A stretch of DNA of 64,000 bases from Sanghuangporus weigelae (taxonomy: Eukaryota; Basidiomycota; Agaricomycetes; Hymenochaetales; Hymenochaetaceae): positions 1,302,001 to 1,366,000 of the forward strand of contig CP137323.1 in the NCBI GenBank assembly GCA_033182465.1. The letters are read 5' to 3'. The translations under genes and the position numbers were made by a program. The notes below the pieces were generated by a model. That model did not search any database and was not told the DNA's origin. It worked only from the letters and a program-made list of their open reading frames with translations. How positions within the stretch are numbered: position 1 is the stretch's first letter; each line of letters begins with the position of its first letter. Shown piece by piece: positions 1 through 64,000 of the stretch.

Positions 1-2242
1 TGTGCAGAGGTGATCTTATCTACTGCCATCTGGCTATACCATGCGGTCTCTTACTGGCCTTCCTAGTTGCTGTCCGAGTTAAGGATGCTTTTAGATACGA
101 GGTAATAGTAAAGCAGATTGGGATTTCCAAGAAGCATGATAGTACAAAGCACACAGTAATAGCTTGCTGTAGGGCAAGCTTTACACCAGTGTATTAAGAG
201 GATTGAAAGATGGGGGAAGAGGGCCTAATTCTACTTCTATTTATGCCCTGTCATTAGTCTATTTTCTGTCCTATTTCTTACTCATCCTGTTTCCACTTTA
301 CTCATCCTTGCTCCACCATTACTCAGATTGTACATCATTCTGCTGTGCTCTGCTGTGCTCTTTGCTGTGGATTGCTACAGATTGCTGCGCTTTACATCAC
401 TTTGCTGTACATTGCATCACTTTGCTGTGCATTGCTCCACTGTGCTGACTGAGCCATTGAGGATGCTGACTGAGACAATGGAAGTGGTATTCCGATATGT
501 CATACTCCTCTGTCAGTGCTCCATTACAACATCATTGTTGTTGTCATAGAGGATCCTGGCTCTTGGGGCAATATAGGCTGCTCTAGTGGTGACTCTTCGA
601 AGTTTGTCTTGAGGTCCATTGAGTGTCAGTGTAACTCGTACATCGGTATTCAGGTGTCGGGTTGGTGTCGAGTATGGTCCAAGGCATATCATGAACTGCA
701 TGAACATTGCAGATGAGTGTTGCTGGGTTCAAGTGACTAACTATGCTTTGCCATCATATCGAATGTCTCGAATAAAATGCCATATCCTTCATTGGATTGT
801 GAGTTGTAACTGTTTGGTGTCCAGGTTCGAGTCTCTCAGTAAGTAGAGGTTTGCTTGTATCGTAGATGCTGGACATCTTGCATGCAACTCGGGTTTGTAC
901 CATCCAACCATTCTCCAAGTTATTGGGTTCGCAGTGCGAGGGGTTCGAGTTGTAATAATGATTTCCTCTCGACGCTTGGTTACGATCGGATTTGGTGGTA
1001 TATGATTGACAGGGTGGGTGGATGATCAGACTAGGTCTGTAGGTGTGATCCTTGCAGGCTAGGGCATTCAATCCTATAGGGAGTGAGCGAGAACAAATCG
1101 GGGAAACTAAACAAAGAAGGGTGATCCGGAAGACTCCCCTGAGATAGACCGAGACTCCGGCCTACTCTGTGGGAACCGTGGATAGTCGGAATACCTCCGG
1201 CCAGAACGGTCGGTGTGAACTATCGGAGGGGTGGGATGTAAATGAGCATCTAGGTCCATTCTCGTGTGACCGAGCAATGGCAACCTATCTAAAAAGGGAA
1301 GAAAAGGGGGAGCAAATACACATAGGCAAGATGTGACACTCAATAGTCATCTAGGGAGACCAAATCGGACGTGCTGCAGTGAACCGAGTGAATACTTCGG
1401 CGACTTGATCACCTTGGAGATGAGTCGACAAAGAAAGAAGACAAGCTGAGAGTATCCGAGTCACCCCCGGGACGTCTGGACTAGTCTAGACAAGGAAGAT
1501 GAGACACCCAAGGTAGGTACTACGACTTTCTATGAATGACAGAGTCGGTGTGGACAATCTGAGAGGCTCCAGAACAGAAGATGCATGCACTGAACAGATC
1601 TCTGGTATTCGCTATCTGAAAACTACAACATCTGAGCAGGTTTTATAGACTATGGGGGTCCAAAACATGTACAAAATGGCTGATCTGGGACTGGGGGAGG
1701 ATTGTAACAAGACGTGAGGTGAAACGTAATAAAACCACAACAAGGAGCGTGAAACCGACAAGACAGAAGTCTAGTGGACTACAGGAAACTGTGAAACAGG
1801 ATGAAATCATAGCAAGGAGTGTGAAACTGACGCGATAAGGGTCAGACGGACTGCAAGGAACTGTGAAACAACATGAAAACTGTCTAGGAAGGGTCCTCCG
1901 AACTGCGCACCCAAGTCGGCGAACAAATTGGACGGAGTGATCGAACGGATGTACCAATTGGCGAACTCCGATTGGAAGTCCGAACCTTGGAGGCCACTTC
2001 AGCAAGGTCCGAACAATGGAGTGCACCTCGTGGAATGTCTAGGATGAAGGTACGCGACCGTTGGGTACCTCAAAACAGCGGGTAGTATTGGGTTACTATT
2101 GTCTAGACTGCTTGAACATTTGCTTGGGCCTTGTGATAGCTGGCCTGGTTACTGGTCGCATTTGGAGTGCCGATCATGTAGATCTGTTGATTGTGATGCG
2201 AGAGCATCGATCGTGATGCAAGATTTTGAGCAGATCCTTTCA
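1..2242 (-). repeat. Repeat family P, copy a (LTR-like, interrupted)
   Basis: The sequence from base 1 matches the repeats starting at 31681 and 36051, so this copy is cut by the window edge. It runs to a GGATCCTTTCA end at 2242, where other copies also stop. From about 1010 to 2078 the family sequence is replaced by unrelated DNA (family Q). The strand given is that of the reading frame shared by the family. This copy is the most diverged of the four and its frame is broken in several places. It is either an old long terminal repeat or a foldback-type element; no polymerase or integrase domain is visible. Confidence 0.7.
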
Positions 2243-3150
2243 CCGATTGGACACTATTGTACGAGAAAAAGAGATATCTCGCTCATACATTCGAGTGCGT
2301 CCTTCGGAGGACCCTTTATAGACAGTTTTCAGTTCGTTTCATGTTTCCTTACTATATTTCTGACCTTCATCGTGTCGGTCCCTGCTCCTTGCCGTGTTTT
2401 CTCTTCATCTGTATGTATTCCAACCCTCATCGTGTTAGCCCCCGCTCCTTGCCGTGTTTTCTCTATCTCATGCTCTCTGATGACCTTCACTGTGTCAGTT
2501 TCACATTCCTTGCTGTGTTTTCTCCTTTGTTTCATCCTCCTCCTGTTTCTGATTTGTCTTGTGGCCATAGATCACTCGTTTTGTCCTTGTTTTGCCGTCT
2601 GACAGTGTATAAAACCCTCTGATGTTATAGGTAGAGTAGTAATAGCAGTGGCAACTGCCCCAAATGCTAGTAGAGACTTCTTGACATCCATGCAACACTT
2701 TCCTTTTCATTCCAAAGCTGTCCAAGACAAACCGAGGTGTCTACCTCTCTGGCAAGAGAAGGAAGCATCACTCCGAAGTGTGCTTCCTTCCTCTTTCGGT
2801 GTAGTGGAGTCTCCGGCTTAGACTCTGTCCCTCTATCTCTCCCTCTGTGACTTGACTTCCTTCCAAAGAACCCTGCTGACTTATGCAGTGTCTCGGGTCC
2901 CCGCTGCAGACTACCCCAGCAACCCCTTCATTTCTCAGTAGGGTTCGAGTTATCTTCTACTCACTCACTTTGCATTGGTTTTTACATAGGCTACTGGTTC
3001 CCTCATACATATCACCTGCATACACCCAGGACTGTCTTTCGGATCACCCTTGTCTATTTTGTCACTCTTATTCATTCTCGCTCGCTCCCTATAGGATTGA
3101 ACACCCTAGCCTGCTAGGATTGCACCTAAAGACCTAGTCCGAGCGTCCAC
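1015..3150. repeat. Inverted repeat block Q flanking the P-copy tail
   Basis: About 70 bp at 1024-1090 reappears inverted at 3070-3140. Farther in, two roughly 80-bp tandem units at 1700-1870 reappear inverted as three roughly 70-bp units at 2340-2540. The spacing is similar on the two sides, so the block looks like two diverged inverted arms of about 1 kb around the P tail at 2079-2242. Open frames here are side products of the tandem units and I do not call genes. It could be a decayed foldback element or two insertions of one element in opposite directions. Confidence 0.5.
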
Positions 3151-3199
3151 ACACACCACAACCATTACACTGGTAGGCTCGGTTGACCACCTCGCCGAA

Positions 3200-3232
3200 A
3201 ATACTGGTCCTAACAAGGCCTACTCCCTAACA
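3200..3232. repeat. Right terminus of outer repeat family O
   Basis: The sequence ends in GGCCTACTCCCTAACA at 3232. This is the inverted complement of the TGTTAGGGAGTAGGCC start at 35991 and equals the end of that element at 39290. The matching left terminus lies outside the window. The end directly abuts the RNA-dependent RNA polymerase remnant, so insertion or recombination of this repeat probably removed that gene's 3' part. Confidence 0.6.
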
Positions 3233-4440
3233 TATAAGACATGTTCTGAATGTTCTGCTCATTTAGCCCACTCGGTACTGATAGTCAAGGTAGGCAAACA
3301 CGATCGAAAATTCGAAGTGAATGATGCCATTTCTCTTTTGGTGGCAAGATAATTTTAAGTCGTGAATAGTGTACTCATTATGAAGAAATTGCTCAGGCTT
3401 GAATCCATACAGTTTTCAGAGTTGGACACACTATCTTTGGTGGTGCTGTTGGACCCCTGTGTTCTTCTGTGGGATGTAAAAGCCAAAGGCCTTTCCATCT
3501 GCCGATACATCCCTGCATGACAACTGGAAAGCTTGAGTTCATTACAGTGACAACTTCCAGTAAGAAAATGAGCTGTATGAGTGACGGCATTTAGAATTGC
3601 TTAGAATCACAGTACTTTGTTGAAGCACAGTATAGTTCATCCATCCACAACTGTCTGTCATTATGGACTCCTTGTCTGATCCAATGCCATCTTTGGGAGA
3701 ATTAGTACAACTTTACAGAATCAAAGGTGTGAAATATACAAATGTCATCTAAGCTCAAGAAGGTACTCGAACTCAATCACTGGCCGTGATGTTGACAAAA
3801 TTAGCTGCCTGGAAAAGGGAGCTCTATAAAAACCATGAAATTATGAAAGGAGATGCTCACCAAAGTGCAAGCCATTCATTCATGGACTGATAGATGAGTC
3901 AGAAATCAGCTACATTAGATAGAAGGAGCATGCCTGTTCCTTGTTAATCTGATAGTCTTGACGAGCTTTCTATATGATATTCAATATTGATCACCATCAC
4001 TCTCTCTTGCTTTGCACTGAAAATCCTCGTTCATTTTGACGAAGAATATCTTTCCTTCTTTCGTACAGAAGGCATAGTACAAGCGACCACAAATGATGAC
4101 ATGCCTGCCTAGAAGTTCTGTCACCAATTTGTAGTTCTCATCATTGAAGAGAGCTTCTTTCTTGTTTACCCTAAAGAATGGATAGCGACGTGAAGAATCT
4201 TGCAGCTCGGTTTGATTTGTCGGTGTGGAAGCCATTGAGGCGAATTGAGAACGGAGGTTGACCGGTCTTGTTCATTTTATTGAACTCAAGCGAGGCGGTC
4301 AGCTGGATTTGACCGCCATACCAGCTGTCCCCTCCTTTCCATGGATCCTTGAGACCCAGTCCACGATCCTCGTGTTCCACAAACGTCTCTTGCTCTCTGT
4401 CAAGTTCAGTACGACAAAGTCCCGTTCAGTGATGCTTTGT
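3233..4440 (-). pseudogene. RNA-dependent RNA polymerase (QDE-1/RDR type) remnant
   Basis: Reading leftward on the minus strand, pieces of the eukaryotic RNA-silencing polymerase appear in the correct order. They are a WYGGQIQ segment (about 4306-4326), an ARFF block near 4190, a VIICGRLYYAF segment near 4090, an IMTDSCGWMN segment (about 3637-3668) and a GRWKGLWLLHP segment near 3490. In intact proteins these lie N-terminal to the catalytic DxDGD loop, which is absent because the sequence is replaced by repeat DNA at 3232. The frame is broken: near 4187 one extra T shifts it, and several stops lie between 3600 and 3960. The family makes double-stranded RNA for quelling and small-RNA silencing; this copy cannot encode an enzyme. 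The family call rests on remembered motif order, without an alignment. Confidence 0.7.
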
Positions 4441-4462
4441 TGATATTTTAGCAGAGAACATG

Positions 4463-5161
4463 CTATATTGCATGTGCAATTGAGCCTGTCGGTGCACTCA
4501 ATCCTCTTTTGGGCCCTTTGCCAATTATTTGCGCTGCTTTCCTGGCTTTCTTAGAATTTGTTCCATGGAGGCTGTTAACAACTTCATCCATGATATCGCC
4601 CCATGTCCACCAACCATGGCTGATTCCTGGGGCGATCTCGAACTGCACTCCTTTTGCTATACCTTTACCATCTAAAAGTCGTTGCTTTCGCTCATTATGA
4701 GCTATGATGATTGGAGATTCTTGCTCCGCAAAGGTACTTGCCAGGGAGTCATTGCCTGTAGCTACTGTAACTTTCTCAGCCATACGCATCTTAGAAACTT
4801 CTGGGATTATATGGACTTCAGAGTTTTCCGAGATCCGAGCTTCTACTGTACAGTCCGGTTGTACCTTGGTGTTTCCATACCCAACGTTGACTTCTCCTAG
4901 TTGCATGGCATTGTCGATCTGCCATGATCCGTCTGTCCCTAACACTCCAGTGGCATCTGCAGCGATCCTTATGGTCGAGGCCGTCGATGTGCTGTGACCC
5001 AGATTAAGCATACTTCGAGGTATGGGCAGATCCTGCTTGACCAGGTTCCGATTAGCAGCGGACACAGACGTAGGAGATCGAAAGTCCGGATCCTTGCTAT
5101 CGCAACATCGTGGGATACTGCCGATTCGTTCTACTTCGCATTCTGCATCATGGAAAGACAA
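4463..5161 (-). CDS. Hypothetical 232-residue frame, possible N-terminal part of the polymerase gene
   Basis: An uninterrupted minus-strand frame of 232 codons lies just upstream of the polymerase remnant on the same strand. It starts MSFHDAECEVERIG and ends GSIAHAI. It is rich in Ser, Thr and charged residues, has no membrane segment or signal peptide, and shows no motif I recognise. Fungal RNA-dependent RNA polymerases have a poorly conserved N-terminal region of several hundred residues, so position and strand suggest it belonged to that gene. It could equally be a separate hypothetical protein or an exon with undetected splice sites. Confidence 0.35.
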   Translation of the reverse strand: MSFHDAECEVERIGSIPRCCDSKDPDFRSPTSVSAANRNLVKQDLPIPRSMLNLGHSTSTASTIRIAADATGVLGTDGSWQIDNAMQLGEVNVGYGNTKVQPDCTVEARISENSEVHIIPEVSKMRMAEKVTVATGNDSLASTFAEQESPIIIAHNERKQRLLDGKGIAKGVQFEIAPGISHGWWTWGDIMDEVVNSLHGTNSKKARKAAQIIGKGPKRGLSAPTGSIAHAI

Positions 5162-5695
5162 TTCGTTGGAAGATGGTATGAAATGATCGGTGATTTCTCT
5201 GGATGTGGATGCTTCAACGAGAAGGTGCGAAGCTTGATCTAGACCACTGTGTGAAAGAGGTAACAGCGAGCTTCCCGAGTCAGTGGGGACAGACTCACAA
5301 ATGTCAACAAATGGATCGTCCCCTAGCCAGTTTCGAAGTAAGTACTGAATAGAAATCCATTGCTGGCTTTAGCTCACATTCTTCAGCTGTTGTTGTTCTC
5401 GTTAGTCATCTAAATGGACGAAAGTGATCGGAACATCATACCTTCTTCAGTTACCTGCAGCATACGGACCTCGAGTTCTTCGGTACCGGCATAGTGGGAA
5501 GACTGTCTCAAAGGTCAGGACACATCCTTGAACACACGATAGGCCATACCTTGCTGGAAGCAATGGTTAAAGGGATGGTTTTTCCTTGTTATTACGGATG
5601 GTGTGATTTGCATGCACGGCGCAGCACATCCATCCTGCGACATATCAAAAGACTGCGTAGGAGAAGTCGACAAGCCCGGGTTTCCTCTTTCCGTT

Positions 5696-5975
5696 CTAAA
5701 TTATCGTCAACCTACAGAGATGGAAGAATAATACAGCCAGCTCACCTGGCCTGTTCATCGGGTCGACGCCTTTCTCCAACATGATGCAATCGGGTTTACT
5801 GTGCGCTATTGTCGCGGAGTCTCGAAATAGCTTAATAAGCGGACTCATAGTTGTGGGATCATCAGAACTTTTCCCTTGCAAAATAGTATTGAATCCCACC
5901 GGAATTTCCCTTGATCAGACCAGCGCTTGCGCGAAACGGAACGGTGACGTGTTCAGCGCCAGTTGGAAATACATC
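5696..5975 (-). CDS. Possible upstream exon, unrecognised
   Basis: A minus-strand open stretch (residues such as MSPLIKLFRDSATIAHSKPD) ends at a plausible GTGAGC splice donor, with candidate acceptors soon after. It lies upstream of the 4463-5161 frame on the same strand and may be a 5' exon of the same decayed gene. No domain is recognised and the downstream splicing could not be resolved. Confidence 0.2.
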
Positions 5976-6265
5976 TCATTCTGATCGAGGTGACATCCTA
6001 TAGGGTCATGACTGAAGACAGTATTTCAAAGATGTACAAATCAAGAGGAGAAGAGAAATAGTAAGGACCCGGGATATCCAGGACGCCGCGCACGAGAGAG
6101 CAAAGATCCGGGTGAGTTGACAGGAGGGTATAATTCCGAATGATCGAGATCTCAGGAGTAAAGGTGAAGAAGTGAATGTGGTATACATGAATTAGAAGAG
6201 TTGAAATATGCGCGACGAGGAAGAAAGAGTTGACGCGCCGAAAGTGAGTCTTACAGCTACAGCTA
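5976..6265. other. Intergenic, nothing supported
   Basis: Short gap between the last coding-like stretch and the MITE. It ends in ACAGCTACAGCTA, a run of TA-containing steps in which the adjacent transposons inserted. No gene or promoter is recognisable. Confidence 0.4.
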
Positions 6266-7338
6266 GTTGCAAAATTGTTGGCAATCACGTGATTTCACCA
6301 CTTTTCTTGCTATGAGAGCCTCAAAACACAGATAAAATCATATCTCACCCAAATCTCAATGGCTTCACATCATCCAAGTTGCTAGATTCATCTTTTCGAA
6401 AGGGCTTTCGTTTAGGAAAAACAATCGAGAAAATAGAGCAAAAAAGGACCCCAAAATGGCGAAAATATCGTTTTTTGCCTCTTCCTTGTATGTGCATTTT
6501 TTTTCTGTGATCCCTGCTGATCCAGCACCTCCCCAAAGCTATCCAGAATGATAATATGATTATAAAATGAATTTACAGACTGAATTTGAGTTGAATTGTG
6601 TACCAGAATGTGCTGCTTTGAGGCATGCCTGAATCACTCAAAACTCATCATTTCCCCCTAGCCTCCCAGGCTGCAGGAAAAATTCTTACAGGCCAGATTC
6701 GTGCATGTAAATTCATTTTAGATGTAATAGACTAGGTTTGTGCACTAGCTAGGTCCTCAGCATCCACTGGTAAGCTGGGGAGATGCTGTCTAGAATAGTG
6801 CATACAACTAGAAACACTTGTTCAGCCCAGCTCACCAGTGGATGCTGAGGCCCTAGCTAGTGCACAAACCTAGTCTATTACATCTAAAATGAATTTACAT
6901 GCATGAATCTGGCCTGTAAGAATTTTTCCTGGAGCTTGAGAGGCTAGGAGGAAATGATGAGTTTTGAGTGATTCAGGCATGCCTCAAAGCAGCACATTCT
7001 GGTATACAATTCAACTCAAACTCAGTCTGTAAATTCATTTTATAATCATATTATCATTCTGGATAGCTTTGGGGAGGTGCTGGACCAGCAGGGATCACAG
7101 AAAAAAATGCACATGCAAGGAAGAGGCAAAAAACGAGATTTTCACCATTTTGGGGTCATTTTTTGCTCCATTTTCTCAATCATTTTTCCTAAATGAACAC
7201 CCTTTCGAAAAGATGAATTTAGCAACTTAGATGATGTGAAACCATTGAGATTTGGATGAGATATGATTTTATCTGTGTTTTGAGGCTCTTATGGCGAGAA
7301 AAGTGGTGAAATCACATGATTGCCAACAATTTTGCAAC
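6266..7338. mobile_element. Palindromic Tc1/mariner-type MITE (1,073 bp)
   Basis: The element starts GTTGCAAAATTGTTGGCAAT and ends with its complement. It is flanked by TA on both sides (6264-6265 and 7339-7340). The two halves are inverted copies of each other over about 510 bp each, with roughly nine bases in ten agreeing by eye, around a short centre near 6800. There is no coding capacity; small frames in both arms are mirror images. The terminal 20 bases differ at one position from those of the 10.9-kb unit that starts 8 bp to its right, so it was probably mobilised by the same transposase. Arm divergence makes it older than the last homogenisation of the large unit's arms. Confidence 0.85.
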
Positions 7339-7346
7339 TAGCTATA

Positions 7347-9429
7347 ATTGCAAAATTGTTGGCAATTTGGAAAATCACGTGTATTTTTGATGCAAAGTGC
7401 ATCCTAGATGAGCAAAAAAAAACAAAATAGCGAATATCTTAGTCAATACAGCACATAAAAATCTGATATAACCATGTAAAAAACCTGCTCGAAAATGCGC
7501 TCCAGTACATATAAAAATGTCTGGGTTTTGTTGAGTATGTACTTTGCTACTAAAAAGATAGCATCATAATGCTAAATCCTTGTCATGCCCTCCGTTCAGT
7601 GTAAAAATCGTAGCTTGCCCAACATCATCCGGAAAAATCTGATTCAAGTTTGATAAATCAGGCCAGCCCAGTGGGCACCTGTACGCAACTCCTCGAGGCT
7701 CCCTGACATGATTGTGGTAGTGAAACTGGGTGGTTTGTTGTCACTCCTGCTCACAGAACTCTCCCCTACTTCATTGCATCTGTCATAACTCATGCATTTG
7801 GACACCAAAAAATCTGATTGTTTCTGCCAAAAAGACAGCAGCATAGGTGCTTTCAGCTAAGACAGTAGCTGAGCTGACTTAGGCTTGGGTGTGGCTACAT
7901 TACTTGTACTATCTACCAATCAGACTTGAAACCACCCCAGTGACCATCCTCTGCTGAAATGTCACCCAAAATCATATCTGGGCAAGGGCGAACAAGGTCA
8001 GCTCGGCCATCATGCACTCCTGCTGCAACCAAACCAAGTGTGCCCGCCAGGGCCGCAGAAACATCTCTCAGAGAAACACGAGTGAACGCACACGACGGTA
8101 GTCTTTCGTACATAGCATCTCCCCACACAGCAGCTCTCATCACTTGTCCACAGTTCCCTCCTCACCCTCACCAATCCCTCATCACCCACAGGCATGAGGG
8201 AACCCCCAGTTGTTGCTAACGGACCATCACGAGAGACGAGGCACCACGGCAAAGAGATAGGAGGCAGCGACGCATTTGAGGACTCACGTGTCGAGTCGCC
8301 ACTTGATCTCGAGCCATCACCATCTTCACAGCCACCATCTCTACAGCTTATGTTGAGCATTCGTTCATGCAACCCCGGTGACACGGCAGAAGGCTGTCCA
8401 ACGATTTACGGGAATGCATCATCACTATGAACAAGAAACTCAGCGCCTCTCAGATCGCAGCCTTGATCGACATACCCAAGACAACAGTTTTCCGGATAAT
8501 ACGAGAGTTCAAGCGCAATGGGACTGTTGCTGCACATAAACTTGGTTTTCGTGGAAGGCCTCGAGTGCTTGATTATATCCACACCGAGGTATGCACATGT
8601 TGAAACCTGTCCTGGTAGCTGTTGGTTCACACCACATAGTTCCTTTGCGGGTCACTAAGCAATCTCAATGACCGTTACATCGATGAGTTGAGGCTACTGC
8701 TCCAGGAAAGATGGGAGAAGGAGGTCTCGGATGCAACTATACGCAGGTCCTTGCTGCGCGCTGGTTTCACACTTAAGAAGGTGGCTGTCTCTGTCACTTT
8801 GCTTCCCCACGCAGTCCACGCAAACTGAAATCGTCGTTGTCTAGTTATCGAAAAGGGCTCTCGAGCGGAATGAGACTCTGCGTGCACAGTACGTCACACG
8901 TATCACCTCTCAGTACACAGTAGAACAGCTGGTGTTTGTCGATGAGAGTGCTTGCAATCGGCGGGCTTTTCTTCGCAACACTGCTTGGGCCCTTGAGGGT
9001 CACCGTGCGTGTCGCAAGCAGTTTTTCAATAGGGGGAAACAGTGATTCTGCCTCTTGTGGCGCATCGCAAGCTTCTGATTCACTCCGTTAGCTTCTCCGT
9101 CTTGCCAGCTATCAGCCTCGACGGGACAATCGACTGCACTATCGTACAGGGCGCATTCAATATCAAATTATTTGCGGAATTCATCGCCGGCCTGTTGGAC
9201 AAAATGCATCCCTTCCCCGGCACCCAATCAGTCATCGTGATGGACAACTGCCCGATACACAAGGCTCCCGAGATCCGGGAGCTCATCGAATCTCGGTCTG
9301 TCTCACTAGCAATGCAAGTCGCAGCTTGTACTGACCCCTTTGCTTAGGGGTGTCAGGCTTGAATTTCTTCCTCCTTACTCACCAGACTACAATCCTATTG
9401 AACTTGCATTCTCCATAATCAAGTCCAGG
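7347..9429. repeat. Left 2,083-bp inverted arm
   Basis: The arm matches 16166-18248 in inverted orientation, position p pairing with 25595 minus p, with no net length difference. Scattered single-base differences are visible (for example in the Ile/Thr codon near 9162). Identity stops at 9429, inside the last exon of the transposase. The outer 1 kb (7347-8426) is non-coding leader with a small frame on each strand and no clear gene. Confidence 0.85.
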
Positions 9430-9561
9430 TTAAAACGGCAGGGTCCCAGTCCTCAGGATGACGCGTCAGTTGTTGAGCAACTCTGCAGGCAGGTGTATTC
9501 CATTAATTCTTTGGATAGTTATTCCTTCTTTCGCCACTGTCGCTATGATGTGCTTGTATAG
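8427..9561 (+). CDS. Tc1-family DD34E transposase, five exons, apparently complete
   Basis: Exons 8427-8588, 8640-8780, 8845-9041, 9092-9295 and 9348-9561 join in frame through GT-AG introns of about 50-65 bp and give 305 residues. Residues 6-35 form a helix-turn-helix (ASQIAALIDIPKTTVFRIIR). The catalytic acids sit in VFVDES, IVMDNCPIHK and the NPIELAFSIIK segment, with 34 residues between the second and third, as in Tc1 elements. The family cuts and pastes DNA at TA sites and acts on its own terminal repeats in the nucleus. The ATG at 8427 was chosen because a stop lies upstream in frame; a longer spliced N-terminus is possible. No lesion is visible. The last 44 codons lie beyond the inverted arm, so they exist only in this copy. 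Confidence 0.85.
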
Positions 9562-9705
9562 GCCGTTGAATCTGAAGATAGTGTATGTTTACGGACTTTG
9601 GATCATCGATCTCCGGAGAGCTAGTAAGCGAGCTGGGAATACGTTTATAAGCAGCTACCTTCTTCATTGCCACATCACTTTTTTTTTTTTTCATCTCTTA
9701 TCATC
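9430..9705 (+). other. Transposase 3' end and spacer to gene A
   Basis: This holds the last transposase codons (to 9561), then about 145 bp before gene A that include a run of T just upstream of the gene A start (about 9680-9691). No copy of the terminal repeat is visible here, so the left arm does not end as a separate small transposon. Confidence 0.5.
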
Positions 9706-10229
9706 ATGAGTCCCACTCCTAGAAAACTCGCAGTTCGCAAGACTGCGGCTAGTAAGACTGCCGGGACGAAGCAGGCATCCACCGTTACAAGAAACTCCTC
9801 TCCCAAAAAAGCAGCAATGGCCCTGGAGCCCCAGCAAGCAAATGGCCCTCATTCGAACTCTCAAAATGCAGATGTCATTGCTGAAGGACCACGGAAATGA
9901 GGCCGGCCAAGGAAGGCAGAGCGGCCTGCTGTCAACAAGAACGGTGTTGAAGAGATGGTAGTACTGATAGTCTTGTCTTCTGGTATTGCACTCATACTTC
10001 GTAACAGAATAACATGGAAGCGGAGCCCACCACGACAAAAGCAAGGGGCCGGAGAGCTGCTGACGAGGACCTGACGTATCAATATGAAGAGCCCTATGAT
10101 GAAGAACCATCACAACTTGATATTGCCCAAATGGCTAATGACGATCTGGGTCAAGAGTCAGATACCAACAGAGTCGGTACTAGCGATCCTTGGGACTTTG
10201 ATAATCTGTTGCTTGCAGCCGGTGCATAG
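9706..10229 (+). pseudogene. Cargo gene A: Lys/Ala-rich protein with a broken AT-hook
   Basis: Exons 9706-9957 and 10008-10229 join in frame (158 codons). Residues 1-40 are rich in Lys, Ala, Ser and Thr, like histone-tail or linker proteins. At codon 65 a TGA interrupts GPRK-GRPRKAERP. With CGA in its place the text reads as an AT-hook (RGRPRK), so a C-to-T change is the simplest explanation. The C-terminal half is acidic (EEPYDEEPSQLD) and ends WDFDNLLLAAGA. Kept whole it would be a small nuclear, DNA-contacting protein; that role is inferred from composition alone. It lies 144 bp after the transposase and 15 bp before the first open base assigned to gene B on the same strand, so A and B may be exons of one gene. 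Confidence 0.55.
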
Positions 10230-10243
10230 ACCATTATAGGAGT

Positions 10244-11844
10244 TTGTCAGTCTCTAATGATTTAATAGACTACGCTGACAATTCGGACCAAGAGTATAGA
10301 TACGACTCTTCGGTTGTATCTTACGTGCGTTTCATGGAAAATCTTGAACGTGAAAAAGAGGAGCAGCAAGCTCCTAAAGAAATGCGATCAACACTTGTCG
10401 TTCTGGTTGACGATGGGCGGGCTTTGTGCAAAATGAACGTCGAACCTCAACACAGCATAATCGATGTGCGTCAGAACGTGACAAGTATTCTTCAGTGCTA
10501 TCCCACCTCGGTTACACTAGGCTATACCAGTCCATGGTTTAAGAAGATTGGAACGAAGATTCAACCACGGTATCTCGAATCCGATGTAGATCTTGATGAG
10601 CTTGTGCAAGGGTTCAAGAAGTATCTTGAGGAGCTGAAGAAAAAGCGCAAGGTCGATAGTGCAGGCGAAATTGTGCTTATGAACATGAACGATGAACGGG
10701 TAAATGTGATCATTTGCCTTTCTCTCTTTCACGTGTTGATGCGCAAATTCTGTTCCATTTAGAAGGGTTCTAAACGCTCAGGAAGCATACTTCAGAATGC
10801 GACCAAACCAACCAGTGCGGCGGAAGCAACGAAAGATGACCTGAATGCAATGCTTGCGCCTCATATCAAGGAGATCAAGCAGAACCTACGGTGTAGCGTG
10901 CATCCGGAGGAAGTTTGTTATGTTCGTGCCGATGGCACTCATATATATTATACAATGAAGAATTATTTTGATCATGCAAGGCTCCTAGTATGTGTCTTAC
11001 TATCATCTATGTGATTCTGGAGGCTTCTGAGCTTTTGTAGCTAAGTAAAGCTCCGGGCGTGACAGCTTCAGAGGTTCCCAGGCAGCTGAACTTGCTCGAC
11101 TACCACAAATCAAAGCGAACTGTGCAGACCACCTTAGGTTCAACCGCCATAGGCATGCAGCAGGGGCTTACAAACCAAGCTGGCGCTGGTCAAGCACAAG
11201 CGGATGGGGATCCGCAGATCAAACCAGGTGTAGAAAATTCCAGTGCTGGAAGGACTCGCCATGTATCGCCATCGCCCGCCTCCCGGCCTGCACGAGACAG
11301 GCCGAGGGATGATAGAAGGTATCGTGGATCATCGCGTGGCAGGAAGCGTCATCGTGGCAGGAGCCGATCCATCAGAAAGAGAGGTCATACACATCGCTTT
11401 CGATCCTCATCATCATTGGGGCGGGCGGACTCCGAAAGCTCCGCAGAAAAGGATTATCACGATCGCAGTTCGTTATCCGAGGATGACTACAGGCGTCACA
11501 GATATCGGAACAGGCACTCTGCATCGCGTCGTAACGGATATCATCGCAAAGGTCACCACAACAGAACTCAAGGCTCCCCGTCCACGAAGAATAAAATTCG
11601 TGATTATCCTTTGGTAGAGGTTTGGTTGAAGATGTGCAATGATCACATGGAACGAGGGCGCGACAACATGAACTACTCAGTGCTGGCTGATGTTCTGAAA
11701 TGTAATGGATATCCGCACATTAACCCGATTCTACTCAGGTTGACAACCGACGAATTGATTTCAATGGCGTCACAGTTGGGTGTTCACATCATGTGTGGGC
11801 TTGCATCTGCCGTGCTTTTCTATGCTCGGGAGGACATTGGCTGA
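10244..11844 (+). CDS. Cargo gene B: RS-rich protein with SAM-like C-terminus
   Basis: Exons 10244-10699, 10763-10987 and 11041-11844 join in frame through canonical GT-AG introns and give about 495 residues. The 5' end is uncertain: no ATG opens the first exon, so it may be spliced from gene A. The N-terminal about 150 residues (SVVSYVRFMENLERE, STLVVLVDDGRALCKMNVEP) are repeated in the remnant at 15587-16000. The middle (about residues 300-400) is dense in Arg, Ser and His (SRGRKRHRGRSRSIRKRGH), like SR-type RNA-binding or nuclear-speckle proteins. The last 75 residues have the helical layout of a SAM-like domain (WLKMCNDH, LTTDELISMASQLG). No catalytic motif is seen. The function is unknown; an RNA- or chromatin-associated partner of the transposon is inference. 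Confidence 0.6.
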
Positions 11845-12144
11845 ACAGACAATAACGTTCAATAATAAACATGATGTGTTACATTACATATATTCATGTG
11901 CACAATAAATAAGGGTACAAAAGGAAGTGGGAACAAATTTCTGGAGACGATCCGAAATCAATAATGTTCCCAGAAACTCCTATTGAAAAACTGGTATGCA
12001 TATCAAATGAACCACCATAACAAAATGAGAATAAGGCGATTTCAAAAAATTCCACTAACTTAAGGCCCAAACGCAAGGAGCAAACTCAGATCATGTTAGT
12101 TACAACCATAAAAAATGGTGCGGAGACCCAAATACCTTACAAAT

Positions 12145-13462
12145 TTATGCAAGGCTCACCACCGGCGGACAACCGTTCGACACTGAGGATTCACTTTCGT
12201 CACCCGTATCCATGTCGTCTGTCCCGGACGAATCACTATCCGAATCACCATCCGAATCATCATCCGAATCACCATATATGTCCGCTTGAGTGAAAACAGG
12301 AAAACCACGATTCGGGTCGTCAGATTCGGCCTGCCTGACCCGCTCCAGCAGAAGTGCGAGCACTGATAAATGACCATGATACCAAATATGCTTCTTCTTC
12401 TCTTCAAGCGGTTTGCTGCCTTGCTCATAGTCGCACCTCGCCTTGGAACTGTACACAACACTTCGGTAGCGATGGGAATCATATCGATCTTTCATCTCCG
12501 CTTTATAATTATTCTCAGTACCGGAGGCTTTCGGCGTGAAAACTACAAAGGATAGGATCTTAATCGAGACATCGTCCTTCGGGAAGCATTCAGACGCCCG
12601 CTTTAGGCGACAAAATCGATCCTCTGCCTTATCTATATCCATCTCCTTGGTACTTTTGCGCTGATCTTCTGTAAATTTAGTCCACTCAACCAGCTTTTGG
12701 CAGAAACGCTCTGCTAAAAATGCCAATTCTGTTCCCACAATGGAATCGCGCTGGAGTTCGAGGAATTCCCAGAGCTTCTGCGTGAAAATCTCGGCATTAA
12801 TATGTCCGTCGGAAGTCTTTGCGTCCTCCAGTCTCCAGGTGGCGCCCCCAGGAATCTGCTGGTCCGCGGATTGTAGACTATCCACATAAGCGGCTACTGC
12901 GTCGTACACAATGGTCAACGCTCTCTGGAGAACTTCTGGATTTGTCTCGTTTGCTTGGGTCTGGGTTGCCTATTAAAACATGACAAATCAAACTTCCCAT
13001 TATGCCGAAAAAAAGAAAGGAGAAAGATTCTTATGATATTGAAAGCGATCTCGTTTTTATTCAAACGCTCTCTCCGTTCGTACAATTCCCTATGTATAAT
13101 GGCAAATTTTTCTTGGGTGCTCTTAATTCCGAGTCCAATTTGCTCGCGCATAGCCGTAAAGTGTTGGTTCATGTCGTCTACAAACGCATCCTCCTTCTCC
13201 TTTGTAGTCTTTGCAGCATTCACTGCTTCTGTATCTGGAGATACGGACTTCGCAGAAGTTACCATCTTGGATACTGATCAAAAGAGTTCGAAAGTGTGCA
13301 TGCTACAGCATTCAACCGAGGAAACGTACCTGGGCTGACTTTCTCCAGAATGGAAACATTTCTGGAACTCAGGGCTAGGTTGTGGTGGCCAGTTATTTTC
13401 AGTGCTTTGAACAATAGCGGCTGATACTCACAGCCCCTAAGGGTAGCTCGCGAGGAGTACAT
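12145..13462 (-). CDS. Cargo gene C: unrecognised acidic-tailed protein
   Basis: Exons 13462-13330, 13273-13035 and 12969-12145 join in frame to 398 residues starting MYSSRATLRGCEYQP. The middle intron begins ATAAGAATC where GTAAGAATC would be a perfect donor, so either the donor is mutated (C-to-T on the plus strand) or splicing fails. Residues 60-120 are a charged, probably coiled helix (EDAFVDDMNQHFTAMREQI). The centre is mixed alpha with conserved-looking Trp residues. The C-terminus is a run of Asp/Ser/Gly (GDSDDDSDGDSDSDSSG) made of short repeats. A TATATAAG motif about 110 bp upstream (13574-13581) could be its promoter. I recognise no family; no signal peptide or membrane segment is present. 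Confidence 0.5.
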
Positions 13463-13573
13463 GACACTACTCAAACAGAGTTTGAGTGGGGAAGATCGGT
13501 GTAGGGGAGGGAGATAACAATGATGGTGGGAGGAGACAAAGTGGGTACTGGGGATCATTCATCTCTGGCTTTC

Positions 13574-13581
13574 TTATATAC
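13574..13581 (-). promoter_or_regulatory. TATA-like box for cargo gene C
   Basis: TATATAAG on the minus strand lies about 110 bp upstream of the gene C start codon. No other core promoter is obvious. Confidence 0.35.
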
Positions 13582-13806
13582 GGACGACAAGCCGAATCTT
13601 ACCCAGGCTCGGCTGACTAACATCTAGGGTCATCTGACCAGATCTCTAATCTAGTGTGGCCAAGTGGCGCGCGCTTTCTTTCTTTGAATCTTTCGAGGAG
13701 CAAAGGACACAGAGCTTGGACTAAAGTACACAGTGGGAGCAATCATCTCCTCTTCTTCTCTTTCCTCCCTTCATTTACACTCAACACCTCTTACTCGGTC
13801 TCGCCT

Positions 13807-13850
13807 TCTCTTTCCCTTTTCCTTTTCCTTTTCCTTTTCCTTTTCCCTCT
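13807..13850 (+). repeat. (TTTTCC)n microsatellite
   Basis: Six-base TTTTCC units repeat about six times in a pyrimidine tract between cargo genes C and D. A second C/T-rich stretch at 14030-14095 is coding (the Lys/Gly/Glu-rich tail of gene D). Confidence 0.8.
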
Positions 13851-13960
13851 ACCACAACTTCGCCACTCCCTCCTGTGCTCGATTTGATCGGTGTTGAATC
13901 ATACTCCTCTGATCGAGGTTCTTGGAGAACCGTCCTCATTGGCACGAACATTTCCTTAGC

Positions 13961-15097
13961 TCACGGCTTGACTCTGGGTGTGCGTTTTTGGGTATCACCG
14001 AGTAAAACAGCAATGATATCGCCCTTCTCCTTCCCTTTCTTCCCCTTCCCTTTCCCTTTCTTCTCCTTCTTCGGCTCCTCCTCTTCTTCCCGCCTGACAT
14101 ACCCGAGCTCTATATCTTGGTAGGAATCGTGAATAGTTTCCATTTCGAAGGTGATTTGACGTAGGGCTGTTTTATTCTTCTCGCTTATCCGAACCTGCTC
14201 GACCAAAAAATTGATCGAGGCGAATGACATCCTGATGTCTATCAGGTGAGCAGTATTGTTGCCAAGCTGCCAAATGGGATTGCGTTTGTTGACAAAGAAG
14301 TCAACCGCTGCCTGCGCATAATCTTCTTCCGGTGGGAAAGACCACATGCAGAACTCAAGAGTTTCAACCTGATTTCTCCGCCGTGACAGTAGGCTACTTG
14401 ACACGGTTTCGATTGTGTCCTTTAAGAGCGGGATTTGCCATTGAACTGCTGCCAGAAACGCCATCATTACATCGACCGCATTCGGATCCTCCTCCTCCTT
14501 CACCACTAGTTCCTTGAAGCCGATCATCAAACTGCACACATTGGAGAGAAAGACATTCGGGATGGGTTTTTTATACTTGTCGATGCAGGTCATAAAAGCT
14601 TATAGCCTCGTTTCGTTTCCGACCTGAAGGACACCGTCCTGGCTACCGATTTCCGCCATAATACATCCCGCTTCGGTGAGGAGCTTCAGACCAATATCCA
14701 AACCACTCCTTCCTCCGATAGCGTGAGTCGATGATTGTTCCTAAGAGATTATAAGCAATTATAAATCCTTGAAAGAAAGTGCTAAAACTCACTTCTGCCA
14801 TCCTCCGTTGCAGATCGTCATTCGTGGCTTGGTTATGCAGGGTAATCAGCATATCGGTGTGGACGGCCAGCTCCACATGCGCCTAAAACAACTTGCGTAT
14901 GCAGGGTGCCACCTGCCGAATGGCAGCCAAGTACCCCCGGTAGAAATCAGAGCTGCCGATGGCCTGCTCATTCAGAGCTCTGGACACAGACATATTCCAT
15001 GTAGACATGGGCACCTGCAATTCCGAGAGGGTGCCTTATACCCGATTATAAGTACAACGAGAATGAACTCTACATAAGAGAAAATTCTTACCTCCAT
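13961..15097 (-). pseudogene. Cargo gene D: unrecognised helical protein with Lys-rich tail
   Basis: Short exons starting at ATGGAG (15097) join in frame through GT-AG introns (segments GSSDFYRGYLAAIRQ, AHVELAVHTDMLITLHNQAT and EQSSTHAIGGRSGLDI). They run into a long last exon ending at 13961. One TAA interrupts the frame just before AFMTCIDKYKKP; a CAA in its place would restore it, so a C-to-T change is likely. The body is predicted all-helical with no motif I recognise. The tail is highly basic (KKEKKGKGKGKKGKEKG), suggesting nucleic-acid contact or nuclear location. It is co-oriented with gene C and the B remnant. Confidence 0.5.
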
Positions 15098-15586
15098 CCC
15101 GAGGAACTTGGATATCTAAGACAATCTCAGAACAAGTCAAGGAGAATGGAGGATGAGGACCCACATAAACTCTGGTTTTTGGTAGTGCCCTCAAATGACA
15201 TGTTGGTTGTGGTTAGAGGGGAACAGATATCGATCTCGATATCGATCAATTGACACGATCTCATGGGCATGGGAAAGCAAAGTCATGCCGTGAGACCAGA
15301 TAGATACTTATGGACGCTTTATCAAAAGGAAGCATACTCTTCAAAAAAACTCACCAAAAGCGACTGCTGCTTCATAAGCGAGAATCAGAGCTTCTTTGAT
15401 TATTTCTGGCTCTGCCGGCAACGATCTCTATTTATAGTTACAGTTACACATATGAAATGCGAGCATTGCATTGAAGCTGCTTGGGCCGCACTGGTGAAAG
15501 CATTTCCTGAGCGTATGGAACACTTCTAATCGAAACAAATAAGCGCACAATGCAAGGAAAGGGGCAAGGTAAACAATTGCACCTAC

Positions 15587-16000
15587 CGTTCATCGATCGT
15601 GTTCATCAGTGCTATATCCTTTAACGAGTTTGCCAATGCCTTCGTTGGAGTCGAGGTACCATGCTAGAACACTTGTGGTAATCTTCTTAAACTGCGGCGA
15701 GGTGGTGTTCTGACGCACATCATTATGTCGTGTCGTGATTTGATGTTCATTTTGCGCAAAGCGCCCCCCTCGTAATCTAGAACAACGAGTATCGATCGTC
15801 TTTCATTGAGAGTGTACTGGACCTTAATTTTACATTCGAGATTTCTCATGAGGCGCATGTAAGATAGAACCGATGGGTTGCGTCCATTATCTGGTTGTAC
15901 ATCAAATGCGATGGCTATCAAATCGTCAGATTGCCATACTACTATGACGGTCAACGCACCAGTGTTTAAGGCCAAAAGTGATTCCAAACGTGCTCGGTGT
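15587..16000 (-). pseudogene. Mirrored remnant of cargo gene B
   Basis: The minus-strand text (SVLSYMRLMRNLE, RRSILVVLDYEGGALRKMNI, then FKKITTSVLAWYLDS in another frame) parallels the first exon of gene B. It ends at the equivalent splice donor. Frame changes show that it is dead. Seen from the right end of the unit the order is transposase then B, as at the left end, so the mirror symmetry once reached farther in than the 2,083-bp arms. Confidence 0.6.
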
Positions 16001-16165
16001 CTACTTCGTCAAAATCAGCTTTCGGCCAGCATCTTCATTAGTTGTTCGGGCAAAGCGGTATGTTCTCATGACAAAGACGACAACAAATATTGAGTACTTT
16101 ATGGAACTAGGCACGGTTCCCTGCCTGCAAGAAGAAATAAAATAAACTCGTCAGATTCTTCAAAG

Positions 16166-17168
16166 CCTGGACTTGATTACGGAGAATGCAAGTTCAATAG
16201 GATTGTAGTCTGGTGAGTAAGGAGGAAGAAATTCAAGCCTGACACCCCTAAGCAAAGGGGTCAGTACAAGCTGCGACTTGCATTGCTAGTGAGACAGACC
16301 GAGATTCGATGAGCTCCCGGATCTCGGGAGCCTTGTGTATCGGGCAGTTGTCCATCACGATGACTGATTGGGTGCCGGGGAAGGGATGCATTTTGTCCAA
16401 CAGGCCGGCAATGAATTCCGCGAATAATTTGGTATTGAATGCGCCCTGTACGATAGTGCAGTCGATTGTCCCGTCGAGGCTGATAGCTGGCAAGACGGAG
16501 AAGCTAACGGAGTGAATCAGAAGCTTGCGACGCGCCACAAGAGGCAGAATCACTGTTTCCCCCTATTGAAAAACTGCTTGCGACACGCACGGCGACCCTC
16601 AAGGGCCCAAGCAGTGTTGCGAAGAAAAGCCCGCCGATTGCAAGCACTCTCATCGACAAACACCAGCTGTTCTACTGTGTACTGAGAGGTGATACGTGTG
16701 ACGTACTGTGCACGCAGAGTCTCATTCCGCTCGAGAGCCCTTTTCGATAACTAGACAACGACGATTTCAGTTTGCGTGGACTGCGTGGGGAAGCAAAGTG
16801 ACAGAGACAGCCACCTTCTTAAGTGTGAAACCAGCGCGCAGCAAGGACCTGCGTATAGTTGCATCCGAGACCTCCTTCTCCCATCTTTCCTGGAGCAGTA
16901 GCCTCAACTCATCGATGTAACGGTCATTGAGATTGCTTAGTGACCCGCAAAGGAACTATGTGGTGTGAACCAACAGCTACCAGGACAGGTTTCAACATGT
17001 GCATACCTCGGTGTGGATATAATCAAGCACTCGAGGCCTTCCACGAAAACCAAGTTTATGTGCAGCAACAGTCCCATTGCGCTTGAACTCTCGTATTATC
17101 CGGAAAACTGTTGTCTTGGGTATGTCGATCAAGGCTGCGATCTGAGAGGCGCTGAGTTTCTTGTTCAT
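16166..17168 (-). pseudogene. Second Tc1 transposase copy, 3' truncated
   Basis: This is the inverted copy of 8427-9429 with the same exon-intron layout and near-identical protein text (MNKKLSASQIAALID, VIVMDNCPIHKAPE, PPYSPDYNPIELAFS). It keeps all three catalytic acids. Similarity ends abruptly at 16166, after the codons for SIIKSR, and unrelated DNA follows, so the last roughly 44 residues are missing. It may make a shortened protein or be silent. Confidence 0.75.
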
Positions 17169-18248
17169 AGTGATGATGCATTCCCGTAAATCGTTGGACA
17201 GCCTTCTGCCGTGTCACCGGGGTTGCATGAACGAATGCTCAACATAAGCTGTAGAGATGGTGGCTGTGAAGATGGTGATGGCTCGAGATCAAGTGGCGAC
17301 TCGACACGTGAGTCCTCAAATGCGTCGCTGCCTCCTATCTCTTTGCCGTGGTGCCTCGTCTCTCGTGATGGTCCGTTAGCAACAACTGGGGGTTCCCTCA
17401 TGCCTGTGGGTGATGAGGGATTGGTGAGGGTGAGGAGGGAACTGTGGACAAGTGATGAGAGCTGCTGTGTGGGGAGATGCTATGTACGAAAGACTACCGT
17501 CGTGTGCGTTCACTCGTGTTTCTCTGAGAGATGTTTCTGCGGCCCTGGCGGGCACACTTGGTTTGGTTGCAGCAGGAGTGCATGATGGCCGAGCTGACCT
17601 TGTTCGCCCTTGCCCAGATATGATTTTGGGTGACATTTCAGCAGAGGATGGTCACTGGGGTGGTTTCAAGTCTGATTGGTAGATAGTACAAGTAATGTAG
17701 CCACACCCAAGCCTAAGTCAGCTCAGCTACTGTCTTGGCTGAAAGCACCTATGCTGCTGTCTTTTTGGCAGAAACAATCAGATTTTTTGGTGTCCAAATG
17801 CATGAGTTATGACAGATGCAATGAAGTAGGGGAGAGTTCTGTGAGCAGGAGTGACAACAAACCACCCAGTTTCACTACCACAATCATGTCAGGGAGCCTC
17901 GAGGAGTTGCGTACAGGTGCCCACTGGGCTGGCCTGATTTATCAAACTTGAATCAGATTTTTCCGGATGATGTTGGGCAAGCTACGATTTTTACACTGAA
18001 CGGAGGGCATGACAAGGATTTAGCATTATGATGCTATCTTTTTAGTAGCAAAGTACATACTCAACAAAACCCAGACATTTTTATATGTACTGGAGCGCAT
18101 TTTTGAGCAGGTTTTTTACATGGTTATATCAGATTTTTATGTGCTGTATTGACTGAGATATTCGCTATTTTGTTTTTTTTTGCTCATCCAGGATGCACTT
18201 TGCATCAAAAATACACGTGATTTTCCAAATTGCCAACAATTTTGCAAT
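16166..18248. repeat. Right 2,083-bp inverted arm
   Basis: Inverted partner of 7347-9429 and of equal length by my count. Its outer end is flanked by TA at 18249-18250 and followed by GCTGTAATGG. That matches, in mirror form, the ACAGC steps left of the MITE at 6259-6263, so the MITE and the large unit probably entered one short palindromic target. Confidence 0.85.
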
Positions 18249-18250
18249 TA

Positions 18251-18846
18251 GCTGTAATGGGCACGGAAGCAAACTCCGAAAAACACGCGTCCTGCTGATC
18301 TTTATTGATCATCATGATCGACATTTGATCATTCATTCAATGGTTTCATCTTGCTCACCTAAGGAAGGTAGCCACAATCACAAGCGATTATCATCCTAAT
18401 CTGCTCGATCCGACCCTCTTCGAAAGCACAGTTCACCGATCAAAACGACGCCACCTATGCAACCGAACCTCCTACCGGAGACCTGCACTATGCGGCAACC
18501 ATACAGATGTAGTGGCTAATTGTTAATTCATGTGATCTGATGGCCTCATTATGTCAGATGCTCTTGTTTTTGAAGTCCAGCACATGCCTTTCCCTACCAT
18601 AACAAGGGATACTGGTTCCATTTTGATCAGATCTACTTCCTCAGGCCTGGTCTTCTTCCAAGACAGATTGCGATTTGATCGTGCACGATGTGGTTTTGGC
18701 TGTTCATGCATCATAACAGCGTTAAGAGGCAAGAAATAAACCAAATGTGCACAAACAAAGGTTTGAAAGAGATACGGGAGCTGAGTTTGGCCGTTAGGTC
18801 ATTCGAAGCAGGAAGCGTGAAGTCAGACAGCAAAAGCGACAACGAG
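18251..18846. other. Spacer between the Tc1 unit and the Copia element
   Basis: About 600 bp with no supportable gene. It contains short GATC-rich palindromes near 18300-18340. The Copia element is inserted at its right end. Confidence 0.4.
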
Positions 18847-18851
18847 TGTTC

Positions 18852-19137
18852 TGTTGGATTATCAAACTGTCGAAGTTCTGATCGAGTTGTTTCACTTGCC
18901 GTTTGGAATGAATATATGGTATTTATTAATCATTTGCATTCTTTCGGTTTTGTGCTTGTCATTCTTGTTTGTCAATTCTCTTTCGCTTTTTGAATTGTAT
19001 TACCATTCTATTTCTTTACCGTTCTATCCCGACTTATGTCTCAGATCCCTTCAGTATTATAAAACCGCTGTAAAAACTGTATAACAAAATAATAGAGAGT
19101 TTTCCTCTCGGATATTCGTGTTCGCTCCCTCACAACA
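18852..19137 (+). repeat. Copia 5' LTR
   Basis: 286 bp, TGTTGGATTATC to CTCACAACA. It contains a TATAAAA box near 19057 that would drive the element. Confidence 0.95.
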
Positions 19138-22100
19138 GGTTATGAGCCTTGCTTGATCGTGCGCCAGAGTCCGCTATTTTTCAATCAAAGCAATATTCCG
19201 AGTGTTAGCGCCTGAGACCGCTACAGAGAAAAGGAGAAACTCACCGATATGTCCTTGTCATTGGACGAACTGAAGTCCGTGCCGTCTTTACAGCCTAGTG
19301 GGGAGAATTGGACGATATTCGCTATACGTCTTGAGGCCGCTGTACGTGCCAAACGAGTTTGGGACAAAGACGAAGATACAGCAAATTATTTGCTTACCTC
19401 GAAGCTCCCTGATACGACTATTGTCCGAATCTTGACATGTCGTACAGTTGCTGAGAAATGGAGATTAGTAGTTCAGGAATATACCGACAAATCGATGTTT
19501 GCACAAACCTCGTTGAAAAACGAATTCATGGAGTCGAAATGCCCCAAAGGAGCGAATGTGAAGCAATTCCTGAATGAATTACGCCTCAAAAAGCAAACAT
19601 TAGCAGCATGCGGCGTAACAATCGACAATGATGCTTACAGGTCGACTATCATCAACTCCATTCCTCCTGGATTGGCCAAGTATGCTTTGACCCAAGTTTC
19701 GGCCGCTGAAGTAGCAGCAAGTCATGCAATTTCGTTTTATGGTGGCCAAATTTCCCAGGAAACCATTCGAAAAATCCGAGCCATCGATCCAGACGCTCTA
19801 ATCCATCTCATATCAGTTGAATCCGAACGAGAGTCGAAAGAACGTGAAAGACGAAAAACTGACCAAAAACGAGATACCAAAGGCAAGGAAGTATCCCTCA
19901 TTTCTGAGGAACGACCTCGAAAGGAAACGAGGACATGTCGTTATTGCCACAAACCAGGGCATATTGTCAAGAACTGTAAGAAGCTCAAAGAAAGAAAAGA
20001 TCAGTCTTACAGTGGACCAAAACGCGAAACGAAGAACTCACCACCGGAGAAAGAAAAGCCTAAATCGAAGGATGGAAACATGAAAGAGTCTGCCAACGTA
20101 ACTGTGGATTCTGAGGACAAATCGGATTGGTGTGCTGCAGTAGATGAGGATGTGAAAGAAGGTGTCGAGTGCCCACCTGGTTTCGAAGACTGGTTTGACG
20201 AAGACGAAAACGACTATCCTATGGTCGAGCTCTCAGCCAAAGTGACAGAGGATACACCCGAGGAAGAAGAAAGAATTAGTCAAGTTATCATTGATTCTGG
20301 AAGTACACGTCACCTTTCTCCAAATAAATCTGATTTTATCTCGTTTCGTACCGTTCCGCCGAAGTTACTTCGCGCAGCGAATAGACAGCCATTCCACGCT
20401 GTTGGAGAAGGAACTATCGAGATAGAACTACCGAATGGAGATTCAGCGTCAAAGATACAATTGAAGGATGCGTGGTACTCACCTCGAGTGACATCTACCC
20501 TAATTTCAGTGGGCCGTCTCGATTTAATGGGACACGAATCGACTTTTGGAAACGGAAAATGCATCATTATCGATCCAGAAGGAAGGAAAATCGCAGACAT
20601 ACCTCGTACTGAACGTGGTCTATATCGTTTCAATGTCGATTCTGCTACATACTTGATCAATGATGAAGATGAGAGGCAGAAACTTACTGTCGATCAGTTG
20701 CACGCGAGATTGGGCCATATATCGCCCAAATCTGCCACCCAGTTGATAACGAAGGGTCTTGTTGAAGGAATCCAGCTAGACCAGTCAGTACCTGCACCCA
20801 AAACATGTGATTCATGTTTATATGGCCGTGCTACTCGATTCCAGATAACAAAAGCTCGATCTAGCAAGTTAGCAGAAAATTTCGGTGATGAAATTCATAC
20901 CGATCTTTGGGGACCCTCACCTGTCCAATCAATTGGAGGCAAACGTTACTATGTGTCATTTACAGATGATGCCACAAGATTTACATACCTGGCAATCATA
21001 CGATCGAAATGAGACGCTTTTGACTCGTACAAAATGTTTGCTAAGTGGGCCGAAACGCAACATGGCGTTAAAATAAAAAGACTTCATTCCGATCGAGGGG
21101 GAGAATTCACTGGGAAAGACTTTGTTGAGTTTCTCAAATCTCAGGGAACAGAACAGAAGCTCACCGTTCATGATACTCCTGAACACAATGGAGTTGCTGA
21201 ACGAGTCAATAGGACAATTGGCGAGAAAATGCGTTCAATGCTGCATAGCAGCGTTTTGCTGAAGAACTTGTGGTCCGAATGCTGCAAGCATGCAGCATGG
21301 TTGAAGAATCGTGTCGTTACCAGACCATTAGGAAATAAAACGCCATACGAGGCGCTTTACGGAAAGAAACCCTTCTTGAAGGGATTGCCCGAATGGGGCT
21401 CTCGAGTCTGGGTACATGACACTAGTGGATCCAAATTGGACAAAAGAGTCCGTGTGGGCAGATGGGTTGGATATGATTCAGCATCGAACGGATCACGCAT
21501 ATATTGGCCAGAAAACAAATCACTCACCGTGGAACGAAGTGTATACTTTTCGCCGAGCGACGTCAAATCGATTTGTCTTGAGAGGGAGGAAGAAAAGGAG
21601 ACCCCTAGCGAGAAAAACAAAAACGAAGAAAAAGAGACTTACAAATCCAAGACGATCGTCGATGAGGACAACGAGAACTCTTCTAAACGCATTAAGAAAC
21701 CCTCTCCATACGTTAGGAGAGTATTGGCCGGCGAGGGATCCGATAGGAGTCTGCCACGGGGCATGCGCGCAGCAGTAGCTGCGGCTGCAGATGTGATTGA
21801 TGAGAGGGTGGACGACTACGAGGAGGAGTATGCGTTCATGGCCGCTATGGACGACGTGGACGTCGTTGAACCACACTCCCTATCAGAAGCGAAAAGACTC
21901 CCCGAATGGAGACTGTGAGAGCAAGCTATGAAAGAAGAAATACACGCATTAGAATCAGCTGGTACATGGGAGAAACGCGACCACGTACCTAAAGGAACCA
22001 ACATCGTAGGTTCCAAGTGAGTCTTCAAGGTGAAGAAGGACGCTGCTGGGAAGCCTATACGATATAAAGCAAGGTTAGTGGCACAGGGTTTCAGTCAAGT

Positions 22101-23440
22101 CCCAGGAGTCGACTTTTTTGAAACATACGCACCTGTCGCGAAACTTTCTACTATCCGAGCCGTCCTGGCCATGGCAGCACTTTACGACCTCGAATTGGAA
22201 CAAATTGATGTTAAAAGTGCTTACCTAAATGGCCACTTTGATGACGGAGAGGACATATTCATGAGGCCGCCACCAGGATATGCGAGGAGCAAAACCGAGG
22301 TATACGAGCTGAAGAAACCCATATATGGCCTTAAGCAGTCTGGACGAAAATGGTATCAAAAAGTCACGTGGATCCTTTGTAATAAATTGGGATTTACCTG
22401 CTCGGATGCCGACCTCGGGGCTTTCTTCCTCCACAACAAAGACAAAATTCTTATTGTGGTGATTCATGTCGACGACTTTACTATTTCTGGAACACGTGGC
22501 GAACAGATAGCTTGGTTCAAGCAACGCTTTCAAGAATATGTTGACATTACTGACCTTGGATCACTTCACTGGCTGCTCGGAATTGAAATCATTCGGAATC
22601 GCGAAAATCGAAGCCTTTCTCTTTCTCAACGGGCCTACATCGATGCTATCTTGCGTCGATTTAACTTTGACGAGCTAAAACCGCTGTCCAGTCCCATGGA
22701 CCCAAATGTTCATTTAACCTCTTCGCAATCTCCACACTCAGCCGAAGAACTTGGCACCATGCGGGACGTACCATATCGAGAGGCGATTGGGTCCCTAATG
22801 TATGCGGCTTTAGCAACTCGGCCCGACATAGCATTTACTGTAACGCTATTATCCAAGTTTTCCATGAACCCTGGGCCAGATCATTGGAAGGCCGTCAAAC
22901 GTGTATTCGCGTACTTAAAAGGTTCCAGAAATCTTTGGTTGACCTACGGAGGAGTTCAAGGACGTGAGTTGAAAGGCTTTACGGACGCAGATGGAAGCAT
23001 GCAGGAAGAACGTCGAGCAATTTCTGGTAATGTATTTATTCTGAATGGAGGAGCCATATCGTGGTATTCAAAAACACAAGAAATTGTCTCGCTTTCTACA
23101 GCCGAATCCAAATACATTGCCGCCACCCATGCAGCCAAAGAGGCAATTTGGCTTCGCCAACTTGTTTATCAATTATTCAAGACGTCTCTTCAACCAACAA
23201 CCATCTTTTCTGACAACAAATCCGCGATTTCCATTACCAAAGAACGTCAGTTCAACGCTCGAACAAAACATATCGATGTTCAATATCACTTCATTCGATG
23301 GCTCATCGAGGAAAATAAAATTCGACTCGTGTTTTGTCCTACCGAGGACATGACAGCCGATATATTTACAAAACCTCTGCCATCTTTCAAAGTCAAACAT
23401 TTTGCTTCGGAACTCGGACTTCGCACACTTTGAGGGGGAG

Positions 23441-23726
23441 TGTTGGATTATCAAACTGTCGAAGTTCCGATCGAGTTGTTTCACTTGCCGTTTGGAATGA
23501 ATATATGGTATTTATTAATCATTTGCATTCTTTCGGTTTTGTGCTTGTCATTCTTGTTTGTCAATTCTCTTTCGCTTTTTGAATTGTATTACCATTCTAT
23601 TTCTTTACCGTTCTATCCCGACTTATGTCTCAGATCCCTTCAGTATTATAAAACCGCTGTAAAAACTGTATAACAAAATAATAGAGAGTTTTCCTCTCGG
23701 ATATTCGTGTTCGCTCCCTCACAACA
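23441..23726 (+). repeat. Copia 3' LTR
   Basis: 286 bp, matching the 5' LTR at every position I compared except one. It is directly preceded by the polypurine tract and followed by the TGTTC target duplication. Confidence 0.95.
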
Positions 23727-24120
23727 TGTTCTTCAGACTCTGTTCTCTAGACCTACGTCGTTTGTATCTGCCACGGCGCGAAGCTTGCATGGCGCACCAG
23801 CGTCGCCACTAACACTATCTTCTTCAATCGGCATCAGCACTCGGCCAGCTACGCCTGAAAGATCCCTTTTGTTTAGACGGATCCCGATTTCCGTGCTATG
23901 AGTTCTATCTTGCCAAGCTGGCAAACAGAGTTGAATTTCTATTATTGATGTCTCTAGATAAGTACCACTCCTTTTGTTTTCTCGGTGTTTTCGGGTCAGA
24001 TTTTCGCTCCGCTCTGATGGAAACTAGGAGATGGTGTATCATCGGCTACTTCTCACAAGCAACCTGTCACCGTCATCAACGAGAGCCCGTGTTCGTCCAG
24101 AGGTATCCGATATTCGGTGG

Positions 24121-24129
24121 TATATAAGG
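24121..24129 (+). promoter_or_regulatory. TATA box upstream of the 164-residue gene
   Basis: TATATAAGG lies 186 bp upstream of the ATG at 24315, a reasonable core promoter distance for a fungal gene with a leader. Confidence 0.45.
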
Positions 24130-24314
24130 CAAACAAGACTCACTGTTCTTTCCGCCATCCGCTTCAGGTCAGCTCCAAGTGAGAAGCATCCAGCCTTCCC
24201 ACTCAATTTCGAATCTTTTGCGAATTTACAACACCCATCCAATTCATTGTGCGCTATTTTTGCTGACGTTCATGCTATAAGGAGATTTTCTGACTTCATC
24301 TAATCAGTCACATC

Positions 24315-24809
24315 ATGTCTGTTGTGCGGTTCATGGACAGCGTCGCTGACGAGTTTCCCGATGACAACAGCAGCAAGAACGTTTACGTGCAGGCTGAAGG
24401 TCGCACATACTCAGGATTAGGGGACCGTCACGTTCTCCTCTGGTGGGCGAATGGCACCTACGAGCAGGGCCAGTGGAAGAATCTACCCACTACGCAAATT
24501 CTGCAACTCACTGGCCAGTCCGGATACTACAACTACTACCATCCGGTAGTCAAGAAGCACAGGATTGCGTCGATGGAAATGAATCAGCAATTCTTATTGG
24601 GCACTTTCACTCGTGCTCAGCGCGACAAGATCATCGAGCTGGTGAACAGCGTCAAATTCTCCAAGACGTCGACTGTGAACGGTTGCAGGGTTTGGATGAG
24701 AGACCTGTTGGACGCAATGGTTACAGCAGGGCTAATCACTGCCAGCACATTCAATACTGTGGTTGTGGGTGTTCCTTTGCCGCAGCGCGTTGCAGAGGCC
24801 TTAGCCTAA
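24315..24809 (+). CDS. Intact small hypothetical protein, 164 residues
   Basis: A single uninterrupted frame from ATG (CATCATG context) to TAA. The protein starts MSVVRFMDSVADEFPDD and has an aromatic-rich core (HVLLWWANGTYEQGQWKNLP, SGYYNYYHP). Its last third reads NGCRVWMRDLLDAMVTAGLI. That last stretch resembles the C-W-x2-D-x2-L end of several small fungal proteins of unknown function with a papain-like arrangement, but this is weak. No signal peptide or transmembrane segment is visible. The frame is undamaged although it lies between a transposon and a pseudogene, which suggests that it is expressed and selected. The upstream TATA box supports this. Confidence 0.65.
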   Translation: MSVVRFMDSVADEFPDDNSSKNVYVQAEGRTYSGLGDRHVLLWWANGTYEQGQWKNLPTTQILQLTGQSGYYNYYHPVVKKHRIASMEMNQQFLLGTFTRAQRDKIIELVNSVKFSKTSTVNGCRVWMRDLLDAMVTAGLITASTFNTVVVGVPLPQRVAEALA

Positions 24810-25215
24810 TCGACAAACACAAGAAAGAGAGAAAGCATATCATGACTGTGTTATGTATTTCTGCTCCTAGTACACCACATTATGCATGTAAAGTTTTGTA
24901 TCAGTGTTGAAATTACCTATTTATCTATATTGCAAGACCAAAATGTCAAAGACGTTGGTGTCCTTGCTGTGGAACAATTTGCACTCAGAGGGCGTCATCC
25001 TCCCCTTGTCTCTTGTCCTCTCTCCACCACCATCTCGCTCTCCTTGCTCCTCCATCATGAACTCTCTGTACTCAGGAGTATAGAAATGTGCCTTATAAGT
25101 GAGTACTTAAGTTTCTGTCGTCAGAACGAGGTGTTGGTGTTGTCTAGATGGAGTTCTGATGGCTGGAAGGGGTGGATGGTTCAGGACGAGATGCTGACTG
25201 AGTCTTTTGCAGAAA

Positions 25216-25790
25216 ATGGGTCGTCGTCCAGCTCGTTGTTACCGCTACTGCAAGAACAAGCCCTACACAAAGTGCCACTACAACCGCGGTGTCTCAGACC
25301 CAAAGGTCAGTCTCACACTTTCTGAAAAGAACTTGTTCTAATTTCGGTCTACAGTAGATCAGGATCTTCGACCTGGGCCGGAAGCACGCATCGGTGGACG
25401 ACTTCCCCTTCTGCTGTCATCTCGTCTCAGATGAGCATGAGCAACTCTCGTCCGAAGCGCTCGAGGCTATGCGTATCTGCGCAAACAAGTACGTGACCAA
25501 GGTCGCCGGGAAGGACGCGTTCCACCTGTGCGTGTGCGTGCACTCGTTCCACGTCATCCGGATCCACAAGATGTTGTCCTGCGCCGGTGCTGATAGGCTG
25601 CAGACGGGCATGCGTGGTGCGCGGGGCAAGCCGTACGGCACCGTCAGGTGCGTCGTCTAGTGCGTTCAGAGTCTTCATATTTCTTGAACTGATTACTGAC
25701 GTTTTGTTGCAGAGACAGCACATACGTACAGCTTATCCGGCCGAGAAGCCCACTTTCGTGCTTGTATGCTCTTGTTTGATCTACTCTACT
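25216..25790 (+). pseudogene. RPL10: Truncated copy of 60S ribosomal protein uL16 (L10)
   Basis: Exons 25216-25305 ([19 protein letters not shown]) and 25358-25647 ([37 protein letters not shown]) are unmistakably uL16, a core component of the 60S subunit near the tRNA corridor. After KPYGTV the expected second half of about 90 residues is missing; what follows a third splice junction is unrelated text and a stop. Normally invariant residues are changed: FHLCVCVHS where the family has FHLRVRVHP, GARGKP for GAWGKP, and CHYNRGVS for SRYNRGVP. Introns are retained, so it arose by DNA duplication and not by reverse transcription. The genome must hold a functional copy elsewhere. Confidence 0.85.
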
Positions 25791-25799
25791 GTAGTAGCA

Positions 25800-26430
25800 A
25801 CGTAAATGATATTGTATTACATACGGTGAAATACAGGAAGATTAGTGTAATATGTAAAAGCACAACAGATGAAAACCCAACATCTATATAGTGGCATACA
25901 ATACCTGACAATAACATGTAGTTCTTACCAAAACTCATAGGTCTGCCTGCACGATATCTGCTGAGACTTCCGCTACATAACCATTTGTGTTCTTGTAAGC
26001 GTCGATCATCCTTACCAATCTGCATCAATCTTCTCTATAACTGATAATCTTCGGTGTGGCAAGCCGGACCGAAGATTTAGGTCTGCGTCGGAGGTGACAG
26101 AAGAAGCCGAAGCTTCTTTCATTCCTGCCACCACCTCCGACGCGTCATCATCATATAGCTGGCAAGCTTGATCACAAAAGCTCAAATTTCCACATCTTTC
26201 TCTTTCCGTTTCTTGTACTCGTATAGCTAGACCTCTTCATTCTATATACTGTTTTCCTCTTCCCTGCCGAGATTCAAGCTTGATGACCAACAATATGTGT
26301 CGTAACGTGGTGCCACTGCAACCGTAATGCATACATCGGCATCCACCAGCAACTCAAATACTAGTAGTGCAAATCTCCGTTGCGAATGGGTGCTGGTGCT
26401 ATTTTTCACTTGATCTAAGTGCGCAATTTC
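25800..26430. other. Intergenic, nothing supported
   Basis: A/T-rich stretch with short frames on both strands, none with domain text or convincing splice signals. Confidence 0.4.
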
Positions 26431-26439
26431 TCTTCTTGA

Positions 26440-27200
26440 CACTACCCTTTATCTCCAGGTCTCTGTTCCGCAATCCTTTCTGATTGTGAAGTTGCATCTT
26501 TGCAATCTCTCTCTGTTCCATGACCCTTTCTGGTCATGATGCCGCATTTCTGCGATGATCTGTTCCGTGGCCCTGTGGTCATGATGCCGCCTTTCTGCGA
26601 TGATCTCTGTTCCATAACTGGCTGGCCAGAACAACAGTTTAAGCATCTCTGTCAACAAGACTTCCATTCACGCAATGCAGGCATGATTCCGACTGAATTT
26701 ACCCCTGTCTCCCTCTCCTCGTTTCTCAGAAACAGTGCCGGTGCTATTTTCCACTTGATCTAAGCATGCAATTTCTCTTCTTGACACTGCCATTATCTTC
26801 AGATCTCTGTTCCGCAATCCTTTCTGATTGTGAAGTTGCATCTCTGCAATCTCTCTCTCTGTTCCGTGACCCTCTCTGGTCATGATGCCGCCTATGCGAT
26901 GATCTCTCTCTTCCATGACCCCTTCTGGTCATGATGCCACACTTCGTGATGCCACACTTCGCGATGATCTCTCTCTTCTCCGTGAACTTCCTCTGGTCAT
27001 GATGCCGCACCTTGCAATGATCTCTCTGTTCTGTATCCATTTTGGGCCACAGAGCCGCATCTCTGCAATCCCTCTCTCTCTATTCCTTGTCATGATGCCG
27101 CTTTTCTATAATCATATATATATATATATATATCTTCCACAATCCTCTATAACGATGTTGTATCTACAATCTCTCTCTCTCTCGCTGTTCCGTGTCCCTC
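26440..27200. repeat. Degenerate CT-rich minisatellite
   Basis: Imperfect units of about 45-60 bp of the type CTCTGTTCCGTGACCC-TTCTGGTCATGATGCCGC-TCTGCGATGAT recur eight or more times. A longer block (CACTTGATCTAAG ... GAAGTTGCATC) occurs twice, near 26405-26500 and 26752-26850. Frames with repeated QKG and RHHD text are translations of the repeat. A (TA)n run sits at 27114-27132. Confidence 0.75.
27114..27132. repeat. (TA)n microsatellite
   Basis: About nine TA units inside the CT-rich minisatellite. Confidence 0.85.
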
Positions 27201-30160
27201 CCTGATCACATACTGTACTGACATAAACGTGCAAGACTCGCATGACTTCTTCAGTGTCAGAGGCATCACCACCACAGGATTCACCATTACATCGCATCTA
27301 TCGGAGGACTCCAATCATACCATCGTCGTCCTCATCCTCGAAGCAGGCGATACTGGAGATGCCATCCATATGCAAATTGACACGCCCAGCAATAGTATTA
27401 TGCTGGCCTAATTGGTTCCTCGTATGACTGGTCGTTCACATTGACCGTGCAATACAAGCTGCAAGCAGAAGCCTTGCTTCGCCCTGCAACGAAGTTCTTA
27501 GTGATCCTGGAATTGACTCGCGAAGTATGTTTTGAGTACAGTTCCTGCCACGCCCGGTTCTTGGACAAGGATGTTCACCGCTCCCAATTGACAGTATCTT
27601 TTGCCGTTCGCATGATCTGAACTGCGTTCACATCCTTGATCATTCCGTGAGAGTCGATAATCCCGAGATATTGGCCCTCTTACGTCCCGAGACCTCGACC
27701 TGTCTATGTGTGATGCATGGATGCCCACCATTCCTGGAGTTGAGGAAGAACGCTGTCGGTCGGCGGTGTCGTATCTGAAGGTGCTACAGATGTCCATCCT
27801 ACTAAGGGTGCTGAATGTATGAAGGAACCTCCAAAAATGGGATGCCGACGCTATCAGACTCTCAAAGACCTACTACCCGGCAGGTGCCAGGAACCGTCGG
27901 AGACGTAATGGATGGGTCTAAGGATGCCGCTGGATAAAGGGAATAGGATAACAGGGCCGCCGCTCAAAAGGGGGGATCACAAGAGGCTGCCGACGTGGTA
28001 TAAACTCGGCCACAGGAAGAAGCGTATAAGATGAATATAAAGGATAAAATGGAGTGAGTGGCTGGAGAAGGCGCCGCTGGGTCGTCTGATAGGATGCCTG
28101 GATTGTCGGATGGCCACTGACGTTGAATAGAGAGGTGCCGGACTGAGGGGGAGGCCGCAGGAATCCGCCGAAGTAGCGTAAACGCGATAGATGAAAGGAA
28201 AAGACCGTATAAGATCAATATATGGGATAAACTGGAGTGAAAGGCTGGAAAGGACGCCGAAGGGGAGTCTGATGAGAAGCCTGGGTCGCCGAAGGGTTGC
28301 CGACGTCGAATAGAGGGGCGCCGGACAGGTATAAAGTGTGGGGAGGAGGCTCAGGGTTAAATCCCGAGCCCTACTCACTCACTGAACGTCAGAGCGGCAG
28401 AGGCGTACCGGAGGCGGCGAAGGCAAGTAGAATGTGGAGTCAAACAAGAGGAGATGTCAAGGATAGTATATAGTCAAGGGGGAGGCTCAGTACATGAGGG
28501 GAGACTCAGAGTGAGGGATATCTCGAACTCTGGCGCTCGGTCTGGTACATGCTCTTGGAATCCTTGCTAGGCTTGGAATCCCTTCTGTCTACAAGCTAGT
28601 ATAAGCTCTATATATACTCTACTGCTGTCGCCGACACATCCTACTGTCTGACAACATCTCCTGAGTCATCTGGGTCGCCAAGGGCCGCTGCCAGAGCGCC
28701 CAGGTGAAATCTGAGAGCGGCAACGTGAGGGGGGCATCCAATCACATGAAATATTGAGTATCTGCAATAACACGGGCGCCGGCGGAGTTGGGCTTGGCGG
28801 CGCGAGTCGGTGGCTTGGCACGCCGATGTACCACATGCCTACCTTCCATACATGGTCTAATGGGGGCCGCCGTGTCAGGGGGAAGTCGGGAAACCTCGGA
28901 ACCGATGATCGGAGGCTGATATCGCGTATATGAGACAAAGGGCGCATCAGCCGATGTCCCTGAGGTGTCCGATGCATCGGCGGCACTCAATACAGAGTGT
29001 GGGCGATCCCTAGTGACTAATATGAGTGGCCGGAGCGGCAGTGCTGTGGGGGACTGCCGGACTGGTGGCAGATACATCGTAATGAGGCATGTAAGCACAT
29101 ATGACAATATATAGCTCCCTAGACAATGGGGGACTGCTTGGTAAGCTGTAGGAGGCATCGGCGAGGGTACCTGAGGGTGTCTGAGTGTCCGCCGCATTGA
29201 TCGGCGCCAAGGGGGGCCGACTCGGAGGCATCCAGAGTCGCCGCACGGCTGTACGTATGGTAAATCATAAGATCGGCGGCACGTAGTCACTGAGGGATGT
29301 GTCCTATAGTGCCTGGTGCTGGGTAGGAGCTGTCGGCGGACCTGTCTGAGTGTCAGGGAGCCATCGGCGGATCGATTTGGGTCATAGGAGGGCGCCGCAG
29401 TACAGTACGTGTGCTGGAATCAATGGATACGTGCTCAAATGATGTCCCGAGTGCAATAGGAGTGTGCCCTCACACTCTCAGGTGTTGGCAGTGCTGGGAT
29501 ATGGTATCTGCAGTAAGAGGGAGCCATAGTATGAGTGTACTGGCACAGGAGGAGCCAGTGCGCTACAACGCTTGGATGAACTGCACGGCGGTTTGCAAGT
29601 AATCCTGGGACCTTACAAGAACAGTGGCTGCTGCATTGTAAAGTATGGACGGTGCAGCATTGGCAACACTGTGAAGTATGGACTGCGGAAGGTTGGCAAT
29701 GTTGCTTACTCCTGTAATGTCGCGAACGTCCGGGCTGGCATGACCGTCTTTGACAACATATTTGCACATTGTCCATGTAGCACTTGGTGCAAAATTCTTA
29801 GTCGGAGGGGCGTACAATCTGATTCACCTCCACCAGCGGTCTTTGATGCCGCTCCTTTCTGCATTGTTTTTGCCTTTCGGTGTACCAGTTGTCTTTGAAA
29901 GCTGCTCTATCTGTGTCTTCCTTGCATTTTGAACACCGGAACTTCCATTTGCGGCATTATCCTCTGTAGATGTCGGTTCAGATCTCGAGAACTGCTCTTT
30001 ACTGCTCGGAGTTCACAAAGCTCCTCACTCGTTTTATCCTTTTTTTTTTCCTCTGCATGGTAAGGACTGTGGTTGATGTCGGTACAGGTAGATATGCTTC
30101 GGTTGCATCAGGAATCATGATTCCATCATCACTACTTCCATCATCCCTTTTGCTATCCTC
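27200..30160. other. GC-rich repeat region without a supportable gene
   Basis: Mixed sequence with many GCCG and GGCGCCG words, read as Pro/Arg/Ser-rich text in several frames. One unit of about 183 bp is directly repeated (28024-28206 and 28207 to about 28350). From 29400 to 29900 both strands are open over short stretches but show no known domain. It is probably decayed transposon or other non-coding sequence. Confidence 0.45.
28024..28350. repeat. Direct repeat, 183-bp period, two units
   Basis: GTATAAGATGAATATA...GGTGCCGGACTGAGG is followed by a diverged second unit starting GTATAAGATCAATATA at 28207. Confidence 0.6.
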
Positions 30161-30167
30161 CCCACAG

Positions 30168-31620
30168 TGAAAGGATCCGCTCAAAATCTCGCATCAAGAT
30201 TGATGCAATCAGCAGATCTACATGATCAGCTTTCCAAACACAACCAGTAACCAAGCCAGCTATCACGGGCCTAAGCAATCGAGCTGCCTAGGCAGCAGTA
30301 ACCCGTTACCACCCGAGCGCTAGAAGCACCAAAGTGGATACGTAATCCCACTAACAGCTAACACCGCCGACCGCCTATTACCACGGACTACCACTCTAAC
30401 GCCGCCGACTGAACAACCGGAGCAACCTCGATCAAAGAAGCGATCAAACTTTCTAGAAGTCCAGAAGCACAACTACTAAAGCCTAAATGCTAAAAGGCTA
30501 AAGGCTAATAAGGTTTATGGAGACCTCACTGGCATTTCAGCACTGTCAAGTCTGTGCACAAGTTTACATGGTCCTTTATGAAGTATACTACATAGTATGC
30601 ACGTCAACCGTTGGAACTCGTGACTGTCACATCAAAACCGAGCGACACCTTCAAGATACAATGCATTCCAATCCACCAAACCCAATAGTACCCAAGAAAC
30701 AAGAGGAACTCACAATCACAACTCGAACCCCTTGAACTGCAGACCCGATAACCTGGAGAATGATTAGATGGTATAGACCGGAGTTGCACACACCATGTCC
30801 AGCATCTACGATACAGGCAAACCTTTATTTACCGAGAGACGTGAACCTAGAGACCAAGCAAGTACAACTCCTTATACAACGAAGGATATGGCATTACATT
30901 TGAGACATACGATATGAAGGCAAAGCATGGCTAGTCACCAGAACCCAGCAGAACCCGCCAGCAGAGCTTATGCAGTTCATGATATGCCTTGGACCATACT
31001 CTACACCGACCCGACACCTAAACACCGACGTGCGAGTTATGCTTACACTCAATGGACCTCGAGATGAATTTCGAAGAATCACATACCAAGCAGCCTACAT
31101 TGCTCCAAGAGCAAAGATGCCACTCAATGATGGCAATGACATCGTTATGGAGTACTGACAGTGGAGCATTCCATATCGGAGCACCACCTCTATTGTCTCA
31201 GTCAGCAACTCCACAGAATACTGTCATAGTGGAGACGACCTTACAAAGATTGGAGCAAAGTGGAGCAAAGCGCAGCAGGATGACAAAGGAACAGATGTAA
31301 TGGTGGAGAAAAGTGGAGTAAAGTGGAGACAGGATGAGTAAGAAATAGGATGGAAAATGGAATATCTGGGAGCATAAATAGCTGTAGGATTAGGCCCTCA
31401 TTTCCCCATCTTTCGATCCTCTTAACACACTGGTGTAAAGCTTGCTCTACAGCGAGCTATTACTGTGTGCTTTGTACTATCACGCCTCTTGGAAATCCCA
31501 ATCTGTTTTACTATCACCTCGTATCTGAAAGCATCCATAACTCGGACTGCGACTAGGAAGGCTAGTAAGGGACCGTGTGGTACAGCCAGACGTGGGTAGA
31601 TAAGATCACCTCTGCACAAC
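30168..31620 (+). repeat. Repeat family P, copy b (left arm of an inverted pair)
   Basis: Starts TGAAAGGATCCGC and ends CCTCTGCACAAC. It is the inverted partner of copy c, 60 bp away. The strand is that of the shared reading frame (30517-31158 here), which is broken in this copy in a few places. A TATA-like CATAAATAG lies downstream of the frame near 31373. TG...CA ends and an internal promoter-like box suggest a long terminal repeat with the frame in its U3 part, but no polymerase-bearing relative is in the window. Confidence 0.65.
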
Positions 31621-31680
31621 TGTTAGAGAGTAGGCCCGGGGTTACACCGGTTCGATCCTTTTGCCTAAGCAGCAGTGTGT
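31621..31680. repeat. 60-bp family O leader between inverted P arms
   Basis: TGTTAGAGAGTAGGCCCGGG and the following bases match the first 60 bp of the O element at 35991. In both places the next base begins the P repeat, so O leader and P form a joined unit. Confidence 0.65.
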
Positions 31681-33131
31681 TGTGCAGAGGTGATCTTATC
31701 TACCTACGTCTGGCTGTACCACGTGGTCCCTTACTAGCCTTCTTAGTTGCGGTCTGAGTTATGGATGCTTTCAGATATGAGGTGATAGTAAAGCAGGTTG
31801 GGATTTCCAAGAGGCATGATAGTACAAAGCACACAGTAATAGCCTGCTGTAGGGCGAGCTTTACACCAGTGTGTTAAGAGGATCGAAAGATGGGGAAATG
31901 AGGGCCTAATCCTACAACTATTTATGCTCCCAGATATTCCATTTTCCGTCCTATTTCTTACTCATCCTGTCTCCACTTTACTCCACTTTTCTCCACCATT
32001 ACATCTTTTCCTTTGTCATCCTGCTACGCTTTGCTCCACTTTGCTCCAATCTTTGTAAGGTTGTCTCCACTATGACAGAATTCTGTGGAGTTGCTGACTG
32101 AGACAATAGAGGTGGTGTTCCGATGTGGAATGTTCCACTGTCAGTACTCCATAACGATGTCATTGCCGTCATTGAGTGGCATCTTTGCTCTTGGAGCGAT
32201 GTAGGCTGCTCGGTATGTGATTCTTCGGAATTCATCTTGAGGTCCAGCGAGGGTAAGCATAACTCGCACGTCGGTGTTTAGGTGTCGGGTCGGTGTAGAG
32301 TATGGTCCAAGGCATATCATGAACTGCATAAGCTCTGCTGGTGGGTTCTGCTGGGTTCTGGTGACTAGCCATGCTTTGCCTTCATATCGTATGTCTCGAA
32401 TGTAATGCCATATCCTTTGTTGTATAAGGAGTTGTAATTGCTTGGTCTCCAGGTTCGCATCTCTTGGTAAATAAAGGTTTGCCTGTATCGTAGATGCCGG
32501 ACATGGTGTGTGCAACTCCGGTCTATACCATCCAATCATTCTCCAAGTTATCGGGTTCGCAGTTCGAGGGGTCCGAGTTGTGATTGTGAGTTCCTCTTGT
32601 TTCTTAGGTACTATTGGGTTTGGTGGATTGGAATGCATTGTATCTTGAAGGTGTTGCTTGGTTTCGATGTGACAGTCACGTGTACCAACTGTTGCCGTGC
32701 ATACTATGTAGTATACTTCATAAAGGACCATGTAAACTTGTGCACAGACTTGACAGTGCTGAAATGCCAGTGAGGTCTCCATAAACCTTATTAGCCTTTA
32801 GCCTTTTAGCGTTTAGGCTTTAGTAGTTGTGCTTCTGGACTTCTAAGAAGTTTGATTGCTTCTTTGATCGAGGTCGCTCTGGTTGCTTGGTCGGCGGCGT
32901 TAGAGTGGTAGTCCGTGGTAATAGGCGGTCGGTGGTGTTAGCTGTTAGCGGGATTACGTATCCGCTTCGGTGCTTCTAGCGCTCGGGTGGTAACGGGTTA
33001 CTGTTGCCTAGGCCGCTCGATCGCTTGGGCCCGTGATAGCTGGCTTGGTTACTGGTCGTGTTTGGAAAGCTGATCGTGTAGATCTGTTGATTGTGTCGAT
33101 CCTGATGCGAGTTTTTGAGCGGATCCTTTCA
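31678..33131 (-). repeat. Repeat family P, copy c (right arm), best-preserved
   Basis: About 1,454 bp, TGTTGTGCAGAGG to GCGGATCCTTTCA, with termini of LTR type. It carries the longest undamaged version of the family's reading frame on the minus strand. With copy b it forms a near-perfect inverted pair around the 60-bp leader. Confidence 0.7.
32141..32782 (-). CDS. Conserved 213-residue protein of repeat family P
   Basis: An uninterrupted frame starting METSLAFQHCQVCAQVYM and ending NDGNDIVMEY. The same protein text is recognisable in all other P copies, which are interrupted. Segments such as MIGWYRPELHTPCPAST, WHYIRDIRYEGKAWLVTRTQ and ELMQFMICLGPYSTPTRHLN look like a folded domain with alternating strands. 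I recognise no catalytic motif, zinc ligand or signal peptide. It does not look like gag, protease, integrase or reverse transcriptase. It may be an accessory protein of the element or an exapted frame; its function is unknown. Confidence 0.5.
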   Translation of the reverse strand: METSLAFQHCQVCAQVYMVLYEVYYIVCTATVGTRDCHIETKQHLQDTMHSNPPNPIVPKKQEELTITTRTPRTANPITWRMIGWYRPELHTPCPASTIQANLYLPRDANLETKQLQLLIQQRIWHYIRDIRYEGKAWLVTRTQQNPPAELMQFMICLGPYSTPTRHLNTDVRVMLTLAGPQDEFRRITYRAAYIAPRAKMPLNDGNDIVMEY

Positions 33132-33555
33132 GTAGTATACTTCATAAAGGACCATGTAAACTCATGCACAGACTTGACAGTGCTGAAATGCCAGTGAGGT
33201 CTCCATAAACCTTATTAGCCTTTAGCCTTTTAGCATTTAGGCTTTAGTAGTTGTGCTTCTGGACTTCTAAGAAGTTTGATCGCTTCTTTGATCGAGGTCG
33301 CTCTGGTTGCTTGGTCGGCGGCGTTAGAGTGGTAGTCCGCAGTAATAGGCGGTCAGTGGTGTTAGCTGTTAGTGGGATTACGTATCCGCTTTGGTGCTTC
33401 TAGCGCACGGGTGGTAACGGGTTACTGCTGCCTAGGCAGCTCGATTGCTTAGGCCCGTGATAGCTGGCTTGGTTACTGGTCGTGTTTGGAAAGCTGATCG
33501 TGTAGATCTGTTGATTGTGTCGATCCTGATGCGAGATTTTGAGCGGATCCTTTCA
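33132..33555 (-). repeat. Partial tandem duplication of the P end
   Basis: This 424-bp stretch repeats 32707-33131 almost exactly. The P terminus therefore occurs twice in a row and ends GGATCCTTTCA both times. It is followed by an inverted copy of part of the O leader (33556-33593). Confidence 0.8.
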
Positions 33556-33744
33556 ACAACACACCACTGCTTAGGCAAAAGGATTGAACTGGTGAAGAGT
33601 AAGACTAAAGCTTGGGAGCGTACAAAGTCGTTAGGACCAGTTCCGCGGTGTTCCGACTGGTTTCACCTGGTTTTGACTGGTTTCGCTGGAACGAGTGGAC
33701 TTAGCAAGAACGCCATAGTCTAAATGGCATGTGCACTGTTCTGT

Positions 33745-35060
33745 TGTAAGAAGCACCGACACGCTAAGTCCGAAATCACGCACGTGACACATATTCCGCC
33801 ACGTTCCGCGTCGTAACAGCTTAACCCAGTGCGGATCGACAAGATTCGAAGCGGAACGGTCTATTACAGCCTCGCGCATCAGACTGCCGCCTGAAGAGGA
33901 CTTACGACGTTGGAAATCACACAAGGGTAGCAGATCGGACACCTGAGCCACCCAGTCGACTCCACAAAGGAAGGCTCAGTTGATTCGTCCTATCAGTCCC
34001 AATCTCGAGGTTTGAATTGAGAAACTCGGACTCGACCACCGACGCCTCCCAAGCTTCGAACCGATGCATTGTGCTCCGACTTTTCCCCTTTATGTTCTAT
34101 ATGCGCTCATATTTTGTTTTATGCCCTATGATCTATATGCTCGCCACTTTCCAGATATGTTCACCTCGTCTTTTGTTCTCCATGCTCCCCTTTTTATGAT
34201 ATGCCTTCCGACTTCTCTTTGTATATGCTCCCTGATGCTTCGAAGGCTCAGGATGGACAATGTTATAAATAGACAATCTATTCACATAGAGGAGAGGGGA
34301 GTTCAGTACAGGAGTCGAGTCCGGATCTGAAAGCCCATTTCTAGTCCTGCTCGTCTTCTCTCGTTGCTATAGTCGAATCACTTCAACTCTCACTGTACTC
34401 ACTTCGACTCCCCTGCCTCTATCAAATATACGATAGTTCTGCTTCACACATCCCGAAACCTCTGCTTAACAGTCGCGTTCCGAGATTAGTGTGCTCAGTT
34501 TGACTCGCGTTGCTGTTAGAGAATCTTCACTCGAAAACTACTCGTCTCCCTAATCAGCTCTCGTCTCCCCGCTCCGTTTCCGCGTCGTTTCGCATCGTTA
34601 CGCTGCGGAATACCTCGCGTTTCGTCGCATCCCGTCGCATCGTATCGGATCCTCGTAGGATCACTCTAGCTTTGTTCTAAGCCTTGGGAATATCGTCCCA
34701 AGCTTCGTCTCATCGTCTTCTAGTCCCCAGGGTTCGAATCCATTGAAGGATTACCTGTGAGGATATCGTTCGTACCATCGTATCGCCGCCGCCGATCCCC
34801 CTCGCTTCGACTTCTCCCGCTTGCTTCTTAGCATCTCTTCTCCGATCAAATCCCCACCCCCGCATACTTTCAGCAGCCTCAAATCTCAAACTCACTCACC
34901 CCCTCCGAAACCACTTCGGAACTTAGCTTAACCCTTCGGAAATCATCCCAGCTTTAGCCTATAGTCATCCTTCCGCCATTCCATTCGTCTTGATCCTACA
35001 GGACAGCCCCCAACAGAACTGTGACACTCCTCTGCTAACAGAAAGTACCAAGGAGTTTCA
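33745..35060 (+). repeat. Repeat family X, copy 1 (solo-LTR-like)
   Basis: About 1,316 bp from TGTAAGAAGC to CAAGGAGTTTCA. Its inverted partner is at 37466-38791. It has TG...CA ends, a TATAAATAG box near 34266 and no coding domain, as expected of a solo long terminal repeat. No clear target duplication flanks this copy. Confidence 0.65.
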
Positions 35061-35990
35061 CCGTGATTGACCATCATATCAGACACAGCGGAAGAATCAT
35101 GCAATGATTCTACACGCATCAATCACAAGTCTCCAGATCTCGGATCTGTACTCCTGACAAAGAGATTTGACCCTGCAGTGTTGTCCACAGTCCCTCTCTC
35201 ATTCAAAATGTTGCAGATTTGCCTTGTTAAGCTAGCTGAGGCCTTTCCAAGTCCTTTCCCCAAGTTCCGACTCGTTCTGCTCAAAGACACCCAGTTCCGA
35301 AGGTTTCACTTGTGCCCTCACCTTTCTATATGCATCCCTTTTATTTCTATATGCTCTCATTCCAATCATGCTTAGTATTATTTCTTTCTGCTTTATGTGT
35401 CCCTTAACCATTCCTATGTGCCCCTCTCCTTTGTAGATCGTGATATGTGTTCCCTTTTTTTATGGCTTATGTTCTCTGACTGAAAGGAGGCTCAGTCTTG
35501 GACATTTAGTATAAATATAGCACGACTCTCGTAGTGGGGGGACAGCTTAGGGGGAGTTGAGCAGTTCTCAGATCGTCTCAAGTCCCCCAGCTTCGAGTTC
35601 TACTTGTTCGTAGTGGACTCTCTCGTCTCTAAAGTCTAATATACAATATTTCGTGTTCTGTACAGTCGATCAGTGATCTCTCTTTGCAGCAGAGCCATTC
35701 ATACGTTCGTATAGTTCGCCATGTTCGTGTAAAGGACTCCTCTCAAACCAATCACCTGTACCGAAACCCCCTTGCATGTTCTGATCTGTTTCGCTGGTTT
35801 TGCTCGTAACCCTGTTACTTAGCGTGCCGCGTGCCTTCGGTCTTGCAACACCTTTCCCTCTCCACTGTTGTCAGAAAAGGACACCATATCATCCCTTTCC
35901 ATCACCATATAGTCCCTCCGTCCCTCGTATCATGTTTTGACCCACCTAGTTATCATCCCTTGTCCATTGTATTGTGTTTCGAATCGTTAC
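35061..35990. other. LTR-like remnant with a promoter-type box
   Basis: No gene is visible. GGCTCAGTCTTGGACA followed by TATAAATATAG (about 35509) parallels the arrangement in family X (GGCTCAGGATGGACA then TATAAATAG). It may therefore be a diverged relative of X. The rest is C/T-rich. Confidence 0.35.
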
Positions 35991-36047
35991 TGTTAGGGAG
36001 TAGGCCCGGGGTTACACCGGTTCAATCCTTTTGCCTAAGTAGCGGTG

Positions 36048-38827
36048 TGTTGTGCAGAGGTGATCTTATCTACCCACGTCTGGCTGTACCACGCGGTCCC
36101 TTACTAGCCTTCCTAGTCGCGGTCCAAGTTATGGATGCTTTCAGATACGAGGTGATAGTAAAACAGATTGGGATTTCCAAGAGGCGTGATAGTACAAAGC
36201 ACACAGTAATAGCCCGCTGTAGGGCGAGCTTTACACCAGTGTGTTAAGAGGATCGAAAGATGGGGAAATGAGGGCCTAATCCTACAGCTATTTATGCTCC
36301 CAGATATTCCATTTTCCATCCTATTTCTTACTCATCCTGTCTCCACTTTACTCCACTTTTCTCCACCATTACATCTGTTCCTTTGTCATCCTGCTGCGCT
36401 TTGCTCCACTTTGCTCCAATCTTTGTAAGGTTGTCTCCACTATGACAGAATTCTGTGGAGTTGCTGACTGAGACAATAGAGGTGGTGCTCCGATATGGAA
36501 TGCTCCACTGTCAGTACTCCATAACGATGTCATTGCCATCATTGAGTGGCATCTTTGCTCTTGGAGCGATGTAGGCTGCTCAGTATGTGATTCTTCGGAA
36601 TTCATCTCGAGGTCCAGCGAGGGTAAGCATAACTCGCATGTCGGTGTTTAGGTGTCGGGTCGGTGTAGAGTATGGTCCAAGGCATATCATGAACTGCATA
36701 AGCTCTGCTGGTGGGTTCTGCTGGGTTCTGGTGACTAGCCATGCTTTGCCTTCGTATCGTATATCTCGAATGTAGTGCCATATCCTTTGTTGTATAAGGA
36801 GTTGTAATTGCTTGGTCTCCAGGTTCGCATCTCTCGGTAAATAAAGGTTTGCCTGTATCGTAGATGCTGGACATGGTGTGTGCAACTCCGGTCTATACCA
36901 TCCAATCATTCTCCAGGTTATCGGGTTTGCCGTTCGAGGGGTTCGAGTTGTGATTGTGAGTTCCTCTTGTTTCTTGGGTACTATTGGGTTTGGTGGATTG
37001 GAATGCATTGTATCTTGAAGGTGTCGCTCGGTTTTGATGTGACAGTCACGTGTACCAACTGTTGCCGTGCATACTAAATAGTATACTTCATAAAGGACCA
37101 TGTAAACTCATGCACAGACTTGACAGTGCTGAAATGCCAGTGAGGTCTCCATAAACCTTATTAGCCTTTAGCCTTTTAGCGTTTAGGCTTTAGTAGTTGT
37201 GCTTCTGGACTTCTAAGAAGTTTGATTGCTTCTTTTGATCGAGGTCGCTTGGGTTACTTGGTCGGCGGCGTTAGAGTGGTAGTCCGCGGTAATAGGCGAT
37301 CGGCGGTGTTAGCTGTTAGTGGGATTACGTCTCCGCTTCAGTGCTTCTAGCGCTCGGGTGGTAACGGGTTACTGTTGCCTAGACCGCTCGATTGCTTGGG
37401 CCCGTGATAGCTGGCTTAGTTACTGGTCGCGTTTGGAAAGCTGATCGTGTAGATTTGCTGATCGCTGAAACTCCTTGGAACTGTCTGTTAGCAGAGGAGT
37501 GTCGCAGTTCTGTTGGGGGCTGTTCTGTAAGATTGAGACGAATGGAATAGCAGAAGGGTGACTATAGGCCAAAGCTGGGGTGATTCCGAAGGGTTGAGCT
37601 AGGTTCCGAAGCGGTTTCGGAGGGGATGAGTGAGTTGAGATTGAAGGCTGCTGAAAGCATGCGAGGGTGGGGATTTGAGCGGAGAAAAGAAGCCGAGAAA
37701 CAAGTGAGAGAAGTCGAGGCAAGGGGGATCGGCGGTGGCGATACGATGGTATGAACAATGTCCTCACAGGTAACCCTTCAATGGATTCGAACCCTGGGGA
37801 GTAATGACGATGAGACGAAGCTTGGGACGATATTTCCGAAGCTTAGAACGAAGCTAGAGTGATCCTACGAGGATCCGATACGATGCGACGGGATGCGATG
37901 AAACGCGAGGTGTTGTGCAGCATAACGATGCGATACGACGTGGAACAGAGCTGGGGGGGGATGAGAGTTGAATAAAGGGACCAGTAAGTTGCGGGTAGAG
38001 ACTCTAACAGCAATGTGAGTCGAACTGAGCACACTGATCTCAGAACACGACTGCTAGGCAGGGGTCTTGGGACGAATGAAACAGAACTATCGTATATTTG
38101 ATAGAGGCAAGAGTGGCAAAGTGAGTACAGTGAGAGTCGAAGTGTTTCGACTGTAGCAAGGAGAGAAGACGAGTAGGACTAGAACTGGGCTTTCCGGTCC
38201 AGACTTGACTCCTGTACTGATTTGTGGGCTGGACTGAACTGAACTCCCCTACACAAATAGATTGTCTATTTATAACATTGTCCATCCTGAGCCTTCGAAG
38301 CATCAGGGACCATAAACGAAGAGAAGTCGGAAGGCATATCTCAAAGGGGAGCATGGAGAACAAAAGACGAGGTGAACATATCTGGAAAGTGGCAAGCACA
38401 TAGATCATGGGGCATAAAACAAAATACGAGCGCATATAGAACATAGAGGGGAGAAGTCGGAGCGCATTGCATCGGATCGAAGCTTGGGAGGCGTCGGGCA
38501 TCGGTCCCGAGTCTCACAATTCAAATCTTGGGCTTGGGACTGATAAGACGAGTCGGCTGAGCCTTCCTTTGTGGAGTCGACTGGGTGGCTCAGGCGTCTG
38601 ATCTGCTATCCTTGAGCGATTTCCAACGTTGTAAGTTTTTCCCCGGCAGCAGTCCAATGCGTGAGGCTGTAATAGATTGCTCCGCTTCGAATCATGTCGA
38701 TCCGCGCCGGATTAAACTGTTACGACGCGGAACATAGCAGAATGTGTGTCACGTGCGTAATTTCGGACCTAGCGTGTCGTTGCTTCTTACATCGCGTTGA
38801 TCCTGATATTTTGAGCGGATCCTTTCA
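36048..38827 (-). repeat. Repeat family P, copy d, split by family X
   Basis: Matches copy c from its first base to 37465, then resumes at 38792 and ends GGATCCTTTCA at 38827. The family reading frame is present on the minus strand and broken. Insertion of X within it shows that X moved after P here. Confidence 0.7.
37466..38791 (-). repeat. Repeat family X, copy 2, nested in P
   Basis: Inverted relative of 33745-35060, reading TGAAACTCCTTGG to GCTTCTTACA on the plus strand. TCGC occurs at both junctions and may be a 4-5 bp target duplication. It looks like a solo long terminal repeat, moderately diverged from copy 1. Confidence 0.65.
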
Positions 38828-39290
38828 GTTACGCCACATTCCGACACTTTAGACTACAAGTGAAATCAGCTGCCATCACTTCCCAGTGTGTTAGCTCGGT
38901 CGATTAGTCACATTTGGGTTGGTGGTTCAACTAGCGTAGCTTAAGTTTAGATTAGTTCTTGCGCCTTGTGTTTGTCAGCTTTAGTCCAGAGCTCACAGTT
39001 GAGCCGGAGAGTCGATTTAGCCTTTGCACCGCCACCATCAATCTCAGGAGAAAAGTCCATCCTCGGGACCCTTCCTCAAGCGCTTCCCATGCATTCCTCA
39101 GCCCTCATACAACCTTCCCCTCGTATATTCTCTTATCCCTTCATTTCTGCTTGCCTTTGGTCAAAGGTGTAACTCTCTGCTGACCACTCAAAGGTATTCT
39201 AGGGCAGCCCCTCAAACTTTATATTCCCTGTCAGGTATCAGAACACCCACAGAAGTTACACCTGTGTAACCCCGGGCCTACTCCCTAACA

Positions 39291-40508
39291 CGCAGTCTTC
39301 CGGAGTGCCATTGTCATGGGTATTGGCATTCACGTCCGAGTCCAAATTGCTTCTAATGCTGCTGTTTTTGGAGTCAGACCGGTTCCTACCTATGGCTAGA
39401 TGTACACGGCCTCTGGTGCAGCAGTTGCAGTTCGGCCAATGATTATTGATAACCTTCACCGCTTCTTCACATTCAGCATCACCGCATGGCCATCCATATC
39501 ATCACCGTCTTCGCTGCTGGTTCCAACTAACTTCCGTTGCGATCAAGTTCGCCCCAGCAGTCTTAACTTGTAATGTTTCCTTGTGTAACGGAGCCTGCGA
39601 TCCATTGCGCTCCTTCTCGGAAGCAGCCGCAATCGTGTTACTGCCTTTTTCATATGTATTGTCACTCGCGACTTCTGTGATTTTTGTCACACAGAACACC
39701 TCAAAATATAAAAATCACCATATCTCACTCAATTCTTGACCGTTCTGCATAATCTAAGTTGCTAAACTCATAGTTTTAAAATATGTTTCAAACTCTAACA
39801 AGGATGAAGAGAAATGAGCAAAGAATGAGTGAGATATGTCGTAAAAGGTCGATTTTAGACACTTCCTTCATGTGCAGTTTTTCCTGCCCTCAGACTGGGT
39901 GCTACAACAACCTAGACTGCACCAAAGTGATGCTATTGGTATAATATGAATTTGAAGACATCAGATTTCCTAAGAATAAATTTATTTTGAGGTCTGGGGG
40001 TCCTTGAGAAAAGGTAGGTTTGAGCTCAGCCCAGACATGCATCAAACCAGCAGATACAACACAGAATAGAGCTCAAAGTCAGCCTGTAAACTTAAAATAA
40101 AATAATCATATCATTTTGGACTTGCTTATAGGACTGTAAAAGCAGGGATGAGGGAAGGAAAAATTGCACATGAAAGATGTGTCTAAAATCGACCTTTTAT
40201 GACATATCTCACTCATTCTTTGCTCATTTCTCTTCATCCTTGTTAGAGTTTGAGACATGTTTTAAAACTATGAGTTTAGCAACTTAGATTATGCAAAACG
40301 GTCAAGAATTGAGTGAGATATGGTGATTTTTATATTTTGAGGTGTTCTGTGTGACAAAAATCACAGAAGTCGCGAGTGACAATACATATGAAAAAGGCAG
40401 TAATTTGGCATGAGCGACAATTTCGTGAGAATATTTCTCCTCGGTGGCCTTTATACAGCGGGTAAGTTCACTGACACTCTTAACATCATAATAGACCCGC
40501 ACTTGCAT
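39291..40508 (-). pseudogene. Unrecognised small gene remnant split by a MITE and abutting repeat O
   Basis: On the minus strand, text starting MPN just outside the MITE's right end continues beyond its left end as TIAAASEKERNGSQAPLHKE if one TA is kept, which is what a TA-duplicating insertion predicts. A likely intron near 39460-39515 leads to VINNHWPNCNCCTRGRVHLA and on to 39291, where repeat O begins and the gene is lost. No family is recognised. Confidence 0.4.
39641..40400. mobile_element. Palindromic MITE, 760 bp, TA-flanked
   Basis: CTGCCTTTTTCATATGTATT at the left end is mirrored at the right end, with TA on both sides (39639-39640, 40401-40402). The two halves are long inverted copies with moderate divergence around a short centre near 40020. 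There is no coding capacity. It belongs to the Tc1/mariner-type palindromic MITEs like the one at 6266, but with different termini, so a different transposase should mobilise it. Confidence 0.85.
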
Positions 40509-41740
40509 GCTGCATCTGCTCTCGTGTCGCGTTCTCGCGAGATGTTAGATCGCAACATCATTCACACAATGCAGGCATGGTACCGATTAAATTTACGCCT
40601 GTCTCCCTCTCCTCATTTTCTCTGAAACATCTCACTCCTCTAACATAATTTCAGCCCACCTCCTACAAGTATGGGATCTCACTACGTCTCGACGCGTCAC
40701 GGGCTCCTACACTGTGGGTGTCGAGCCGTTGCTAAGTCACCACTTGTAGGGTCAGGCATGATGATAGGAGCCGGGGCCACCTTTGGCGGCTGGCACCTCT
40801 TCTCGTATTCCCTTTTTGTTTATCTTATCAAAAGCGAGTCCGGAATGAAGGACGCAGAACAAGTCTTATGCAATCTTACATCCTCTTCCAGGTCCAGACA
40901 TGCCGGGACTTCTCCTACATAATTATTCAAGCCTTTCAGCTCTGTTATACCATATATGACCACATATGCTCTGTAACTACTGGCAGACTTTTTCCCGATG
41001 GTCAAGCGTGCACGTCGGTTCTAAAGGCTTGGTCCTACGTTAGTACGTAAGACACAACCTATATTGTCACGTGCTTACAGTAATCAATTTTTTTTGTTTC
41101 ATTTTTGTGTCTGCTCCTACACATTGCCACTTGCATTCTTGCTGGTGTGAACATTTTCCATTGAGCTATCTTTTTCTCTGCGCATGCATTGTCGCTACAT
41201 AGTGTCTTCTCTTTATGCTGCTGTTTTGTTTGGGACATTTTCATGTGTAAAATTTTCTATCAGTACTAGCTTTGTCTTGTTTATACCCCATTTGTTCGAC
41301 GTTCTTAGCAGAACTGGAGTGTACTTATCCAATTTATCATAATGATAATTCATCACTGGCTAACTGTTTGCTCCACATTTCAAAAGCAGATCAGTATCAG
41401 TTTGATATCGAGGGAAAGGTGCAGGTTCTTGATCCGAGTTCATTTCAATCGAAAATTCCAAGAGAAGAAATGGAAGGACGTGGCTTTGTGGTTATCTTCA
41501 TTTCCCGACTTGGTCTTAGATGACCCTAAGTACTAGTGTCACTCAAGCCACAAAACGCACTTCCTCTCGGTCTGATCCCACGCTCTCATATACAACTTTA
41601 GTGAACGTCTGCTTTCTTTGAATATACGCCAAACCTATAATCATCCCTAACACTTTGTCTGGTGTTCGCACTCCTAAATCACCAACAACACTCGGCATGG
41701 AGAAAGATTAAAGAAGCGCCAGAGTAATGATTTCTTAGCC
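40509..41740. other. Intergenic with repeat fragment
   Basis: Near 40561-40629 about 70 bp (TTCACACAATGCAGGCATGG onward to CTCTGAAAC) match 26667-26735. The remainder has only short frames without domain text; a plus-strand stretch at 41395-41520 (QYQFDIEGKVQVLDPSSFQ) may be a gene scrap. Confidence 0.35.
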
Positions 41741-41744
41741 AATA

Positions 41745-41800
41745 GCCTTCCATACGAGCATCTAGCCTTCCATACGAGCATCTAGCCTTCCATACGAGCG
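41745..41800 (+). repeat. 20-bp tandem repeat, nearly three units
   Basis: AGCCTTCCATACGAGCATCT is repeated with no change visible. Confidence 0.9.
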
Positions 41801-41871
41801 ATGCATATTTGTCTTATTTAGATCATTTCACAAATCTATACGGTGCCTCTCTCCTTTCGTTTGTATAAACT

Positions 41872-42711
41872 TCATTGAAGGATTAGGAGGTTGGAAAGTG
41901 CCAGATCAAGGAGTCCTCCATCAGAGGAACAATTTCTGTAAAAGCAAATCCTCAATACGACATGATCAATACAAATAATGGGGACAGAAGAAGCATGAAT
42001 CGGCAGGCACAATCGAATGTTCATCAACAAAGGCCTGAGCTCTTCACGCTGGTCTCCTTGGAGTAGTCTGCTTACAAGTTCTCTCTCAGAATGATGCTTT
42101 CTGTCCACACATTTCCGACAAACGCCGTTCTCTGAGAGGTCGCAGATACAAGAGCAGAGGTTGAGACCATGAGCGTGAAGACGCCCTCTACATTGTTTTT
42201 CATCCGTCCATCCATTTGGAACCAAACCTGTCAAAGTACTCGATAGTGGGGTCAGCCTTCTGATATCGTCTGATGTGCTTCCGGAGACGAACTGTATTAC
42301 AGTGTTCGAACAGATGCGCATACCCTACATGTTAGTATACAGACGCAAAGGTAATAAAACAAAATCCTGAAAGGCACTCTTGCCACATGACGGGAAATAT
42401 TGTACTTAGACAAAGACTGTCAGGTTCCTCACAATAGGACCTCGTCTTTGAGTGAAGTTTTCAATAAGAGGAAACGATGTATCTAGCCCTGGGAGACGTT
42501 CTTCGCCCGTGAGTCAAGAGATCAACTCTTGCCCCGGTGTCCGTTGTGCGACGTGCGCAAAAGAAATCCGCATGCAGAGAGGATGATGGATCTCATGTGG
42601 GGTGGACGTGACAACATCTTGCCGAAGGGGAGAAGCAATAGTTGACCGCATACCATAGGTATGCAGAGTGAAAGAGACGAAAGCTCCAGCGAGAGCAATG
42701 AGTATGCGCAT
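41872..42711 (-). pseudogene. Possible small secreted protein, frame interrupted
   Basis: Exon 1 (42711-42433) opens MRILIALAGAFVSFTLHTYG, a good signal-peptide candidate. Exon 2 (42324-41872) is joined through a GTGAGG...TAG intron of 108 bp and contains a cysteine-rich segment (CSCICDLSENGVCRKCV). A TGA lies in exon 1 between GQELIS and LTGEERLPG; CGA would restore the frame, or an unrecognised small intron removes it. Small cysteine-rich secreted proteins are common in Agaricomycetes, but I recognise no family. The two halves could also be unrelated frames. Confidence 0.35.
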
Positions 42712-42733
42712 CGTTTATAGAGGGTTCGATCCA

Positions 42734-43548
42734 CTCCGCACGTGTATTTTGATCTGTTCCGTTTTCGCTTATATCACTATTATTCACTTCTTGAGCCATT
42801 CTCTTCTCTCCGAAGCCTCTTCCTCATATCATTTCCCACTTGATTCGCGAGCAGCTGTCATTTCATTATTTGGACTTTTCCTTGGTTGAATTTCACGCGT
42901 ACCTCTCAGTCCGTCTATCGTATCGTTGCGCACTTTTGCATCTATTCCAAGAAAAAACACGAGCATGTGGTGTTTCCACTGTTGCTATACCTGACATTAG
43001 AAGAGAGACATGGAAACAACAGACTCGGAGGCTGCTGACCGAGTCGAGAAGTTACAATGTCCGAGGAGATCGACGTCCGTCGGAGCTGACGACATATACG
43101 CATGCAGTGAGTAAGCTTCGGAGGATGATAGGACGAACATATGAGATAAGTATCCGAGTCGAGACATTATCAGAGGACAAGCCGTGCCACTAGGTGCAAG
43201 AGAAACCCAGACATAAATCTCAGACAGACAAAGAACGATCGAAAGAAAAGCTTAAAGGTCAAATCAGGAAAGGACCTAGATCCTACCTAGGACCTGGCCC
43301 GGACGAGGTTCGAATTCACCGAAAGAACACGGAGTATGACGTAGTACTAGGAACACGCTCTCAAGATAAAACGCATTGAACGTTCGCATGCACGTTCCTA
43401 ACCAGTACGTACGAACACGCGCTATTCGGACGGAGGAGTGTGAGTAGGAACGTGTTCGATTGAACACCCAGCGTGCGTGCGTATGTGTGAGAAGTGAGAT
43501 ATAAATAATTAATCAGTTCCAAAAGCAAAGATGTCAGAAGATGAGAGT
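42734..43548. other. Intergenic, nothing supported
   Basis: Short frames only. The Lys/Arg-rich frame near 43194-43379 has no homology I recognise. Confidence 0.35.
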
Positions 43549-43851
43549 TTATCGCAGTTCAGCGAACTTACATGACGGATCAAGAGTCTGTACCCAACAG
43601 ATACGAGATAGACGAGGAATATTAATGGGCTGGAGCCAAGACAGAAAGCGATGATCTAGGTTACGCCACGCTTGAACGTAGCTTGGCGTCGGTACACAGC
43701 ACTCACATTCGAGGAGATGAAGAACTGGCATGGCAAGAATATCACGTCCTCCACACGAGGTAAGCATGAAACACAGAAGTTCTGGATCAACACTTTGCAC
43801 AGATATGCCTAGGAACGAGATCGCGTCGTTCGGCGAGAGACGATTTAGCAT
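43549..43851 (-). pseudogene. F-box/LRR-like fragment
   Basis: A minus-strand frame of 100 codons reads MLNRLSPNDAISFLGISVQS and then FMLTSCGGRDILAMPVLHLL. The spacing of Leu and short polar turns resembles the central part of the large Agaricomycete F-box/LRR-like families. A stop lies shortly upstream in frame and no flanking exon was found, so it is either one exon of a gene I could not assemble or a fragment. Confidence 0.3.
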
Positions 43852-45044
43852 GTAAGTCCGTCCGTAGAGTTACGACACGCGGCGACGCCGGAGACGAAAG
43901 TTACGACGTGTGATGCATGACGCGAGATGAGGTGAGGCAATGCGCGCAAAGTACACACCAGTACTCCTATTCTTACGTACCGAGTTATCAGAAGAAGAGA
44001 GAAGTGGTGAGACGGAGTGTTCAGGAGTGCTATAAAAAACATTCGCCGAGCCGAGATGGACCGATCCGAGCGATAGTTGAGTGCTGGACTGGGTCTTGAT
44101 GCAGCGCGGCAGCGGTACGATGGGCCGACCGTGGGAATGAGACGACTCGGACTCGGAAAATTTACAACGACGAAGAAACATTGACAAAGGAAAATCAAAG
44201 AAAGCGATATACATATCGGAAAAAGAAATGATTGGGAAACAAGGGAACTCTTGGCCCTCGAGACGGTGCAAGGTAGAATTGTTTGTCAAGGACTAAACCG
44301 AATGAACATGATAGGCTGAATAGGAGGCCAAGCACAAGGCTCGTTGGTTGTGGTAGTAGTTTGTAGTGGAGTGGCTGGGCCTGTTGTCGTGCTGTTGCAC
44401 GGAGCACAGCATGTGTTCAACGTTAGGCCGATAAGGGCTCAGCCGAGATACGACGGTTGGTGAGAAGGATATATAGATCCGAGGATAGAGAGGCGTATAT
44501 AGCTGCCATATATCGTCTCCCCTACCCGAGGTCTTCAACAACCAACATACATCCTGCTGAAGAGAGTGACATTACTCCGTGTTACACTGTTACTGTGACA
44601 TTGTTGCGAAAGGATCGGATACCCGTTTACAGTTTGAATTCCGTCCATAACTTTGAATTGAATAGACTGAAGTGGTACTGTGGTACTGGTGGTGCGTAAC
44701 GTTCCGTTCCCCACTCTTTCTCCTCCCCATTCTCCAGGTCTATAAGTACCTGTTGCCCTGCAATCGACGCCTCGAATGTTCCCCTTCTCTCGTTCATAGT
44801 TGCTACCTGCACAGCCCGCTTCTCTCAGCGTTGACCTCGAGACACGGGACACGATACCGTGATGTCGCCAAGAGCGGCGGGTGTTGCAGGAGCCACTCGG
44901 ATCGCTTTAAAATCTACTGCCACTGCCTCCAACTTGAAACTAACCAGGTCTCCTCCTCTCCCCCCTTTTCTCCAGACCACAACTTCCAGCAACTTGTCAG
45001 AACGATCTAGAACCAGAACAACAACTACACAGAAGACAAAGACG
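43852..45044. other. Intergenic upstream of the phosphatase gene
   Basis: No supportable gene; open stretches on the minus strand (43870-44289) lack domain text. The phosphatase leader may start after about 44700. An in-frame ATG at 44862 could extend that protein by about 61 residues. Confidence 0.35.
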
Positions 45045-46062
45045 ATGGCGAACGTACAGGTCCAGCAGCAGCCACATCGCCAGCAACAGTTTCAGTACGA
45101 GCAGCACACGTCTACGAGCATGTCAGCCCTCCAAGCGCCTTTACCACGTCACCACCAACACCATCAGCAGAACCAGCAACAACAGAATCATATCCCACAT
45201 TACAGCACACTCCGCAGACCAATCCCCAATTCCTATTGGGCGGCGCCCTATCTTCTCGTGCGTCTTTCACTTATATTCAGCTTACCCCATACTGACATCA
45301 TCTTTTGATTCGTGCTTAAACTTACGGCCGTTGCTCATGCCCTTGTTCATACTCTATGCATAGGCTTGTGAATATCCCTGGGCACCAAGCAGCCCGCGTC
45401 CTAAGCTCGACGCGCTCCTCGCCGCAGGTGTGCGCACCTTCATCGACTTAACCGAATCCGGCGAACTCCTCGGTTACTCCCAGCTCCTCCCCCTCCGCGC
45501 GAGCTCTTGCGGCCTCCCGCCCTCTGAACAAAATACGATCGAATACTTCCGCTTTCCCATCCCCGATCGGAGTTTGCCTTCTTCCCTGGACTTCCTTGCG
45601 CGGATACTGAGTGTGCTGGGGCGGTGTGAGAAGGAGAGAAGGATCGCTGCTGTGCATTGTCGTGGAGGCATTGGACGGACAGGCACGGTTGTCGGGTGCT
45701 GGCTTGTGCAGAGTGGGATATGCAGAGATGGGGAGGAGGCGCTCAGCTTTATTGCACGCCAGTGGGCGACGGTCGAAAAGCATACGCGCTTCCCGTGCTC
45801 GCCGGAGACGGGAGCTCAGGCGGATTTCGTGAGGAATTTCAAGAGATTGCCCATTCTGGACAGGGAGGCAACTGTGTCGAACACAGCGACGACGACGATG
45901 TCAGCGAAACATGTTTCTGGCACCACTCCAGCGGGTGCGACGACTACTACGGTTACGATATCTCCCGGATTCTCTTCCGCGAACACCTCCACCGCTGCGT
46001 CCGCAACTTCAGCTCCAGCTCTGGCGGCTTCTACCGCGGATCAGGAAACGACAGTAGCATGA
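45045..46062 (+). CDS. Protein tyrosine / dual-specificity phosphatase
   Basis: Exons 45045-45257 and 45364-46062 join in phase to 304 residues. The N-terminal 65 residues are Gln/His-rich and low in complexity. The catalytic domain spans about residues 70-215: FIDLTES, then an Asp-containing loop (FRFPIPDRSLPS) that would supply the general acid. It ends in the P-loop HCRGGIGRTG, the CX5R signature in which the Cys attacks the phosphate and the Arg binds it. The tail is Thr/Ala/Ser-rich and probably disordered. The family dephosphorylates Tyr or Ser/Thr of soluble proteins; the substrate is unknown. The start was chosen at the ATG in GACGATGGCG; an upstream in-frame ATG exists. Confidence 0.85.
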
Positions 46063-47145
46063 GTGGAAGTCCGAAGAATACAGTCATCGCGCAGATGTCT
46101 GTATTCGTGCGGGCTGGCCTGCTTCTTGCGGCCGGAGCGGAGTGCCGTACTCCCACTCTCTCGCTCTCCTTATCTATTTTCACGTTTCTATTACACGATT
46201 ATTCTTGTTGTGCGCCTGTGGACTATCTTACTATCTTCTCATCTCGGTGAGTTTGTTTTTTTGTCTCTTTTGGTTGGAGGCTTGTTGCTGACTACTTATG
46301 TTCGTATTTAATGACTACCATCTTCCACATTTTAGTGTTACAGGGATTCTCTCGCGATTCTTCTTTACTCGATTCTCGATTCTTTCCTCTATCCCGTCTC
46401 TTGATTGTTTCTCTGACTCTCTGTCCGCGTGTGTATCCCCAGTATTAGCACACCTATTCATCCCCAACGCCACCGTTGTTCTTGGCACAACTCGCGTTCC
46501 GTGTCGTGACCATAGTTTCCCCAACCTCCCCCTGCATCTCCTCTCGAGTCCCTTGCAATCATTCAACAAATCTATCGCCTGTCGCTCCGGTCACCACGCC
46601 ATCAAGCCCCATAGACCATCTACCTGCGCCACCCGACCTTTTTGACAAGGACTTCTTTCATTGGTTCGCGTAGTATCTTCTATATCTATATTTCTGTCCA
46701 GTTCCCTCCGTCTCTGTGTCCGTCTAAATCGATTTTTTTTTGGTTCTGTGCATTGTAATATATATCATCCTACGTAGCATCAATAGAGCTTTTCTTTTCT
46801 TTTGGTTTCTGTTTTCTGTGTTCTTTTTGGGCCATCCACGTACGTAGTACTCTCTTTCTGATCCCACTCTCCGACTCAACTCGAGCCGTTTCGTACAGGC
46901 CGATGAAATGATTGATGATCATTGCTTGGGCACCGTCACGTTTCGACCGCCTTAAATTGAACGCTGTACTCTCATATGTACCTTGTCAGATTTTGAAAAG
47001 ATATACGTCCCTCCCCGCAACAAAGAAGGAAAACCAGAAGAAAACTTTCTCGTTCGTTTTCTATTCGCGAGTCCCTACTATTCTGCTGGTAATACTCTGC
47101 TAAAGTATAGTATAGCACTAGTCCTTACTGCTGCTCTTCTTTCGC
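46063..47145. other. Intergenic between convergent genes
   Basis: 3' regions of the phosphatase (plus) and protease (minus) genes. T-rich stretches near 46730-46800 would suit transcript ends. No gene is seen. Confidence 0.4.
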
Positions 47146-48950
47146 TTACTTCTTCTTTCGCTTACTGCTGCTTCCATCATGATCTTTATCTTTTCGTTTA
47201 CTACCTTCAGCTGCAGAACTTTCCTTTCGCTTTTGCTTTCTCTCTGCCTCTTTGGCTGCTTTCTCTGCCTCTCTGGCCGCCTTTTTCTCTGCCTCTTGAA
47301 GCTCTTTCAAAAGCTTGTCGAACTCGGGACTTCGGGCTTCTGTCGTATCCTTCTTTACGAATCCCACATAATGGCGATCGGGACGAGTGCAATCCATAAT
47401 AGTATACCGCTCTTGATCTTGACGGAGCAGTCAGCAAAAAAAAAGTTATAAACCAAGAGATGAGTACACGCACAGAATGGGATACCCAATGTGATATCGT
47501 GACTGCTGTTTACTCCCATCGTTATCAGCACAAGATAACCTTCTTCAGGAGTCACTTCCATGTTCCGCAGAACCACCTTGGGGAACACCATATGCTGAGG
47601 AGGAATCCGGACCTTGAACGTCTTTTGTTTCTTGTCAACGAATGAGAATACCAAGCCTTGCAACATCGGCGCACACTCCTTTGGAATCTGCAAGAGGGTT
47701 CCGTAGTGATGATGGAGTTCTTCGTGGGGAATCTGCGAAGAATCCAGAGTGTCGCACCAGGCTCTGAACATATTTTGATTTAAACCTATCCCGAGACAGC
47801 CAGTATCAACGATGGCTGATACACCTGTAATTATTTGGTACTGCTCCCCGACCCTAATCACCAGCTCTTGCGCAGATCTTAGATTACCATACCGCATTTG
47901 AGTGTTCACTCCCAGGCAACGGATTATTTCAGGACGTCTTGCGGTCCATTCTATATCCCCTTCAGCTCTGCATATGTTTGGGTCGACAGCTCCGAAGTCA
48001 ACATGTCCCGAAAAAACAAATCGTGCTTGTGAGTCCTCGTTCCATGGTGAAATATTGATTCCATGGATGAGTTGGAGGTTATCTTGCCTCGCGATAGTAC
48101 TAAGCACTGTAGGGCAATCTTCAACCGCCGGGTAAGGTTGACCTGCAGCGACGAGGAGTTCTGGGCCCAATCCGGCTAAGGCATGGGATAATCCTAACAG
48201 AATGGGATGGCTCTGACAGACGTAAAATGTCTGGTCACGAATGTCCGCATGAACCGGATTCCCAATTCTAATGTGGCCATGGGCGAGAAACCCTCTGACT
48301 GCCTGACCACTTGGATAGTAATCGAAATTTACCTCCAACTCCTTGAGCCTATTTCTCTCGTCCAAGATCGAATGATTAGTCTTGACATCGTTCAGGTCTC
48401 TGAAATAGTTCTCGTTGATGAGGAAGAATCGTGCGCCACTGTCCAGGATTGTGTTCAAGCTGCGGTGACACTCGGGCCTAAAGACTGTCATTGGAGCAGC
48501 GAGACGGTACAGTAGGCCTGCAGCGCCGATGCGCGTCATGTATGATCTATATAGCGCAGTCTCAGTCGCATAAGTATCCAGATCTTCGAACAACGGCTCG
48601 ACCGAGACTCTGCGCGGTTTTAGTTTGAGGTTCACACCTCGAGTGGAGGCGTTTATAGATAATTTGGTCATCATCTCTTCTAAGCCCGTCGTCGAAGACC
48701 CACGGTGCGAAGCATGACCTGTCTTAGTTCCGCTTTCGGACCTTTGAGACGGAGCATTGGGATCTCGTTCCTTCAAGCTACGATCTGTCATGTCTGAAGA
48801 TCAGCATCGTAGGAGAGCACAAACTAGCGTATAGTCACGACCTTTAGTTCTATCATGCTCGTGATGTCTTGAGGTACCACCATGCCTGTATCTCCCATGT
48901 TCGTGTCTGCTTGACGCGCTACGCTGCCTTGATGATTGATATCCATCCAT
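47146..48950 (-). CDS. Pepsin-like aspartic protease with basic nuclear-type tail
   Basis: Exons 48950-48842, 48793-47474 and 47417-47146 join in phase to 566 residues. The N-terminal about 100 residues are Arg/His/Ser-rich with no signal peptide. The first lobe holds NTILDSGARFFLI (catalytic Asp in DSG) and a flap-distal LLGLSHALAG. The second lobe holds SAIVDTGCLGIGL (catalytic Asp in DTG) and ends DITLGIPFYQERYTIMD...HYVGFV, as pepsin-family proteins do. After residue 500 comes a charged helix of about 65 residues (KELQEAEKKAAREAEKAAK) closing with SSKRKKK. Pepsins are normally secreted or vacuolar, so an intracellular or nuclear role is suggested. The acceptor of the last intron (CAAG) is weaker than the others. 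Confidence 0.7.
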
Positions 48951-48975
48951 ATACAAACACTCGATTTTGAAAGCT

Positions 48976-48984
48976 CTTTATATA
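48976..48984 (-). promoter_or_regulatory. TATA box of the protease gene
   Basis: TATATAAAG on the minus strand lies about 26-34 bp upstream of the chosen ATG. The leader would be very short, or the first exon may begin elsewhere. Confidence 0.5.
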
Positions 48985-49879
48985 GAGATGCGGGCAGAAA
49001 AATATTATAGGATCCAGAATGAACAAAGCAATATTAAAGTACCACGGGAGCAAAATTCGTCGTGTTTTGCTGTCAGAGCTGTAGTTACGAACTTGGGCGG
49101 CTTCAGATAGGAGTGCAATCTTGGTGCATTACTTTCCTCGATGGGAAAGTCACATGTCAGATAGCTTGAGTTTGCTTCAAATTTGCTCCTGTTAGAGACT
49201 GGAACCAAGAATTAGTGGGGTTTCTTTTAGCAATATTGACAATGTGGTTTGCAGGACATCAGGCCTCGGGAGTGAACTGATAACAAAACTTTCAAAAACG
49301 TTTCCGCCAACTTGACTCAAAGAAGACAGATTGCGTGGCGTGCTTTGAAAAGAAAAGATTGCTCGAGAGCACGCACAAAATCGTTGTACTGAGGCAAATT
49401 TGACATGCAATCAATCTTTTCTTCTCGTCAGGACGAGCACGAGCTCGCTTAAAGATTACGTCATACTAATACTGCGGTCACCGGTGACGATTCATTCCTT
49501 CTGATTCGTTCACCATTTCTGTCCTTCATTAAAATGTTTATTTTATATTTTATTCAGTTTACATAGGTGAGGAAATATCACAACCTCAATAGCGAATGCT
49601 AACCCCTACATCCCTTCCTACACCTGATGCGTTCACAGTTGGGACCGTCTTGTGTCCGACGTCTCGGCACACGCTTATCTCGTGCTTAGAAAGAAAATGC
49701 TATTAGTATTACCCACGTCTTTATGATCATGTGTCTTGGTGCTGTCGTTATGCATGCAAAACGTGACTCCTGGTCCATCACGTAGCTAAGCCTGGTCTAC
49801 TTGATCATCGACTCGGGCAAGAAACGGAGAGGCGAAGTGAGTTCAGTCCCACCACTTTCCAGTGACGGATTGTATTCTG
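48985..49879. other. Divergent intergenic region
   Basis: About 900 bp between the protease gene (minus) and the cyanamide hydratase gene (plus). Short frames without domain text; probably promoter DNA of both genes. Confidence 0.4.
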
Positions 49880-49886
49880 TATAAAG
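49880..49886 (+). promoter_or_regulatory. TATA box of the cyanamide hydratase gene
   Basis: TATAAAG lies 65 bp upstream of the ATG at 49945. Confidence 0.5.
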
Positions 49887-49944
49887 GTTCATGAAGAAAC
49901 TCATTTGCTAAGCCAGTATTCTCATTAGAGTTATACCTAGAACA

Positions 49945-51013
49945 ATGGCGACTTTGTCTGACGAACAAAAGGTCAAACTCTATGGATACACCCCCGTTGC
50001 AAGAGATCCCGACGTGCTGTTCAAGGAGCACCCTACCGCGAGTGGAGAAAATCCCAGACAGGATCTGTTCAAATTTGAGAATTTCCCTCTTCCCGATTCT
50101 CCTCTCGTTCGGACGGTCAAGCAGTTTGTGAAGGTGTGCTTCCGGCTTGTGAATCGCCTGAACGCAATATAGCAATCTTACATTACCAAATAGACAAAGT
50201 TGAACGAACAAACATTCAACCATAGTAACCGTGTTTACATTTATGGTATCGTTCTCTCTTACTTCCCACCGAACAAACCCAGGTAGACTCTACGATTTAG
50301 GAACTGCCCTTGTTAAGACTCATTTCCCCGACTGGTCATACGACTCTGAGACATATTACCTCACATGCCTCCTGCACGATGTCGGGACCGCAGACGACTT
50401 CCTCGCTACAACAAAGATGTCTTTCGAGTTCAAAGGTGCGATCGTCGCACGCGAACTGTTGCTTGCAAGTGGAGGCGTTGAGGATCAGGCTGATAGCGTC
50501 TGTGAAGCCATAATTCGACACCAGGATATCTTTGCGAAGGGGTATGTTGTTTATTGATGTTAATTATTCATCGCACCACGGAGTCCAATACTTGTTTACT
50601 CAGTGGCAACATAACAATGATCGGCCAGATCATCCAGCTAGCTACCATTCTTGGTGAGTTTATTATATCACCCCGAATGTCATATTACTTACATTCTTCA
50701 TTGTAAGACAACGTTGGGATGTAAGTAGAGATTCTCCTGATAGAAGTCCTCCCAAACCTGCTTCTATCACATATTTCCATTCAATAGCCGAGCAAACCTG
50801 ATCCATCCGGACCTCATAGCAACTACGTGCGCTGCCTTTCCGCGCAAAGGCTGGTCCGAATGCTTCGCGTGCACCATTGAAAAGGAATTGGCACTTAAGC
50901 CTTGGTGCCACACTTCCATATTTGAGCAACCGAACTGGGTCGACGGAGTCCCGAGCAATTTTGCAACAGATGTGCGGGCGAACAGTAACATGGATAGATA
51001 TGGTAAACTGTAG
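49945..51013 (+). CDS. Cyanamide hydratase-type HD-domain protein, six exons
   Basis: Exons 49945-50133, 50194-50224, 50283-50541, 50604-50653, 50708-50720 and 50788-51013 join in phase to 255 residues, the usual family length. HD-fold metal ligands are seen in TFNHSRLYDLG (His), YYLTCLLHDVGTADD (His-Asp) and CEAIIRHQDIF (His-Asp). KGWSECFACTIEKELALKPW is typical of the C-terminal half. Fungal cyanamide hydratases add water to cyanamide to give urea, using a zinc-bound HD site; many fungal paralogs have untested substrates. Exon 5 is only 13 nt (DNVG and part of the next codon). No frame lesion is present. It acts in the cytosol since no targeting signal is visible. Confidence 0.88.
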
Positions 51014-51661
51014 GCCTTGTACAAGTAAACGCATCAGGATCATTGTAAAAGCTATGCCGTGCTTCACTCGAATAAGCGTAACCATGTCTGGTCGTGCACT
51101 TATATATGTACATTGATGAAGTCCGCTGTGGCATACACGTAAAGATAAATGCAATGCAAGTTCGAACATACTCTACATGTCTCACACATTGATTCATAGA
51201 ATGAGGCAATCTGCAACCAGATATTCGAGCCGAATAAAGCTCGATGCAATCCTTCTTGCACACCATAGCAAATACACCTTTACAGTATATCAATGCTTCT
51301 CTGCCGTAGGAATGTGCTCTTCAATTTCCACGTAGTAAATCCCTACCCATTCGAGAATATCTTTCCAGGTAGTGAACATCATCCTGTTGAAAGTTATTGC
51401 AGGTACGTGCTCCGTAAGTTCAGCTTTATATAAGCACGTACATGGAATGATATACCGTAAATAAGACAAAGCATCCACTGACAGAAAATTTCACAAGCAG
51501 AATGTCCAACAGAGAAATAAGAACGGCAATCCGACCGAAGAAAAAAAGACAGCACAATGGAAGTGTTCACACCGGCTAGAATGCAAGCGGCAATAATGTA
51601 GGCAGATACGGAAAAAAAGAAGGAAGATAATCGATCAAACACGTGACGAAATAGGTCGTGT
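51014..51661. other. Intergenic between convergent genes
   Basis: 3' flanks of the hydratase and zinc-finger genes. No supportable gene. Confidence 0.4.
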
Positions 51662-53375
51662 CTAAAACCGACGTGCACGCTTGATACCGGTACTTGAGCC
51701 TTCGCCTCTATCATCCTCTTCTTCCTCAGCACATCTACCCATGCTCCTTAGCCATTGCTTTTCTTCTTCCACAAGTTTTGGGTCGTCTACGCTGACGTAG
51801 TCGGCTACGGTGGGTTCTGTCTTCCTTTTCGCAGCCAAATTCCTTTCGTGTCCATCACGCAAATGACGGACAAATTGGTCGCGCGTTCCGCGAGAGAAGG
51901 ACGTATCACAAGGGCAGGTGTATGCGTTCACCTGCAGGTGCACCTCCGTGACGTGGCGCGGTAAGCCCGTATTGGGCCCGACAGTTTTCGATGATCCCCT
52001 ATCTTCTGCCCACAGGCACCGTTCTTCTGTCAAGCGTCTGGGGCATTCGAGTTTGCCACCAGGATGTTCAGCCAGGTAGGCATCCACATGATCAGCAATG
52101 TGGGCACGAATCGACCCGGCGCCAAGGGATGTCAGACACGCTCCATTCGGCAGGGCGTCGTGCGGTGGGAATGGGCAGGACCACCGGTGTGAAGCAGTAT
52201 GCACGGGATTAAGGCCGAACCGATAAATTATAAATCCTGTTGACAACGGGTTCGGGCCCGTAATCTTTGCCTTCCCTTTTATTTTCCTGGTGTTGCCACG
52301 TCCAACAGCCGTTCCATTAGAGTTGCAGCCACCATCGCTGCTCGAAGATCTTGGGTCGCGTTTTCTTTTTCTTGCATGGAGACTACTTGATTGGAGATCG
52401 GTGGCCTTTCGTGCTGGGTCCGTCTGTATCATGCGTTGCTCATTTTGCACGATGGGAGGGCCGCCATTTGTCGGCGTAGAAACCAGCCCCTCTGACGGAG
52501 GGCTCGCGGATGAAGCCAGAGTCAATGCTCTAGGCACAATTATTATCAATAGATTATGGGGATGAAGAGGGAAGGGCGCATACGGTGTCTCTTCTCTCTC
52601 GGCCAACGTCTCGTCATCGGAGCGTGAGGCGGAATCTTTGACGGGATGTTCATCCGTCTTTCCCCCCAACGGTCCATTCAATGTGCAACTGGTCATCACT
52701 GGCTCACCAGTGAACCTGTCGAATTCGAAGCGTTCATCTGTGATGTAGAACGCATACTGTTTCAAAAGATCCATGAAATTGTCTAGACTTATGGAGGGAA
52801 TGTTCATAAGTTACGATTTCATGAACAAAGAAACAATATGCTCACCTTAGGCTGGCAATAGTTTTTGCTGATTGTACTAAGCTGCCATTCGGAAATAAGT
52901 TCGTTTCCGATGAGTCCTCTTCGGTGGGGACTGTCGGTCCTGAGACGCTATTGCTGGTATCGCCGCATAGTGGATCTATGATGGTTTCACTTGGTGGCTC
53001 GGTAAGGCTGAGCAACATGTCGAATCTGAATACGGGAAAAGGGTCAGCAGCAAGCAGATCAGGCAACTTATTGTCGTACCCATCTTCTACTGGGTGGAGA
53101 AGGCTTTCCAGCCTCTCCAGGGACCCCTCGATTTCGATAGGATTGTCGTCGGGAGCCCCGAACAATTCATCAGGCATTTTCAAAAAGTCCAGTGCGGAGC
53201 TCGTCTCTTCCAGGAGAGCGCTTTCAGTCGCGTCAGTACGCGTCAGAGGCTCAGTTATATACGTAAGATGTGCTTACTTAGGTGTTGCTTCTGATTCTCC
53301 TTTATCTTCAGACGCGTCAGTGGTTTGGGACGATGTGGATGAAGGAGAGTACGAACGACTGTGCGACTGGGCCAT
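51662..53375 (-). CDS. Zinc-finger protein Z1, five exons
   Basis: Exons 53375-53278, 53220-53080, 53025-52846, 52787-52584 and 52529-51662 join in phase to 496 residues. The first about 90 residues are acidic (LKMPDELFGAP, EGSLERLESLLHP). A conserved box NFMDLLKQYAFYITDERFEF follows at about 145. The C-terminal half holds three Cys/His units of C2H2-like type: CPFPPHDALPNGACLTSL with H-x4-H, CPRRLTEERC with HVTEVH, and YTCPCDTSFSRGTRDQFVRH. The acidic coiled segment EEEEDDRGEG and the basic end GIKRARRF follow. It looks like a nuclear DNA-binding regulator with an acidic N-terminal activation-like region. The gene is paralogous to its upstream neighbour Z2. Confidence 0.75.
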
Positions 53376-54431
53376 GGTGGCTTGGCTTCAAGAGAACAGA
53401 TGTCTACAGGGAAGACGTGTCACGAATAGGGTCTAAGTACGAGATGGGCTGCCTTGTGGATAACGCACTGGGAGGAGAGACCACAAAGAGACGAGGAGGG
53501 ACGCGACGCGTTTTATTTGTCTGCTTATGTCATCTCTGTTTTGACAAACATGGACAAACGTGTCGCGTTTCTCAGAACGGCCCAAATCATTGTTTTTGAT
53601 GATGAGATCGTAAAAATGGCAAATTGGAACCGCAGATGTCAACGCATAACGTGTTTCAACGAAAGGGACTTGTAAAGACGAAATAATAATATGCCAGTAA
53701 ATTCCCTTGTCGTCCGCAAACCACCAAGCCACGGCACATGGATGTGTCATCTGCGAGGCCTGTCACTAACTTTCTTTATGCCTAAATGAATTATTAACGA
53801 TTACTTGTTCGAAGAGCGCGAAATGACGCTATCCGTTATTAGCGGCACTGATCGGACCTCGTGCATTTGCCCCAGATTGTAGGTGGCTTATTCTTTGAGA
53901 GGACATAACATGCCATGGTACTGTATCGTGGCCCGAATCATGGAACAGATTTTATACCTATATATCATTCATATCGACACGAGCTCCCGACCGTTCTTTG
54001 AACATTGTGCGTACCCGACCTTGTAGGTTATTCGAAGATCAGGATCCTTTGCTCGGCCAAGTTCATTTATATCATTTTCAAATCTCCAAATCCGTTGGCT
54101 ATTTCTTTATGATTCGGTGAGCTTCGTGTGGATTCACTTTATGATGGATAATATAAATAAGCCCATGTCTAACTCTATAATATACAATGAGCTATGAGTA
54201 CAGTAACAGAGCACTTTGTGAATGGAAACGTTGAAACAAGATAACGACAGCAAAAACAGATAGATGAATGTGAAAGTCCGAATAAAAACTGGAAGGTGGT
54301 AGTGTCGGCATGAGCAAGAATACGAGCAAGAATACAAGAAAGAAACAGCGTAGAATGCGAAAGATGAATATATACGAAAAAGGATGAAGATTGATTGCGA
54401 CGAGATGATCGATCAAATGCACGTGAGAGTC
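53376..54431. other. Intergenic between tandem paralogs
   Basis: Upstream region of Z1 and downstream region of Z2. The reading frames on the minus strand near 54175-54430 are Ser/Phe-rich and show no domain text. No gene is called. Confidence 0.4.
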
Positions 54432-56134
54432 TTACGCAAGACAATGTAACCGAGCCTTTAAAACCGACGCGCACGCTTCACACCTCGACTTGAGCCTTCC
54501 TTCGCCTCTATCGTATTCTTCTTCTTCAGCACGTCCACCCTTGCTCCTCAACCATTCTGCTTCTTCTTCGACCAGCTTTGAGTCGTCTATATCCACAAAT
54601 CCTGGTACGGTCGGATCCGTCCTTCTCTTCTGTGCCAGATTTTTCCTATGTCCGTCGCGTAAGTGACGAACGAATTGGTCTCTCGACCCTCGGGCGAAGC
54701 GGGTTCCGCAGGGACACTTGTATGCGTTCGACTTTAGATGGACATCGGCGACATGCCTGGGCAGGCCTGTGTTCGACCCAGTTGCCTTCCACGAGCACCC
54801 TTTCTCCACAGTGCGGAATGGACATTCGAGAGTGCCATGAGGGTGTTTTGCCTTATATGCATTGATATGGTCGATTACATGGGACCGAACAGCCGTGGCA
54901 TCGAAGTCTGCATGGCACTTTCCTCCTGGCAGCGCGTCTGTTGCGGGAAAAACACATTCCCATCTCTCGGTGCCGCTGCGTACGGGCTTTATCCCGAATC
55001 GATAAGTTATGAACTCTGTCGATAGTGAGTTCATAACTGTAACCTTCTTTATCCCTTTTTCTTTCGCATTATTCCCGAGTCTGGAAGAATTCTTAAAATT
55101 GCCGTTGCCATTCAATTTTCTTGTGTTCTGTACTTGACCGCCCCGTTTTCTCTTCTGACTCGAACGTTGACCGCTTGGTCCAGAGGCGGTGGTTTGCTCT
55201 TCCTGATCTGACTCGACCGTGCCTTGCTTCCATTGAATTCTCGGGCAGTTTCCGTCTTTTGTCGTAGAGCACTGTCCCTCTGACGGAGGGCCCGTATTTT
55301 CACCCACAGTCAAAGCTCTGGACAGATATCAGTGACAATTGATAGAGATGAAGAAAGACAAGCACATACGGCGTTTCTTCTCGCCTAACCAGACCGTCCT
55401 CACTATAAGGAGGACCTGGGACTTCTCCCGCCACCAGCGATTCGGGGAAAGCGTAGCTGATCAGCGGTGGCTCGCCGATGAACTGGTCAAATTCAAAACG
55501 AGGATCACTTGCATAGAATGCGTATTGATGCAAGAGATCCATGAAGTCTTGTGTACTTATGAAAGAATATTCATGAGTTCCGATTTCATGATCATAAAAG
55601 CACGAACGCACCTTAATCGGGAAATAATTTCCACTGATTGTTTCAGACGTTCCTTCAGAAGAATTGTCTGCGGTGCCTCATTGGCAGGCTCCGACAACTG
55701 CGAGGCTCCGTCGTTGTACGTATTGACTCGCAATGAAACTTCAGTCTCTGTTGGTGGCTCGGAAAGCTTCAACAACGAATCTGGTCTGAGCATGGAAAGG
55801 AGTGGTCAGCGAAACGAAAGGCAGACAAGTGAATATCATACCCATCTTGTACTGGACAGAGAAGGCTCTCTAGCCTCTCCAGGCATCCCTGAATTGCATC
55901 AGGTGTCTCGTTACCAAACAATACCTCATCGGGCATCTCCAGAAAGTCTAATTCTGCAGGCATCTGTGTCAATGATGTGCTTTCAATCGTGTCAGTACGC
56001 GTGGGAGGATGAGATGTATACTCTGGACAAACTTACTTTGGTGTGGCTTCAAACTTTCCTTTATGATCGGACGCGGAGGTAGTTGTGGAGGATGTGGAGG
56101 AGGGTGATTGTGCGATGGTGCCGGGGGTGGTCAT
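54432..56134 (-). CDS. Zinc-finger protein Z2, paralog of Z1, altered C-terminus
   Basis: Exons 56134-56037, 55979-55842, 55785-55612, 55555-55370 and 55317-54432 join in phase to 493 residues. All five exons and intron phases match those of Z1, and exon 1 has the same length (98 nt). The box DFMDLLHQYAFYASDPRFEF and the three finger units (CVFPATDALPGGKCH, CPFRTVEKGC, YKCPCGTRFARGSRDQFVRH) are retained. Near 54497 a GAAG is duplicated relative to Z1, which shifts the frame. The KRARRF-type basic end becomes RLKSRCEACASVLKARLHC. All fingers stay intact, so the protein may still fold but loses a likely nuclear-targeting tail. A probable product of local duplication. Confidence 0.7.
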
Positions 56135-57329
56135 AATGGCTTTATTCAAAGAGAATAGGTGACCACAGTGGTCAAGTACTCGACAGGAAGTCAAATGACG
56201 AGAAGGGATGCTTTGTGGGTACAGCAGTGGAGGAGGGAATACAAAGAGACGAGGATAGACGGGACGCGTTTTATTCTCTGCTTATGTCATCGCTATTATG
56301 ACAAACATGGACAAATAAGTCGCGCTTTTCTTTCTTAGACAGCCCAAATCATCTTCAAGGATGAATTGCCCAAGACATCCTTCTGAAAATATGACCTTGG
56401 AAATGCGCGCGTCAGTGAAGGGCAAATCTCGTCGAAATACTAAAGGCACAGTACAAGTATACTGATAAATCTTTTCGCTTCCCACAAGTTAGCAAGCCAC
56501 GGTCAAAACTTCTATTGTGCTCGGCCTATTTTCCATAACTTAGGCCTGAGTCAATTCGCAGTTGGTTGGTGTACCTGGATCCTTAGCTACAGAATAACGC
56601 CACCTGAGATTGGCTATAATTCCGAGACAACTATCGCATGAGTCACAAGGTTACGCTCCTCCGCCCCCGGATGTACTTCTTGCAGTGACTGCCAAGTTTC
56701 TCCCAAGTGCAGGTCAACGCGAACGCAGAAATCGGACGAATTTCCTTCGTCTTCGTCTTTATCTTTGTCTTCATGCTTTCCTGTTCCGTAATTGAATGCA
56801 TTCACAAGTGTTGTTTTCTTTGGTAGACTGTCAATTGAGGTCGATGCCCATCATCTAGTCAAACATCGTCAATGCGCGTCCGGTCGGTTTGTATTGTCCA
56901 TCATCCTTGTATACAAGCCTCTGGTATCCCTACGACGAGCTGCCGTGTTCGACAGTACCTTTGATGCCCAAGTGATGTAGAAGTTCAGCACGTCTTTTTG
57001 TTCATTCTATAGGGTGCTCGCTACATATTTATGCACCGGGACCGCCAATTTCGATATGACCCGACATAGTGTAAGGGTTTCGTTCCACGGCTTTAGAGAA
57101 GTACCTTGAACAAGTTGAAAGTCGTTCTGCTCTGCGACAGGCTTGATGATTATGGGACAGTCAGATTCAAGCTCGCCAACTCTTGGGATAAAAGGCTCCG
57201 GACACCTCCTACTGATGTCTGAAACGGACCCGAGAACAATGTATGATTGTCACAAGCATAGCATCTTTGGTCCACTGTTTTCAAAAATCCTTGTGGAGGA
57301 CCGATCTTGAACGACCATGAGCAATGAAA
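56135..57329. other. Intergenic, nothing supported
   Basis: Upstream region of Z2 and short frames on both strands (for example 56614-56805) without domain text or clear splice sites. Confidence 0.35.
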
Positions 57330-57811
57330 CCCCTTATCCTCCCCTAATCGTTACAAAAGCGTGGCTCGTACTACTGAATATTATAATGCTCGTCGTGAAT
57401 CGCGAAGGCTTCAAGCTCTTCCTGACTTTCGAATACGCCCTTCCGAACAAGAAAGAACGGCGCACCACTTCGAACATGGTGGCTACTTCTCGATTTTGGG
57501 GCTGGGCGAATGTGATTGAAGTAGCCAGACGGAACTTAACTCCAACCACTGGTAAATGAGCCATATGCGAAGCGTGTAACGGTGTTCCTGTCGTCTGCGA
57601 CTCTGTGTTTTCGAAGAATCCGTGGACTCGAGTTTAAAAAGGTTTCAACTTGACTTTCAGTCCAGCTTTCGGCGTCGAGGAGTCTTTGACGGACAGGTTG
57701 GTCATAGAGCGTGCAAGGCCTGACTCTTGGTTCATCTTTGAGGCTTGCGTCTGCTTTACTACCGCTTGAGCCAGATCCTTCAGGCACGACATCTGCACTG
57801 CCTTCGTGCAA
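57330..57811 (-). pseudogene. Degenerate coding remnant, possibly phosphotransferase-like
   Basis: Minus-strand text SWTESQVETFLNSSPRILR and DDRNTVTRFAYGSFTSG continues in another frame as VVGVKFRLATSITFAQ and NREVATMFEVVRR. The order (Thr-Arg-x-x-Gly, a Val-Lys pair, then an E-x-x-T-M helix) is reminiscent of the N-terminal lobe of fungal aminoglycoside-phosphotransferase-like proteins. The match is weak, the frame is shifted near 57565, and nothing catalytic follows. Confidence 0.3.
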
Positions 57812-58960
57812 ATGGCGATCTATAAAGCTATATGTACGTTAGCATCGCATTAGGACTTGCCAGAAAACATTAGAATGCTCATGCCCTCGGGAAGCCGTCG
57901 ACCACTTTCTATCAATTGAGACCGTCGTTCTCAAAGGGGTCTTGAACATCTTGTTTGTCGGAGGAAGTCAAGACACAAGGCGTTCTTCATAGATTCCAGG
58001 CCATAACGTGACAAGCGAGTCGACACAATGTCACGAATACTCACCGTGATTAGAGAACTAGAAAGCAAAGTAGTACGGTTAAATAGCAACGATACGATCC
58101 AGAATTCCTTCTTCGCGTGTCCTCTGCACTGATAACGTAGCACAATTCGGGCATATAATGCAAAAGTGTGTCCGATGTCACACAATGCTCTATGTAGCTA
58201 CATCTTGTAGCTAACAGGCAGGGGGGTGAAGATTGCACGCAAGGCAGACCAATGGCGTTACGGATGTCGCTAGCCAAGAAGCAATGATGAGTGATTTGTA
58301 CGGCGCACCTCCATTCTTCCGAGCTTTATGGAGTATCATAAAGAATTCAGGCCAGTGACATATACGCATGCAATCCTCTCCACACGAAAATGTCCTAACT
58401 TTCGGAGTCTGAGACTTGAGTGCATTCAATTGCGAATGACGCCCTTTGCAGTTTCTACAAAGTCATCTCGCGGCAAGATAAGAAGCCTCTATGAGGTTGC
58501 GAGCTTGAGCTCATCATGTACTTACTCGGCCACCAGTGACTCTTTCTTGGCTTGAAATTTTGATCCTGAACTCCAAGAAGGAGAAGGAACTAATGCATAA
58601 TATCTTGGTCCCCATTATGTCATGAGTTTGCCTTCAAGACCAGTCTAGCGTTTCGGGAAACAGCAGTCATATAGTCAGTGACAGTCGGAACCAGAAAACA
58701 CACGATGGAATGAGTAGAACAAAGCGAGGCCAGTTTGGGCGCACCACCTGCCTTCTAGGATACCACATTCAAGTTCATCGATATTTCTTTGCGCTGGCAG
58801 CGACGCAGAGATAGTACATAGCGATCGTTCCAAAGAACCCAGACCGGAAACAGCAGAAGGATTTGTCATGATTCTTAGTACGCGTCTCGAATCATGGACT
58901 GTATTGTTCCACGGAAAGATGGCCATAAGGCAACTTGAAGTAATAACTGAGGTCAAGAAA
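57812..58960. other. Intergenic, nothing supported
   Basis: Short frames on both strands; no recognisable domain or RNA gene. Confidence 0.35.
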
Positions 58961-60100
58961 ACATAATGTCACGTGATTTTTATTACAGACTAGCTAATAG
59001 TTGTAGGCGTAAGATTAGGATTGGTGACTGGCACGGCCTATGTAAACTGCGTGACGACTTTTCCTCATTCGGAATCTAAATACTTACTAAATATAGTAAG
59101 TCGCGTCGATCTTCGTGTCCCACTTTTCACTCAACATGCAAAACTCGAGCCTCTATGCTCACAGAGTCAAAACAACAACAACGATTGATTGAATATGTTG
59201 TATATTTCATAAATGAACTATCTAAAAGAAAATTCTGCATTAGGCTGATTGTTGAGGAAGTTTATTAGCCAAAAACTCTTGACTGTGCAAACATTCATAC
59301 ATTTGCTGGCATGCAGCTCCCTTAATTCTCTATCAAATGCTATGATATCAAGCAGTATAACAGATTGATATATAATGTCATGTTTTCTGCTTTTTCATTG
59401 CATGGAGCAGTGAGTCTGAAGTCAGTAAATGTAGGTAAAATTCTGCACCAAGAACAGTGCCAGAAAAATCAAATACTGCAAGAAAGTTATTTATTTGTGT
59501 ACTTAAAGGTTATAGAGGTCCCACTGCAAGTATTCTAGTCAATTTTTGGTTGAATATCAGTGTTGAGTTAATGGAATAGACATTTTCTGGTATTTCGGGT
59601 CACATTTCTAAGTCACGTGATCTCAAAAATCCTTCGGAGCTCATTTCTTTGTACTTGCTCCTTCCCCTGTAAACACTCGAAATCTTCCCTTCAAAGACAA
59701 TAAATGGCATAAACATGCAAAAATGATTTCAATATCTGAAAACTGTAAGTAGTGGGCACATAATCAGCTAGTTACAGCAGCTTTAGTAGCATATATGCAT
59801 GCTGGCTCCATGAATACATGAGCTTCTACCAGATATCTTTCACATACCAAACATTTATATGATTTTAAACATTCCTGTCAAAAAACATTTTGAAAAAGTT
59901 TCCCTGTTACTGAGATATACACAAAAAAAGCCTGTTTCTCAATGGATTTTTGACAATTTTTATTTATTTTCTGACAATAATGTTAATAATGACAAATGAC
60001 ATTTTTCTAGCATTTTTTGAGATTTTTACCAGAGCTGTGGAAGGCGGAAAAATGCAACCATTGTCAAAACAAAAAGTGAGACACTGAAATCCGCGCGTCG
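58961..60100. other. AT-rich non-coding block
   Basis: About 1.1 kb distinctly richer in A and T than its neighbours, with no open frame. CACGTGA occurs at both 58972 and 59616. Near its left edge (59020-59075) is an inverted, diverged copy of 60100-60175. It may be a decayed transposon, but no terminal repeats could be fixed. Confidence 0.45.
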
Positions 60101-60175
60101 ATCACGGCTAGTGCACGGAAAAGGTCGTGGGAACTCACGGAAATTACATAGGCCGTGCCAGGGACCATTAGGATT
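59020..60175. repeat. Inverted repeat pair of about 55 bp, upstream of the phosducin-like gene
   Basis: GGCACGGCCTATGTAA at 59028-59043 is mirrored exactly at 60146-60161. Similarity extends to GGT...CTGG on one side and CGTGA...CGAC...TTTTCC on the other. The right copy lies just before the start codon of the phosducin-like gene. Confidence 0.6.
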
Positions 60176-60201
60176 GCTCTCCCAAATATTCGACCAGCAC
60201 C

Positions 60202-61439
60202 ATGGCAAGCGGGATTTTTTCTTTCTGAAAACAGTATCGTTAGACTCATGTGCTCTTTGATCAGTACGCGGATCTGGACGAGCTCGTCTTATCCGGAAAA
60301 CTCTTTAACTCTTCTTCCCGTTCTTCCTCGCCAAGGCGTTCTCCTTCGCCCGAGCGTGATATGGGCCGCGATTGGCCGGGAGACAAATATGAAAAGGACA
60401 GTGAAGACTACTCCTCCGACGTAGAGCGAGAAAAGAAGATCGAGAAGATTATGGGGTCTGCGCCGCAGGATGCGCCGGATGGTTCAATTGGGATGGGTCC
60501 TGGTCGTACAGGTGTAAAGGGTGTCATAAGGGACCGTGCGGAGGCTCAGGCGCGAGCGCGAGGGAAGAGATCACAGGAGTTTGCTACACTAAATGCCCGG
60601 ATGGAGAGGGCAAACTTGGGCGGAAAGACGTATCTGGAGGAAGAGCGAGAGCGCGAGCTAGAGAGGATGATGCTCGAGGGTATTCCAAGGGACGGTGCGA
60701 GTATTGCGTCGAAGACACCTCAGAGAAATGGAAAGCCTCGGTTTGGCCATCTCCGGGAGGTTGGCGTGAAGAACTTCGTCTCTGCGGTGGAGAAGGAGGA
60801 TCATGATGTCTGGGTTGTTGTACATTTGTATGATTCGGTGCGTTCCTCGTCATTTGTATTCAACTTGGATGTAACTCATTCCTGAGATCAGTCCCTTGAT
60901 CGCTGCCACGATCTTGATGCTGAACTTTCACGGCTTGCTCGTCTCAACCCGGACACGAAGTTTCTTCGCGCACGGGCATCTGCCGTTGGGTTTGCATCAT
61001 CCTCTTCGTCAATATCCCGGACTCTCCCATCCGCCGCCGGTTCTCGAGCAAACCTCCGATCAGCACCCCGTAGAATAATGGAGGATGATGAGGAAGATCC
61101 ATACGCGTATGATGAAAAGGATGTCCCCGAGTCTGACGGCGACGAAGATGATGGTGAATACGGTCGAGATGAGGATGTGGATCTTGATGTCCTCCCTACA
61201 CTTCTTGTATACCGGGGTGGCGAGCTCGTGCACACGTGGGTACGTGTTGACTGGGAAGCAGGCCAGGAAGGCGTGGAAGAATTGCTTTCAAAGTGAGTAA
61301 CGCCTGCATTTTTCTTTATGAGCACTGAGCCTCAACAATGACCTTGTCGATTAGACATCATATACTCAGAGGAACTGGTGCAGGATTCGGCAATTGCGGA
61401 TTTCTCTCGGACGATGAAGACCTTTGGGTCTCGGATTGA
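60202..61439 (+). CDS. Phosducin-like protein
   Basis: Exons 60202-60204 (ATG only), 60265-60837, 60892-61292 and 61355-61439 join in phase to 353 residues. The start sits in ACCATGG, and the first intron is GC-AG (GCAAGC...GATCAG); the next codons read YADLDELVLSGKLF. Residues 40-150 are charged and helical, with GPRTG-like text replaced by GPGRTGVKGVIRD. The thioredoxin-like domain follows (KNFVSAVEKEDHDVWVVVHL, then LARLNPDTKFLRARA, DVLPTLLVYRGGELVHTWVR). An acidic Ser/Asp-rich insert (EDDEEDPYAYDEKD) lies within it. Phosducin-like proteins act with the CCT chaperonin to assemble G-protein beta-gamma dimers and are redox-inactive thioredoxin folds. Confidence 0.88.
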
Positions 61440-62907
61440 CGAAGCTATTGTTGCATGTTGCATCATTCGATTGATTTTTTATTTAAATGGACGAATTTCA
61501 ACGTAATTATAGCTTCCCTCTCTGAAATCGGGTATCGATTCGATCGACTGGAATGAACCCTTCAGACTCAGTAATACATCAAACCTCGGCTCAAATCGGA
61601 CGCGTCAGCTTAGAGGTTCAGATAATGTTCAGGTGTGCTTATGTTCCAAATATCCAGGGCGTTTTTGGCTTCGTTTCAGGGAAGAAACTGCGGACGTTCT
61701 CGAGATGATATAGGGTCGTGTATTGCTGCCAGCAGGCTGTCCTTCCGTGTTCTAGCTTACTTCTCTGCTCTTTAACCCAAACCGTAACTAGCCATTGCTA
61801 TCTTTGTGTCCACCTTCGAGGCCCATCGGCTACATTGATCTCTGAATGACTCTACGCTGTAAGGACGTCAGTAGTATACCGTTATAATGATCGTGAGGAA
61901 CACGTGTATTCGTGTTCACCTTCGTCTATTCGCCGGCCAAGTCCTTTATTAGTTGATTTCATGTCGGAGGATATACTGCATTATGCGCTAACGTTTGCCC
62001 TGTTTGCCCTCAATCAATCAAAAGATGCTGAGCAGAATTTAATCAAGGGAAGGTTGTTCGTATCAGACATGCATCCAGCATTCCTGCAATCCTCAGCTGA
62101 CCGATGATATCCCTTCCTCATCCCCATCATCATCACACATCGAACGTTCTTACATGTGTTCCGCGCGAGGATGGGGATGGATGCAGAAATGATATATGTA
62201 AAAAAAAATTCTCTCGTTCTTTGATACTGATACTGCAACAATACAAACAACACTTTACTCCCGGATCGTGGTATATACGTGACCAATTGCGTGACTGGCG
62301 TTCTATGAAGAAAGGGGCAAAACAGTACAGGACGAGAAGCAGGAAGCCCAACTTTGTATAGGAAAGGAGCGGACTGAAGCGGAGACAACAGCACGCCGGG
62401 TGACAAGTTCAGGTCTAGAAAGGATGCGAAGTCTGGAACGGCTGGAAGGAGCCGGTCGGGACGGGGACATGAATAAATCAGGGAATGCAGGTGAGGATAA
62501 ATATGAATGACGATTGGGATACACGGTGGCGCCTTCGGAGCCGTAGTGGCGGATAGTTTAGCGGTTGTGAGAAATGCATGACGATGATCGATGATTGGTG
62601 CTCGAAGGCATGGTGGTGGTGGATACGCGTTAGGGAAATAATGACACAGATGCGTACGGGAATGAGAGGGGGCTATGCCTTTCGACAAACGACAGAGAAC
62701 TGCGTTCATTGTACAAGTCATTTGACAATGAGGGTATCTTGGTGACCAAGAAATGCGAGGTCGGAAGAATCGAAAGCATTTTCGCAATACAGCGTATAGA
62801 TAGCAAAATTGGAAAGCAAGAAGATGATGACGGATTGCGTGGTCGATGCGTATTCACAAAACATTGCAGAAGAAACAAATTGGAAAAGGAATGCCGACAG
62901 ATTGCAT
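61440..62907. other. Intergenic, nothing supported
   Basis: About 1.5 kb between the phosducin-like gene and the LRR-like gene. A 257-codon minus-strand frame at 62014-62787 is Pro/Ser/His-rich without domain text and is probably chance. Confidence 0.35.
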
Positions 62908-64000
62908 TCAGAAAGAGTAGAGCTCAAGACTTGCCCGCTTCAGCGCGCGATTCGTAATGTTGACGCCGTGGAGGTCTTCGAGCCAAACACCCTGCTCCTG
63001 ACATGCCTTGAGCAGTCGGCTCCAAAATGTCACGATACGAGCGTTTGGACGGTAAGTACGGAGCTCGTGGCTCTCCGGACTTAGATCGCGGATAAAACGT
63101 AGGCTGGGAAAGGCGTCGCGCCGAAGAGAGAGAAGCTGCTCGAGCAGGAAGAATGTGTCCTCGGATTCCTCAAGGCGCTTGTCGATGCCTCGGACTCCGA
63201 TGAATTCGATCTTGGGATGGTTGGGCAGCAAAACGTGCGGCACTAAGGCATCGGGCGTTTCCCAATGCCATTCAGCGTCCGCACTACATATGAGCTCTCG
63301 AAGATTGGGACACCATTTCGCAAGGCGGGTCTCCGGGTGCGTGAGGTTGAGCGCACGAGATTCAACAAGAGACGACGAATGTCCAAGCTCGAGTTGGCTC
63401 AGCGACGATCCATGTCTCTGGAAAAAAGAAGAAAAGCCCACGCCGTGGTAGTTAAACTCGCATGAAACTACGAAAAGGTTGCGAAGCTGTGGCATTCTCC
63501 AAGCGGCCAAGATGGAAAATGAGAAATCGTCCACTTCCAACTTTAGCGAGCGCAAAGCAGGAAGTTCGATGGCAGGAAAGTGTAGGGAAGATCCGTAGAC
63601 GGCGTGATCTGGGATGCCAGATGTTATCTCCAGGTACTCGATCGCACTCGGCCTATTGTATAATGCCGACATTTGGATATGCAGAGGTGTCTCGTCATCA
63701 TTTTTCCACGATACCCGTCGAAGACCTTTGCTACTCTGCGCGAGCAGCGAGAAGATCGTCTCCGTCGTACAGCTCGGATCCGGAGCAAATGCATTTTGCT
63801 TAACAGAGTGTCGGTCTGTATACACGACTAACTGAGATGCGTGATCCAGAATATCACGAACGTCAATTGGTGCGCACGGTTCCAGAATAGACGTCTCGAT
63901 GTGGAGTCGACGAATGTACCACCCGCTTGAAATAGGAGATCCTCGGGAATCCTCAAACGATAATGTATACGCAAGCGCTTTTGCCTGTGCCCCTCTACTG
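62908..64000 (-). CDS. F-box/LRR-like protein, C-terminal part (5' end outside the window)
   Basis: The minus-strand frame is open from the right edge of the window to a stop at 62908 (about 363 codons seen). Text such as [60 protein letters not shown] and [15 protein letters not shown] shows the irregular leucine-rich repeats of the very large Agaricomycete F-box-like families. The F-box itself would lie N-terminal, outside the window. Such proteins usually select substrates for SCF ubiquitin ligases, but most fungal members are untested. No frame lesion is visible in the part seen. Confidence 0.65.

Follow-up and report, generated by a model that had tools for sequence, protein, structure and literature searches.

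Tc1/mariner is a very widespread superfamily of DNA transposons. The first-pass annotation of the locus described here had stated that its elements are normally 1-2 kb long with one gene, and this stands as the norm, with exceptions in the TBE elements of Oxytricha (PMC4724952) and in a family of Marasmius oreades (PMC9674265). In the passages that describe them, TBE elements belong to the Tc1/mariner superfamily, have three ORFs between their terminal repeats and reside in a ciliate germline, with an ANT target duplication for TBE1 (PMC4724952), and the Mariner-type family MarorTcMar-18 of M. oreades measures 3,972 bp and has a relative of 1,120 bp, newly inserted and without protein domains (PMC9674265). 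The Pleurotus ostreatus family TIR_1 is listed as Tc1-mariner with a length of 1.6 (the column being taken for kb) and terminal repeats of 214 nt (PMC4905642).

Outside this superfamily, Galileo of Drosophila, a member of the P superfamily, is described in the relevant passages as having ends of up to about 1.26 kb, the copies with the longest ends being without a transposase ORF, and its authors explain the long, variable ends by tandem repeats, by recruitment of inner sequence, and by recombination and conversion (PMC3573991). ToxhAT is presented, in the parts of the source that concern it, as a DNA transposon of 14 kb that carries cargo in wheat-pathogenic fungi and whose transfer between species is reported (PMC9594970). 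The word mariner is absent from the main text of a paper on Laccaria bicolor transposons (PMC3411680), and a search of titles and abstract openings in the open-licence literature yielded, among the matches listed, no element of Tc1 type that had 2-kb arms and a mirrored cargo.

We analysed a 64-kb stretch of DNA from Sanghuangporus weigelae, referred to below as the window, which holds a long palindromic unit, B, and a smaller foldback neighbour, A (Table 1). The first-pass annotation had delimited the larger unit at 7347-18248; the unit was recovered, and its bounds had to be extended to include the TA omitted at each end. The other structural features named there, namely inverted arms of equal length (2.08 kb), TA at both ends and the absence of a terminal repeat at the inner arm ends, were all found again. 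The arms differ at 10 positions and are thus 99.5% identical in inverted orientation, their match stops outward exactly at the TA on both sides, which is consistent with a TA target duplication, and they are separated by 6,736 nt. When an inner terminal repeat was sought between the arms, the best match was 14/22, not above chance (the maxima of 100 single-base shuffles averaged 14.28 and reached 17); since this is no better than shuffled sequence, we take B to have no inner terminal ends. The 22-bp terminal repeat itself, allowing up to 3 mismatches, occurs four times in the window and never in 100 shuffles, two of the copies delimiting B and the other two A. With inverted arms making up 2 x 2,085 of its 10,906 nt, B has the structure of a foldback element.

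Table 1. Features of unit B and of the neighbouring element A, in window coordinates.
Feature	Coordinates	Strand	Description
Unit B	7345..18250	.	10,906 bp, TA to TA, bounded by 22-bp terminal repeat
Left terminal repeat of B	7345..7366	+	TA at its start
Left arm of B	7345..9429	+	2,085 nt
Left Tc1-type DD34E transposase	8194..9561	+	open six-exon model, 370 aa
Gene X	9706..11844	+	five exons, in-frame stop at 9898-9900, no Pfam match
Gene Y	12145..13265	-	two exon pieces, no Pfam match
Gene Z	13961..15008	-	two in-frame stops
X'	15450..16053	-	mirrored, decayed relic of X; corresponds to parts of 10123-10866 on the left
Right transposase copy	16160..17401	-	mirrors left exons
Right arm of B	16166..18250	-	2,085 nt
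Right terminal repeat of B	18229..18250	-	
Element A	6264..7340	.	1,077-bp whole-length foldback, terminal repeat as in B

All 10 differences between the arms are transitions, and 6 of them involve a CpG in one of the arms. The CpG observed/expected ratio is 0.71-0.72 in the arms, 0.89 in the cargo, 0.24 in A and 0.97-1.04 in three regions between 40 and 64 kb. The idea that the cargo has been treated as a repeat, judged by CpG depletion, was unsupported by its ratio.

The left transposase model extends 132 nt beyond the arm, to 9561; its first intron (8352-8389) is just 38 nt long and uncertain. The predicted protein matches Pfam DDE_3 above the cut-off (E 2.6e-29), and its catalytic residues are D199, D283 and E318, with 34 residues between the last two, in agreement with the DD34E type assigned in the first-pass annotation. 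An N-terminal helix-turn-helix was recognised by HTH_33 above its cut-off (HTH_SB and HTH_23 remained below theirs), and there is a weak match to the Sleeping Beauty transposase structure 5cr4 (E 4.5e-4). Judged by this predicted transposase, B is a Tc1-type, DD34E member of the Tc1/mariner superfamily. A transposase gene had been assigned to each arm, and this is borne out in full on the left side only: the right copy, which retains D, D and E, meets a stop one codon beyond the arm end and is missing 42 C-terminal residues, so that B apparently holds one complete transposase and not two.

Element A, missed in the first-pass annotation, stands 4 bp (GCTA) from B. It is self-complementary along its whole length (91.9%), again a foldback structure, and its predicted single-stranded DNA fold runs end to end, a prediction made without a shuffle control at such length. 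It carries the same 22-bp terminal repeat as B with TA at both ends, and these terminal 22 bp are the sole convincing match between the two elements. From its sequence, A resembles a non-autonomous partner, one that the left transposase of B could mobilise, and it shows that, in this pair of predicted elements, the B-type terminal repeat goes with long palindromes. Outward of the four A and B ends, TAGCTRTA is found at three, in a sample of two elements; it may reflect a target preference or a local repeat. Joining the flanks of A and B produced reading frames of 117 and 69 aa across the junction, which are uninformative because the same stretch has longer frames (118 and 156 aa) at other places.

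Between the arms lie three predicted genes, X, Y and Z. The first-pass annotation had proposed multi-exon genes here, which holds for X with its five exons, and all three are damaged: in addition to the in-frame stops of X and Z, the GT expected of the donor between the two exon pieces of Y is missing. This damage suggests that the cargo of B may be a passive relic. A Pfam scan at E 5 of X, the Y exons and the last Z piece (13961-14593) gave no match, a sequence search of the PDB with pieces of X, Y and Z gave nothing convincing (best E 0.031), and structure prediction from single sequences, applied to the main exon of Y and that of Z, was uninformative (mean pLDDT 38.9 and 36.7). X is presumably a basic protein with an AT-hook-like and SR-like stretch. 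Starship giant transposons are marked by a captain, a tyrosine recombinase of the DUF3435 type; a domain of this type was absent from the scanned pieces (transposase, X, Y and the last Z piece), and the ends and transposase of B are Tc1-type.

The mirror symmetry of B, in a further feature missed in the first-pass annotation, continues beyond the arms. By blastn, left positions 10123-10477, 10537-10611 and 10667-10810 match right positions 16053-15707, 15692-15618 and 15618-15478 in inverted orientation, with 66-72% nucleotide identity where aligned and a best E of 2e-38. At the protein level X and its relic X' are 49% and 37% identical over two stretches of 51 residues. X lies next to the left arm and X' next to the right arm, in mirrored order and orientation, and tblastn (E 0.1) detected X-like sequence at no other position in the window. 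As X adjoins the transposase on both sides, it probably travels with the transposase. Y and Z have no detected mirror partner on the other side, and the 112 nt that separate X' from the right arm show no homology to left-side sequence, their best score of 11 lying within the range of 200 shuffles (mean 9.5, maximum 19).

Two controls were applied to this match. The best inverted match between the inner halves scores 148 bits, whereas no score above 29.7 arose in 100 two-base-block shuffles. Among pairs of control stretches from 40.5-63.4 kb (100 drawn, of which 35 with starts within 3,500 bases were dropped, leaving n=65), the best inverted match reached 99.7 bits and the next 36.8, and the former indicates that inverted repeats of other kinds occur in the window.

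The decay of X' was examined by alignment. When 10221-10866 was aligned with gaps allowed, X' lacked bases at all 12 of the gaps; in the outer part, aligned by blastn with cheaper gaps, gaps fall on the X and X' sides alike. Differences per codon position amount to 0.32, 0.23 and 0.33, indicating little constraint. Since the arms are 99.5% identical and X and X' only 66-72%, the arms would be younger than the inner mirror or homogenised, pointing to recent homogenisation of the arms or to copying of one end onto the other. With only outer ends, TA on both of them and halves mirrored past the arms, B qualifies as one structural entity with a single Tc1-type end pair, as the first-pass annotation had proposed.

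We propose, at a probability of roughly 0.5, that B is a palindromic composite element of Tc1 type (DD34E, DDE_3), formed from two inverted halves whose arms were later homogenised. Each half would have consisted of terminal repeat, transposase and gene X in this order. Both halves would have lost their inner ends, after which the right half would have lost the 3' end of its transposase and most of X, and taken in or kept Z and Y. The outer 2.1-kb arms would then have been made nearly identical by gene conversion, or by template switching in post-excision repair, up to the end of the homology between the halves. Copying of an arm in one event gives the same picture as conversion, because identity ends where homology ends in both cases. 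The left transposase would bind the outer terminal repeats, cut, and reinsert the whole of B at a TA. We infer three parts of this reading, that X belongs to the B element, that the arms were homogenised and that B is mobile as a whole.

The ends of B allow movement as a unit, nothing inside B contradicts it, and mobilisation of the entire block is conceivable in principle. Transposition of the complete unit at some time, as inferred in the first-pass annotation, we consider possible, at somewhat short of even odds, which is a judgement and not a computed value. Points against the composite reading are the damage to X, Y and Z, the lack of a mirror partner for Y and Z, the control match of 99.7 bits and the 10.9 kb to be excised, a long stretch for the Tc1/mariner superfamily.

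The best surviving alternative, which we hold possible though doubtful, is that two ordinary Tc1-type transposons inserted in opposite orientation around older genes and lost their inner ends, and that the block never moved. In its favour, the enclosed genes are damaged, two of them are unpaired and the scanned pieces of X, Y and Z have no known transposon domain, and the Pleurotus DDE_3 family, listed at 1.6 (column taken for kb), offers an ordinary element of this kind (PMC4905642). However, two independent losses of inner ends are required, the mirrored copy of X beside each arm stays unexplained, and on the left side the transposase is open to its stop and X starts 144 nt after it with no terminal repeat between them. 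An origin as a cargo transposon that captured host genes, moves whole and has long arms as its normal ends fits the single outer end pair, the TA on both sides and the absence of inner ends, but we regard it as improbable, because X', as a mirrored relic, favours a composite origin over simple capture. An assembly artefact, in which the assembler falsely duplicated one arm in inverted orientation, would agree with the near-identity across 2 kb and the single copy seen, but is very improbable given that the 10 differences are spread along the arms, are all transitions with 6/10 of CpG type and so resemble natural mutations, and that the sequence just inside the right arm passes into the diverged X'.

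Returning to the composite reading, B can be set beside the known systems, with each likeness drawn from the passages of the source that concern it. Like TBE, B belongs to the Tc1/mariner superfamily and has more than one gene; unlike B, TBE1 has an ANT target duplication, the accessory genes of TBE are others, and its passages describe no palindrome (PMC4724952). TIR_1 shares with B a DDE_3 transposase and a fungal host and has a TA target duplication, with which the TA flanks of B are consistent (PMC4905642), whereas its entry names one transposase, and B is 10.9 kb long, with 2,085-nt arms that hold most of the transposase gene and with several enclosed genes. MarorTcMar-18 is, like B, a Mariner-type mushroom element above 2 kb, and its 1,120-bp relative is near element A in size; the passages mention neither palindrome nor cargo, and the comparison is one of descriptions, not of sequences (PMC9674265). 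Galileo resembles B in its very long inverted ends, which in Galileo vary in length, and parallels the growth and exchange of such ends, but it belongs to another superfamily (PMC3573991). ToxhAT, also a DNA transposon of fungi, is close to B in size and carries a non-transposon gene; it differs in belonging to the hAT superfamily and in its reported transfer, movement of B being a prediction (PMC9594970).

Relatives were also sought among viral contigs, where fungal copies are not expected. None of 8 pattern matches to the transposase, 1 to X, 23 to the last piece of Z and 2 to the main exon of Y was confirmed. An exact 19-base match to the terminal repeat in one viral contig (L001, 5,016 nt) was put down to chance, as no second repeat accompanied it, and a blastn comparison of this contig with the window gave nothing at E 0.1.

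A wider proposal, which we think unlikely, is that B represents a fungal lineage of multi-gene Tc1/mariner elements in which X is a standing partner of the transposase and which grows through palindromic inverted dimers that enclose and move whole gene blocks of about 10 kb. B combines a diverged inner clock, X and X', with a young outer clock, the arms, which makes the homogenisation of the arms testable. Even if it formed in place, B would clearly exemplify a long palindrome within an element of Tc1 type. If B moves whole, the Tc1/mariner superfamily would gain a route for carrying gene blocks in fungi, as Starships and hAT elements, ToxhAT among them, are reported to do.

Element A (6264-7340; 1,077 bp), which lies 4 bp from the palindromic Tc1-type unit B, is a foldback over its whole length, shares a 22-bp terminal repeat with B and has a very low CpG observed/expected ratio (0.24). 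At three of the four ends of A and B (6246-6265, 7339-7358 and 18249-18268), the sequence continues outward as TAGCTRTA, a pattern from which a palindromic target preference may possibly be read.

Other features of the window
Feature	Position	Details
Copia-type LTR retrotransposon	18852-23730	290-bp terminal repeats; gag and reverse transcriptase domains
Cluster of large repeats	30168-39300	inverted and direct copies, 1.3-3 kb, 86-96% identity
Dual-specificity phosphatase-like gene	45430-46062	DSPc match, E 1.5e-8
Related gene pair	51663-52807 and 54432-55313	both minus strand

The terminal repeats of the Copia-type element are 99.3% identical. Both the palindrome at 30168-33131 and a 424-bp tandem duplication belong to the repeat cluster, and the only ORF tested there (32141-32782) had no match in a Pfam search. 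Within the related minus-strand pair, the second gene gave weak zinc-finger matches, below the cut-off, and the two genes likely represent a local duplication.
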